A stretch of DNA of 64,000 nucleotides from Schizophyllum amplum. Its lineage: Eukaryota; Basidiomycota; Agaricomycetes; Agaricales; Schizophyllaceae. Both the position numbers and the translations under genes were made by a program. The stretch lies in NCBI GenBank assembly GCA_007026445.1, contig VDMD01000104.1, positions 1-64,000 of the forward strand, in the 5' to 3' direction. Each line of letters opens with the position of its first letter. Within the stretch, counting starts at the first letter, position 1. Shown piece after piece: positions 1 through 64,000 of the stretch. Below the pieces are notes generated by a model, which searched no databases, was not told the origin of the DNA, and saw nothing but the letters and a program-made list of their open reading frames with translations.

Positions 1-1031
1 AATTCCTGCGGAGCGAGGAACTTAAGCGTCCCTCCGCTGAGGCTGAGATAGAAGCGGTTGAAGGACAAGGCGACCGTCGAAGGCCAAGGTGCACGGCGCT
101 TACTGGCGCTTAACAGCCATTGTTGCTCCCAGCGGTGGTTCTGGTGCGGATCACACCGACCTCGGACGGCGCGTTTCCTAAGTATACAGTAGGGCACGGC
201 GCCTGTTCACAGGAGCCCGTGATACCGCCTCGTGTCGATAGAGACGGTGAATCCCATGACGCACCGCCCTATAGCCGGGCTCGTGCCAGACGCCGCATCC
301 TCGAGTCGTTCCCAAGGTCGTGTCGGAGGTCGCGTCGCGCATTGCAGCTCACTCACGACGTCGGCGTGTGGTGGTATTTCCTGCGATGCATCAGCGGAAG
401 AGCATACGCAGGACGACCCTGCTCACCTTCGCATTCGTCGTATCGCCTCGCAAGGGGTCAGTTATCGTAATCGAACGCATGGCAGAGAAGACTGTCGGTA
501 AAGCCTGCTCCGCACCCTATAGACGTGCCGCGGATCATGAAGTCGCGTACACATCCATCCTCGTGCCTGTCATCAATAACTCTATAAGTCTACCAAAGAC
601 CGCCGGCGCTTATTTCGCTGCAGCTCACCTGGATCGACCTTGACCGCGATAGTCGACACGGCAGGTCTGCCCCGCGCGAGTACCCGCTGGTGTAAGTACT
701 GTAAGCAGTCCAAGCTCGCTGTGCTGTCGGTCACTGGCGCGGTCGACTGCAGGCGAGTCGAAACGGGACAGCAGGGAATAACCGAGAGATATGCATTGTA
801 AACCTAAGACAACTCGCGCTGACGGCCTATATTGCATCTCCGCGCACATGACGATGGTCACGGTTGGGAGCGAAAACATGGGCGTCCGACATTGTTCGTC
901 CAAAGACGAACGTCTGCAGGCTGTACGCGCTCTGACGGAGAGGCGTCGAACGCGGTAGTACCTTCAATAAGATGGTCAAGCTCTATACAAATCAACAGAG
1001 TTCCACTTACCTGGTCCTCGAAAGCCGAAGC
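1..1031. other. No supported gene
   Basis: Short open frames exist on both strands, but none shows a recognisable domain, a plausible splice pattern or similarity to other parts of the window. I see no repeat or RNA gene here. Confidence 0.5.
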
Positions 1032-2535
1032 TTAATAGTCGACATCGTCTGACATCGATAACGCCCCTTCGTCAGGGCCATCGAGAGAGTAATGCACCTT
1101 CACGTCCACCAGAGCTGCCACCGCACATCCGCTTTGCACACTCGGGGCCCTCCTAGACTCGACAAATCTGCGCGCGGCTGACCGGATGCGCTTCCATTCT
1201 ATGACAATGTCGAGCTCGAGCGACTTGAGCCGGGGCAGGAGCGGTGCACCGCCCGCTATCTGGTCGAGCACCCTCCTCATGAAGAGAGGCTCGAAGAGCT
1301 CCGAGTTTAGCGTGGCTCTGGCCGTGCCCCATGTCACAAGAAGGTACTCGACGAGGGGAAGAACGGCCAGGCAGGCGAGGACCGGTCCGGTCTCGTCAGC
1401 GCTTACCTCGCGCAGCTTCAGCGTGCGCAACGGGGGCGCGGGCTTGTGCGCGAGGAAGCCGAGAAAAGATCTGAACGGGTTGCCAACCCAGTACTCCTCG
1501 AGGATCTGCTCGAACATAATGGATTCGAGCTGGGGTGCGCGCAGGTAGGGGAGAAGCTGGTGGGTGTGGTGTTCGAGCTCCAGCGTGCGCAGCACAGGGA
1601 GCGTGACGCGATTCGGTGTGAAGTCCAGATCGGGCTGATGAGGCGCCCTGTCGAGATAGTCCATGACGGCGACACGGAGAAAGGTGAGGTTTGTGTACTG
1701 CGCGACGACGCTCAAGAACCATTCGGAGCGCACATTCAGGTCGACTTGAAGGATTAATCGAGTAAGCGATGGGAGGGGAGGCGGCCTGAGAGCATGCATG
1801 TACGATTCAATATCGTAGTTCGCGTGCAGAGTCAGGTCGTCCAGGGCGGTCGCGTTAGTGAGGAAGTCGAGCGCGCCGGGGCAATAGTCGGGCGCATCGG
1901 AAATGTAGCAGATAATGATGTGCGCACGGCGGAGAGCAGAGAATTCTGGGGCTGGAGCGGCGGCAAAGGCATCGCAAGTCGCGCGTAAATATACCGACTC
2001 CACGCGCTGGGAATGCGGACCCACTCGGCCCAGAAAACTTGCCAAGGAATCCCTGTCACGCCGCCAGCCACACCACTCCAGATGTAAAGGTAGAGCAGCG
2101 GAGTACGCTATATGATCAGCCACTGTGACAAGAAAGTCATCCGACTTGATGCAAGTCCATAGCTGTGCCGTACCATGCGCCGCGGCACGCCAGGCCATGC
2201 AGGGCGAATGAGCGGGCTATGCAGTCTGCCTCGTATCCTTTTGACGCGTCGCTGACGACATGTAGACAGATCTCCGATAGCAGTTCTGTGGGAAGGCGAC
2301 GGACGGGGCTTAGCAGGGATTGGCTGATTTCGTACTGGGACTCGATGTCGTCGGCCAGTGCGGACAAGCGCTGTCGTTCTGCCTCGATTCGGGCTGCTTT
2401 CCTGGACAGGTGATCCATGCTTGCCTTGATCCAAGCGGCTTGCATAGCAGACGGGATAAAACCAGCCCGAACGAGCTCGAGGTTGGCGAGTGACGAGGCT
2501 TCCTGGAGCAGACGCGCGCTATCGAACATGGACAT
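1032..2535 (-). pseudogene. F-box/LRR-like protein gene with a frameshift
   Basis: The N-terminal part (start codon at 2535) has a coiled-coil-like stretch followed by an F-box, LPTELLSEICLHVV, the substrate-adaptor domain that binds Skp1 in SCF ubiquitin ligases. The C-terminal part (ending at 1032) is a 380-residue leucine-rich region typical of Agaricomycete F-box proteins and opens with the usual AWRAAAHGTAQLWT block. The two parts are in different frames and overlap near 2190-2215. Leaving out one C of the CCC run near 2213 would join F-A-C-M-A-W-R in a single frame, and no GT-AG intron fits. It is therefore a recent pseudogene or a sequencing error. The substrate of such proteins is unknown. 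It sits alone at the left edge in the orientation of most F-box genes here. Confidence 0.7.
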
Positions 2536-3355
2536 AGTGTCGGGGTTGAGGACGAGGGTTCGTGAACTGAGGTGTGATCTTCAGCAAAAGGGAAGCAGCG
2601 TGCCGCGTAACAATCACCTTATATCGACTGCCACAAAAGAGCAGGGGGAAGTGCTGGCGGGGAGAGGCAAGGTGCACACGTGATCCCCACGTGTGGTTTG
2701 AGAATTTTCACCGACAACGCGAGTCGGCGACATGCCACTGTGTGACTGTCTGATTACACAACTCCTGGCGTACCTTCAGGTACCCATGTCTGAGTATAAG
2801 TATATGACGATCAAACTGCTATTATTCCATGGTATAGCATACACAAAGGCATATTTTTATCAGCGAGCCAACTTACAAAAATACATCACCCAGTGTTCCT
2901 GCGTCGCCCCATGTTCCTGCGTCCCTCCTGCCCGCTCCCACTCGTTCATTCACAAGGCGGCGGATCCGTCGTGCGGTGCTTGCACGTCTATTTCGATAAG
3001 AGCATTGCTCGATAATCGCTCAAGCCACCGACGAAGGATGTGGGACCCTACACCCCCCCTTCCCTCTGCCCGCCCGACACGCCTGGCCCCAACTCTCACC
3101 TTCCTCGCCTCGCCTCATGCTGCACGCCCTTCGCCCCATCATGCACGCCCCTCTCCATCACCCGTCGCGCCTCACGCCCCGCTCCCCGTCGCCCTTGCCC
3201 CTCTCCGTCGCCCTCGCCCCTCTCCGTCGCCCTCGCCACTCTCCGTCGCCCTCGGAGCTCCCCTCATAACGGTGTCAATCGTTCCTCGCGCCCCTCTCCA
3301 TTGCCCTCGTTCATATCCTCCTCCCCTCATGATGACGCCGTTTCCTCCTCATGAC
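2536..3355. other. Unassigned, low-complexity sequence
   Basis: The stretch turns C-rich after about 3040, with imperfect CGCCCCTCTCCGTCGCCCT repeats at 3180-3250. Open frames here reflect base composition; no domain is visible. Confidence 0.45.
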
Positions 3356-3357
3356 AA

Positions 3358-3470
3358 GGTCGACCGCTCATCATGTCGGCGTCGACCGCTCATCATGTCG
3401 GCGTCGACCGCTCATCATGTCGGCGTCGACTGCTCATCAGGACGGCGTCGACCATTCATCAGGACGTCGC
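3358..3470. repeat. Minisatellite, unit about 22 bp
   Basis: Four to five imperfect head-to-tail copies of GTCGACCGCTCATCATGTCGGC. The later copies drift to CATCAGGACG. Confidence 0.85.
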
Positions 3471-3483
3471 TTATCATGGCGCC

Positions 3484-3740
3484 GTCCAGCTCGAAGCCGG
3501 CGTTGTCGGGCTCAGAGCGGGCGTCGTCGAGCTCGAAGCGGACGGTGTGTAGCTCGAAGCAGACGTCGTCGAGCTCGAAGCAGACGTCGTCGTGCTCGAA
3601 TTGGGCGCCGTCGAGCTCGAAGCGGGCGGCGTCGTGCTCGAAGCGGGCGGCGTCGGCCTCGAAGGGGGCGGTGTCGAGCTCGAAGGGGGCGGCGTCGAGC
3701 TCGAACTGGACGGGGTCGAGCTCGAAGTGGGCAGTGTCGA
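3484..3740. repeat. Minisatellite, unit 21 bp
   Basis: About twelve imperfect copies of a unit like GTCGAGCTCGAAGCGGGCG. Because the unit is a multiple of three, several frames stay open. The minus frame reads as a seven-residue repeat around A-x-F-E-L-D, part of a 287-codon frame (4278 to 3415) that crosses several unrelated arrays. I treat it as non-coding. Confidence 0.9.
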
Positions 3741-3915
3741 ACTCGGTCTCTCGTACCAGCGTCGACCTTGGGCTCTCGTACCAGCGTCGAGCTCGGTCTC
3801 CCGTGCCAGCGTCCAGCTCGGTCACCCGTGCGAACGTCCAAATCGGTCGCCCGCGTACCAGCGTAGCGGTCAATCGCCCGTGCCAGCGCAGCGGTCGATC
3901 GCTCGTGCGAACGCG
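3740..3915. repeat. Minisatellite with GTACCAGCGTCGAGCTCGGT-type units
   Basis: Six to seven degenerate copies of roughly 20-30 bp, mixing CTCGTACCAGCG and CCCGTGCCAGCG variants. It continues directly from the preceding array. Confidence 0.75.
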
Positions 3916-4011
3916 TAGCATGGGGGGCCAGGGGAGCTCGTTGCATGGGGGGCCCAGGCGAGCGGGAGCTCGTAGCATGGAGGAGAAGGGAATCATGGCT
4001 CTTGGGCGCGG

Positions 4012-4118
4012 AGATTGGATCGCCTCGAGGACGCGCGGCTCTGCCTGGATCGCCTCGAGGAGTCGCGGCTCTGTCTGAATCGCCTCGAGGACACGCGGCT
4101 CCGCTTGAATCGCCACTC
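4012..4118. repeat. Minisatellite, unit about 30 bp
   Basis: Four copies built on ATCGCCTCGAGGACGCGCGG followed by CTCTGCCTG or CTCCGCTTGA. Confidence 0.85.
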
Positions 4119-4189
4119 GGACAGCGAGAAACTGTATCGCATGTTTAGATGGTGACAGAGGGATAGATCGAGAAGACGCACATATAGCA

Positions 4190-4268
4190 TGCCGCCTATC
4201 TGTCCCCACGGACATCCCGCCTATCCGTCCCCACGGACATCTCGCCAATCTGTCCCCACGGGCACCTC
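4190..4268. repeat. Three-copy repeat, CTATCTGTCCCCACGGACAT unit
   Basis: Three 26-28-bp copies. The core GTCCCCACGGAC is itself nearly palindromic. Confidence 0.8.
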
Positions 4269-4394
4269 GCCTTCGCATAACGACCGATGAGGTTCGTGAA
4301 GTCGTATCTCCTCAGTATACGCGTAGGCGTATCTTCCTAGCATACGCGTCAGTATACGCATCAGGGAGCGATATGGCACATAACGCACCTCAGC

Positions 4395-4575
4395 TGACTG
4401 CAGTTCATTCAACTCCGCCATCCGCAGTTCATTCGATTCCGCCATCCGCAATTCGTCCAACTCGTCGACACGCCGAACTCCGTCGACACGCCAAACGTCG
4501 TCGACACACCGCCAAACTTCGTCGACACACCGCCAAACGTCGTCGACACACCGCCAAACTTCGTCGACCAATACC
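4395..4575. repeat. Two adjoining minisatellites (18-21 bp)
   Basis: Three copies of a CCGCCATCCGCAGTTCATTC-like unit (about 4400-4460) run into four or more copies of GTCGACACACCGCCAAACTT (about 4480-4575). Confidence 0.8.
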
Positions 4576-4607
4576 ACAAACCTCGTCGATGGTTCTGTCC
4601 AGCAATG

Positions 4608-4735
4608 CAATCACCCAACGCGCGTCCTCTCCCAACGCGTCGTCCTGCTCGTCCTCTCCCGACGCGCGTCCTCTCCCGACGCGTCGTCCTGCCCGTCCTC
4701 TCCCAGCGTGCCCGTCCTCTCCCAGCGCGTACGGC
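4608..4735. repeat. Minisatellite of CGTCCTCTCCCAACGCG units
   Basis: Six to seven copies of about 17-20 bp alternating CCCAACGCG, CCCGACGCG and CCCAGCGTG. Confidence 0.8.
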
Positions 4736-4737
4736 CC

Positions 4738-4912
4738 GGATCCGACGCGCGTTCAGCCTCGATCCGACGCGCGTTCAGCCTCGATCCGATGCGCGTTCAG
4801 CCTCGATCCGATGCGCGTTCAGCCTCTCCCGACGCGCGTTCAGCCTCGATCCAGCGCGTTCAGCCTCGATCCAACGCGCGTTCAGCCTCGATCCAACGCG
4901 CGTTGAGCTTCC
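4738..4912. repeat. Minisatellite of GCGTTCAGCCTCGATCCGAC units
   Basis: About eight copies of 20-22 bp with few differences, the most homogeneous array of the cluster. Confidence 0.9.
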
Positions 4913-4954
4913 GTCGAGCAGGGGAGGACCAGTTCAGTAGTCCAGCACGCGCGT

Positions 4955-5032
4955 CGAGCTGACTGGCCCGTCTCCGCGACTCCATGATCGAGCTGGCCCG
5001 TCTCCGCGACTCCATGATCGACGTGCCAGCGA
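4955..5032. repeat. Two-and-a-half-copy 29-bp direct repeat
   Basis: Two nearly identical copies of CTGGCCCGTCTCCGCGACTC plus CATGATCGA, preceded by a partial copy. Confidence 0.8.
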
Positions 5033-5159
5033 GTGCGCCACAGACGTCGAAGGTAGAGCTGGATGAGACCGTACACAACGAAGGATAAGACGAGGTGTTG
5101 AGGGCGTGGATGTCGGCGTGTCGACCTGGGCGGCCGTAGGCTCGTGATGATGGGTGAGA

Positions 5160-6870
5160 GACGGCGACGTTAACAGCGAAGGCAGCGGTAGCTGGGCTTG
5201 CAGAAGGGCCGGAATCTTGCTATGGACGCGGACTGATCGACAACATAGCACGCCAGCAGGAGCTGCACGGGCGACGGTTGGGATGCGAGCGTCCTGTATT
5301 CGATCGCATGACCGCGTACAGGAGAGACATGGGCTTTTGTGCGACTCCATGAAGCATGCCGGGGAGCTGCAAATTACGATTAAGAGGTGAGGCAGGCGAT
5401 GGGTTTGGAGACGCACGCATGCAGGACCCATTCGAGCGTTTCCTTGATGACGACGGCGAGAACGATGGGGTCGGTGTCGAAGGGAGGCAGCCATATGTAT
5501 ACTTGCTGAGGGATCAAGGTCTTGCTGTGGATGGGATATTACCGGTACCGCACGCCAGCGAGACTTGCATCGACGGTGGCGGGGGAAAGGGTCTTGAGGA
5601 CCATTGTCCGCGCGAGCGAAAAAAAAAGGCGAAGGACATCGCGACCTTATCTGGGGTCCCCAAGAGCCGACGAAAGCCTTCATAGAGTGATTAGAGAGGG
5701 AGAAAGGCGGAGGATATGGGGACGCACGCATACACCGCGCCCGCTGGCGTAAAGAAACCACTCGCGCTCCCAGACCATGAGGTTGAATCGGCCCAGTCTC
5801 GCAGAGAAGTGTGGCAGGGTCATCCTCACTCGTAATGTAGGCGTTCGGGGTCGCGGCATTGAGGAGAGGGCGTGTGGAGGGAACGCCGGCGACGAAGGAC
5901 GGTCGTCGAGAAGCTCATATGAATGGTTGTTGACGCATCCAGGATGTTGACTCATATGGGCAGACGTCAGGCTTCTGGTCTACAGACATGAAAGCACACA
6001 ACGCACCTCTTGCCGAGCTCGTCCTGCGCGCCCTCCGGTTATCCGAACGCCGGTCGCTGAGGCGGACTCGTAGCATGCGCACGTCCTGCAGGCTTGAATC
6101 GTCTACGCCATCTCTGGCCCGCATGTCCCGGGCAAGGGCATCGTGTCCTCTGGGTAGGAGATCGAGCGTTGGTCAACGCGTTTGAAGCCATCGTGGTTGG
6201 GGTTCCAGGACATCGAGGAACGGTTGCGACGTTGCCAGTAGAGGGCGCGTCGTGCGCATCACCGTCGTTCCCGAGGTCTTGCATGGAATGACAGCGACCG
6301 TGCGAAGCGCATCCAAAGAAGCAGCATCATGGAGAGACGCAAGAGAACAACGACAAGTCCAAATGGAGTAATTGCCTGAACCAAATGGAACCAAACAATG
6401 CGCACGCTTTCAAGTCCTTGAAATGACATACGCGTCCATCTCGGCTGTCTAATGTGACTTTCTGTGTATTTCTTAGTTATTGATTTGCTGCTATCCACAA
6501 TAATAATCCACTGCTTACGAGACCTGCGTGCATCGCTATCCCCGTCGTCGCACACAATGACTACCCCAGCACGGACTAGATCCGTCCTCGTCCATCGCTG
6601 GCGCGAAAGAGAAAAGACACCAGAAGCATAAAAAAGACACTTGCAAGCCAGTATACAGTATCGAGCGAAATCCGGACCTACAGATCCAGTATCTCGTCCA
6701 CTTTGGTTTGCTCGAGCGACTCTCCTTCCCTCTACGCCGCGCGCCGTCCTCCTCGAGCAGATCATATCAGCCAGTCAGCCACGCTGGGCTGCGCGCGCGC
6801 TGTCCGGGAGTTTCTCAGGGGCGAGATACACCTCGAGCGAACGCGAATTGGCATGGAAGTAGGAATTGGC
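5160..6870 (-). pseudogene. Decayed copy of the F-box/DAQDEQ duplication module
   Basis: Read on the minus strand this stretch matches, piece by piece and in the same order, the segment at about 26.9-28.5 kb. A remnant of the DAQDEQ-family gene (about 5160-5760, including an intron that starts GTGCGTCC) is followed by the hydrophobic stretch VWFHLVQAITPFGLVVVLLR (about 6260-6420). The 3' end of an F-box gene (about 6675-6870) closes the block. Frames are broken throughout, so no product is expected. It is the oldest-looking of three copies in the window. Confidence 0.6.
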
Positions 6871-7065
6871 TGTGATGCTTCAGAGTTTCATTGGCGCAGG
6901 TTTGTTGCGACGCGGTCACGAGGGAAATGTGATTTGGGATCTCGACAGGCGCGTCGGACGTCAGTACGCCGTAAGCCCTGTGGTAAGCACGCTTTCCTAG
7001 CATGATAAGAGGAGAGCAATCAATGTTTGTATAATGGGGCAGTATTGGACATGTATGTGGGTCGT

Positions 7066-7162
7066 AACAGAGGAAGGGATAGAACAGAGGAAGGGATAGA
7101 ACAGAGGAAGGGATGGAGCAGAGGAAGGATGGAGCAGACGTGGAAGGATGGAGCAGAGGGAG
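7066..7162. repeat. Purine-rich minisatellite
   Basis: Five to six copies of a GAACAGAGGAAGGGAT-like 17-19-bp unit immediately downstream of the stop codon of the gene ending at 7212. Confidence 0.85.
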
Positions 7163-7211
7163 AGAGATACTGTAAACGTAGATCAAAGAGTTGAATGAAG
7201 GGTGGCGCCGT

Positions 7212-8835
7212 TCAGCGACTCCGCGGTCGCTCGCGGCGGCTGCGAGAAGCATGACGGTGCCCGCGGTGATGGCTTCGGGAGTTCTCGTGTTGCCGACTGT
7301 GCGAGTGTTGCCGACCGTTCGAGCTCTCATATCCACGACTGTGCGAGCTCTCGTAGCCACGATTGCACGAGCTCTCGTAGCCGCGATCGCGCGACCTGTC
7401 GTGGTGGCGACTGCGCGAGCTCTCGTGAGGGCGACTGCGCGAGCTATCGTGATGGCGAGCGCGCGACCTGTCGTGGTGGCGACTGCGAGATCCCTCGCGG
7501 CGTCGTCCGTGATCACCGTCACTCGAGCTCGAGTCTCGAGACCTGCTCCTCCTATGATAATGGTCACGATCCCTCGACTGGTGTTGGTCGTCGCGGTGCC
7601 GATGGTGGTGGCGACTCGAGTGAGACTCCACGTCCTTGTCAATGACATACACGACGGGCTGCTGCTTGGGAAGATTGGTGGTGTTCACCCGCAGGGTCTG
7701 TGCGCGCTCCCGCGGAGGTTTGCCCAGCCCGAACAAGGCCTTCACGCGCTCGGCGAGCGGCTTCTTGTCGCTCGAAGCGAGCGGTTTCTTGTCGCTCGAA
7801 GCGAGCGGTTTCTTGTCGCTCAAAGCGAGCGGTTTCTTGTCGCCCAATGTCTTGGGCTGAGCAGGATACTACAATAGGATCATCGATCAGTTCAAATACT
7901 CAATGACTACAAAGTGAAGGAGAAGGACTCGAAGGAGATTTAGTACTCACATACATGATCTGCGGCGCACGGTGCATGCCCTCGCGCGCAGGTTTGTACC
8001 ACGATGTGCCCGAGACTAGCTGAGGGGCATCGACGAGCTGAGGGGTCGACCGAGACGCGAAGTTCAACTTGTGCGGCGTCGACCGAGACGCGAAGTTGTG
8101 CGGCGTCGAGCGAGACGCGAAGTTGTTACGAGTCTTTTCCAGCGACCGCGCTCCAGACGGCCGAACAGCAGCGCCAGACGCCCGAACAGCAGCGCCAGAC
8201 GGCCGAACAGCAGCGCCAGACGGCCGAACAGCAGCGCCAGACGGCCGAACAGCAGCGTCAGACGGCCGAACAGCAGCGGGTACGACCGGGGAGTACGCAG
8301 GAGCCGGGGGCGCAGCGTAATACACCGGGGCTGGAGGATGCGGCACCCTCAGCCGAGACTGGGAGCGCGAGGCCATCGCCGGTCTGTTCTGACGCGGCGG
8401 CGGCGCGCTCGAAGGACGCACGGGGTCGTCGTAGACCGCTGCCGCCGCCTCATGCGCTCCGCCTCCGTGCACAGCCGGGGCGCGTTGTGCGGTATAGGCG
8501 CGCTGGCCAGCTTGTGGCACGCGCTGGCCATTTTGTGGCGCACGCGCATCCGGTATGAAGACGACGGGCGTGGGCGCCGTGTAGCTCCTCTTCGGTGGCA
8601 CGCGGCTCGGGCGCGTCTCCATGACCTCTGTCATGCTTCGGTGCATGACCTCGGTCATGCTCCGGTGCTGCGTCCACGCGTCCGCGTCGACGAGGGCGGA
8701 CCCGGGAGCACGCGGGACGGGCGCGAAGGGGTTGGCGGGGGAGTGAAGCGCGTTGTCGGACGCCCAGCGCCCGATGCTTTGCTGCTTGAGCTTGTAGCGG
8801 AGGAGGGCCTGCGGGTCGTAGTCGTACTCGGTCAT
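7212..8835 (-). CDS. Two-exon gene, SxPDL/basic-tail family (copy with AAVRPSG repeats)
   Basis: Exons 8835-7951 and 7868-7212 with an 82-nt GTGAGT...TAG intron in phase 0 give about 513 residues. I chose the ATG at 8835 because the N-terminus MTEYDYDPQALLRYKLKQ is conserved in the paralogue starting at 21525. Exon 1 is disordered and carries about six AAVRPSG repeats (18-21-bp DNA units, about 8155-8280). It ends in a block with NFASRSTP, an S-x-P-x-L box and HRAPQ. Exon 2 opens with a DKKPLASS repeat, then ERVKALFGLGK, then a long RS/RH/SHS-rich tail reminiscent of splicing-factor RS domains. No enzyme domain is visible. It shares the intron position and the basic R-V-x-x-x-F motif with six other genes in the window. 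Function unknown. Confidence 0.75.
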
Positions 8836-8944
8836 TGTGGCAATGTCGGGGGTCGTGTGGGAGCGTCGGGGGTCGTGTGGGAGCGTCGGGGGTCGGGCGG
8901 GAGCGTCGGGGTCGGGCGGGAGCAGGGACGGGTGCGAAGTAAAG

Positions 8945-9125
8945 AGCGAGTTGTAGTCGACTGGCGAGAACGTCGGGAAGACTGGCGAGGATGCCTGGAA
9001 GACTGCCGAGATCGCCGTGAGGACTGGCGAGAATGCCGTGAGGACTGGCGAGAATGCCGCGAAGACTGCCGAGGATGCCGTGAAGACTGCCGAGGATGGC
9101 GGGAAGGCTGCCGAGGATGGCGGGA
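8945..9125. repeat. 21-bp tandem repeat in the 5' leader
   Basis: About eight copies of a GACTGGCGAGAATGCCGTGAG-like unit (first 20 bases GACTGGCGAGAATGCCGTGA). They lie between the presumed TATA box at 9181-9190 and the start codon at 8835, so they would be transcribed but not translated. The paralogous leader (about 21640-21800) has a more diverged version. Confidence 0.8.
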
Positions 9126-9180
9126 GGAAAGGAGAGGGTGGGGAAAGGAGCCAAAGAACATTGAACACCGTCAGGGGGCT

Positions 9181-9190
9181 GCCTTTTATA
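9181..9190 (-). promoter_or_regulatory. TATA box of the gene starting at 8835
   Basis: TATAAAAGGC on the minus strand, about 345 bp upstream of the start codon. The paralogous upstream region (about 21865) has the degenerate form TACAAAAGG. Confidence 0.5.
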
Positions 9191-9719
9191 GCCACGCTCT
9201 TTGGCCTTTGGGTTTGACATGGAACGTCATCGATCACGGGCCCAAACTTTGTTGTTGCCTCTTTCGGTCACAATGACCAGTCACAGCGTGAGTATGTCTG
9301 TCCTGCAGCATTACAGCAGGTGGCTCGATGCATGAGATACTGATGCATGACGGACATACTTTGGACGAATCGGATGATAGCGGGAAGGCGATCAGGTCTT
9401 TATGTCTGCATTTTTGATCCAGGTCAGCGTCGGGGGCGAGCGCCAATGTGGAGAACTTGCCGTCCTTTTCCGTAGGACAATGGGCGGTCGTCGAGGGTGC
9501 CTTCTGGACCGAAAGATCGGGATCGCTGAATCTTCCGTAACTGAATGAATATATCTGCCGCGTCGCGCGTTACTGGCACCCCTTATACTCTCTTTTTTCG
9601 ATGAACGCGACGCGTCCCAGTCCTCCGACAAAGCAAGACTATAGGAAGTTTTAGTCAGCAACGAGCCCAGATAATCAGCATATGGCTGAGGCTGACCTGT
9701 CACCCCATCTCGGCAATCA

Positions 9720-10060
9720 AGCAGCTGTTGACCCGCCCTCAAGTCGATCGAATCGTCGTCCAAGTCGTCTCCGCGTGCCGCAAAGCCTCGACCGAAACGC
9801 CATGGGACCACCATCAGCGAAGACCGGGACCGCAACATGACGCGGAGGTCCCGCGCCGACTTGTCCGGCGTGCTCAGGCAGTTCTACCTACCGTAGCGCA
9901 AGCTCAGCGTCATGAGTGAAGGCCATATGGGCTGGCGGCGATCTGAGCAGGTCATCCGGGCAAGGACGGCGCAGGTCATCGGGCGCCTGTATCACGTATC
10001 TGAAAGAATGAGCGTCGTCAGTTCGGCCGAATCGCTTGAGGCAAGAGAACATACTGCTTG
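9720..10060 (-). pseudogene. Truncated F-box gene 3' end
   Basis: The minus-strand sequence is clearly similar to the last 330 bp of the intact F-box gene ending at 22373 (for example MLRSRSS and the acidic end around DDLDDDSIDL). The frame is broken and everything upstream of about 10060 is missing. With the upstream gene at 7212-8835 it shows that 7.2-10.1 kb and 20.1-22.7 kb are direct duplicates. Confidence 0.7.
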
Positions 10061-10892
10061 TGACCGGTGGCGCAATATGACCTGCTTAGGGTACAAGGAG
10101 CGTCTTGAGCGCAGGCACACCGAACACGAGAACGTCGAGCATCGCGAGAGCGCCAAGCGTGACGACGTCTAGCGCGAGCTCCTCGCACGTAAAAAGGCTG
10201 CAGCCCACGTTTCCCGAGCGCCATGCCGAGAGCGCGCGGAGAACGTGAAGGTGATAGGCGTGAGGGTGATAAGTATTACACACTTCGTTCGCACAAGTAC
10301 GAATAGATACAGTGGGTATCTGTATAGCATGGTCAGTGTGTAGTGAGAGGTAAGGAGATGAGGACGCACATGTAGCATGCCGCGAGGGATACACTTGTCG
10401 GAACCCACGAGCGAACCATCGTCGAGAGCCCCACAGCCCGTCCTCCAGAAACACCGCAGCCCGTCTTCAATCGCTCGAGGGGGGGGATACAGATAGCGCG
10501 CTAGTATTGGCGGAGGGGACGTTGAAAGTCATTAAGCAGGGAGGGATGCTGAGCCTTTATCCTCGCTCGCGTCAGATACGAGCTTCAAGCATAACGAAGC
10601 GTTCAGCGCACCTCGTTGATTATGAGCTCCTCCCAGTGTCCTGCTGAACGCCGTCCTACTAGCGAGCTCGTGACGTGCACGGTGCGAGGCGTAGGTCGTC
10701 CTGCATGGTGCAGAGAGATCGAACGTCCGTACAACGAGCTGGTGGTAGTTACGCGACTTCGAAGGAGGAGGAGGCAGGAGCCTGCAGTCTTGACATGAAG
10801 GCGTGTATAGTGCACTTCAACATCGAGGAGAGATTATCGATCAAGAACAGGAGTAGGCTCGTTCCCATCCGGCTACACCACGTGACTCGTTC
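10061..10892. other. Unassigned; possible DAQDEQ-family remnant
   Basis: On the minus strand an intron-like GTGCGTCCTC...ATACAG (about 10325-10370) resembles the first intron of the DAQDEQ family. It is followed by a short hydrophobic frame ending LAMLDVLVFGVPALKTLL. The rest shows nothing recognisable. Confidence 0.3.
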
Positions 10893-10912
10893 CTCGCAAG
10901 AGGCGTAGCCGG

Positions 10913-11153
10913 CTGGGCCCACTCGGCCGGATTTTGGCGGAAAGGTGCTTTGACCGGCTCTCCTGCCTTTCTTGGCGAAACATGAGGCTCGGACTTCGTC
11001 GTGGGGGCTCGTTTTTCTTCAAAAAATCGTCTCGAGGTCGGTATATGAGAACTGAAAATCTCAGCGAGAGCTTTCGAACGTATATACGAAGTTTGGGGAC
11101 GATTTTCGGCCCGAAAGTCAACTTGGCGCGCGTCGACAGCGGCGCTTCCCACG
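10913..11153 (+). repeat. Left 241-bp inverted repeat
   Basis: It matches the reverse complement of 19184-19424 at all but about five positions (near 10917, 10998, 11035 and 11083-11084). It contains TTCGGCCCGAAAGTCAACTT near its inner end. Confidence 0.9.
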
Positions 11154-12384
11154 GACTCTGTCGATGGAGCTTGATTCCAGTTCTCATCTCCCAGTTCTCT
11201 GTGCCGCACATTTCAGTCGGACATTCAGATTGGTATTCTCGCATTGGGTATCATCGCGCATCAATTCTTCATAGATTTCCAGAAGTCTGCGTAGCTATTG
11301 ACACGGGGATTGAGCGGGCTGGGCGTTCCCGAAGCGAACGCCGGCGCATACATTGACCTTGTACCATCGCGAACCATGTTTTCTCTACCCAACATCTCCC
11401 CGGAGGCTACTCGTACCGGTGTGAGTGTCTGCTCTACATCCTTTGGTGAGCCATAGGGCGTTGAATCTGACCGTAAAGTTGCAGGACCAGGTGCACGATC
11501 AGGAGTGGCGCTAACCGACGTCGCCTCGTACCGCTGCCATCAGCAAGATGTCAAATTCCTTGTCGGCTTTTCGGCACTTGTGACGACTTGTGAGCCGGTG
11601 CACCAGGCCACCAGACGACAAGTCAGCCACAAGTACGACAGAGTCAGTGGTTAAGGAGTAATTACTGAAGCATTTCATTCTGCATTGTGTTATTCTGGTA
11701 TTATTACATGAGGAATCCGTGCATATGGCGATCTGAGTATCATAGAAGGAGCGGGATGCGTCGCTGGGAAGCCAGCGACTCTCGCGGCGAAGTGGCCTCG
11801 CGAGGGACCGCGGCGGAGTGGTAGACGGAGCTGATGCGGCGCGCCTTTGTACAGTACGTCGGGCGTGCCGGGGGATCGTAAAGGGAATGGAGGAGGTGTG
11901 GGAGCCGGGGCTGGTGGATATGGGTTGCACGTGGGCCGTACGTCGAGGGTGCGTGGATAGCGACGTTCTGCAAATTTTCGTCAGCATGAGCGCACAATGA
12001 CAGGAGATGACCACACACCTCGTCGTCTTCCCAATTCCACCAAGGTCAGCGCGCGAGGTCCATGGCAATTCTGTGGCCGAAGTTGCAGTGGCTGACCATC
12101 ATCCGCAAAGTTCTCCTCTCCCTCGTCGACGTCGTCACTGGCAGCTGACTGGCAACTACCCGGGGGTCTTAGCAGCTCAACACGACGCCAGCGCTTATGC
12201 TCGCTGTATACGACGACATCGTGCCCGTCAATTGAACGTTGTCCCGCCGCGGGAAAGCATTTAGTTCAATCCACGACGATGGCTTGTGCAGACTTGTGGG
12301 CCTCGGAGACATAAACTTGTGACTGGTGCCTGGTGTGACTTGTCAAGACTGGACAAGCCTTGCCAAGACCTGACAGGCGATTTG
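11154..12384. other. Non-coding flank inside the element
   Basis: About 1.2 kb between the left inverted repeat and the helicase stop codon. Open frames on both strands are short and unrecognised. There is no comparable spacer on the right, where the DUF6589 stop is only 138 bp from the repeat. Confidence 0.5.
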
Positions 12385-15133
12385 TCAAGAAACTGATGGC
12401 GGCAATGGGGTTTCTGGAGTCCAGGGGTGCGACGCGGCCCTCGATGAGCCGCCGATCGGTGTTTGCGAGTCGGACTCTAGCAAGGGTGCCGTGGCGTTGC
12501 TGCTGAGCCTTCTCTGCGTCAACGGCGTCCGCTGCGGCGTTCCCAATGTCGCTGGTGCAGTTCTCTCGCCGTCTGCATGAGCAGAATTCTGTTGGATCTG
12601 CGCTATGTACCGGAGAGCAGCGAGAACTGCAGGGTGGTCCCATGTTGTCAAACCTGTCGCGAGGTCGATGTAGTAGGCGCGCCCAGTGAGCGGGTCGCGC
12701 GCTTGCTGCCATCCGCTCGGTAGAGGGAGGGAGTTCTCGTTGGTGACAGGCGCACGCATCTGGGTATCCGCCGGTGCGTTTTCGTCTACTCTCTCGTCCC
12801 GCGTTTGCTGATGCACGTCAAGCACGGCGGTCGGTTGCACTGGCGAATGGTCTCTGGCAGCCTCATCGTCACGGGCGCTCGCTCCCAGCGCAACTGCTTC
12901 CCCCATCCCCTGAACCGCGTTATCCTCCTCAAGACGAGGACGCTTGGTGATCACGGGGTCCGTAGTGATGTCTGCAACATCGTTGGTGCCGCGTTTCTTG
13001 CCGCGCCGCTTCTTGGGAGGGAGGGAAGGTATGTCCATCACATTCATGGCCTCGAAGAGCTCGTCACCAAGCTCGTCCCACAGCGACCAGCCGTCCTGCA
13101 GCGCGGTAGCCAGCTGGCGCTTGTCGTCAATCGGCCCCATCGCAGCAAGAGTTTCGCAAATCTCGGTTGGCAGCAGCGCATGCGGAGCGTAGAGTGTACC
13201 AGCGAAGTACTTCTTCTTCATGCGCATACGCCACTTGCAGAGCTCTTGTACGATGTCGAGATTGACCTCGCACTTCCGAACGCGAGCCCGCTTCTTCTTC
13301 CGTGCGATAGGGCCTAGTTGACTGCGTTTTAATAGCTCGGGGTTGCAGATGTCGCAACATACTAAACGGTTGATGACTACTCCGAGCAGCGCGTAAGTGA
13401 TCTGTTTGCATACGTTACCGAGAAGGTGCTTACCTGGCTTTTCGTTCCGAAACACTTCTGCTACGACCAGTCGACGACAAGTCTGGGTCTGTATGTACAC
13501 ATACAGACCTTCCCCTGCTGCTCCTTCTGGAACAAGGCGAACGGGTCCAGGATTGACATCAAGAATGGCCGCTCGAGTGATGTCCCCGGCGGCTACCGTG
13601 GCACCCGCTACTGCAGTGGACCCGCCACGTCCTCTTCCTGTCCCGCGCCCCCGCGGCTGACCTCGGCCTCGTCCGCGGCCACCGCGACCCCTCCCACGAC
13701 CACGAACAGAAGCAGCCCGCTGACCACTTGTCATGGCGATCGAAAGGTCTGTCGTCTTGTTCAAAGCAGCCTTCTCCACTAACATAATGGCTATTCCGAA
13801 GCGCCCCGCGCCCCGCGCTGCTCGTCCTGCGCGCTGAATCCAGGCTGACAGCGTCCGCGGCGCTTTCCATTGTAGTACAGTGTCTACATCTGGTATATCG
13901 CAGCCCTGATGATATGTCAGTTCGTGACGCGCAGTTACAGTGGTATTTGCTTACCATTCCAGCAGCATCTGTGCAAACCAAAACACGGATGTGGCCCTCA
14001 CGGAACAGGAGCATGAGCATGTCTCGGTAGTCCTTGGACATGCCGGCGTTGTACGGACGGACGAGCCCATACGTCCGGAGGTGACAGGGGACGAGCGAGT
14101 TCAGATGATTGACGAAGTCGCCGCCCCCTTGGACATCGTCGTAGTACACCAGTGCCTTTGGTATGTCATCGGCTTTCTTCGTGTACTTTGGTATGAGGAA
14201 ATCAGCGTCGTGGAAAGTGTTCATGGCGTGCTGCATTTCCCGGACGACCTGGGAGACATTATCGCGCTCGTTGCCTTTGTTGACCTCAACGAGATTGTGA
14301 CGGTCCATGCCGAGGGTGGATATGAGGTCGTTGCGCACGAGTTGACTCAAGGTAGCAGTCACGGCGACGATGGGTACGCGTTTCGGGAGATGTGCGCGTA
14401 CGAGACCAATGTCGGAATACTGCTTGCGGAAGGAGTCTCCCCAGTGAGTGACACAATGCGCCTCGTCAATGAAGACAGACAAGCAGCGTGCGCCGAATGC
14501 CGGTTTGCGAAGTACGGAGTCGACGAAGGAGCGCGATAGAAGCATCTCGGGCGAGAGAATGACGATCTGCCACTCGCCTCGACATATCTTCTGTCAATTT
14601 TGTCAGCCAAGTATATACAAGATACGCGGGTTACGCACTTCCATAAGGTCCTTAGAGCACCCTCCGTTCGCACTGTTGATAGCGGTGGCGCGGAGTCCGA
14701 ATTCGGTCTTGAAAGTGCGAGTCTGCTCGTCATGGAGAGCGAGCAGAGGCGAGACAACAATGGTGGTCATCCCGGCACTATAGGGAAGCAAGTGAGGGCC
14801 AGCCACAATCCCTGTCTTGCCGGACCCGGTCGCGGCCTGCAGAATGGTGTCATGCCCTAGACACTGCGAACGAATGCACTCCAGTTGATGTGGTCGGGCA
14901 CCAGTTGTCCACTTGCGCACTTTGGCCTTGATGATGCTGGGTAGCTCGTCAAGCTCCTCTGATGTGGGCTCTGGCCGTACGAAGGCTGGGTAAAGGCGCG
15001 CTTTCGCGGGAGGTGTGGTTGCTGCAGCAGGAAAACAGCGACTGCCGGCGGGCAGATGAGGGAGGTCGGATGTTTGTGTTCTCGTCTCGGAGGGCAGGGA
15101 AGTAGGAGCCGGGATTGACGTCGACATCGACAT
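12385..15133 (-). CDS. RecQ-type DEAH helicase with RG-rich linker and C-terminal WW domain
   Basis: Three exons, 15133-14639, 14590-13955 and 13905-12385, with introns of 48 and 49 nt, both phase 0, give 883 residues. Walker A ATGSGKT is at 101-107, DEAH at 207-210 (IDEAHCVTHWGDSFR, the RecQ form), motif III AVTAT follows, and motif VI QRAGRAARG is at about 401-409. These mark an ATP-dependent 3'-5' DNA helicase by family knowledge. After the core comes an RG-rich run (about 445-471) and a basic, cysteine-containing region. A WW domain follows (about 770-802; tryptophans about 776 and 799, 22 residues between them, then D-H-P), which would bind proline-rich partners. All core motifs look intact. 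The gene is divergent from the DUF6589 gene, its start 64 bp away. A helicase acting on element DNA during movement is a plausible but unproven role. Confidence 0.85.
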
Positions 15134-15197
15134 GGAAGTCTTAGACAGGCAACAAAAATATATGAAATTGAAATATCTCGCCTTGTTCTGAGCCACC
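15134..15197. promoter_or_regulatory. 64-bp bidirectional promoter region
   Basis: This is the whole space between the two divergent start codons. It is AT-rich in the middle (AAAAATATATGAAATTGAAA, on the plus strand), in contrast to the GC-rich surroundings. The rightward gene has GCCACC directly before its ATG and G after it. Both genes must share this region, so co-expression is likely. Confidence 0.65.
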
Positions 15198-18100
15198 ATG
15201 GACAGAGACACGAGCTCCCCCGCGTACGGTACATACAATGCGAGACCTTCTTCTCTGCCACCGCCGTCTAGTCCTCCTAGGTCCCCAGACAGGCCACCAA
15301 CAGATCAAGACGCTGCCGATCCCAATAACACACCGCACCAGACGGACCTAGACGAGCCGACGACACCTGTCGCGCGACGCGCTACAGCAGCTCAGCATAG
15401 CAACACAAAACTCTATGACTCTGGCTCACCCTGCAACAATGCTGGACAAGATATCTCCTCCGACGATGTGCCACTTGCACAGCTCACGGCGGAAAGTCGT
15501 TTGAGCCTCAGCCCAGCCTATCAACTGCAACGTTTGACTCGACATTCCGGCTATTCCAATGCATCAGCTGCCATGCCTGTCATAGCACACAACTCGCACC
15601 TCAGTGATGATCCAGACATACAATCGAACGTCATCCCGTCTAGCGATGACACCTCGATCTACGACGAGGAGGCCGAGAAAGCTATTCTTCAACAGCGAAG
15701 GCAAGATGCTCGGCTTCGAACATTGGCTGAGAGGAAGGCCATTGCCGCAGCAGAGGATCAGCAGCTTAAGGAAGCCTGGGAGAGGGAGACAGCCGAGTTT
15801 CGCGAGCGTACGGAGGTGGAGAGGGCACGGCAGCGGGCGATGGCCGCTCAAGACACAGCGCGCAGGCAGGAGGATGCACAGAAGCGGGTGGAGAGTCTGC
15901 AGGAAGCGGCGTCGCACACGCGGGCACAGACTGAGGCACGTCTCGACGCCATCCTGGATCAGCTAGGCAACAAGCTGGACATCGAGAAGATGACTCTGGC
16001 TGACCTTCTCGAGCGCGCCTTCGATCCCGATATATCCCACAAACACGACTGGATTTGGCGCGGCTTTTTTCAGCACCGGTCTGTCGTTCGGCGTGTCTTC
16101 AATCATTGGACTAGTCCAGACATAAACACGTCAGCTCGAGAAACCGTGCGCGAGTGGGTGCTTACGGAGATGGAGAAAATAGCGGAGTACGAGTCAGACG
16201 CAATCATCAACTCGTCCGTGCTAAGGAAGGCAGGGAAGACAGTCGATGAAGCGTACTTCCTCAGCTATCAACCGCGCGAACTAGGCGCACGTCTACGTGG
16301 TATGGCGTCGGGTGTATACCGAGTTCTGGCGGCATTTTCGCGTACGACGGCAAAGGCCCAGCAGCAGCTCACCGACCAATGGCGGCAACGCAAGGAGACG
16401 GTGCGTGTACGTTTTACATCACTGTTGGTTGGTCGGGCTCATCCACCTGTAAGATGGTGTCGTCTGCAGTCGTCACGCTCATGCAAGCAGCCAGTCAGCG
16501 TAATACATATGTCCAGTCAATTATGGGGACGTACTTCATGGCTACTGGAGCGCAGCGTCAGCATTTCAGCATTCTCTCTGGCATGGGAATATCCATGGGC
16601 TACTCGAGCATAATTTCGCACGGAGAGAAGGCCACCGCCGGGCGAGCTCCCGGTACTCTCAGCCAGCTGTCAGACGCGTGTCGTCGGACAGCCCAGAAAC
16701 TTGCCTCCACGCGTATCTACGGCATTGTCTACGACAACATCAACATGACCATCCGCATAGCAGAGCAGATTCTCGGCAGGAAAAGTACGCACCAACGACT
16801 TAGATACACATACCGAGATTTGACCAGCTTGCAGATGCGCAAGAAAACGGCACTTGCGCGACCGCGTTTCCGCTGCATAATGTGGTTCTTGAAGACCTGG
16901 ACGCACATGAGCTAGACGAGTGCATCAAGAGCGCCCCACCACTCACTGAAAAGGGCCTTCGCCTGACTGAGGCAGAGCAGAAGCTATTCCACGAATGCAT
17001 GCTGCACACGGTCTCGCGGATCATCGTCAATCACGGTGGAGAGGAGTTCTCAAAGCACCAAAAGGCGTTGAATGACAGCCTCCCCCGAAGCCCCGACGCC
17101 ATTGACGTGCACAAAACGAGTATCCACCCGCTGCCAGCCATGGAAATCGACGAAAACACACTTACGGGCAACGTCGAGATATTGGAGACCGTGATGAAGG
17201 AGCTGAAGGTTGACGTTGATTCCCCCGAGCATACGCGCTATGTCAGCATCATTGCAGGGGACCAGCTTACCATGGCCAGGCAGCGATCCATTCAGCATAT
17301 TCGCGTGGGGCATGAAGTCGGGTTCCAGGCATGGAAACACGTCGTTCTCATGCCCGGCCTATTTCACGCCAAGATAGCAGACTGCCATGGTCTACTAGAG
17401 ACTCACTTTGGGCGCGCGAACTCGGGCCCGCGCAGCCCCGGCAGTCTCTCCTTCCACAACAAGTGTCTGGGTCGCATACCCATCGTGCTATCCTCCCTCC
17501 CTCCGTTCCGTACGACCCGGGACCTCATCTTCGTGTCGCTGTACGCCCGAGTTCTCCACTGCCTGCTGCTCGTCACAAAAACGGGCAGTCTGAAGGAGGC
17601 AGCGGGCGTGCTGGACACGTGGGATGATCTGCGTGCTGCTGCCCAGTCCATTGTCGAGCAGTACACGGATGTTGATCGCGTACAGGAGCTGCGCGAAGAA
17701 CGAGAGCCTGAGGAGCGCCAACGCGAGAAGACTGTCAGGGACGCGAAAAAGGCCGCCAAGACAGACCCGAAAGTGGACGTACCCGAGTATACGGAGCACG
17801 TCAAGAAGGGCGACATGGTCTTCGAAAACGCCGTGCTCTTCATGCGCGACGCCTTGCTCTCTCGCGAGTTCTCTGACGCCATCAAGGCCGGCGATTCCGG
17901 ACGCGTCCTGACGGTATTCAAGTTATGGGTCTTCTCGTATCGTGGGAGCGGACGCACAAAGTACGCTCACGAGATGTTACATCTGCTGCACAACATCTTG
18001 AACGTCTGGCCAAAAGGAATCAGGTCAGTGCTCCTCGAAAACTTGTTGCATACACAGCATACTGACGCAGCGCGTACCTCGTATAGACACGCAATCTTAC

Positions 18101-19045
18101 AGAACTGGCTGCAGAACCCGACTGGGAAACCGAACGCGTTCGTTGAGATAGATCTTGTTCAAGAGCATCTCAATTACTGGATTAAGGTGCGTCAGCGCGT
18201 AATCGGGAGGAAGGGATTAACTTACGATGAAGCAGAGGATATACAAAGCGGATGGTGACGGCCACTCTTGGACATGGCTCGCCATGGTCTCGCCCACTGT
18301 CAACGTCCTGCGCCAGCTGGCCAACCATGTTAACAGTGAGCTCGGTGCCAAGCAGGGCAAGAAACACGCCGCACCTGATATCGGGCGTGACATCGCGCGC
18401 TTGATGGACAGCTTGGAGCAGTACGAGGTGTACGTCGAGAAACCGGGTCGTGTGCTCGACTATGAAGAGAAGCCCGCGCCGGACGTCATAGCCGTCGGGA
18501 TGGCGGCGCTGACCTGCGGAAACTCATCTAACCCGCTGATGGACTTCAACGCTGCCTTCGAGGTGACGCGCCAGCGACACACGTTGATGCCGCTCGCTAT
18601 GCTCAACACCCACGCCCACGCCGATGTCCAGAGCGCAGCCGCGCCATCTGCAGACGAGTCAGCGGCGACATCCGCGGGAAACACAACGTCCACTTCGAAC
18701 ATCACGAGTGTCGCCGACGTGGCACCGCGACGCGCCGAAGTCGAGGGCATGGGTGCAGGAGATGCGGCGTCGAACGTTGCAGAGACGGAGTTGGGCGTCC
18801 CGGGGGCGGAGGCGACTGACGTGGCGACCGTGGTCCTGCGCGTTGAGGTGGTCGATGAGGACCAGTCGGAGACTGCTGACGATGATGGGAGCTCGGATGA
18901 AGAAAGCTCTGATGAAGACGAGCACGAGGACGATGAGGCTACCTTGCCGCTCATCGATGGTGACGACGTGGCACTTGATATGGATGATGAGTTTGTCGAG
19001 CTCGAGGAGGGGCAGGCCATGGAGTGCGAGGACGACGGCTTTTGA
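15198..19045 (+). CDS. DUF6589-domain protein
   Basis: Five exons, 15198-16400, 16454-16784, 16835-18023, 18087-18186 and 18236-19045, give 1,210 residues. The 63-nt third intron is a multiple of three and also reads through; I splice it because the family continues directly from WPKGI to HAILQNW. Residues 1-300 are disordered then charged coiled coil. The conserved core follows: IVYDNINM (D about 495), IAGDQLTMAR (D about 654), MPGLFH (H about 689), then FENAVLFMRDALLSREFSDA, IKAGDSGRV, SYRGSGRTKYAHEMLHL and NPTGKPNAF. The C-terminal 150 residues are strongly acidic. The spaced D/D/H residues would suit an RNase H-like nuclease or transposase, but this is inference. Start chosen for its strong context and the N-terminal match to the spacer. 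Its partner is the divergent helicase. Confidence 0.85.
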
Positions 19046-19092
19046 AGCAGACGTATTGTAGGCCCGGCAGTGTTATGTTCACTGGATGTACA

Positions 19093-19098
19093 AATAAA
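19093..19098 (+). terminator. Poly(A)-signal-like AATAAA
   Basis: AATAAA about 50 nt after the DUF6589 stop codon and 85 bp before the right inverted repeat. Confidence 0.4.
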
Positions 19099-19183
19099 TT
19101 GCGACTGCAACAAGGACGTAGGACGCGTGAACGCGAAGCAGTACTGAGAAAATGATGCACCCCGTGGTGATGAACTTAGCGCG

Positions 19184-19424
19184 CGTGGGAAGCGCCGCTG
19201 TCGACGCGCGCCAAGTTGACTTTCGGGCCGAAAATCGTCCCCAAACTTCGTATATACGTTCGAAAGCTCTCGTCGAGATTTTCAGTTCTCATATACCGAC
19301 CTCGAGACGATTTTCTGAAGAAAAACGAGCCCCCACGACGAAGTCCGGGCCTCATGTTTCGCCAAGAAAGGCAGGAGAGCCGGTCAAAGCACCTTTCCGC
19401 CAAAATCCGGCCGAGTGGGTCCAG
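19184..19424 (-). repeat. Right 241-bp inverted repeat
   Basis: Reverse complement of 10913-11153 with about five mismatches. Frames through both copies encode similar peptides on opposite strands only because the DNA is nearly identical; I see no other sign of coding. Confidence 0.9.
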
Positions 19425-20080
19425 TCCGCTCGCAAGCTCGCGGGTTTCGATTTGTCCTCTTTTCACGTGACCCGCCTGAGCGCGCGAGCGACTGGCCTGC
19501 GAGTCTAGAACAGGAGGCTCAGGAGGAAAAGCCTGGCAGCGTCGCGCGGTCACGAGGAGCACGTGACTTCGAAATCCCAATAGGCGCCGGGCGCGCACGT
19601 CAAGGGTCAAGCTCCCAAAATCAATAGGATTTCATTGCTATTGTCATCAAAGTCGTAAGAGTCGTAATTAATCTTATTCTAGCATGGCAGCAAGGAGTCT
19701 CTGGCATGAGGGAGACAATATCTGCCAGTCTGAGAGAAAGGAAACAATCGATATTCGTGAAATGGAGATCATGTCTCGGAACTTGTGCAGATGGGAATCC
19801 GAGAGTACATAGTCACTTCGTTAGATCAGAGAGAAAAAGGAACGATACGTCGCTAGAGCACAGGTCATGATACCTTGCTCAAGGAGAGGTGGAGAGACTT
19901 CGTTAGGAAAGGAGAGACGTTACTGCATGAGCGGGGCGGAGGAATCAATACTTTGTTGGAGAACTGGGCCAGACTTTGTCGGAGAAGCGGGAAAGAAATT
20001 GCCAGTATCACATCCCAGTGATCGGAATGAAGGCCCCGAGCGGTGGGTACCGTCTGATGACACGCGCGAGGTGACGGCAT
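19425..20080. other. Intergenic, nothing recognised
   Basis: No domain, repeat or structured RNA is visible. Open frames are short. Confidence 0.5.
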
Positions 20081-21525
20081 CTAGCGACTCCGCGCTCGCT
20101 CGCGACGACCGCCGCGAGAAACATCGTGGCGGTGGCCGTGCGAGCACCCGTACTGGATGTTGTACGAGACCTTGTACTCGACACTGTACGTGCACTCGAG
20201 CTGACAGCGGCGCGAGCATTTGTGATGGGATTTGTCCTGGCGTCCGAGTCCGTCATTGGAGCCTGACTCGTCAGTAGAGCTGCTAAGCGAGTACGCAGGC
20301 CTGCGCCTCCCATAATGGTCAAGATCTCTCGAGTGGTGGCGGCGCTCGAGGTCGCGGTCCCGATGACGGTCGTCGCGGTCTCGATGATGGTCTTCGCGGT
20401 CTCTATGACGGTCGTCGCGGCCTCGATGATGGTCGTCGCGGCCTTGATGACGGTCAGCGCGGTCGGTGCGGCTCTTCAGGCCATCCGTGTAGTCCAAGTT
20501 GTCGGTACTCTTCGGCGATTTACCCAGTCCGAACGCGGCCTTCACACGCTCATGGATTGACTTCTTGTCGCTCGGCGTCACGTACTTCGAGTAATACTAC
20601 AAGGACAGCAATCGATCAGTCCAGAATACACAGCCGAGTTGCCACAAAATGAAACAGCAAAAGCACTCACCTCCGGCGCACGATGCGAACTCTCGCGTGC
20701 AGGTTTGTACCCCGATGTGTTGTCCTTATATCCCGATGCTCCCGAGACGAGGTCTGGCGTCGACCGGGACGCGAAGTTGTTGCGCGTCTTGGTGTGGTAC
20801 GTCGGAGCCGCCGCAGTGGGGTACACCGGGGCACGCGCAGACGAGTACGCTGGAGCAGACGCAGCGCTGTACGCCGGAGCAGATGCAGTGGTGTACGTGG
20901 GAGCCGCAGCAGCATTGTAGTAGTAAGCAGAAGCAGAAGCAGCTGCAGTGCCCCTTGGGTATACAGGAGCAGACGCCGTTTGGTAGGCGGGAGCAGATGC
21001 AGTGGCCTGGGGATACACGGGAGCAGATGCTGAGTAGTACGCGGAAGCATGCGTGGGGTAGGGAAAAGCAGACGCGGCGGCCGCGGGATACGTCGTTGCG
21101 GACGCAGCAGGGTACGCCGAAGTACTAGACGTTCCCGTACGAGACTGGGACTGCGTCGTTCGGCTATGACGTGCCGACGAGCTCGACCGGTGCCCGTAGT
21201 CGCTGTGATGTGCGCCGCCCTCGTACGACGCCGGCGCACGCTGGCTGTGGCGTGGGTCCGCTTCCGGCATGAACACAACGTGCGTGGGCGGCAGGCTACT
21301 CCACTTCGACGACACGCGGCTCTGGGGCGTGTCCATGGCCTCGGTCGCGCTCCGGTGCTGCATCCACGCGTCCTGGTCCATGAGTGCGGACCCTGGCGCA
21401 TGCGAGACGGGAGAAAAGGGGTTGGCAGGGGTGTGCAGTGCATTGTCGGACGCCCAGTGCCCCATAGTCTTCTGCTTGAGCCTGTAGCGGAGGACGGCCT
21501 GCGGATCGTAGTCGTACTCGGTCAT
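20081..21525 (-). CDS. Two-exon gene, SxPDL/basic-tail family (copy with SAPAY repeats)
   Basis: Exons 21525-20671 and 20596-20081 with a 74-nt phase-0 intron give 456 residues. The N-terminus MTEYDYDPQAVLRYRLKQ and the block NFASRSTPDLVSG...SHRAPE are shared with the gene at 7212-8835. Exon 1 carries a Tyr/Ala/Pro-rich repeat of S-A-P-A/V-Y type (about 20790-21130). Exon 2 opens YYSKYVTPSDKKSIHERVKA and then AFGLGK. It then runs into an RD/RH array (21-bp DNA units at about 20330-20470) and a cysteine-containing end. The downstream neighbour on the minus strand is an intact F-box gene, as in the 7.2-10.1 kb copy where that gene is truncated. No known domain; function unknown. Confidence 0.75.
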
Positions 21526-22715
21526 TGTGGCGATGGCGTGGTTGTGTGGGAACAGATGGAGGGGAAAGACGATCGTGCGACGCAGAGGCCAACAGTCGCT
21601 ACTGCGAAGCAAAGCGCGGTAGACTCGCGGAACAGACGGGGTCACGGGAAAGACTGGTACGAACGACGGGAGGACTGTCGAGGACTACGGGTAGACCGTC
21701 GAAATGGACGAGAAGACTGTCCAGGACGACAAGTAGGCGGTCGAGATCGATGAGAAGACTGTCGAGGACGACAGCAGGACAGTCAAGAACGACAAAAAGA
21801 CCGCTGAGGATGATGGGAGGAGGGAAAAGGAACCAAAGCACATCGGACCCGTCAAGGGGGCTGCCTTTTGTAGTCGTGCTCTTGGGCCTTTGGTTTGACA
21901 AGGGCCCTCGTCAATAACAGGATCAAGCCAACAATAGTAGGACCAAACTTTGCTCTTACCCCTTTCGGTTACAATAGCAAAGCCAGTCCCGCGGCATCGT
22001 ACTCGACACCCAAGTTTGACGCGTCACATATACACTTTAGACGAATATGAGGAGAGCATAAAAGGCGCCTCGAGCGATATCTCTGCATCAAAGAAACGGG
22101 TCAGCACAAGGGCTGAACGAAGCTGTTAAGCACTGACCGGCTTTTGTGGCACAATGGACAGTTTTCGGACCTATCTTTCCAGCGACAGATATGAATCGTC
22201 GAAGCTTCCGTAACTTGATCAATATACTGTTGTGCTGCGCGTCCCTAGCATCATGTCCTCTTCTGTTCTACAACTCTACTCATGTCGTCCCCGACCTATC
22301 GGAAGTCAGCGACGAGCTCGACGGATCGGCGGCGTGAGGCTGAGACTAACCTAGTGACTCAGGACCAGAGAATCAAGCATCCGTCGATCCGCCCTCCAAG
22401 TCGATCGGGTCGTCCTTCAGGTCGGTCTCCACGTGCTGCAACGCCTCCACTGTGCAGCCATGGACAACCCTCCGCGAAGACCTGGATCGCAGCATGACGC
22501 GGAGGACGCGCTCCAGCTTTTCCGGCACGCGGTGGTCGGTCCTGCCATGATGCAAACTCAGCGTCGTGAGTGCAGGCAGTATTGGCTGGCGGTGGTCCGA
22601 GCAGGTCATCCGGGCCAGGACGACCCAAGTCATCATCGGGCGGCCGTCCAACGAATCCGAAACAATGAGCGTCGTCAATCCGTCAAGGTGCTCGAGGCAA
22701 GAGATAAAGTCTTCG
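20081..22715 (-). repeat. Direct segmental duplication, copy 2
   Basis: Counterpart of 7212-10060. The spacer similarity (CCCCTTTCGGTTACAATAG near 21960) shows that the duplication covered intergenic DNA as well as genes. Confidence 0.75.
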
Positions 22716-23914
22716 CTGCCGGGCGCAGGGCCACAGACTTCGTGCAGCTTGAGATTGCGGATAGGAGGTGCCGACTGTTTGAGGATGTGCCGGAGTGAAG
22801 CACAGATAGGTCGGCTGGGTCTGGCAAAGTCGCGTATAATGATTGTCTCAAGTACGGGAGTATCCATGTGAGGGAGAATGCAAGGTGCGTCGTACCTCAG
22901 ATCCACAGCGAGCAGCGCTGGGAAGAGGATGGGCTGGCCTCCTGCAGGCGAGTTAGTCGTATTACGTTTCCCTCGATGCGACAGAACTAATCGCTGGAGC
23001 GATGCAGCGCAGCCTTGCAGAATCGGGATGATGTACTCTTCTGAGGAGAAGAGATGATGGTTGACGAGGCACAGCTTGGTGAGACGCGGAAGAGAGGGCA
23101 TGAAGATATGAGATGGGATTCTGTTCGGAGCAAGGTGTAGGAACAATGATTGCAGGGCACGCGCGTGATAAAGAAAGTGGAGCGCCTGAGACGCGTCATC
23201 ACCAGAGACGACGAGATCGGCACGGACGAGTGAGGCCAGATCGGGTGTCGCGTATGGCGGTCGAGGGGCTTCTTCGAAGTGAAGGCAAATCTGGCCCCAT
23301 CTCATGGTATGTTCCTTCGGTAGCGCAAGCAAATGCTGCAGGCGAGCGCTCGCGGTGACGTCCGGTGGCTGGTAGACATGCAGCAAAAGCCCATTGGATA
23401 GCTCTGCGTGCATGTTAAGAAGCTTCTCCAGGGATGCCGGTGTAGCCATTGTAAAATCGACGCAAGTCCAGAGGTTTCGCGTAGCACGCGCAGTCTCGCG
23501 CCAGATCGTGCAAACGGCAGCGACGTCCCGAGCAGGGAACGCTCGTTTGTGCGGCGGATGGCTGCATACGGCGAGCGTGAATACCTCCGAGAGTATCTCG
23601 GTCGGAAGCCTCCGGACTGGTGCGAGCATAGATCGTGCAACTCGAAGCTGAGTGTTCACTTCTTCGCGCAGGATATGAAGTCGCTGGATTTCTGCATCGA
23701 TGCGCTGCCCTTCGGCGAGTAGACTTGAGACGCAGGAGTATGATGGAGCTGTTTCCTGAGCTGTAGGAAATGGCCCTGTCCGTAGGCGGTCTACGCTAGC
23801 GACCGATAAGGCGTGCGCGAGCAGCGTGCTTGCGCGTTCCAGACGCGGCATCGCTGTACATAAATCCAGTTGAGCCTTTTCAATATGACTCAAGCTACAG
23901 ATACACGCACGCAT
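22373..23914 (-). CDS. F-box/LRR-like protein
   Basis: The open frame extends upstream to 24223, but the first part looks like untranslated DNA. I take the ATG at 23914 (513 residues), and one at about 23851 (MPRLERAS) is also possible. The F-box is LPTEILSEVFTLAV, preceded by a short helical stretch and followed by the characteristic VCTIWRETARATRNLWTCVD block. About 300 residues of leucine-rich, LRR-like sequence follow, with an acidic end (DLKDDPIDLEG). By family it would be a substrate receptor of an SCF ubiquitin ligase, with unknown target. This is the only intact member of the direct duplication; the other copy keeps only the last 330 bp. Confidence 0.75.
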   Translation of the reverse strand: MRACICSLSHIEKAQLDLCTAMPRLERASTLLAHALSVASVDRLRTGPFPTAQETAPSYSCVSSLLAEGQRIDAEIQRLHILREEVNTQLRVARSMLAPVRRLPTEILSEVFTLAVCSHPPHKRAFPARDVAAVCTIWRETARATRNLWTCVDFTMATPASLEKLLNMHAELSNGLLLHVYQPPDVTASARLQHLLALPKEHTMRWGQICLHFEEAPRPPYATPDLASLVRADLVVSGDDASQALHFLYHARALQSLFLHLAPNRIPSHIFMPSLPRLTKLCLVNHHLFSSEEYIIPILQGCAASLQRLVLSHRGKRNTTNSPAGGQPILFPALLAVDLRYDAPCILPHMDTPVLETIIIRDFARPSRPICASLRHILKQSAPPIRNLKLHEVCGPAPGSEDFISCLEHLDGLTTLIVSDSLDGRPMMTWVVLARMTCSDHRQPILPALTTLSLHHGRTDHRVPEKLERVLRVMLRSRSSRRVVHGCTVEALQHVETDLKDDPIDLEGGSTDA

Positions 23915-24422
23915 TTCCTGATGTGAAGCTATCATAGCTCTCCTCAGAAAGCAGGAGCCGGTAGGAAGCAGGATCTGCAAATTGATGGCAAGACCACGCC
24001 ACATCACGCCACAAACTCCGGCGAGCGCCGAGATGATCACGCGACATTGCCCAGCCGCGCGCTTTAAGTTTTCGACTATGCATTCTTCATCATGAGCCTG
24101 AGATCTACGCCGATCCTTCGACGTGCTATCCTGGCAGAGAATGTTTGGATCTCCAAGACACCTAATTGAACGCTTGACTCGAATACATTCAACTGCTGGA
24201 GCCCCCCCTTTGTTCGCATTCATGCCTGGATCCTTAACAAGTCACAATGGGGGTCACAATGAGTTCACAAACTCACCACAGTAATGCATGTGTCTTATGG
24301 CTCAATATGATATGCTCTACCGTATAAGTAGGTACACCCTAATTGCGCTTTCCGTTGTCTGCTCACCGCATCGCCCAGACTTGCATCGGCATTGTTTGGC
24401 TAGGAAATCGCTCCTCAGCGTC

Positions 24423-25344
24423 ATGAAGAACAACACCACCATCATCACCTACGAGGAAGGCCTCGAGCGCGAGCGTATCAGGCGTGAGGACGCCGCGCGC
24501 CGCGAGCACGCAGAGGCCGAGCGCCTCGAACGGGAGAAGACCGCAGCCCATGACTTAGCCATGCTGCGAGAACACCAAGCCGAGAGCGAGCGCCTCCTCC
24601 TCGCCACAGGCTCTACGCGCCCTCTCAGTCCTGCTCCTTATGGCAGCGTGTACCCCCGACACTACTGGAACGGCACGTTCTTCGAGCACATCCGCACCCC
24701 GGCCCCACAGCATCGCCGGGACAAGCCTCTCCCTCCACTCCCGGCTGAAAACGCCGTCGCCGAAGAGTCTCATCCTACTCAGAGCGGCGAAATCAGCGAC
24801 CTCCGCCGCTCCAACTCGTCCTCCTCCACCCGTCCAAGCCCGGTGACGTGGAGCAACGCCCGTTCCCACCACTCGAGGGAGGTGTACTTGTACAGGGACG
24901 CGCTGGACCCTGCAGCGCGAGTCGAGTACGACAGGCGGTGTCGGGAGCGCGCGTGGCGCGCCGATGGTGCGCTCGCCGATCTGCAAAGTGAGGAGAACTA
25001 CCGCAACGGGCCGCCCAGCTCTCGTCGCTACTACAGCGAGCGCTCACATCCCGGGCTCAACGAGCGTCTGTTCTCGCTATCGTCAGCTACTCTTGTGTCT
25101 CGGCCGTCGACGCGTGGTCGCCCCTCCACGGATCGGATGCCATCTTCGACGACGCACAAGAACTACTCTCTGCCAGATCTGGTGCTTCCGCAGATTCCGC
25201 CCTTAGCACTCAAGGTATGTGCTCTCGGACATGTGTCTAATCGTTGACTTACGAAAGTCTCTGTTCCAGAAACCTTCGCTTGTAAAGCGCTTCACGAGCC
25301 GCCTTCGCGCAATCAGCTCCGCGCACAATACCAAGAAGATCTAG
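24423..25344 (+). CDS. Two-exon gene, SxPDL/basic-tail family
   Basis: Exons 24423-25214 and 25270-25344 with a 55-nt GTATGT...CAG phase-0 intron give 288 residues. I use the ATG at 24423, where the frame becomes rich in charged helical sequence (EEGLERERIRREDAARREHA, a likely coiled coil). The upstream extension to 24288 is weaker. The middle holds RRDKPLPPLP, a proline-rich candidate SH3- or WW-binding site also found in the gene at 38374-39262. Exon 1 ends with HKNYSLPDL, and exon 2 is only KPSLVKRFTSRLRAISS plus a few residues. The arrangement and both motifs match the gene ending at 38374 closely. Unlike its relatives it is on the plus strand. Function unknown. Confidence 0.75.
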
Positions 25345-25454
25345 GACCCTCTTGGTGGGGCAATCACCTCACACAACCTCTATACGACTTTCATCTGTTC
25401 ACGACATCTGCATCACGTTTTCCTCCATTTGTACATCATCGCTACTACCGCACG

Positions 25455-25572
25455 CCTTTGACTTCCGCACACTCATTATATCGCATCTCGCCACACTCAT
25501 TGCCTCACATCTCGCCACACTCATTCACTCGCATCTCTCCGCACACTCATAGCTTCGTAATTCGCATATCCT
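25455..25572. repeat. Tandem repeat of about 27 bp
   Basis: Four imperfect copies containing TCTCGCCACACTCATT, in the 3' flank of the preceding gene. Confidence 0.75.
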
Positions 25573-25871
25573 TGTACGCATCGATAGCTCGCAAGACCAC
25601 ATGCCTTCAATCAGTCTGTTCCCGCGACTGTATTTGGATATGCACTGCGTAGGCGGACTTGCGAAAGAGAACAGTAGCACGCGCCGCGCTGTCGATTCGT
25701 CTCGAGCGCCTGCGAACGCGTTCGCTCCCTCACCAAGTCGGAGCGCATCGCGAGTCTGACACAGCAAATTGTATTTCTTGCTGTTCTTGTTTGGCGAGAT
25801 CGTCTGCGCCCTTGAGACAGTCAGACGGCACGCATTAACAAGTTTGTCATATCATATCTAGCCATTTCTAC

Positions 25872-26460
25872 CTACAGATCCAATGTCTCGTCGACTTTGA
25901 TCACCTCGAGCGCGACCACTTCCCTTCCCTGTACGACGCGGGCTATCTTCCGTGAGCAGATCATGACAGTCAGCCAGTCACGCTGGGCTTCGCGGATCTT
26001 TTCTGGGAGCTTGTGAGTGCCGAGAGACAGCTCAAGGGAACGCAGACTCGGAATCTTCGGTTGTACTCCCTCTGGCACTGTGAGCCCGCGCCAGAGCACG
26101 AACATCGTGCTCAAGTGCGCTCCATACCATGCCATCCATATAGTATTATCTGCGCAGTGCACTCGATTTTGAGCTCCTGCAGCTCAACCATCAACGCCAA
26201 GCATGCAAGGAGCGTGAAGCTGGCGTCCTCTGAGTCGTTCAAGTGGTGTTTTTTCCTCTATGGAGAGGCGGCGTAGATGTCTGAGCGGCGACGCGGAAGG
26301 GAAAATGAGAAATGCCAACAGGCACGTGTACTGATATTCGCCTTCTTCGCCCCTGTTAAGTACTGTCGATCAAGGCGATATTGCGAAAGTTGAGCGCGTT
26401 GATGTACTGGAGCAACATGAACGCGTGAACGCTGAGCTCGATACTCCTAAGAGCAGGAAA
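25872..26460 (-). pseudogene. 3' remnant of an F-box gene
   Basis: The minus frame WMAWYGAHLSTMFVLWRGLT...EVVALEVIKVDETLDL is nearly the same as the end of the F-box gene at 61749-63253. Only about the last third remains; the F-box is missing, and the junction near 26460 runs directly into the DAQDEQ-family copy. Confidence 0.75.
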
Positions 26461-26532
26461 TTTGTATTGCCATCTAAAAAGTCGAACGGAACTATTCATT
26501 CGTCGAGAGAGCTCACTCGCCCGACGCCTCTC

Positions 26533-28330
26533 TCAGTACATAGGCTCAAACGTCCTCCACCAGCGTAGCGTTGTACACCACATCCCCTCCCGGCGCACCG
26601 GCCTACGCGTCCCGTTCCCTGCCCATCGGCATCTGCATCCTCTCCCCGTTCGTCGACCAGCGAGCGCGCCCTCCAGCTGATGGAACACCAATCTCTGGAT
26701 CATGTAGAACTGGCGAGTCCTTGCGCGTAGTCGCGTGGAAACCGGGCGCGGAATGAGAAGCCGGACGCGGGACGCCGAAGTGGCCCTTCTACGTCCAGTG
26801 TCGGTCGCCGGACGCGCGCTGAATGAAGATTGCCACGCGCGCCGAATGGGCGTTGTACGCGCGAGCGGAACCTCGGCGTGCAACGAACGTTGCCTTGTCC
26901 ATGGACGAGGCTGAATGGGACGAAGGCATTGGCAAATCCATAAGGGTGGCGCGTGAACATAGTCGGAAGAGCGCGGGGACATCGTCGTGACAACCAATCT
27001 GACGGCCATGAGCATGATGACGATGGTAAAGACGACGAGGGCGGTGTCCAGGGAAGACGGTCGTATATGGGCTTTCAGAGGTACCGGATCCTTGCCATCG
27101 ACGCGGTACGATCGGGGAGATGTCATGCCCATGCGAGCTGAAACGACCGCGACGCGAGATACGAGGGACTTGAATTCGATCGCATAGTCGCGGACAGGGT
27201 AGGCTTGCTCGTCTTGTGCGTCCGGTATGAAAAATGAAAAGTGACTGTGCATGGCCTGGTTAGGAAGGGAGACAAGTGGAGAGAGCCGAGACGTACATGC
27301 GCGGGATCGCTCGAACGTATGCTCGAGAACGACGAGGTTAGCGTTGGATGGAGACGACCATAGGTAGACTTGAAGAGGGAACTGGGTCTTGATATGGATA
27401 AAGGTTGGTCGGCGCCGCATGCCTGCGGGACTTGCATTGTCGGCTGCGCGGCTGAGAATCATCGTCCGAGCGTGCAGGACATGTAAAGAAGAAAGTCGCT
27501 GTGACCATGTCCTAGATGCCGCAGAGAAGACGTAGAATTTGAGAATGTAGTCAGAGAAGGAGAAAGATGGAGTATAAGAGGACGCACACATGCACCACGC
27601 CCGCGCGCGTGACGAGAAAACTTGCGCTCTTGAGCCGTCAGACAGTGGGAGCCTGTGTACTTGTAACTGAAGCGCCGTCTTTTCTTGAGGCGGAGGAGGT
27701 CGTGAGGCGGTCCTGAAGCGAGGGGGGGGGGCGTTTATTGACGATTAGGAAGCCCGAGGTGTCGAGGCCTTCGACGACATGATATTGTTCTGATACGCGT
27801 CAGCAAGCTGCACTCGGCAGGATACTTCATGCAACGCACCTCGTAGATGGAGAGTATAACCCGTGCCAATATTCTGCCCGCCCTTCGCCAAACAAGACGC
27901 CGATCGCGGGTCCATGAGGCCGCGCGAGCTGGACACGCGCGCCATACAGGTGCAAGTCATTCAGACGTTCTCTAAGCTGCCCCTCCTGCGCATACAGGAA
28001 GCGCAGTCTGGCAGTCTGAGGGAAGAGGTAAAGCCAGAGTCAAGCGCTCGATCAACCAGTCCGCGGTCGCCGTTGAAGCTGTGGAGCGTCGAGGATGAGC
28101 TTCGAGAACGTCGTAGCATAGCCCGCGCCATTCGGGTCACTGTAGCACTGAAGCTCTTCGACTGACGCCGTCCGGGGGAGGCGCGACCGAAGGAGCAGCA
28201 TGATGGGGAGACACAAGAGAACAATGGCCTGGCCAAATCGAGTAATCGTCGAATCCAAATGGAACCAAACACGAATGTTATTGTTCGTCGATCCCCTTGG
28301 CTTTCTTCGACACTGTTTGCGCCTTCAATC
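26533..28330 (-). pseudogene. DAQDEQ-family gene, left copy, probably broken
   Basis: The clearest exon reads IPDAQDEQAYPVRDYAIEFK, then SPRSYRVDGKDPVPL, then a hydrophobic, probably membrane-spanning stretch LDTALVVFTIVIMLMAVRLV. It is preceded by a convincing 52-nt intron (GTACGTCTC...CTAACC...CACAG) that is conserved in the right copy at about 60.68-60.73 kb. An upstream intron starts GTGCGTCC. Compared with the right copy, the start of the exon differs by a number of bases that is not a multiple of three, so one copy is out of frame. A second block (27745-28330) resembles 59690-60180. I do not recognise the family; the true exon set is uncertain. Confidence 0.45.
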
Positions 28331-28361
28331 ATATCGTATCATATACATTCCCAGACCTTTG

Positions 28362-29861
28362 TTATCCTGTCACGCTAAGTCGACTCAATATACTAGAGTC
28401 TCGTCCACGGTCCACCTCGACACGTTCGAGCGCGACCACTTGCCTTCCCTGCACGACGCGTGCTCTCTTCCGCGACAGAGCCATCACAGTCAGGGAGTCA
28501 TGTTGCTCTCTCCGTTGCTGGTCTGTGAGCCACTCTGTGCCGAGATACAACCTGAGCACAAGCAGGTTCGGCAGGACCGGTCGCCTGCCTTCGCGCACCG
28601 TAAGTCCGGTCCACAGCGTGAGCGACATGTCCTCGCCCATCCAATCAGGGTAACCGAACGCGAACGTGCTCTGGGCCGAACACGACACATCGAGCTCCTG
28701 CAGCTCATCCATCAGCTCCAAACATCGAAGCAGTCCCTCGCTTGTCTCCTCGTCGAAGGCGTGGTAGGTTTCCATCAGGCGGAGGCGACGCAGATGCGTG
28801 AGAGGTGACGATGGAAGCGTTAGGAAAGTCAGCAGGCGACCGTACGGCAGACCGTTCCGAGCTTCTGTATCAATGAAGATGATCTCGCTAATCTTTGGCG
28901 CGTTGAGGTACGAGAACAACATGAACGCGTGACGGCTAAGCTCGATGCTCCCAAGAACAGGAAGTTGGATCGGATCTATAACCCCTTCCAACGTAGAGGA
29001 CCGGATGTCGTCGTCAAACGCACAAATGAGGTCCTCGAGGGTCGCCTGGTACTGAGCAAGTGTGGCGACAAGCGGCCTCAGGTGGCATATGTCGTCTAGG
29101 TCGAGGTGCAATCTCGCGAGTTGCCACGAGGACGGAAGCTTGGTTGGCTCGTGATATATGGTTTCCATCGCATTGAGGCGCACCTGCCTCAGCGAGGGTG
29201 CATTGGCGAGAAACTCGAATGTGCCCGCTTCGTTGTCGACCAGCGAGTTGATCGAAAGACTGGCGTCCCGCAGGCGCGCGAAATGGTGGCCCGGCGCGAT
29301 CGAGCAGAAGTCCTTGAAGAACCCACCGAGCGATATCGACTCCCATCGCGGCGCATGAGGAAGAATACCAGCGATCACTGCTGGAAGATGCCTCGCCGCC
29401 GTGCATACAATCTCTAGGCCGTGTTTGCGAGAGCGCGAGATACATGTGCGGACATACGCATCGAGATGCCGAGTCTGTTCATCGACATGAATTCGAGACC
29501 ACAGCCGCGGCGTAGCGAGCGCGGCGGCGCGCCAGGAGACGCAGACGCACGCGACGGTGGTGGCAATGAGGTGCGCGGCGTAGTTCCTTCCCTCTTTCTG
29601 GCTATTGTATCCCAGGAGATTGGACTCTGTGAGGTGGACGAAGATCTCTGAGAGGAGTTCTGGTGGGAGCCGATGCACAGGCGCCGCGCACTCTACTGCA
29701 ACCTGCCGGCGGAGCGCGCTTTCTGCATTGATGTTCTTGATCCGTATTCCGAGCTGCGGCGAGTATCTTTCGCTAGTCGAGATCTTCTCAGAGGCCGAAA
29801 CAAAGCCCTCGGTGTGGGGGGTCGTGTCTGTACGGGCGAGCGCGCTTTTCGGCGGAGACAT
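28362..29861 (-). CDS. F-box/LRR-like protein (left inverted-repeat copy)
   Basis: One exon of 499 residues from ATG 29861, chosen because the paralogue starts at the matching place (58156). The F-box, RLPPELLSEIFVHLTESN, begins near residue 64 after a variable N-terminus. It is followed by the VCVSWRAAALATPRLWSRI block and about 330 residues of leucine-rich sequence. From about residue 160 onward it is almost identical to the copy at 58156-59949, whereas the first 150 residues differ at many positions. Its frame stays open to the family's normal end (ARVVQGRQVVALERVEVD), which the other copy loses by a frameshift. Predicted SCF substrate receptor, target unknown. Confidence 0.8.
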   Translation of the reverse strand: MSPPKSALARTDTTPHTEGFVSASEKISTSERYSPQLGIRIKNINAESALRRQVAVECAAPVHRLPPELLSEIFVHLTESNLLGYNSQKEGRNYAAHLIATTVACVCVSWRAAALATPRLWSRIHVDEQTRHLDAYVRTCISRSRKHGLEIVCTAARHLPAVIAGILPHAPRWESISLGGFFKDFCSIAPGHHFARLRDASLSINSLVDNEAGTFEFLANAPSLRQVRLNAMETIYHEPTKLPSSWQLARLHLDLDDICHLRPLVATLAQYQATLEDLICAFDDDIRSSTLEGVIDPIQLPVLGSIELSRHAFMLFSYLNAPKISEIIFIDTEARNGLPYGRLLTFLTLPSSPLTHLRRLRLMETYHAFDEETSEGLLRCLELMDELQELDVSCSAQSTFAFGYPDWMGEDMSLTLWTGLTVREGRRPVLPNLLVLRLYLGTEWLTDQQRREQHDSLTVMALSRKRARVVQGRQVVALERVEVDRGRDSSILSRLSVTG

Positions 29862-30110
29862 GGTGTCGTGGGCTGCCCGTAGCGTCAGTGAGGGCACTGA
29901 TCTAGTAGTCAAGTCGAGAAGGGAAAAGCGCCTGGACTTACGGACACCTTCGCAACTCGAGTCGAATATCGACGACGTGAAAGAGAATGAAGACCGTCGA
30001 GCGGACGCGTGTTCGTCATGCGGCAGATGCCGTCGTCGCGTGAGCAAGTTCGAACCCTCACCTGCGAGGTAAGCACATAAGCAAGCCGGGCCATGCCAAT
30101 GATAGGAAGA

Positions 30111-30834
30111 GGGAGTCAATCCGAATCATAGGTCGGTGATTGACGGAGAAGTGAGAGAATGAGGGAAAAAGACGATGGACATGGACAGCTCAGACGCCAT
30201 TTCACAGATGTCGAGCTCTCTGCCAACTCCGCGTGTGCATGCCAGAGGCGCCGGAGGGGCACTTTCCAATACGATGATATGAAAAGTATCGAATTTTCCA
30301 GCTCGCGCGAACGTTCCCCACGATCCCGTGCACATATTATCTTCGTGAGATAGATACGAATGAGGCCAAACACATAATGTGCAAGTACAGTACAAATAAC
30401 GATATGTCGAGGTCCGGAGAGTAAGATCATCATACACTGCGGCCGAGTCTTGTCGTAAACATCTGCCAGCCCTCCTGTCGAGGGCCGTTATACCCCTCGG
30501 TCACCAACAGAGGCGACGACAAGTCTGTAGCCGATTAGACGCGTTGCCCTCAGAGGAGGAATAAAGGGGCGAGTATCTAACGTAGAAAGTAGAGAGTAAC
30601 AGAGGAGGTTGGCGCGTAATGTAGGATGTGGAGAGTAATGTAGGATGCGGCGAAGAAAGGATGGAAACGACGACACACTGTTCGGATAGAAGGTGGTGAG
30701 TGGTTTAGAAGTGGCAAAGAGACGAAGATCGGCGAGAACAGAAGCCAGCCGACGAAAGAGGAAGGCGGCGAACGATGGACGAAAGCAGCAAGCAATGAAG
30801 AAAATGGCGACCAGCGACCATCCTGTCCAAATGC
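30111..30834. other. Intergenic, nothing recognised
   Basis: No domain or repeat stands out, apart from a purine-rich stretch near 30600-30790 that is probably the 3' flank of the next gene. Confidence 0.45.
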
Positions 30835-31592
30835 TCACCAGGCGTAGGCCTCGCTCTCGTAGCTGATGCGCCGCTTGCGTTTGCCCGGCTGCACCTTCTC
30901 GTTGCCCTGCTTCACCTTTCCAACACGCTTCGAAGCCTTGCCTTTGTCCGCACCCTTGTCCACGCTCCGCTTGGACTTGATGCGAAACATGGCCGCGACA
31001 CGATCGACCAGCGTCTGCTTACGCGAACGTTTGGTCGAGTTCCCCTACGGCACGAGTCAGATACACGCCTTGGACACAAAACCTAGACACTCACATAGAT
31101 ATCCAGAACGCGCGCAGCCTTTGGCGCGCGCTCCTCCTTGGGCACGTAGAATCCACGCGGCATCTCGCGTCGCAAGTCCGGCGTGGACCGCACGTGCAAG
31201 ACCTCGCCGTAGGGACCCGGCATCGCCGCTTCATCCGAGAGCCCAGCCGGCAGTCGTCGCGCAGGCTGCACGACATCGTACTCCGAGCGCGCGAAGTAGC
31301 GCGCCCGATCACCGTAAGTTCGCAGCCCCGCATGGCCGATGCTCTCGAGGAATTCTTCAAACGGAGGTCGATCGGGGGAGATGGGTCGAACGGAGTGATC
31401 GCCGTGAGAGGTCGCGCGCGAGCGGAGTGAGCGGTTCTGCAGCCCGGAGACGTGGCGGTCGCGCGCGTAGTGGAGCTCCGCGGCAATCGAAGCGCGCTCG
31501 TGCATGGCGCGCTTGAGCGCGGGCTTGTACTCGATGACAAGGGGGTCTTGCGGCGGCTGAATCCGCGGGCGCTTGTATTGCTCGACAGGCAT
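30835..31592 (-). CDS. Two-exon gene, SxPDL/basic-tail family
   Basis: Exons 31592-31095 and 31044-30835 with a 50-nt GTGAGT...TAG phase-0 intron give 235 residues from ATG 31592 (MPVEQYKRPRIQPPQDP). Exon 1 is charged and disordered, with LHVRSTPDLRREMPRGFY and the exon end KAARVLDIY. The same exon end, in the form AEKILDVY, occurs in the neighbour at 33980-34590. Exon 2 is basic throughout and contains RKQTLVDRVAAMF followed by a lysine-rich tail, suggestive of a nuclear or nucleic-acid- or membrane-binding segment. No known domain. The neighbouring WD40 gene starts about 500 bp away and diverges from it. Confidence 0.75.
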
Positions 31593-32090
31593 GGCGGTGG
31601 GAAGTCGCTGGAAGGTCAACGCAGCGTAATGTCAAGGAAAGTGATGATGATGAGGATCTCACGGATGGCAGGGTCCTGTCCGAACTATATAGGTGGCTTA
31701 CATGCAAGCGGGCGTCCTGAACAAAATCCTAAGAGGTCAGAAACAAGACTGTGGACCCGTCACCTTTGTCAGTAAGGATGACGGTCAAAGCCGTGCCCTT
31801 GAAGGGCCTGACGGTGGCGCAAAGTCACAAAGTCTCCGGTATAGAGCACCAACGAAAAGATAGCGGATACACGAAGAAATTGACCCAATCCTCAGACGCG
31901 AGAAAGTCAACAGTGATAGTCGCGTGAGAGTGAGAAAGTCAGCATCAACACGTGTAAAAGGCAGAAAAAATGTGTTCGGCAATCGCCGCCAACTTTGGAT
32001 CTGCCATCACGGTCACAATCTCCTCTTGACCTTCCACCACGACGCGCTCCTGCATTCGCTGAAGGTGACCACTCTGAGACACTAGCAAAC

Positions 32091-33769
32091 ATGTACGCCA
32101 CTCCAGAGCGACCGACGGCGATGAAGCGCACCGCATCGATGCTTACGCCGTCTGCCACCGCAAACTACGTGAAGCGGTTGCGCACCGCTGGTGGCGCGCT
32201 TTCGCGCAGCCAGAGTATCGACATTCTCCCGTCTGCCACAACCTCCAGGAGTGCCACTCCAGCGCCCGCGGCACCCGCATTCTACGGCAACCCGTCTGAG
32301 GCTCCCCGTCTCCTCGCAGGCCCCGACGAGGCCGGTCTTGCTCTTGTCAGTACCCACGACCACGTGATACGAAGTTGAACTTATCATCTTTCCAGATCCG
32401 CCAATCTCTTGAGGAGGCGAAGCCTCGCGGCCACGCCGTCATCAAGCGATCAGCTTCTTTCTACAGCGCGAGCGAGTGCTCTATTGACGACCCGTTCCCC
32501 ACCTACAAACCGCCCGCGGACCACTGGGACTCGAAGCCGCCTGTCGTCTCCGAGGCCTCTGCGTCCAAGTTCCTTGTGCCCACTGGCGTCGCCTTCGATT
32601 ACACCCCGCCGTCTGCACATAGCCACGGGGATCCCATTCCCCTGACCTGCACATCCGCCGACATCGTCCTTTTCCCCCGCAAGAACCGCATCTACGGCAA
32701 GAACCTCTCGACGTCCGAAGCGCCCTCGCAGCTCGCCAAAATCCCCGAAAAATTCGGCGGCCTCACGCTTCTTGCCGCCGCCACCGCCGATCACCCGCAC
32801 TTGTTCGCCGCCGCAACGGCGAAGAACCAGATCTACATCTACGACGTGAACAAGCCGAACGACGCGCTGCTGTGGTTCAGCGCGGGCGCGGAGGTCGGCG
32901 CGATGGCGTGGAGCCGCACGGTGCTGACGGTCGGTGACGCGAAGGGGCGCATCCGCCACTACGACACGCGCATCACGCCGGCGACGCGGATGAAGGAGCA
33001 GGCGCGCAAGCTGATGCGCCACCAGGCGAAAGTGACCGCGCTCGGGTACCACCGTTTGGGGAACAAGCTCGCGAGCGGGGACGCGGCGGGAAACGTCTTC
33101 GTCTGGGATATCCGCAACCAGCTGATCGCGCCCATGGACGTCGGCGAGTTCGTGCAGCGCAGGAAGAAGATACAACACGATGCGCCCATCTCGGTGAGTC
33201 TCTCAATAGGGATCCACTTCTAGTCCTTACCCGCTCTGCAGGCGATATCATGGAGTCCCTGGGACAGTCAGACGTTCTGCACGGGTGACACGGCAGGCAT
33301 CATCCGTCGCTGGGACGTTACCGACAACACCCCGCGCAAGTCCAACGTCTGCTTCCCGCGCATCACCGACCACAAGCGGCGCGTCGACAAGATCATCTAC
33401 TCGCCAGACCACTGCCGCGAGACGCTGAGCGTACACACGGGCCCTGCACTGGACGGCGCGCTGGAGACCCGGAGGCACGAGGCGCCGAGCGTCGAGCGCG
33501 TCGACGCGAGCAACCGCGATGTGGGGCCGTGGAACGCGCCGCCGGACCGCCCGGATACGAGCAACGCGGTCGTCGTGCACACGGGCGCGCTACGGAAGTA
33601 CTTAGGCACGGTGCCCGTGTCGGCGACGCCGCTCGGCGCATGCGCCCTCGCGTCTATGGGGCGCAAGATCGTGTTCGCCGTCCCGGATACAGGCAAGATC
33701 GAGGTGTGGACGTGCTGGGGTAAGCAGCGGGCGGAGCCGAGGAGGACGTTGTCGATGATGCTGCGTTGA
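32091..33769 (+). CDS. Divergent Cdc20/Fizzy-like WD40-repeat protein
   Basis: Exons 32091-32345, 32396-33193 and 33242-33769 with 50- and 48-nt introns, both phase 0, give about 526 residues. The N-terminal 150 residues are Ser/Thr-rich and unstructured. WD-type blades follow: IYIYDVN, RIRHYDTR, HQAKVTALGYHRLGNKLASG followed by NVFVWDIRNQ, then ISAISWSPWDSQTFCTGD followed by IIRRWDV, then IEVWTCW. The HQAKV...LASG...VWD and AISWSP spacing resembles Cdc20/Cdh1 activators of the anaphase-promoting complex. I see no clear C-box or C-terminal IR pair, so it may be a propeller paralogue without that role. Start at the first ATG of the frame that is not in the promoter-like region; 32109 is an alternative. 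Confidence 0.7.
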
Positions 33770-33979
33770 AATCTTGCACAGTTCTGTCTATGTCTATGGA
33801 GTCTTGTACGAAGTACCGGGTGTATGGTAGTGTACAGGTGTGGATTAGGTAGGTTAGTAGGTAAAACGACGAACAGAATGAATGTACAATCTGATGACAG
33901 GCTTTGTCGAGCGTCAAGCAGCCCAGAACATTAATACAAGCAGCGGCCGCCTAGCGCGTGGATACTCGCCGCCCGTCAT

Positions 33980-34590
33980 CTAGTCCCAGCCTTGCTTAGG
34001 TATCTCCTCAGATCGTACACGCCGATGGCCTTTGCTCGCCGTGCGCTTTAGTACGTTAATGACTCTGTCGCTAAGCGAGCGCTTAATCTTGAACTTCATG
34101 GGGTTTCTGTCGTATATACCCTGCGAGGAAAGTCAGCGCCCGTCGGTCGAGACAAAGGTGGATGACGCACATAGACATCGAGGATCTTCTCGGCCTTCGC
34201 CGCATAGCCAGGCCGCTCGTAGTAGAAGCGTAGCTTCGTGGTAGGCTGCCTGCCCGCGTCCTCGCTGTCGCGGGATGAAGATGTGGCAGGAGGGGCGGTG
34301 TCGTTCGAGGAGGATAAGTTCGGCATGGACTTCATCGCCTCGAGAAAGGGATGCAGCGCGCCGTAGCCCTGTGCCTTCTTGCGAGGTGCACGGCCGGGAG
34401 GGAGACGGGGGATGTTGTCGGAGGAAAGGGCATAGCTCTTCTTTCGCGCGTAGAACGGTCTCCGGCGATGGGTACGATGGACTTGCTCCTCCGGTGCGGC
34501 CTTCGAGGGATGGTCGTCATCAGCGCCAGAGGTACCCTCGATCCTCGCCTCCGCGATGCCGTCCTCGTACAGGTAGCACTCGAAGGTCAT
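33980..34590 (-). CDS. Two-exon gene, SxPDL/basic-tail family (small member)
   Basis: Exons 34590-34171 and 34120-33980 with a 50-nt GTGCGT...CAG phase-0 intron give 186 residues. Exon 1 has MKSMPNLSSS (the family S-x-P-D-L box in the form SMPNL) and ends LRFYYERPGYAAKAEKILDV plus Y. Exon 2 carries KIKRSLSDRVINVLKRTASK and a short tail. It lies tail to tail with the WD40 gene, about 210 bp between stops. No other domain is visible; function unknown. Confidence 0.75.
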
Positions 34591-35311
34591 CGCTGTGCGG
34601 AAACGGGAAGGAAGAGGCGTGATGAGAGGGGGCGCGATGGGAGTGGCCGCGAGAGCATAGCCGCAGCGCTATAAGACGCCCGCCAGACGTCGACAAAGGC
34701 ATAAAGGCCGCTCACGCGCAGCCGTAAACTGCTGTACAACGTGTGTCAAGAGTTGAAAGACAGTATGTGATGGGGGTGACGCACCTTTCCAAAGACTTTT
34801 CTTCATGCAGACAGCGTGTATACATGCAGCACATCACAAGCCACCGGCGCGTACCGCTGCAGTTGAGATAGGCCTTTATGCCACGGGCGTCGTAGGTGAG
34901 GGCGCAGATATCTGCATGTGTCTTTGAGTCTGTAGCTATCAAGGACGACGCGTCAACTTGCAGCAGCACACAGACATGAGAGGAGAGAACAAGAAGCACG
35001 GAACAAGCGCGCCTTGCCTAATCTGGACGCCCTGATCGCACCCACACAGACAAACAAAGCAATACTTTGGGTTCAAAAATACTATGGTATGCAACAGGGG
35101 GTGTAAGTCCAAAGGAAGTGCTGCTACATGGTATAATGTAAAGAAAGTGGTCGTGACGTTCCTAGAAATGTCCCGGGAAAAATCCAAATGTCGATATAGA
35201 TGCGTTATGCGTTAGTGAGTGAGAGTTTGTGATACGAGTGGCATGAGGATGAGCATGAATGAAGAGATACGCGTGGATACTATGAACGAGGAAGTCATCG
35301 AGTCGGATAAG
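34591..35311. other. Intergenic, nothing recognised
   Basis: Promoter side of the preceding gene and 3' flank of the next. Only short, unsupported frames. Confidence 0.5.
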
Positions 35312-37789
35312 TCAGAACCATTTGTCCTTCTTGGATAGCTTCAAACTCGCCAAGGAGCGCATCCTATCTTTGATCAATTTCGTGAAGGTCGGTTTCTGCG
35401 TGCCACAGAGCCCATGGTCAGATTCAATTAAGACGATCAGCAACAGCATACGCACCTCATTTGGGTCAGGGGGGTCAACGAAGTCGGAGATGGAGTAGTG
35501 CCTTTGAAGCGGTACCATAAGCGACATCAGCCCGTCGTTCGACGGGCGCGACGTCTCCTCGAGAAGCGTGGCGCACGAGCGCGCGTACACCTGTCGACCG
35601 AAGCCGCTTGGGTACGCCCGCAACGAGCTGCTAGAGCGTCCTCGCTCGCCGAGGGATCCACGCTCGCTCTGTGCCATGGACCTCGCCGCCATGGACCGCG
35701 CAGACTGCGCATCTAAACGCGCCGCGTAGCGCGAGAGAGCGGCGTCGAGGCGTGACGTGCGGGGCTTTCGGTGAATCCAGGGTTTCTGCAGTTCGCGTTC
35801 GAGCTCCTCGCGTGCTTCCTCGAGGGTGGGTGGGAGCTCTTCGGACGCGTCCGTGCTGATGCGATAGTCGGACGCGTCCGTGCTGACGCGATACTGGGAG
35901 GCCCCGCTGACGCGGTACTCAGACGCTCCGCTGGCGCGGTGCTCGGCGGAGGACCTACTGACGCGCGACGGCGAAGACTCGCCCGTGCTGGGGTGAGAGA
36001 CCGACGACAGGCGTCCGACAGCCGGAGTAACCTCCTCGAGGATAGCGTCGGCGAGGTCTGACTTCGCGGATTTGATGCTAGGGCGCGACTTGGATGAAGG
36101 GCGTGCAGCAGCGGATGTGAGAGGGGGTGAGGCGGATGCAGAAGGGAGAGAGGAGGATGCAGGCGGGAGGAAGGCGTCGCGGTGCTCCTTCACCGACAGC
36201 GTAGACGAAGGGACTGCCTCAAAGGAAGAAAATGGGGCGCGTGGGCGACGCGCGTGCGTAGACGTTGTGATGGAGGGGAGAGAGGCGAATGTAGAGGGTA
36301 GCGAGGCGTCGCGGTCGTGCTCCTCCCCTACCATAGACGAAGGGGCTACCGTAGACGAGGGGCCTGAGGCACGTGGACGACGCGCGTCCGAAGCCGTCGT
36401 CCTCGAGGATTGCTGGTCGCTGTCTTTGAGGGGGAGAGAGGGCCTACTACGACCGACGGCGACTGGCGCCTTGGACGGCGGCTGATTGCTGTCTCGAAGG
36501 GGGTGTTCGCTGCCTCGAAGGGCGTGATCGCTGCCTCGAAGGGCGTGATCGCTGCCTCGAAGGGCGTGATCGCCGCCTCGAAGGGCAAGAGAGGGCCTGT
36601 TGCGTTGATGAACGTATGCGTGATCGTCGCGGTCGTACGCGGCCCCGGCGCGCGGTCGTTCCTTGCCGGCTTCGACGGTTGGAGTGATTATCTGAGAAGC
36701 AGTCTCGGCGGTACGTGAAGGCGAGGAGGCGATGCCAGGGCGTGAAATGGATGACAGTGGAGCGACCGTGGTAGCCGAAGGGCGGCAGACGTCACGCGAA
36801 GAGGTCGAAGGACGGGAGACGTCGCGCGAGGAAGTCGAAGGACGGGAGACGTCACACGAAGAGGTCGAAGGACGAGAGGTGTCGTGGCATTTTCCCAAAG
36901 ACGAATCGCCGGAGGCTCGAGAGCGACCTGGGAGATGTTCATCGTTATGACCAGCGGCTCCTGAACCTGATGACGATCCACAATCAGCGTATTGTTCTTG
37001 ACCTGCGAGCTGCGCTTGACCTTCGGGTATGGACTTCGACGACTGCTTGTGGGGTCGCGACTGCGAAACCTGCCGGTAGCTGCCTTCGTGCGACGGAGAC
37101 GGCCGTCTGCGATGATGACCGTGACCACGGCGATGTGTGGCATCTCGTCCAGGACCTTCGCGCGCCTCGACAGTGTTCGGTGGGACTTCCGCAGTGGCAT
37201 CCTCGAGGGCGCGCGAGTGCGAAGAGCGCATGCTAGGGCGCGATATCGACGACATCGGCGCCACCGCAGAAGAGGATGGTTGAGAGCCATGATGTTCGTC
37301 AGACCGCGTAGTCGACTGGCCCGAAGCACGAGAGTGACGCGGCGACGGCTCTCCACTATGACCAGCGCGCTTCCCTTTGTCGACCTCCGACGTCTTTGAG
37401 GACTCCGGGTCGCCATCTCTATGTGAGCGCGACCCCTTGCTGCGATGATGTCCGTGCCCGTGCTTATGACGGTGATGGCGGCTTGGCGAGTCCTGCGAAC
37501 CCTCTGCTTTGGCCCGCTCCTCCGCCTCGCGCAGCCTGCGGTGCGCGTTGAGCAGCTTCTGGTAGTTCTCGCGTTCTCGTGCAGCTCTGCGCTCTTTCAT
37601 TTTCTGCAGCACGGCCTGCTCCTCCGCGTCTATGGGCGCGTACTCCATCGGGGAACGGGTATCCAAGAAGAGATCTGCGGGACGGGGATGGTCAGCGTCG
37701 GGGACAAGAGCGCACATTGAGGCTGCGCGAGGCTCCTTATAAGCCAAGACCGGAGGCGCCACATATGGCGTTGTGTTTGTGTGGGACAT
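35312..37789 (-). CDS. Large SxPDL/basic-tail family member (805 residues)
   Basis: Exons 37789-35456 and 35395-35312 with a 60-nt GTGCGT...CAG phase-0 intron. The intron is a multiple of three and lacks a stop, so the unspliced frame is also open. The ATG at 37789 (MSHTNTTPYVAPPV) starts a region with a charged helix (VLQKMKERRAARERENYQKL) and a His/Lys/Arg-rich stretch. Long Ser/Pro/Arg-rich disorder follows, with arrays of DVSRPSTSS (about 36770-36880) and ALRGSDH (21-bp units, about 36485-36600). Exon 1 ends RHYSISDFVDPPDPNE, the family box in divergent form. Exon 2 is KPTFTKLIKDRMRSLASLKL plus SKKDKWF. It is by far the longest member, and the growth is mostly repeat expansion. Function unknown. 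Confidence 0.75.
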   Translation of the reverse strand: MSHTNTTPYVAPPVLAYKEPRAASMCALVPDADHPRPADLFLDTRSPMEYAPIDAEEQAVLQKMKERRAARERENYQKLLNAHRRLREAEERAKAEGSQDSPSRHHRHKHGHGHHRSKGSRSHRDGDPESSKTSEVDKGKRAGHSGEPSPRHSRASGQSTTRSDEHHGSQPSSSAVAPMSSISRPSMRSSHSRALEDATAEVPPNTVEAREGPGRDATHRRGHGHHRRRPSPSHEGSYRQVSQSRPHKQSSKSIPEGQAQLAGQEQYADCGSSSGSGAAGHNDEHLPGRSRASGDSSLGKCHDTSRPSTSSCDVSRPSTSSRDVSRPSTSSRDVCRPSATTVAPLSSISRPGIASSPSRTAETASQIITPTVEAGKERPRAGAAYDRDDHAYVHQRNRPSLALRGGDHALRGSDHALRGSDHALRGSEHPLRDSNQPPSKAPVAVGRSRPSLPLKDSDQQSSRTTASDARRPRASGPSSTVAPSSMVGEEHDRDASLPSTFASLPSITTSTHARRPRAPFSSFEAVPSSTLSVKEHRDAFLPPASSSLPSASASPPLTSAAARPSSKSRPSIKSAKSDLADAILEEVTPAVGRLSSVSHPSTGESSPSRVSRSSAEHRASGASEYRVSGASQYRVSTDASDYRISTDASEELPPTLEEAREELERELQKPWIHRKPRTSRLDAALSRYAARLDAQSARSMAARSMAQSERGSLGERGRSSSSLRAYPSGFGRQVYARSCATLLEETSRPSNDGLMSLMVPLQRHYSISDFVDPPDPNEVRMLLLIVLIESDHGLCGTQKPTFTKLIKDRMRSLASLKLSKKDKWF

Positions 37790-38373
37790 GTTGGCCACAA
37801 TTGAGGTCACGGCGCTTGAGCCTGTCCGGGAACAATACACGCGGCTGGACAGTACGCGGCTGATCCGGCGGGCGCTTTTGCGACTTTGGAAGGATAGAAA
37901 TTGTTATTTCAAGAGACGTACAGTTTGTGAGGGCAGAAAGGTATCTCAAGGGGCGTGAGAGGCGCGTCCAGGACGCATGACCTCGGTTCCGAAGTGAGAG
38001 CGGAGGAAAAAAGAGAAAAACGGCACGCCCGGATGGTTACGTCACTCTCAGGGCCGGGGCTCCGGGTTGTCCCTGTTTGGCAATACCCCTGTCTTCAAAG
38101 CGGCGGACCCACAGCGTTTGACCTTCGCTTCGCGTACATGCTGGTATGAAGATTGATGTATTATCTAGAGTATGTTGAATATGTGCCACTGCAGAGTATC
38201 TAGATAAGCGATAAAGGTAGTAATGAGTGTGTAATGGCCGAACATGTCAGGCCTCGGGAAATGACAATGAAAATAAGGCATATGTGCCGTACGAGAACAG
38301 ATGATGAAAGGCGTGAGTCGTTACAGGTTCGTGAGTAGATGGCATATAGCGTAAAGGTCATGTGAGATACGTT
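37790..38373. other. Intergenic, nothing recognised
   Basis: Between two minus-strand family members; only short frames and no repeats. Confidence 0.5.
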
Positions 38374-39262
38374 CTAGTTCTTCTTTGTCTTACGAAGGCT
38401 GATCGTGCGGAAACGGGTTTTGAGGCGCGTCACGAGCGACGGTTTCTGGAAGAGGTATGCGTGTCAGTAGCTGAAGCAGCCTAGGACATAAATGACGTAC
38501 CTCAGATACACCAGATGCTGGTGGAATTGCCAAATCTGGTAGTGAAAAGTTCTTGTGAATCGTAGGGTCAGCCCACTCGGCCCAATAATCATGGGATGGG
38601 CGAGCCGAAGGCGGAGACACGAGAGTCGCAGCAGAATGCGAGAACTGGTGGGAGTTCGCAGCGGGATATGCTCGCCCACTATAGTTGCGGCGCGACTTTG
38701 GCGGTCCAGCGGAGCGCGAACCTGGCGATCCAGCGGCGAGCGAACCTGGCGATCCAGCAGCGCGCCGGCACCCGGCAGAAGACGAGTTCGAGCGACGCGG
38801 CCTGACGTGCTCAGCAGTCCCTCCCGCACCCCGATACGTGTAGCACTCCTCCGATTGGAGAGGGCTAGTGCACTTCGGCGGCAGAGGAAGCGTCGTGGAT
38901 GACGAGCTCGAGCGGGGTTGGCCAGAGCCAGAGACGCCGTTGTAGGGGATATACACCTCCGTGCGAAAAGGGCTCTCGCACCTTGGCGGCATCGGCAGAG
39001 GGGGGAGAGATTTGTCGCGGCGGTGCTGTTTGGGCTGGATGTGGTGTTGCTTGGGCTGGATAGGATGCTTTCTGGGCTGGATATCCGAGAGACGGAGAGG
39101 TCGTTCACGAGGCGCAGCGCGTTCTTCTGCAGTGGGACGGACGGGATTGCGCCGCCCGAGGATGGATTCCACGTGTCGCTGCTCCCACTGTGCGCGGAAC
39201 TCAGCGACTTCACGCTCGAGACGCTTCTTGCTGAGCTCCTTGTTGACGATGGGTTCCGGCAT
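38374..39262 (-). CDS. Two-exon gene, SxPDL/basic-tail family
   Basis: Exons 39262-38501 and 38445-38374 with a 55-nt GTACGT...CAG phase-0 intron give 277 residues. Exon 1 begins MPEPIVNKELSKKRLEREVA (coiled-coil-like). It contains RRDKSLPPLP and a short AAGSPGS repeat (two 24-27-bp DNA units near 38695-38765), and ends HKNFSLPDLAIPPASGVSE. Exon 2 is KPSLVTRLKTRFRTISLRKT plus KKN. Both motifs are closely shared with the plus-strand gene at 24423-25344, its nearest relative here. Unspliced, the frame runs into an unrelated tail, so the intron is needed for the conserved ending. Function unknown. Confidence 0.8.
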
Positions 39263-40299
39263 GGTGCTGAGATGTCTGACGGCTGTTCGGTACTAGCAGA
39301 GGATGTTGATCGAAGAGATGCGGCGAGGTCCAGGCGAGACGACGAGGGCAGACAACGAAGGACTTCGTGGCGCGCACGTCTGTCTTATACAGACAGAACA
39401 AAGACCATCGCAGTGCCACAAAGCCCGAGCATCACTGTGGATGGTTCACAAACATTACTGTAGATGGTTCATGAACATCACTGTGCGGTTTGTGAACGCA
39501 TTGCTGTGTGCATTGTGACCAGTTCGGGGGCGGGAGAGTGGACCAAAACGATCGTTACCAAATCGGAGCAGGTCATTGTGTCGGAATTGCTGCGCGCCTA
39601 ACGATCTGATACGTATCTTGGTCGGATACCAGGTGTATGCATTCTCAGGTAGACAAGCGGGAGAAAGTTGCAGGCTACGGAGGAATGACATGGCCGTTCG
39701 GGTCATGACATTGATACGATCGACGGCCGATCGAGCGCTATTGACTCGGCGTTTGCCGAATTTTGTGGCGGCAGGCGAATCCACGGCGTGGCTTCGCTCA
39801 TGCCAACTTCTCCTGTGAATTCGAGACCTCTGACATTGGCTGGGGCGGATGATACGATCGCACGGAGCAATGTGATACGTTTTTCTATTGCAGATGGGCT
39901 CTGTATTGGGAAACGCACGGTTTCACCACTGAGACTGTGCATCCGATGCGCATCGACGGAAGTATACCGTGTCCGGACTTGCCGGTATAGGGGGAGGCAG
40001 ACCGTCTGCATAGGGGTGTACTGAGCTCGGGACGGAGCGTGTCAGACAGTTTCGCGGACGGATGACGCAATGCGCGGAAGGTTGAGACAGCGGGTTACAT
40101 AAATGCAACGGTCCTTCGTTTTGCGTTTCCTTTCCTCCCTGCTCCTTCTTCTCCCCCCGTTTGTGCGCCTCTACTCCCATCGCCCACTACGCCTTCGCTT
40201 TTTCGCATACAACATGGCTATACAGGGATGGAACACGGGCGTGATGGTCTGTTGGCTCTACTACTCTTGCATCTCGATACTGACGCGCTTCAGCCTACT
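39263..40299. other. Intergenic with a short tandem repeat
   Basis: At 39430-39500 there are three imperfect copies of ATGGTTCACAAACATTACTG, 22-25 bp each. The remainder shows no supported gene. Near 40214-40293 a small upstream exon and a GTGATG...CAG intron of the next gene are possible but weak. Confidence 0.45.
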
Positions 40300-42320
40300 A
40301 TGCCCGCCAATATGAAGACGCCCACTCTCAGCGCCAGTGACTACAACAACAGCGGCACAGCTATGAAAGGCAACACCAAGGACTTTCATACGGGCCTAAC
40401 AGTGCGTTCATTATTCCCTATGGCCGGCTCTCCAGCTGACCTGCTTTAGCCTCCCCTATCCGAGTACACGCCTATGCTCGTTGACGGCCGTGACGGGGGC
40501 AACAATGCTAAAGACTTTCACACTGGCTTAACGGTGCGTTGCCCATTCCCTGCGTCGATCCTGGGACTCATTTGCTTTAGCCTCCCCTATCCCTCCCCGA
40601 CGGCGTTGATGACGATGACTGGATGACCAGGAAAGGCAACGCCATTATCGACCAGGACGTTAACGGCTATCGCTCATATATACTATCCGACGAGGAGACC
40701 ATGGTTGAATCAACATCTTGCATGAGCTCAATGGCGTTCACCGCCTCGCAATGGAGATGGTATCATGGAGACGACGACGAGTCTCAGTCAGAACAGCAGC
40801 CTACACTACCACTCCCTCACACCAATGCTGTTGTCCCCGACATCAGCACCCATGGCAGCAACTCGCCCTCACCTCCTATCCCCGTCGCGTTGACCAGACA
40901 GTCCGACGCGTCGACCATCAAGCCTGACGCGCACGTGCATCCTAAGTGTCCGCCGAGGCCAAGCACACCCTTGCTGGCAGCTGCCCCTAACAATGCCGGC
41001 CAGGTTGCGACTCCAGCCTCTGTCGCATCCGCACGGACGGCGTCGCGTACTACACCCAAGACACACATCCATACCGCGAAGTGCCCGCCCACCTGTCGCT
41101 GCTTGAGTCGTTGCAGCGTCGCCGACTGCCGTGGTCAGGTGCTATCTATGAGCTGTACCACCGGCATGTGCCCCACACACTGCAAGTTGTCCGGCAAGTG
41201 CAAGTGGCGATCGCACAGTGTCGTGGTGGCCACTCCTCCGCGCAACGCGGCAGCCTCCGCGTCTATCGAGTCGCAGGTGCCAGCCTCTCCCGTTCGGCCA
41301 CCTCTCGCGAAGGACACGTCCATCCCCGCTCTTGATCAGTCGAATCAACCATCGCGGATCGTTAGTCAACCGGCGAGTCCCGCGTTAGCTGCCATTCTGC
41401 GCCACAGCGCGGTGTTGCAGAACAAGATGGATCGTGACCGCCTTGATCAAGCTCGCATGGCGGACCAGAACAAGAAGTCTGTCACGATTTGCTTTTGGAA
41501 CAGTGTAAGTCTCGACGACATGTACCAAGTGCCGTTTTGCTCATACCTTTCAGGACGGACCACGCACCTGCATGCAAATACAAGGCATCACTACGTTCCC
41601 GTCATTCAACATCGCTCGTTCGGCAACGTCTATGGACAATTCTGCTTCACCCGACGTGCCAACTGGTACCTCTGCACTTCTCCGTCGCATGGGACTTTCG
41701 CCTACCGACTCTATGGATGTCTACTCGACTGCTTACGAGGACTGGGTGGACACGCCTGTCGACCACGTCATGCAAGTCACTACTCACGAGACCATTCTCA
41801 TCCGCCGTCAAGGGGTGTTGCGGTGTGACAAGCTCGATGAATCTCTTCGGCTACTCCGTTCTTCATCCACCTCCGCGCCTGTTCTGTCCCGCCGTGTGTC
41901 TAAACGTCGGTATGAGGACAGCTACGCGATGGGTGAACGTCTCATCAAGAGTACTCGTCTTGACTATTCACCAACTGCTTCTGCCTCCGCGTCCGCCGCA
42001 AGAGCACTGGCGTCATCGTCGTCTGCATCGTTCAACTCCGACATATCTCTCGACAGCTATGCTTCGTCTGGCGCCTCGTCTCTTTCGCTGGCAGCTGATT
42101 CACCATCCAATGAACAGCCCGCCCCCGCTCAAGAGCCTGCGGTCGACTTCGAAGCCATCATTGCCCAGACACGGAAGAGTCTGTACAAAGAACATCGTGT
42201 TAACACCAGCGACGTTGTCGGGAAGTCTTGGCCAAGCGGCGTGCGTGTCCGGGACATGGTCCAGTCATTTCAGTTTGACGACCAGCTGAAGGACACGGAC
42301 GGCATGCAACTACTCTCTGA
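40300..42320 (+). pseudogene. 5' part of a multi-exon gene split by the copia element
   Basis: Exons 40300-40401, 40450-40533, 40581-41504 and 41554-42320, with introns of 48, 47 and 49 nt, are all in frame. Exons 1 and 2 both end KDFHTGLT and are followed by GTGCGT introns and PPLS, a tandem exon-intron duplication. Exon 3 holds a cysteine/histidine cluster (CPPTCRCLSRCSVADC then CPTHC), a probable zinc-binding site. Exon 4 begins DGPRTCMQIQGITTFPSF and has a SYA-rich low-complexity middle. The coding sequence continues across the copia insertion at 54719-54917, joined at the 5-bp target duplication TCTGA. The truncated product would run only ten or so codons into the LTR. I recall similar zinc-cluster proteins near Agaricomycete transposons but cannot name a function. 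Confidence 0.7.
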
Positions 42321-42653
42321 TGTCAAAAGTGGTGGGTAGGCGGACGAGCCTGCCTTCAGCCCGACGCACCGTGTCACGTCACACGGTGCATCTAAGTACC
42401 TTGCACCGTCACAATTCCCGATTAGGGAATTCTAACGCTTACTTTTATAGGGGCTCCGCCCTTTTCCGCCCCTCAGTCTTTACCCTCACTGCAGGAAGAC
42501 TGAGGGTGCGTCTTACACTACATTTACTTTATCCTCAGCTAACAGTACCTTAGTCTTACGCGTCCTGCGCATCCTTAGGTACGAATACAGTCTTTACCCT
42601 CACTGCAGGAAGACTGAGGTCTTACGCGTCCTGCGCATCCTTAGCTCGTGAAA
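42321..42653 (+). repeat. 5' LTR of the copia element (333 bp)
   Basis: Begins TGTCAAAAGTGG and ends CTCGTGAAA. It contains the direct repeat CAGTCTTTACCCTCACTGCA followed by GGAAGACTGAGG twice, about 120 bp apart. It is the same as 54381-54713 over the full length by eye. Confidence 0.95.
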
Positions 42654-42668
42654 GGTTATGAGCCCCGC
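42654..42668 (+). promoter_or_regulatory. Primer-binding site for initiator tRNA-Met (half-tRNA type)
   Basis: GGTTATGAGCCCCGC follows the LTR directly. It is complementary to the anticodon arm of initiator tRNA-Met (GGGCTCATAACC), as in Drosophila copia and Ty5, where a 5' half-tRNA primes reverse transcription. It does not match the usual TGGTATCAGAGC-like 3'-end site. Confidence 0.65.
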
Positions 42669-42722
42669 AAGCGCCTAGCTGAGCAAGACCTCATCTATAC
42701 GACTCACTCTCCCGCTCTCGCC

Positions 42723-45134
42723 ATGACCTCGGACACGGCGGACCAGAGCGGCTTCCTCCATGGGCCCAATGACTGGCCCCTCTGGAGCGTACGCATGGGG
42801 GACCTCCTGAACAAGGAGGACCTCATGGGCATTGTCGACGGCTCGGAGCCGCAGACACCGTCGATCACGGTTACGACGCCCGCAGGCGCAACGTCCCCCT
42901 CCCCAGGTGCTGGCACCACCTCCTCTACCGCTCCGGCGACCGGTACCTCCACCGATCGGAGGAACAGCTGCGAGCAGACGAACACAGCGGAGTCCGCCCT
43001 CGGCATCCTCATCAAGCTGATGCGGACGCGCCTCAAGCTGCCCGAGGACGGCCAGATCGGCGACAAGACCATGAACGCCCACCTCCAGCTCATGCGTCAG
43101 ATGATCGAGCGCCTCGACACCCTCAAGTTCGCCATCAACTCCTCCCTCACTCCCCTCATCCTCCTCGCTTCCCTCCCAGACAACGACGAGTACAAGATCC
43201 TCTCCTCCACCATCTCTGCTTCCGCCACCCCTACCAACCCGCTCACGCTAGACGGTGTGGAGGCGAAGCTCCGTGCTCACGCCACGAAGCACGAGGAGTC
43301 TGAAGACGAGAACGACGAGCAGGCCCACGCCGCCAGCGCGCCACGCGTGAGCTCGTCGAAGAAGTCGAAGGGCAAGGAGAAGGCGAAGAAGCAGCCGAAG
43401 GGATGCCTATGGCATGGCCCTGGCAGCTTCCATGGCACCGAGGAGTGTCATGAAGGGAAGAAGGCCATCGAGGAGGCGAAGGCGAAGAAGAAGAAGGGGA
43501 GGGAGAAGGCAAATCGCGCTGCGCAACGCAAGAAGGGGTCGGACTCGGACTCGGACTCGGACTCTGATGTAGACGAAGCGCATGTCATCTCTACTCGCAC
43601 CTACAAGAAGATTTCCGCCTATGTCTCGTCCGATCCCAGCCCCTCCAAGCGGAAAAAGGCCACCATCATGGACTCTGGTGCTTCGAAGACGATGTCCAAC
43701 CTTGACTGCTACTTCGAACTGGGCACCTACCGGAAGCTTGAGTCGCCGCGCGATGTCCACCTGGGCAACGACTCCATCGTCAAGGCTATTGGGAAGGGCA
43801 CCCTCCGCTTCTCAGCCAGAACACCGGACGGCATGCGCGACTTTGAAATCAAGGACGCGCTCCATGTCCCCGACCTTGCCCTCACTCTCATCTCCGTCCC
43901 GCAGATCACCAAGAGTGGTATGCGCGTTGTCTTCGAAGGCGATACATGTGTGGTGCGCAACTCGTCGGACGATGTTGCCTGCATTGCCAAGCGGAAGAGC
44001 GGCCTCTACCACGTCGACTGCCAGCCGCTGGGCATGGACGAGCATGCCGCCTTCGCCATGGACATCAACCGCCTGCACCACCTCATGGGTCACACAAACC
44101 ATGAAAGCCTCCGCAATATGGTCCGGCATAACCAGCTGCAGGGTGTCACTACGCTCACCGGCGTTCCTTCCTTCTGCGAGCCATGCATCATGGGGAAGAT
44201 GAAGAAGCTACCCTTCAAGCGGAGTACGACTCGCGCCACACATCCCCTGCAGTTCATGTCCTGCGACGTCGGTGGTCCAGTCTCACCCGCCGGCCCCGGC
44301 GGCCTCCTCTACTGGATCGTCCTGGTCTGCCATTTCTCGTCAAATGTCTGGGTCATCTTCACGCACAAGAAGTCCGAGGTGCTGAAGAAGCTTCGGGAGT
44401 GGCGCCTCCAGCGCGAGCGCGAAACTGGAAACCCCATCGAGGAGTGGGAGTGGCTGGACGGCTGGATCGAGTTCTTCCGAACTGATGGCGGTGGCGAGTT
44501 CACCTCGAAAGCTATCGAGGCCGAGTTCCGCAAGCACGGCATCATCCACGAGAAGACCAACCCGTACACGCCGGAGCAGAACGGGATCGCCGAGCGCATG
44601 AACCAGACATTGGTCACCCGGGCGATCACCAACCTTGCCGCGTCAGGACTCCCGCGGAAGTACTGGACATACGCCATGCAGTACTCAGCCGATACCATCA
44701 ACATCTCCCCCGCCAGTCGGCACAAGGGGGAGCTGCCGCGCAACCGCCTCCGCAAGGTCAAGCGCCCGGTCAACCTCAGCGACCTACATCCCTTCGGCTG
44801 CCCAGCTTATCCCCTCATTGACAAGAAGCTCCGCAAGGGGAAGTTCGCTGACCGGGCCCGCCGCTGCGTATTCATCGGTTATGCACTCTCGGAGGGGACA
44901 AAAGGCTACAAGCTCCTGGAAATCTCCACCGGCAAGATATTCACGTCGCGCCATGTCAAATTTGATGATGCCTCCTCCGCACCAGCCGAGTTGCGCTCTG
45001 AAGATGACGACGAGCAGTGGGAGGACTTCCGCAAGCATCTCCGCCCGCGCAACATCTCCTCACCACCTGATGACGACGAGGACGATGACGATGCACCTCC
45101 ACCACCCCGTCCAGGTCGAGTGGGAGGACCAGCA
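42723..45134 (+). CDS. Copia gag-pol, part 1: Gag, protease, integrase
   Basis: Starts at ATG 42723 (MTSDTADQSG), 70 bp after the LTR. The Gag part has an alanine-, proline- and lysine-rich linker and a cysteine/histidine motif CLWHGPGSFHGTEEC. The aspartic protease signature is ATIMDSGASKTMS. The integrase zinc motif HHLMGHTNHESLRNM...CEPC follows. The catalytic residues appear in SCDVGGPV, FRTDGGGEF and NPYTPEQNGIAERMNQ (D, D, E). The first insertion follows the target word ACCAGCA; read-through adds only a few codons before a stop at 45161. The segment is free of other stops. Confidence 0.9.
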
Positions 45135-46204
45135 CAGCTTGTGCTGTACCAAGGTTTGTAATACACCCCGTGAATATGCGTAACGCGTATTGCAATCTGT
45201 ACGTGAGGTTCACGGGGCCGGCAAATGCCGATCCGCGTGCCCGCCGCTGCCCTCCGGGGAGCCGGGAAATGCCCATATCGAGCCCGGCGGGCTGATAAGA
45301 GTGGCGCGTGGCTTTACCGCCGCCGCGACGCTCGCGCGCCGCCCTTGATGCGCCGCCGGTGACGTCACCCCGACACGTCACAGCGTCGGGGCGCGTCGCG
45401 CGCGCCCGCCGATGCCGCCGCACGTCGTCCCGAGCGCATAAAATAGAAAAAAAAATAGATTATGTTGGATGTATATGTGATCTAGTACTATATAAGTAGT
45501 GGGGGAGGGGCGAGAACCAGCGAGTAAGAGCAGAAAAGGCGGGCGAAAATTTTCGCCCGCCCTCGCTGCGTCCGCGCTGTCCGTGTGGGGAGCGGGGGCT
45601 CACGGCAGAGATGGGGGAGTGGGTCGGGGCGTCCCTGAAGACAGAGGATGCGTCGCTGCGCCCGGCAATGGGCGCGTCTACGCTCAGCGGGGCGATCCAG
45701 GCGGGGACGCGTCTGCGAGGGAGCGACGCGCTGCGAGCGCACGCTGGTGGCTGCATAGTGCATAGCGGCGCGCTTCATCGCAAATGCAGCGCTGGGCGTC
45801 ACGCCGAAGCGCGAAGGCGGCGTGCACGCGCCGAGGTAGGGGGCGGTGTGCGTGCGTTGCGGCTGGCCGAGCGCCGATCACAGCGCTGCCGCCATGTATG
45901 CGCCTGCTCGCAGTCCCAGTCAGCCGTACCCATGCGTTAAGCACCCCATGTAAGGTGCATAAACGAGCGGGACGGGAAGGCGCCGGGGCATGCCAGTGCT
46001 CGGCTGCGTCGTCATGCGCATGCGCAATGACGACGGGCTCTGCGCAGGGCGTTGTGATGCGCCATGTGCAGAGCATAGGGGAACGGGGATGGTAGGCGTC
46101 TGGGTGAGCCGCACGCGCCGCCGTACTGCTTGCGCCATTGTCTGGTCGGGTGCGAAGACTCGCGGACAGCGCTCAACGTGTGTTAGTTCATGGAATTAGT
46201 CTCG

Positions 46205-47210
46205 TAAATATTATGACGCACCTAAGGGGGCTCAACAGAGCCCCCGCCCCCTCTTCATGTTCTCCCCGCGCTTGGGCGGCTTTGCGTTCAGTCGGCGTGA
46301 GCAGAAGTGATGGCGAGACGAGAGGAGCGACGGTGACCGAGTCACAATGATCGCGCGGAAAGCGCGACGTGGAGTCACGCCGGGGAAGACGTATGGATGA
46401 ATGGACGTGGGGGGAAGAGGGTCGGGCCAGATCAAGATGAGGAATAGGCATCGCTGGTGGTCGTGGTGATATGTTGTTCTTCGGGACCGCATATCTTGTT
46501 CTTCGGGACCGCACGGATGCCGGTCCGACGATCGGACCGGCATCCGAGGGCGGTCGTCGTCGTGCTCGATGGTCTCGGCAAAGGTCCGCTATACAGTAAA
46601 TAATACAGCGACACTTCTGTAATGCTTGGAGTATCTAGAAGATATATATCCGAGATTTTCAACCAAATCGAACAGTGGGAAGACGGCATAATAGCAAACG
46701 GGTTGAACGAGGTTGTGATTTCGGGCAATTCTGATCTTTCTACAGCTCGAGCGAGAGGCTCATTGTCCCAGTTCCTTGTAGCATACTGCCTTCATAAATT
46801 CAGGGCTCAGACATATAGATCTGAGGTACCTATATTGTATATAATTTCTGCATAAGAAAGCTTGGATGAATTGGATAAGGCCAATAAGTGGCTGGTAGTG
46901 TCTGATTGTAGCACATATCATCATTATAACTTTCTCTGAGTTGATATCTATACATCTATCCCTACAGTTTGGGTCTACAGTACATTATACACTGTCTAAT
47001 GACCTTTTGTCTGTGGAATTCGGATGCGATGGATGAGCATCGCGCGCGCGCGGCCAAACGCGCTCATACGGACGCGTTCGTGACGTGACCGTCACTCGCG
47101 CTCCTCCTCCTCAACCACCATCTCGCCGCCGCGGGGTCGCCGCACAACGCGCTGAGCGCGTAGAATACGCAGGGAACGGGCATAGGGGCCCTCAAGGTGC
47201 GTGTACAGCT
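46205..47210. mobile_element. Possible element or shared core inside nested element 1
   Basis: The left edge GACGCACCTAAGGGGGCTCA and the inverted right edge CACGCACCTTGAGGGCCCCT are related, and each is followed by a small hairpin. The core at about 46600-47020 is AT-rich in a GC-rich setting. The same edges occur at 51495-52665 in nested element 2. No target duplication was found. Confidence 0.4.
46514..46546. repeat. Perfect 15-bp stem, 3-nt loop inverted repeat
   Basis: CGGATGCCGGTCCGA, spacer CGA, then the exact reverse complement. Just upstream lies the direct repeat TTGTTCTTCGGGACCGCA (two copies, about 46473-46514). Confidence 0.9.
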
Positions 47211-48432
47211 CCCTTCACGCGTGAGATCTGCTGACACAGTGTTTATTTTACTGTGCAGACCAAAGGCGGCCGCACGCACTCGCTCGTGCCGCCCTGTGAG
47301 GGCCCCTCGCCCACACCTCTACCACCTTCGCCCACAGTGAGGTAGGGGCTAAGGCGAGGGGATTTCCGAGGTGACACGAGCTCGCGCGCCGCCACTCGCC
47401 CACGCCGCCCTGATCGCGGCGACAGCGCCAACGCGCACGCCCACCGTAATCCACGCCCCCATTCCACCTATCCCCTATCCCCCGCGCGACGGGAGTGGCA
47501 TACCATCCACGCGTGGTATGTCTCCTCGCCCGCCGCGGCGCCTCTACCCGCAGCACGTGAAGGCCGTCGGTGATGTGTCATGTACATCGACGACGCCTAG
47601 CGCTCAAGCGTGTCGCCCGAGTTTATGCGTGCCCTTTCTAGGGTACACATCTCTTGGGTACGCCTTGGCCGCAGCTGCGAGCCGACACATTCGCGTCCGT
47701 GAACGGTAGCAGCTGCGCGAGGTACACGCAACGCGCATGACGCGTGCGTGTCTGCGTGCTGTCCCGCGCGGCGCGCGGCATGCGTATAGCGTATTGCAAT
47801 GCGCAACGCTGTGCACTGCGTGCCCGCGCGTGCGCGGCAACGACGCCAGCCATCCCCAGCGTTGATCGCCCCCCGAGCGCAGACGCACGCGTCCCCCGGC
47901 GTGGCGACGCGTCGTTTGCCTCGGGGGACGCCCTTGCACACTCTCCTATACGTGCCGTCAGCCCCCGCCCCCTATACGAGCAGCGCAAGCGTGTCAAGGG
48001 CCGGCGAAAATTTTCGCCGTCGCTTTTCATGCTTTTCCGCTGCACTTCGCCCGTTCCCCTTCACACATATACTTCTAGATTACATTTACATACATTAGAA
48101 TCCATTTTTGCGAATTTACGAGCCCTGTACGACGTGCGGCGGCGGCGGCGGCGCGCGCGCGCGTGATGCGCCCCGCCGATGTGACGCGTCGGTGTGACAC
48201 GGGCGGCGCATCAAGGCAGCACGCGAGCCTCCCGGCGACGGGAGGGCCACGTGCCACGCTTATCAGCCCCGCCGCGGCTCGATATGGGCATCGCCCGGCA
48301 GCCCGGAGGGCAGCGGCGGGCTCACGGAACGGCATTTGCCGGCCCCGTGAACCTCACGTACAGATTGCAATACGTGTTACGCATATTCACGGGGTGTATT
48401 ACAATCCATGGTACAGCAAAAGGTGACCAGCA

Positions 48433-50077
48433 CCACCTGCGCCAGAGTCAGTGGGAGACTCTCCTCCATCCAGCCGTGGACCCTCACCTGAGCCAGCCGA
48501 ACGTGCCCCACGCCGCCGGGAGAGGACCTCACGGATTCCCCGCCTATCCTTGCCAAATGAGGTGCCACCACCTCCTGCGCCAGAACCTGGACCGTCTCGC
48601 CGGGCTGGTCTACGCACCCCACAGGAGCGGAAGGCCTCCAAGCCAAAGGATAGCGGTTATCTCGAGACTCGCGAGCGACAGCAAAGGTTGCAGAGCGAAC
48701 AGCGGGAGAAGAGGCACGCCCAGATCCGCGAACGAGAGGCACAGCTCGAAGAGCGCAGAGCAGCCCGTGAGGGAGCGCCCGCTGAACCCGCGCCTCCGTC
48801 TCCGCCTCCGCCAGAACCCGCCGAGGAAGCACCAGCGCCAGAGCTTGACGAGGAATCTGCCAACCTCTCTTTCATGGAGGACGAGCTCTTTGCAGGCGCC
48901 GCCACTGGTGGGCGCTCTAGCAGCGGTGCGCGGAAGGTCCCCGATACGTGGGCACAGGCTATGGCAGGTCCGGACAGAGACAGGTGGCTTGACGCGCAGT
49001 CGGAAGAGTTGAACAGCTTCAAGCTGAACGACGTTGTCGAAGAGGTTCCGATCCCAACAGGGGTCAAGCCCATCACCTCAAAGCATGTCTTCTCCATCAA
49101 GGAAGATGCGAAGGGCAACATCGAGAGGTACAAGGTGCGCATTGTTGCGCGCGGCTTCACTCAGCGTGAGGGAATCGACTATCAGGACGTCTTCGCCCCC
49201 GTCGCTAGCCTGGAATCCATCCGCATCCTCCTCTGCCTCTGCGTCAAGCTTGGCCTCCTTGCTGACCAGATGGACGTCAACACGGCCTACCTCAATGGGG
49301 AACTAACGCAGCTGCTCCATATGATGCCTCCCACTGGTGTAGACATCAAGCCCGGACACTGTTGGCGGCTCAAGAAGTCGGTCTACGGCCTCAAGCAAGC
49401 CGGACGCACATGGAACCAGACCCTCCACCAAAAGCTCGACAACCTCGGCTTTGTGCGTCTCAACTCGGAGACTTGCCTCTATGTCTTCCGGGATGGCAAG
49501 CAGGTCTGCTTCCTCGTGGTCTACGTTGACGACCTCCTCCTCGCCGCTACGTCTCGTCCCTTCATGGACCAGATGAAGAAGAAGCTCTCAGCTTGCTTCA
49601 AGATGCGCGACCTAGGGCCCGCCAAGTACCTCCTTGGCATCGAGATCATCCAGCATCCCGGCAAGCGCGCCCTCTCCCTCTCACAGCGCAAGTACATCGA
49701 CACCGTCCTAGAGCGATACGGCATGTCCGACTGTACGGGAGTTGGGACCCCAATGTCCACAAGCGTGCGCGTTACCGCCGACGATCCTTCGGATAACGAG
49801 ACCCGGACCCACATGTCACTCGCCAAAGGCGGTCCTGTGGTATCCTACCAGAGCGTCGTTGGATCTCTCATGTACGCGATGTTGGGCACCCGCCCCGACC
49901 TGGCATATGTGGTAGGCGTCTTGGGCCGCTACAGCGCAGACCCCAAGGCATGCCATTGGGAGATCGCGAAGCGCGTCCTTCGCTACCTGAAGAAGACACG
50001 GGACTGGTGCCTCTGCTATGACGGTGCCGACACTGGCATGGACCTCGACTTCCACGGCTACACTGATGCCGACTGGG
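48433..50077 (+). CDS. Copia gag-pol, part 2: linker, reverse transcriptase, start of RNase H
   Basis: The frame resumes directly after the target duplication. A proline- and Glu/Arg-rich linker leads into the reverse transcriptase: KPITSKHVFSIKEDAKGNIE, FAPVASLESIRILL, DQMDVNTAYLNGEL, SVYGLKQAGRTWNQ and the catalytic YVDDLLLAA. RNase H begins with YTDADW, where the second insertion enters at the word GACTGGG. I find no stop or frameshift in the segment. Without the inserted segments, parts 1-3 total 1,509 codons in one frame. Confidence 0.9.
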
Positions 50078-51421
50078 CAGCTGCTGCTGTAAGCCATTAA
50101 CTTAATGGACTGGGATATGTCCGACCGACGCTTTTATATGTTGGTGGGAGGTATCCCAAGCCGGAAATTTCCGAGTCCGGCTGCCCGGGAGCCCTCCGGG
50201 AGCCTGCTGCAAATGGCAGGTGGGCTGCCGGGCCCAGTATTGCGGGGAAATCACAAATTGATGGCTAATTAACTGCTGCGCGCGCGCGATTATTTCGGCC
50301 ACGCGCCAGCGCTCGGTCCCTGCCGGCCACGTGCGCACGCGACGCGACGCGCCGCCCCCACGCCCGGGCTCCCCGCGGCCCTATATACACCGATATAGTA
50401 TAGAGGGCTATCTATATACACTATATACATCCTATATACTCATAATTTGCCGAAGCAACGAACAAAAACCAATGAAAAGCGTGAAAAAACGCGCACGAAA
50501 AATTTCGCGCACGGCGGCGCGGTGCACGCACGTCGCGCAGTGTGCGGTTGACATTATTAACGGTGTATATCATCTGTATGGACATTGGGGTGGGTGTATG
50601 AGGAGCTCACGGTGGCGAGAGGGAGCTAAAAGGGGTGGGGCACGCTGCGCACACGATCGGTGGCGCGACCGGCGGCACTGTCGACCCTTGGTCGACCCCT
50701 GGGCAATCGAAAGCGTAGGCGGTGGTTGATAGGCGACGTCTCCACTGAGATGTGCCTGCCAATACCACTGCGTGCGCAGTCGATGCGAGGGGGGAGGTAT
50801 GAGGAAGGGGGCTAGGGCGCGCCGCGTGTTGCTGTGCGCGCGCGCGTGGATCACAGCAGCGACGGAAAGCACACCAATCTATGTAAGACGATGTGGGGGC
50901 AATGTGAGGGCGAGGGAGTGAGCAAACGAGCCAGCAGTTGGCTCGTTGCGCAGAGAGGGGTGACGACGGTGAGGGGGGTGCGTGTGGTGTGCATGCAGGT
51001 GCGGCGGCGGCGACGGCGGCGGCGAAGGACATACGCGTGTGGCCTTGAAGCGTAGGGGGACGCCTCCCGCGTTGTTCGAGGATCCCGCGCTGGGCACGCG
51101 GCCGCGGCGGGGGCGTGGTGGAGGGGTGTGCGTGTGGTGGCGCGCATGCGATCCGTAGGCAGTCCCTTGCTTGCAGAGGGCCCCGCCATCGCCGACAACC
51201 AGCGCGCACCCTCCCATACCTCCTAAAGTCCTGATCGGACGTGGCGGAGAGTGAGGGACACGTCAGGGAGGCGGCGACGGACCGCCTCCATGACGCGTAT
51301 GGGGCGAGCGGTGGTGGGCGACGACGGGCGGGCGGCTGCTAGCGCACAGCGCGGGGGTCGCGTGGGGTGCTGGGTGTGTGTTTGGGATTGCAAAGGGGGG
51401 TGCGTACCGGCTAGAAAAGTT

Positions 51422-51452
51422 GCAGAGCACGACATGCCTCGTCGTGCTCTGC
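51422..51452. repeat. Perfect 12-bp stem, 7-nt loop inverted repeat
   Basis: GCAGAGCACGAC, spacer ATGCCTC, then the exact reverse complement, close to the left edge of the AT-rich core. Confidence 0.9.
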
Positions 51453-51494
51453 AGCTCCTGTATGTACAATTTTCTTAGTTTGATTTTGCGGGAT

Positions 51495-52665
51495 TTGACG
51501 ACCACGCACCTGCGGGGGACTCCTCTGGGTCCCCTTTATCCAATTCTGAAGATGCGCCACCAATTGAGCCGCTGTTGAGCGGCGGGCGGGTCGCGGATGG
51601 CGGCGGGAGGAGAGACGATCGCGTTACGTCACGTCACGAACGCGCTCATTTCGAGCGCGTTCGGGACGAGACGCAACGCGATTACGGCGCGCGGAGGCCT
51701 CCGATCGACTCGATTATCTACAGATGTGCGTTATTCTATATATTTCACTACCCTATGCAGTCTCTGTAAAGCCATGTGGTCAGGAATATAGAGCAATGCT
51801 ACCACATTACCTAGATATCACTGTCCTCAATCACTATTCAGTCCACTACGATTTATGTGACAGGAATGAAGCCCTAAAATCACCTGTTTATGATAAAGTA
51901 AGTGTATAGAAAGATGCTCCAGCTTTGACTGTAGCTGGACCTTCAAATGGGAGCCCATAATGTACTGCTGTTCACCTTAAGAAACAATGAAATCTGAGGT
52001 TCTTCTGCTCAGAACTTTTGCAATATACAATACTCATTTATATCGCAATTCTAGTTCTATCTTCAAATATCAAGACCTTAACATGTAATCTACATGCTAC
52101 AGGCCTCAATTTGGCGTCGGAAGACGTCCGGAACGCTACTGTGGTCGTCGAGCACGACGGCGGCATGGCTCGGCGGGCCGGTCCGAGTTGCCGTACGTGC
52201 GTGATCAGCGCTTCTCAGCGTTCGACCACCACTTCCCCCATTCTGCGGCTGGCCCCCACCTCCTCTATCCTCATGAAACAATTATGCGTAGTCAAGAAGA
52301 ACTATTTTCAAGATCTTCGATGGATGAACGCGTCGCAGCGCGGTCGCGAGCGCGGGATGATCGGCGGAGACGCGCGCGAACGCGTCGCAGGTGCGTCGCA
52401 GCGCCCCAATATGATTCTTACATGCTAACATACGTTATAGTGTAATCCGTCGTGCTCCCCCGCGCGACGCGATACGCAAAAATCGACGTGAAGTGCGCGG
52501 ATCGACGCGACGCGTGACGTGACGCGACACGTCCGCCCTTGCCTCCCACCACCACGTCGCGAGACCGCCGCCCCTCCCTCTCACTCAACGCACAACCACA
52601 TACACGCGAAGCAAAAAGATAGGGGGCGCGAGGGCTCATAGGAGCCCTCCAAGGTACGTCACAAT
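51495..52665. mobile_element. Possible element or shared core inside nested element 2
   Basis: The left edge contains ACGCACCTGCGGGGGACTCC and the inverted right edge GACGTACCTTGGAGGGCTCC. The edges resemble those at 46205 and 47210 in nested element 1, with the same hairpin-after-edge layout and an AT-rich centre (about 51720-52110). No clear target duplication. Confidence 0.4.
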
Positions 52666-52866
52666 AGTTCTGCTGTGAAACATAATACTGACAAAATTTC
52701 GGCGTCACTCGCTAACGCACGCACGCACGGCATTGTGTGCGTTCGCGAGCGGCGCTTGTCCCTAGCCATCGAGCCCGCCACCCGGCCCCCTCCAACGCAC
52801 CCAAGCACCCATACGACGCGTGGGAGAGACGCCCGCCACCTACACGGCCCCCGCCACCCCCCCGTG

Positions 52867-53470
52867 CCCCCCCCCCCCCCCCCACGCATCAGCGCCCGCC
52901 CGCCCTGCTCGCCCATCCCAGACGCCCGTTACCACCTTCGCCAAGCGAGGTATTGGGTCGTTTGGGGCTGGCAAACAAGGGCGGGCGCTGACGTGCAGCT
53001 GGAGGCGCGGACACGGCGAGCGTCGTACCTGGATACCCATGCCTCCTCGCCGTCCATTCGCTGCCGACTGGCCTCCCCTCCCCATTCCATTCCTTCTCCT
53101 GCGCACGCCACCTCCCGCGCGCGGCCCCACCATTCGCGAAATTGGTGCGCCCCACGCCGCACGTGTGAACGGATGGCTTCGCGCTGGTACACACAGCGCG
53201 AAGCCTGTTTTCTCAGGCATGAGAATTCATTGAGGGGAGGGCGGCCCATGCCCCACTCTATGCGCCCCCTTCATTCAAGTGCCACCACCGCCCCACCACC
53301 ACCCCATCCAGACCAGCAGACACGCAGCGTGCGTACGCGGTAGCACGTTCTAGCGGGAGACGCGCGCGCGCACCGCTACGCTGTCCCTGCGCGAAGGAAC
53401 CCGTCGCCTCACGCATGCCATACCTACACGCATGCAGGCGCGATGTGCATGCCCCCCCCCCCCCCCCCCC
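52867..53470. repeat. Two homopolymer C tracts
   Basis: 17 C at 52867-52883 and 19 C at 53452-53470, both inside nested element 2. Exact lengths may be unreliable. Confidence 0.85.
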
Positions 53471-53929
53471 ATCCCCACCCCACACCACCCCACCTGCTCC
53501 CCCTCGTATAGCGCGCTCGCGCGTGCGGGGTGTATTCATAATACATACATCTGTATATGTGCATATATATACATATTATTGTGTTGAGAGGAGCAACGAA
53601 CCAGCGCGGTGCGGTCGCGGTGGCGCGCGCGCAGCATCACGTGGCAGAGCCAGGGCGGTGGTCGCGTGCTCGGCGCGCCTAGCAACGCCACACGCGAGCA
53701 AAATGATATAAATCGATAAAAATATTGAAAACTCCCAAAAAGGGGATTCCCCGGCCATTATTTCGCTATAATACTGCTCTAGACCGGTTTCCCGGGCCCA
53801 AATAGGTGTGTCCCGGCCTCTGAGAATCGGCAATTGCCGGGTTGGGATAGCGCCCACCAACATATAAAAGCATTGGTGGGACATATCCCGTCCATTAACT
53901 TAATGACCTACAGCATAAGGTGGACTGGG

Positions 53930-54399
53930 GCGGCGATCACGACACATCCAAGTCCACCTCTGGATTTGTGTTCATCTCCAGCCGTGGCGCGATCGGATGG
54001 TCCAGCAAGCGTCAGTCCATGGTCTCCCTCTCCTCCACGGAGTCCGAGTACATCGGATTAGCGAATGCGGGTCAGCACCTAGCCTGGCTACGCTCCTTCT
54101 TCGAGGAACTTGGGCAGCCGCAAAATGGGTCGACGGAGCTCCGGTGTGATAACCGTGCAGCTATCATCCTCAGCCAGGACCCGCAGTTCCGAGCGCGGAC
54201 CAAGCACATCCAGCGGAAGTACCACTACATCCGCGATGGGCTTGTGGCAACGGGCGAGTGCGTGGTGACTTGGTATCCTACCGACGAGATGGTGGCGGAC
54301 ATATTTACCAAGCCCCTTCCTCACGAGAAGCATCTCAAGTTCTGCTTGGGCATGGGCTTACGGCCAGGCTCGAGTGGGAGTGTCAAAAGTGGTGGGTAG
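53930..54399 (+). CDS. Copia gag-pol, part 3: RNase H and C-terminus
   Basis: Resumes after the second target duplication with GGDHDTSKSTSGFVF, continues with SSTESEYIGLANAG, RCDNRAAIILSQDP and the KHIQRKYHYIRD block. It ends at a TAG inside the 3' LTR (54397-54399). These are the conserved RNase H motifs of copia polyproteins, with no in-frame damage. Confidence 0.9.
54372..54380 (+). promoter_or_regulatory. Polypurine tract of the copia element
   Basis: GAGTGGGAG immediately before the 3' LTR, the usual primer site for plus-strand synthesis. It overlaps the pol reading frame. Confidence 0.6.
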
Positions 54400-54713
54400 G
54401 CGGACGAGCCTGCCTTCAGCCCGACGCACCGTGTCACGTCACACGGTGCATCTAAGTACCTTGCACCGTCACAATTCCCGATTAGGGAATTCTAACGCTT
54501 ACTTTTATAGGGGCTCCGCCCTTTTCCGCCCCTCAGTCTTTACCCTCACTGCAGGAAGACTGAGGGTGCGTCTTACACTACATTTACTTTATCCTCAGCT
54601 AACAGTACCTTAGTCTTACGCGTCCTGCGCATCCTTAGGTACGAATACAGTCTTTACCCTCACTGCAGGAAGACTGAGGTCTTACGCGTCCTGCGCATCC
54701 TTAGCTCGTGAAA
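54381..54713 (+). repeat. 3' LTR of the copia element (333 bp)
   Basis: Identical by eye to 42321-42653. It is followed by the target duplication TCTGA. Confidence 0.95.
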
Positions 54714-54917
54714 TCTGACCGGCTGGCTTACATCTTCAATGATGTGTACCTCACGCCGAGGAACTACCAGCAGCAGAAGTTGGCGTGGAAGCACATGACC
54801 GCGAGCGAGAGGGTAGATGCGCGTGGCTCATCTGCTGAGAAGGATTGGAAGTTGTGGCGCAAGCGCACAAATGGTTGGGCATACTCTCAGAAGAAGCGGG
54901 GGAACAATGTACGGTAG
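54714..54917 (+). pseudogene. 3' part of the gene split by the copia element
   Basis: From the target duplication the frame reads SDRLAYIFNDVYLTPRNYQQ, then a lysine/tryptophan-rich end (WKLWRKRTNGWAYSQKKRG), and stops with TAG at 54915-54917. It continues exactly in frame from DGMQLLS at 42300-42320. The next base starts the stop codon of the convergent KDZ-related gene. Confidence 0.75.
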
Positions 54918-57267
54918 TTATTCTGTATCCGGTAGGTAACCGGGAGCGTAATTTGTGAGACTTGCGAGTGTAAGACGGTTCTTTCTAAGTATCAACTCGT
55001 CAAGAAAGAAATTGTACTTGGTAAACGACATCTCTCGTACAATGGAGTGGTATGCGCCCAGCCAGACGTTGTTCTGCTCTGCAATCGATGAGTTAAAGTA
55101 CCAGCCATCTTCTGTGCGTAATTCGGGGAACTGCATAGGATTACAGAACAAGGAGCACTCAGCATCGTTCTTCTTGTGCTTTACTGTCCAGTGGAATACA
55201 TCGACAGGGAGAGTGATCTTCGTGAGTAGACTGGGATCGTGTTTGGCAAGATAACGATGAAGGCGGCATCCATTGTCGTAGAAGAGAACATCGGGTAGCA
55301 GTCCAATGGCGTCAAGTTCACGGAGTGCGCACTGATGAAGGCGTTAGATTACACATGGGGCACATTTACGTATGGTAGGCAAGACAGGAAGGGGGTCTGG
55401 GGGAAACCTTGGTTTCCCCCAGTGCATAATTTCGAAGACGGGGGAAATAGGTTTGAAAGGAAGGGGGTTCGGGGGAAACCTTGGTTTCCCCCGAGAAAGG
55501 AAGGGGGTCCGGGGGAAACCATGGTTTCCCCCGGGCTGCCGGCAGGCGGAGGGTGCAGGGAGGAACGCCCTGCGTAACAAAATTCAAGACTCACATGCAC
55601 AGAGGACAGGGACTCGGCCTTAACACATGTGTACCGCGATATGATGATGCCACACGGTCGGTTGAATGTGAATTCGGCATGCGTGCGAGTTCGCCCTAGG
55701 ATAGCCTTCATATACGGGCCCTGCTCATTCTTGGCTGGGCAGTCGGTATCGTCAATGAACGTTGACGACTGCTGAGGAACTTCTGGTCCATTGTTCGTCT
55801 CGACGGCGTCATTTACGGCTGAAACCGCAGAGGCGTCGTCCAGATGTGTGACCGCCTGGCGCTGCAGTACACCCTTCAACTGAAACATAGCCGTGTTTCG
55901 CTGCTGATGTTGTACCTCCAGCTGCCGATGAGCAGGGATACCGCAGGTCTTTCGATGGTCTGTCGTAGGTGCACGACATGTAGTGACAGCGCAACAGTAG
56001 TTCAGGTAATGGTGGGAGGGGCAGAAGCGATCGGCGTGAGAGTACAAAGGGATCGGACAGCCGTCCGCCGAACAACGCGCATGGCCGATGCATACGGCGT
56101 CGCCGACGAGCGCATGAATAGTACCTATTCATAATGGTCAGGTTACTGCCATGCAATGATATGGCTCAGCACGCACGCAGTGCGCCGTCGGCGTCTACAA
56201 ACGTACGCATGCACTTGCTGCAAAAGTGCGCAGCTTCGGGTTGTCCGTATATGCGCATACGCTCATTGCGCAACGTCATCGCGGCTAGGAAGCGATCTTT
56301 CTGGTCTCCCGTATGCGGTACATGCAGCCGTAGGCCTTGACGACCACAGTCGTCGAGGAGAGACATGATAATGAATATGTCAAAGACGTGGTGCTTGTTT
56401 AAACGAGGTAATGGCGGGGAGTGAGAGGGTGTGAACGTGTGATTATATATCTTGGCAACGTTCGTAGCGGATGTCCTGCACCCTCCGTTAGCGTCACATA
56501 GAAAACCATGGGCGCGAACGCACCATGACATCAACATCATGCTGATGAAAAGGTCCGCCAGTGGCCGGTCGACATAATGATGTTCTGCAGCTTGAATAAC
56601 GGTAAGGCTGGGTGCGTAGTAGGAGCGTACGCCCTGTTGAACGGCGTAATTGGGATAGTATGTGGTACGGCATGCTGGACGAGGATTAGAAGAAGCCCGC
56701 GCTGTACAGTGTTTACGTACCAGAGCAGACAAGATGCACGGAAAATGTCGAACGGGCCCCGCCAAGAGTGTACAACGTGACGCGTCTGCGCCCGTCTCGT
56801 TCACGAATGAGGGACTTGTGGAAATTGATGCAGTTGGTGTTGGTACAGTACTCATTCGGCGGCCATAATGTATCTCCAGCTGCATGCAATTGTTAGCGGG
56901 GGGTGGGGAGACGAGGTTGCTACGCACATATTTCGTCTGCCCTCGCTTGATCCCATGCGTGCTGCTCTTGAGGCATATCCAACTCCGAAGCCCTCTGCCA
57001 GACCGTGCCAGCGATCGCATGCCACAGGACAGGGACAAGGTTGATGTTCATGTCCACGACGGTCGCGAGAAAGACCGCGATGTGATCGGGCAGCGCAGGC
57101 GGTGGTGTCAAAGGATCATGATTAGGAGGCTGCGCGGCGAGAATGTCGTTCTTGAGCTTCGTGGCCAGCGTAATAACCAAATGCAGAGCGGTGAGGGTGA
57201 TGTGGTCGAGCAGAGATGGTTCATATGAGAGGACGTCGAAAACGTGGCGTAACGTGTCCATGTTCAT
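54918..57267 (-). CDS. KDZ-transposase-related protein with CxC5/CxC6-like cysteine clusters
   Basis: Six exons, 57267-56928, 56879-56721, 56674-56524, 56475-56177, 56124-55595 and 55331-54918, give 630 residues. Introns are 48, 46, 48, 52 and 263 nt. The exon 2 region LWPPNEYCTNTNCINFHKSL...LYTLGGARSTFSVHLVCSAC resembles the CxC5 cluster. CSKCMRTF...GHARCSADGCPIP...RFCPSHHYLNYC...CRAP resembles CxC6; both clusters accompany KDZ (Kyakuja-Dileera-Zisupton) transposases. The last exon has LFYDNGCRLHRYLAKHDP, LPVDVFHWTVKHKKNDAEC and FNSSIAEQNNVWLG. D512, D537 and E578 are candidates for a DDE triad (inference). The gene looks intact. The stop codon abuts that of the plus-strand gene. The long last intron holds the palindrome array at 55385-55533. 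Confidence 0.8.
55385..55533. repeat. Three 22-bp palindromes in an intron
   Basis: Palindromes at 55399-55420, 55471-55492 and 55511-55532 each read five G, AAACC, two bases (TT, TT or AT), GGTTT, five C. The third is perfect. Each follows AGGAAGGGGGT or a similar purine run, so the unit is about 35 bp and the copies are spaced 40-72 bp. They lie inside the 263-nt intron of the KDZ-related gene and account for its length. Confidence 0.9.
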
Positions 57268-58155
57268 GCGCGCGTAAATGTAGGCGATGGCATGGAAGGC
57301 GGACGCGTGTCATGCAGAGTCGTCTCCGGAGGCGCGCGCAGTGATCGAGAGCGCGGTACGTGGACGGTCGGTGCGGCGAACGCGCGTGGAAGAGTTCAGG
57401 GGCGCGGGCCGGGGGCGCGGTCAACGACACAGTCGATGGGCAGCGTCAAGCTTATAAGAGACGGCAACGGGGGCTGTCTCGGGGGACGCGTGGCGATGCG
57501 CCGGAGCTGATGACACCCGCATGAAACCTTCGGCCCGCCCGGACGCACCGGGCGCATGAAGCGCATCATCGGCGCGCATCGATCACTTCCGTCTCCTCGT
57601 GATCGCACACTATCTCCTTCCCTCATTTTCTCACTTCCCCGTCGACTCGCCGCCTCTGCTTCTCTCCTCATCATCCGAAGATTCTTCGCCCGTTGTCGCC
57701 ATCAAAACCGCTTTCTTTCAGCCTCAAGAGTCGCAGCGCGGCATCTATCCTATGCTTGACTCTCACTCCAGCTCCTGTGTCTGTATGCTCAGAGGCGTCC
57801 GATGCATAACAGTCAGCGCTCAGCGCTCGAATGACGCCGCCACGCCGAGAAGAGACTTATTGTGAGCGCATATCCTCTGCTTACGATGAATTCGTTCTCA
57901 CTCTGGTGCAAGAGGGAGGCGCGTGAGGCATGTTTTGACCGAGCTACGTATCTCACGGGAGAGGGTTCGAACTTGCCGACGGCATTGGTCGCACGACGAA
58001 TACGCGGCGTGGTACGCTCGACGCCCTTTATCTTTTACGTTGTCAATTTTCAAGTGTGTTGCGAGTGTAGGTACATCCAGGCGCCTCCCTCTCTTTATCA
58101 ATCATATCTTATAGGATTTCTCTCACTGACGCTTACATTGGCGGTGCACAGCGTC
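57268..58155. other. Intergenic region upstream of two divergent genes
   Basis: No further gene recognised. The frame of the right F-box gene extends back to 57862, but that part lacks conservation with the left copy apart from an EGSN patch. Confidence 0.5.
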
Positions 58156-59949
58156 ATGTCTCACGACTCCGCGCCGTCAACGAGCGCGCCGATCTCGGAG
58201 CAGATTCAGACCAGCGAAGGATCCTCGTCGCAGCTTGACATCCGGATTGAGAGTGTCGACGCCGAGATCGCACGACTACGCGCACTCCGCCGGCAGCTTG
58301 TAGCCGAACTACAACTCCATCGCCCTGCGCCCGCGTGCCGGGTCCCCGCAAAGCTCCTCTCGGAAATCTTCATCCATCTCGCACAGTCGAATCTCGTGGG
58401 CTACAAATCCGAGACAGAGGGCAAGGACTACGCCGCGCACCTCATTGCCACCACCGTCGCGTGCGTCTGCGTCTGCTGGCGCGCCGTCGCGCTCGCTACG
58501 CCGCCGCTGTGGTCTCGCATCCATGTCGATGAACAGAGTCGGCTCCTTGATGCGTATGTCCGCGCCTGCATCGCGCGTTCTCGCGAACACGGCCTAGAGA
58601 TTGTATGCGCGGCGGCGAGGCATCTTCCAGAAGTGGTTGCTCGTATTCTTCCTCATGCGCCGCGATGGGAGTCGATATCGCTTGGTGGGTTCTTCAGGGA
58701 CTTCTGCTCGATTGCGCCGGGCCACCATTTCGCGCGCCTGCGGGACGCCAGTCTTTCGATCAACTCGCTGGTCGACAACGAAGCGGGCACATTTGAGTTT
58801 CTCGCCAATGCACCCTCGCTGAGGCGGGTGCGCGTCAATGCGACGAACACCATATATCACGAGCCAACCAAGCTTCCGTCCTCGTGGCAACTCGCGAGAT
58901 TGCACCTCGACCTAGACGACATATGCCACCTGAGGCCGCTTGTCGCCACACTTGCTCAATACCAGGCGACCCTCGAGGACCTCATTTGTGCGTTTGACGA
59001 CGACATCCGGTCCTCTACGTTGGAAGGGGTTATAGATCCGATCCAACTTCCTGTTCTTGGGAGCATCGAGCTTAGCCGTCACGCGTTCATGTTGTTCTCG
59101 TACCTCAACGCGCCAAAAATTAGCGAGATCATCTTCATTGATACAGAAGCTCATAACGGTCTACCATACGGTCGCCTGCTGACTTTCCTAACGCTTCCAT
59201 CGTCACCTCTTACGCATCTGTGTCGTCTGCGCCTGATGGAAACCTACCACGCCTTCGACGAGGAGACAAGCGAGGGACTGCTTCGATGTTTGGAGCTGAC
59301 GGATGAGCTACAGGAGCTCGATATCTCGTGCTCGGTCTATAGCACGTTCGCGTTCGGCTACTCTGACTGGATGGGCGAGGACATGTCGCTCACGCTCTGG
59401 ACCGGGCTTGCGGTGCGCGAAGGAAGGCGGCCGGTCCTGCCGAACCTGCATGTGCTCAGGCTGTATCTCGGCACAGAGTACCTCACGTACCAGCAGCGGA
59501 GAGATAATCGTGACTCCCTGACTGTAATGGCTCTGTCGCGGCAGAGCGCGCGTCGTGCAGGGAAGGCAGGTGGTCGCGCTCGAACGTGTCGAGGTGGACG
59601 AATCTTTAGTTTATTGAGTCGATTTAGCGCGAGAGGATACAAAGGTTTGCGAATGTATACGGTACGATATGATGAAGGCGCAAGCGGTGTCGAAGAAAGC
59701 CAAGGGGATCGACGAACAAAGAACATTCGTGTTTGGTTCCATTTGGATTCGACGATTACTCGATTTGGTCAGGCCATTGTTCTCTTGTGTCTCCCCATCA
59801 TGCTGCTCCTTCGGTCGCGCCTCCCCCGGACGGCGTCAGTTGAAGCGCCTCAGTGCTACAGTGACCCGAGTGGCGCGGGCTATACTACAACGTTCTCGAA
59901 GCTCATCCTCGACGCTCCACAACTTCAACGGCGACCGCGGACTCGTTGA
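58156..59949 (+). CDS. F-box/LRR-like protein (right inverted-repeat copy) with altered C-terminus
   Basis: From ATG 58156 (MSHDSAPSTS) the frame stays open for 597 residues. A helix with ARLRALRRQLVAEL precedes the F-box CRVPAKLLSEIFIHLAQSN. Then come VCVCWRAVALATPPLWSRI and a leucine-rich region nearly identical to the left copy. Near 59545 the reading frame changes relative to the left copy: ALSRKRARVVQGRQ there becomes ALSRQSARRAGKAG here. The last 130 residues are then translated from what is 3' flank in the left copy, including a hydrophobic stretch FGQAIVLLCLPIMLLL. The family C-terminus is lost, so function may be affected. Predicted SCF adaptor, target unknown. Confidence 0.7.
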   Translation: MSHDSAPSTSAPISEQIQTSEGSSSQLDIRIESVDAEIARLRALRRQLVAELQLHRPAPACRVPAKLLSEIFIHLAQSNLVGYKSETEGKDYAAHLIATTVACVCVCWRAVALATPPLWSRIHVDEQSRLLDAYVRACIARSREHGLEIVCAAARHLPEVVARILPHAPRWESISLGGFFRDFCSIAPGHHFARLRDASLSINSLVDNEAGTFEFLANAPSLRRVRVNATNTIYHEPTKLPSSWQLARLHLDLDDICHLRPLVATLAQYQATLEDLICAFDDDIRSSTLEGVIDPIQLPVLGSIELSRHAFMLFSYLNAPKISEIIFIDTEAHNGLPYGRLLTFLTLPSSPLTHLCRLRLMETYHAFDEETSEGLLRCLELTDELQELDISCSVYSTFAFGYSDWMGEDMSLTLWTGLAVREGRRPVLPNLHVLRLYLGTEYLTYQQRRDNRDSLTVMALSRQSARRAGKAGGRARTCRGGRIFSLLSRFSARGYKGLRMYTVRYDEGASGVEESQGDRRTKNIRVWFHLDSTITRFGQAIVLLCLPIMLLLRSRLPRTASVEAPQCYSDPSGAGYTTTFSKLILDAPQLQRRPRTR

Positions 59950-61480
59950 TCGAGCGCTTGCCCTCTCCCCCGCAGTCTGCGCCTCCTATATGTGCAGGAG
60001 GCGCAGCACATGAAAGTGCTCTCAATGCAGCGTACATATGTGTATGGCACGCGTGTCCAGCTCGCGTGCCCTCTTAGACCCGCGATCGGCGTTTTGTTTG
60101 GCGACGGGCGTTCAGGACACTGGTATGGGATATACCAGGGATATACTCACCGTCGACGAGGTGAGTGGCATATATCATACTGCTTCGTGGTGCTTACTGA
60201 CGCGTACCAGATCTCATCGAATTCGCCAATCCCAGTTCCTGAAAGTCGTCAGTGTCCCTTCCGCAAACCCTTCCTTCAGGAGCAATAGCGCTTGCTCTTC
60301 AGTACCGCCTCGCAACCTCCTCCACCTCACGAAATGACAATCCTTCCGGTACAAATGGACAAGCACATATGAAGATGGATGTCTTCATCTTCATCGCTCG
60401 AAAGCGCAGGGCTCATCCCGCTAGCAAAGCTAAGTAAGCCCGGTGCAACGTGCGTCCTCGTATCCTTCTCTTTTCTCCCTCTTTAACCACGTCTTCAGAC
60501 GGATCTGCCGCACCTCGGGCAAGATCATGACGGCCTTTCCCTCCTCACCATACGCTCGCGCGTACGACCTTCGTCCATGCGCAGTCGCGATGCGAGTCTC
60601 GTTGGCATGAGTCCGCCCATGGCTCTCTCCCTTCGACCTCGTCCTCTTCCTCTCCGCCGGCATCATCAAGCACACATGCAAAGGGTCCCGTATACGTACG
60701 TCTCCGTACCCTCCGCTTGTCTCCCTTTCTAACCATGACATGCACAGTCAAATTTCTCATACCAGACGCACAAGACGAGCAAGCCTACCATGTCCGCGAA
60801 CATGCGATCGAATTCAAGTCCCTCGTATCTCGCGTCGCCGTCGATTCAGCGCGCACAGGCATCCCATCTCCCCGATCGTACCGCGTCGATGGCAAGGCTC
60901 CGGCACCTCTGCAAGCCCATATACGACCGTCTTCCCTGGACACCACCCTCGTCGTCTTCACCATCGTTATCCGGCTCGCAGCTGTCAGGTCGCGCTTCTC
61001 CGTCTACGTGTTCCTCACTACCATGCGCCGCCCATATGCATTCATCATAGCCTTCGACGTATTCAACCCTCGTGCATCCGACAGCGCGACGTTCTTCGCA
61101 CGTTGGGGGACCGCTTGAATATCGCGTTCGAGTTCGAGCTCGATGCGTACGAGCTCATAGCTCGACCCGCGTTCGCCGACTAGGACTGGACGTAGAAGAA
61201 CCACCTTCAACCGCGTCCGCCTTCTTCCGGGTCCGGCTTCTCATCCCGCCTTCGGCTTCCAGGCGACTACGCGCGAGGATTTGCCAGTCCTATATGATCC
61301 CGAAGTCGGTGTTCCGTCATCTGGAGGGTGCGCTTGCTGGTCGACGAACTAGGAGAGAAGGTGGGGCGGGGAAGGGGATGCGTGGGCCGATGCGCTGGGA
61401 GGGCATATGTTGTAGAGCGCTAGGCTGGTGGAGGACGTTTTAGCCTATGTACTGAGGAAGGATTTAGGCGAGTGAGCTCT
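59950..61480 (+). CDS. DAQDEQ-family gene, right copy (exon structure incomplete)
   Basis: Unknown family. Recognisable introns are GTGCGTCC...TTCAG (about 60450-60498) and GTACGTCTC...CTAACC...CACAG (about 60682-60733). The main exon then reads KFLIPDAQDEQAYHVREHAI, SPRSYRVDGKAPAPL and LDTTLVVFTIVIRLAAV, a soluble part followed by one likely membrane helix. Upstream pieces (YVYGTRVQLACPLRPAIGVL, about 60030-60150) resemble 27745-27960 of the left copy. I cannot assign a start codon or a final exon with confidence, so the coordinates mark the extent of similarity rather than an exact coding region. Confidence 0.4.
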
Positions 61481-61748
61481 CTCGACGAGTGAATAGTTCT
61501 GTTCGACTTTTTAGATGGCAATATATATGGTTCTGTGTCACATGTCACTAGTTCACTGGCAGGTGACCTTCAGCAACGATGACGCACGCGCGCTCGGTCA
61601 CGTCGGTGGCCTTTCTCTCTTTCTCTTTGACTAACGGTGTCGATCTACGACTGTGTTCCGAGTGTCGGTACGTCCAGGTGAGTTTCACCTTTCGAAAGCT
61701 TAGGCGGGTACAGTACTTGTACTAACGCTACGGACAGCATACGACGCT

Positions 61749-63253
61749 ATGTCGCGCGATGATCCGCCGACGAGGGCGCTCGCCACAGATACGGCGAGTC
61801 CCTCTAGTATCACGGCCTTCGTTCCGGCCCCTCCATGTTCAACCAGCGAAGAACTATCCTCGCGGTCCGCACCACTAATCGAGAACCTCGACGCCGACAT
61901 GGCACGCATGGGCGCGCTACGTCAACCGGTAGCCGACTTACAGCTCAGGCGCGCGGCGCCCGTGTACCGGCTCCCCGCGGAACTCCTCTCGGAGATCTTC
62001 ATCTACCTTGCAGAGTCGGATTTCCTAGGCTACAACTCCAGGAAAGAGGGAGAGCACTACGCCGCGCATCTCATCGCTGTTACCGTGGCGTATGTTTGCG
62101 TCTTCTGGCGCGCCACCGCGCTTGGTACACCGCGACTATGGTCGCGCATCAGGGTCGGCTATGCGACCCGCCATCTCGATGCGTATGTCGGCACCTGTGT
62201 CAAGCTGTCCAAACAACACACGCTGGACATCCATTGCACGTCGTCAATGCATATGCCTGCCGTGGTCGCCCTTACACTCCCTCATGCACAACGATGGGGA
62301 TCGATCTGCCTCCATGGGCTCTTTGAGGACTTCTGCTCGATCCCATTAGGACACCATTTCGCCAGACTGCGGGAGGCCGATCTGGCGATTGATCCGCCGA
62401 TTGACGACGAAGCGCGCGCATTCGAGTTTCTCGCTGATGCACCCTCCCTGCGGCGGGTTGAGGTCTATGGGGTGACCTCCTCAGACTACGAGCCGACAAA
62501 GCTGCCGTCGTCGTGGGAGCTTACGAGATTGCAGGTCGATGTAGACGACAGGTGCCGCGTGAGGCCCCTCGTCGCCATGTTTGCTCAGTACCAGGCAACT
62601 CTCGAGAACCTCGCTTGCATGTTCGACGACTACATCCCCCATGGAGTTGTGGGAGAGGGAGTCATCGACCCGATCCAATTTCCTGCTCTTAGGAGTATCG
62701 AGCTCAGCGTCCACGCGTTCAGGTTGCTCCCGTACATCATCGCGCCCAACATTCGCAACATCACCTTGATCAACATGGACGAGGACAAATATTCGTACAC
62801 GTGCCTGTTGGCATTTCTCATTTTCCCTTCCGCGTCGCCGCTCAGACATCTGCGCCGCCTTTCTATGATGGAGAAACACCATTTCAATGACTCGGAGGAC
62901 GCCAGCTTCACGCTCCTTGCATGCTTGGCGTTGATGGATGACCTGCAGGAGCTCAAAATCGAGTGCACTGCCGCCAGATAATAGTATGGATGGCATGGTA
63001 TGGAGCGCACTTGAGCACGATGTTCGTGCTCTGGCGCGGGCTCACAGTGCGAAAGGGAGCACGGCCGAGTCTTCCGGGTCTGCGTTCGCTTGAGCTGTCT
63101 CTCGGCACCGAGAAGCTCCCAGCAGAGACCCGCGAAGCCCAGCGTGACTGGCTGACTGTCATGATCTGCTCACGGAAGACAGCCTGCGTCGTAGAGGGAA
63201 GAGAAGTGGTTGCGCTCGAGGTGATCAAAGTTGACGAGACATTGGATCTGTAG
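61749..63253 (+). pseudogene. F-box/LRR-like gene with a frame change near 62965
   Basis: ATG 61749 (MSRDDPPTRA) begins a 410-residue frame with the F-box RLPAELLSEIFIYLAESD, the VCVFWRATALGTPRLWSRI block and leucine-rich sequence, ending at TAA 62979-62981. The family's last 90 residues (VWMAWYGAHLSTMFVLWRGL to EVIKVDETLDL, stop 63251-63253) follow in another frame with no evident intron. The remnant at 25872-26460 shows the same frame change at the same place, so the shift predates the duplication. The shorter 410-residue form could still be expressed. Confidence 0.65.
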
Positions 63254-63764
63254 GTAGAAATGGCTAGATACGACGAAGAAAAGGTACAGCAAGGAATACA
63301 ATTTGCTGGGTCGCGCGCGACACGGGCCGGGGCGGCGGGCCGATCGATGCGTGGGAATGTTGACTTTTGCCCCGATGCCGCATGCCTCATGCCGGTCTTT
63401 TACTGACTGATTGCTACAACAAAAGGAACGCCAAACTCGGCTATTGTGCCTGCACTTATATGCCCTCGCAGTCCAAGCAAGCAAACCCATGTCTCGACGA
63501 CAGTCCAATCATCACGACGCTCCTCGGCTCGGAGCCGCTTTGCACACATGGTGACGGCGGAAGGCATCCGTTGAGCATATGCCAATGAGTTTCCTGTAGG
63601 TGGGTTATCCTCAAATTCTGTGCTCGTCGTGCAAAGTGACGAGCGCGCGCTTACACAGTTGTACGACAGGATGCCTCGGTCAGCGGCTTGATGCGGGACA
63701 GCCCATAAAAGACCTCGTCGCCCTTGCTCTCGACGTTCATCATTGCCTCATCGACGGTCCTCTC
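63254..63764. other. Intergenic, nothing recognised
   Basis: Short frames only; upstream region of the transporter gene at the window edge. Confidence 0.45.
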
Positions 63765-64000
63765 ATGTCTACTGGAGACCACGTTCGGGAGCGGGACAAC
63801 GTGCCCGAACAGGGGACTGATGTTCCTCGCGCTGTGCCGAGTCTGGCAAAGGCCATCGCGATCACCGCTGTGTGTACGACCGCGATGGGCGTGAACGTGA
63901 GTGGCGAGTTTTGTGCTCCGGATCGCACCGGATACTGACTCTTGCAGATCGCGAACACAACGGCCGTCGCGATCGCGCTGCCTACGATCGGTAGCGACCT
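63765..64000 (+). CDS. MFS transporter, N-terminal part (runs off the window)
   Basis: Exon 1 from ATG 63765 to 63896 and exon 2 from 63948 to the window edge, with a 51-nt GTGAGT...CAG intron. The exon junction reads AITAVCTTAMGVN / IANTTAVAIALPTIGSD. This is the first transmembrane helix of fungal drug:H+ antiporter-like major facilitator proteins (compare the common N-x-x-x-x-S/A-x-A-L-P-T-I-G pattern). The preceding 30 residues are the cytoplasmic N-terminus. The substrate cannot be inferred from this part. An earlier ATG at 63600 lies in frame but its sequence looks like leader. Confidence 0.65.

Follow-up and report, generated by a model that had tools for sequence, protein, structure and literature searches.

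A DUF6589 gene and a RecQ-like helicase gene of Schizophyllum amplum lie within a DNA transposon that resembles AcademH

The stretch of Schizophyllum amplum DNA analysed here (64,000 nucleotides of contig VDMD01000104.1, hereafter the window) contains two divergent genes enclosed by long inverted repeats, and its features are as follows.

10845..10853, + strand: left 9-bp target-site duplication GAACAGGAG, perfect
10854..19507, no strand assigned: whole transposon, 8,654 bp, with TAGGCTCG...CGAGTCTA termini, delimited by the limit of similarity among copies
10893..10900, + strand: left occurrence of CTCGCAAG, inside the element
10907..11153, + strand: left subterminal inverted repeat, 247 nt
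12385..15133, - strand: RecQ-like SF2 helicase gene, 3 exons, 882-883 aa, C-terminal WW domain (Pfam and hand splice model)
15134..15197, no strand assigned: gap of 64 bp between the chosen start codons of the divergent genes
15198..19045, + strand: DUF6589 gene, probable DDE transposase, 5 exons, approximately 1,206 aa (Pfam, hand splice model and fold)
19184..19430, - strand: right subterminal inverted repeat, 247 nt, 97% complementary to the left
19429..19436, + strand: right occurrence of CTCGCAAG, inside the element
19508..19516, + strand: right 9-bp target-site duplication GAACAGGAG, perfect

In the hand splice model, the helicase introns lie at approximately 14638-14591 and 13954-13906, with several borders possible for the first, and the spliced frame has no internal stop. 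The product matches the Pfam models DEAD (1.2e-18), Helicase_C (5.8e-16) and WW (1.9e-10); the same search listed no RQC or zinc domain and gave no match to a nuclease domain. With a joined helicase/DUF6589 query, the nearest named helicase relatives include SGS1 and RecQ-topoisomerase proteins, which are approximately 30% identical. The DUF6589 gene was modelled by hand with introns at 16405-16469, 16785-16834, 18024-18086 and 18187-18235, for which alternative borders are possible, and its spliced frame is likewise free of internal stops. The deposited S. amplum protein P0001, 98% identical to this model over the region searched, matches PF20231 (DUF6589) at 9.7e-143. The gene model of P0001 has a later start and lacks the beginning of the second exon of the hand model. 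The preliminary description of this locus, which reported a divergent helicase and DUF6589 pair between the repeats, was thus correct about the genes: both have recognised domains and open spliced frames. The 64-bp gap presumably serves them as a shared promoter. The element contains no further recognised gene, and a 195-aa open frame at 11511-12098 has no Pfam match.

The inverted repeats are of equal length, as had been described, but they measure 247 nt and are 97% complementary, not 241 bp and about 98% identical; their arms are separated by 8,030 nt. The element had been bounded at 10893 and 19436. When the copies are placed side by side, however, the likeness runs past the repeat as far as a left terminus TAGGCTCG and a right terminus CGAGTCTA, outside which the sequences are different. 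Because the copies are alike up to these termini and 9-bp direct repeats lie just outside them, we place the element at 10854-19507, and the repeat is subterminal rather than terminal. Perfect 9-bp direct repeats, differing in sequence from copy to copy, directly flank all six copies of this family (family A) that have both ends, namely the window element and five short copies. Among the 16 TA..CTCG and 17 CGAG..TA sites in the 64-kb window, the pair 10854/19507 is the only one with matching 9-bp flanks (at most one mismatch). The word CTCGCAAG does occur at both reported positions, but it had been placed just outside the element, and in the aligned copies it occupies the identical place in 7/7 left ends and 6/6 right ends. 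We rejected it as a target duplication because the other copies also have it within the element. A search of the same genome for an empty site matching the window insertion returned only the two flanks themselves.

A search of the 49.65-Mb genome with one 247-nt arm gives 14 matches, two of which are the arms in the window, and the inverted repeat is therefore not a product of chance. Ten of the 12 matches outside the window form five inverted pairs, which are shortened versions of the element.

C1, C13, C266 and C11: inverted pairs of the arm, each spanning approximately 1 kb
C241: inverted pair of the arm, spanning approximately 2.2 kb
C271: single end
C24: partial match

The short copies of family A retain roughly the first 190-300 bp of the window element and, at its other end, up to about 720 bp. 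They are deletion derivatives of the full element; therefore, the repeat in this genome is not a solo repeat unrelated to these genes, the finding that the preliminary description had set against its own proposal. Altogether, 15 copies have duplications and no DUF6589 gene (five of family A, five of family B, four of family C, and the copy at C260), and the copies read without a duplication are the single end, the partial match, a family-B copy nested in C241 and a fragment at C113. The nested copy was tried as a natural empty-site proof and dropped, since its flanks do not match and it is uninformative in this respect. We thus confirm that the gene pair enclosed by the inverted repeats belongs to a real mobile element, a DNA transposon, as had been proposed: its copies stand at unrelated sites and are bordered by 9-bp duplications.

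Searching the genome with PF20231 gave at least 19 matches, which merge into 10 loci, the counts for so large a family being lower bounds. A 210-aa exon of the window helicase gave 14 matches at 13 loci, and a RecQ-like helicase match stands beside all 10 of the DUF6589 loci found. The matches to the two genes are 1.5 to 2.6 kb apart at nine loci; at the tenth (C245:86-104 kb), the distance is 6.0 kb and the DUF6589 gene is interrupted. The genes are divergent in the window and at C299 and convergent at the other eight loci. Three helicase loci have no DUF6589: C157, an internally deleted family-B copy; C260, a 2,677-bp copy with CATATCTCG as its duplication and part of the helicase; and C113, a piece of a C223-family element with a helicase match and no duplication. 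TAG...CTA ends with perfect 9-bp duplications were found at seven of the 10 DUF6589 loci, those outside the window being the following.

C273: 6,165 bp, 191-bp inverted repeats 100% identical, duplication CATACTTAC
C299: 8,047 bp, ends TAGACTCG...CGAGCCTA, duplication TCGGCGAGT
C1: 6,649 bp, ends TAGTCTCC...GCAGACTA, duplication AGTCCAAAG, no long repeat
C79: 6,740 bp, 120-nt inverted repeats, 94%, duplication GAATCACCA
C223: 5,834 bp, 208-nt inverted repeats, 89%, duplication TGCTGGCCT
C245: 84.5-119.5 kb, duplication AGACCGTCT, with inserted material inside

No duplication was found in the 10 kb read at C46 or at C245:69 kb, and the locus at C77 duplicates the C1 region and its right flank at 99.4%, with the left end replaced. 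The ends at C1, C79, C223 and C260 were picked by scanning TAG/CTA sites for matching flanks and are weaker for that reason. At C223 the inverted repeat starts exactly at both chosen ends, and at C79 it starts 2 bases inside the left end and 28 bases inside the right; the ends of both also match short inverted pairs elsewhere in the genome. On re-reading the 21 elements with duplications, 9/9 bases agreed in each, whereas displacing the right flank by 10-30 bases as a control gave agreement at no more than 7/9 in 882 comparisons.

Pfam holds transposase models for KDZ, hAT, MULE and Plavaka, and none of these matches P0001 at E<=1 in a search whose filtering drops most matches above approximately 0.1; the search returned DUF6589 and, below their own cut-offs, two unrelated models. 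A sequence search of the PDB with P0001 also gave no match. Nevertheless, the predicted models of the window DUF6589 protein and of a divergent relative have as their best fold matches the DDE transposases Hermes, P element, ISCth4 (which we take to be of the IS256 type) and RAG1, with moderate Z scores and an RNase H-like fold. Foldseek alone ranked Hermes best for both models, at E 0.022 and 0.0037, with no match below 0.001. A D-D-E triad is conserved in DUF6589 (D349, D508 and E788 in P0001 numbering). Given these fold matches and the triad, DUF6589 is most likely the transposase of the element and the helicase its accessory protein, which agrees, in both fold comparisons of predicted models, with the earlier suggestion that DUF6589 supplies the nuclease. 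The pair had been called cargo or machinery; since an adjoining helicase is present at every DUF6589 locus found, the pair looks like the element's own machinery and not passenger cargo. The second finding that the preliminary description had set against its proposal, DUF6589 genes lacking both repeats and helicase, was not obtained in this genome, every locus found having the helicase.

A helicase-encoding lineage of Academ transposons, AcademH (Kojima, 2020), has been described with target duplications of 9 or 10 bp (PMC10045372) and as low in copy number in Basidiomycota, Ascomycota and Mucoromycota (PMC10799480). The window element shares with these descriptions a helicase with DEAD and Helicase_C domains, duplications of 9 bp (PMC10045372) and a basidiomycete host (PMC10799480). 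The three features together suggest that it probably belongs to an already described group instead of representing an entirely new kind of element, and the earlier label "undescribed" is doubtful because helicase-encoding AcademH elements with 9-10 bp duplications are already in print. That the element works like AcademH is well supported by this analogy; that it is an AcademH member is likely only, the comparison covering helicase, duplication length and host.

Other known transposons were considered as well. Kolobok elements duplicate TTAA, whereas the duplications here are 9 bp of varied sequence. KolobokH, too, is a DNA transposon of fungi that has a RecQ helicase, but its helicase coding sequence follows that of the transposase domain on the downstream side (PMC9587614), whereas here the helicase has a separate divergent or convergent gene. 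KDZ elements (Kyakuja, Dileera and Zisupton) and Plavaka are basidiomycete DNA transposons, some with an extra enzyme gene; their duplications are 7 or 8 bp and 2-3 bp, respectively (PMC12730594), and they differ from the present element in this, in their ends and in having Pfam models that DUF6589 does not match. As for Hermes, a hAT element, and the P element, they are approximately 6-10% identical to the DUF6589 models despite being the best fold matches. The hAT and P elements make 8-bp duplications.

We consider it quite probable that the unit belongs to the AcademH kind of DNA transposon and moves autonomously by cut and paste, with DUF6589 as its DDE transposase and the RecQ-like helicase as a constant partner. 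An alternative with an appreciable but clearly smaller chance is that the DUF6589/RecQ transposons form a separate DDE superfamily, outside Academ, that acquired the helicase and the 9-bp duplications independently; it would be characterized by 5'-TAG...CTA-3' termini and a constant divergent or convergent helicase, and would have expanded across Agaricomycetes hidden under a DUF label. The failure of P0001 to match any Pfam transposase model (DUF6589 aside) or any PDB sequence is consistent with such a superfamily, and the term "DUF6589" was not found in the open-licence literature searched. However, DUF6589 may simply be the name given by Pfam to the Academ(H) transposase domain, and the combination of helicase, 9-10 bp duplications and Basidiomycota is the one ascribed to AcademH (PMC10045372 and PMC10799480).

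The remaining explanations are less probable still. MULEs make duplications of approximately 9 bp and have long inverted repeats, both of which are present here, although the feature is not specific to them. It is nevertheless improbable that DUF6589 represents a diverged transposase of the Mutator-like (MULE/IS256) type and the element a MULE with a captured helicase: no MULE model matched, Hermes and the P element score as high or higher in the fold comparison, and a helicase at all 10 loci does not look like one capture. Copies such as C157 and C260, which have duplications and part of the helicase and no DUF6589, would suit a helicase-driven or subtelomeric RecQ element to which DUF6589 is accessory, and several fungi are known to have RecQ genes linked to telomeres (PMC4522978). 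Yet copies with neither gene intact also have duplications, the helicase has no matched nuclease domain in Pfam, and the fixed duplication length and the DDE-like fold point to DUF6589, so that we regard the helicase as mover as very improbable. Paralogous host genes, 66% identical, do stand on either side of the element, as they might if the inverted repeats were an assembly artefact or segmental duplication enclosing two host genes, but this explanation is refuted by the copies that stand at unrelated sites and differ in their 9-bp duplications, and we give it almost no weight.

Under the preferred AcademH-like reading, the DUF6589 transposase would bind the TAGNCTCG termini and the long subterminal inverted repeats, cut at the ends, and join the element to a target cut with a 9-bp stagger, steps suggested by its fold and triad; cuts with this stagger would produce the 9-bp duplications that are observed. 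The helicase probably unwinds the ends or processes gaps and strand-transfer intermediates. Short copies consisting of ends may have been moved in trans, as their like ends and duplications suggest.

Searches of the DUF6589 family gave 305 and 216 matches. The named proteins among the best 120 of each set come from genera that we take to be Agaricomycetes; no animal member was found among the best 120 of 305 or the best 120 of 216, many of the latter being unnamed. A search of viral contigs for relatives of DUF6589 gave 22 pattern matches, none of them confirmed. The 50 matches to the joined query (from at least 7,980 candidates) comprise 32 proteins with DUF6589 only, 17 helicases and one WW-domain protein, with no DUF6589-helicase fusion among them.

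DUF6589 gains a likely function as a DDE transposase, and complete ends are now supplied for DUF6589 elements, in which the helicase partner, termini and duplications can be looked for. If DUF6589 proved unrelated to the Academ transposases, the element would represent a new superfamily. The constant partner makes it a testable question why some eukaryotic cut-and-paste transposons need a helicase of their own, and the same applies to why helicase-carrying transposons make 9-bp duplications. In mushroom genomes, DUF6589 genes and adjoining RecQ-like genes should first be checked as transposon genes.

The two flanks of the transposon, 8545-10048 and 21259-22704 of the window, are 66% identical across 1.56 kb, and each side carries an open frame for which no Pfam family was found:

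7900-9267, minus strand, open frame without a Pfam family, on one side of the transposon
20578-21684, minus strand, open frame without a Pfam family, on the other side

The transposon seems to have its insertion point between tandem duplicates. Short tandem repeats also occur nearby.

The helicase of the transposon (12385-15133, minus strand) ends in a WW domain according to Pfam. This domain is a protein-protein interaction module, and its presence is unexpected for a RecQ-like protein.

The window also contains two identical direct repeats of 333 bp, bordered by TCTGA at each outer edge of the pair, and the 12.4-kb segment they delimit has the appearance of an LTR retrotransposon of very recent origin:

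42321-54713, putative LTR retrotransposon, direct repeats at 42321-42653 and 54381-54713

Blocks of 0.6-2 kb in 25852-29793 recur in opposite orientation in 58194-63273 with 70-89% identity, and the sequence likeness apparently reflects a local gene family.

On contig C245, an element of family B, another group of DUF6589/helicase elements in this genome, has its DUF6589 gene interrupted by approximately 11 kb of inserted material:

C245:84466-119511, family-B element, 35 kb, both ends and the 9-bp target-site duplication present

Two further contigs with such loci, C77 (43 kb) and C1, are 99.4% identical across 12.2 kb, including the element and its right flank, and diverge to the left of a point approximately 130 bp inside the element. 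This likeness may represent a second haplotype, a duplication or a rearrangement.
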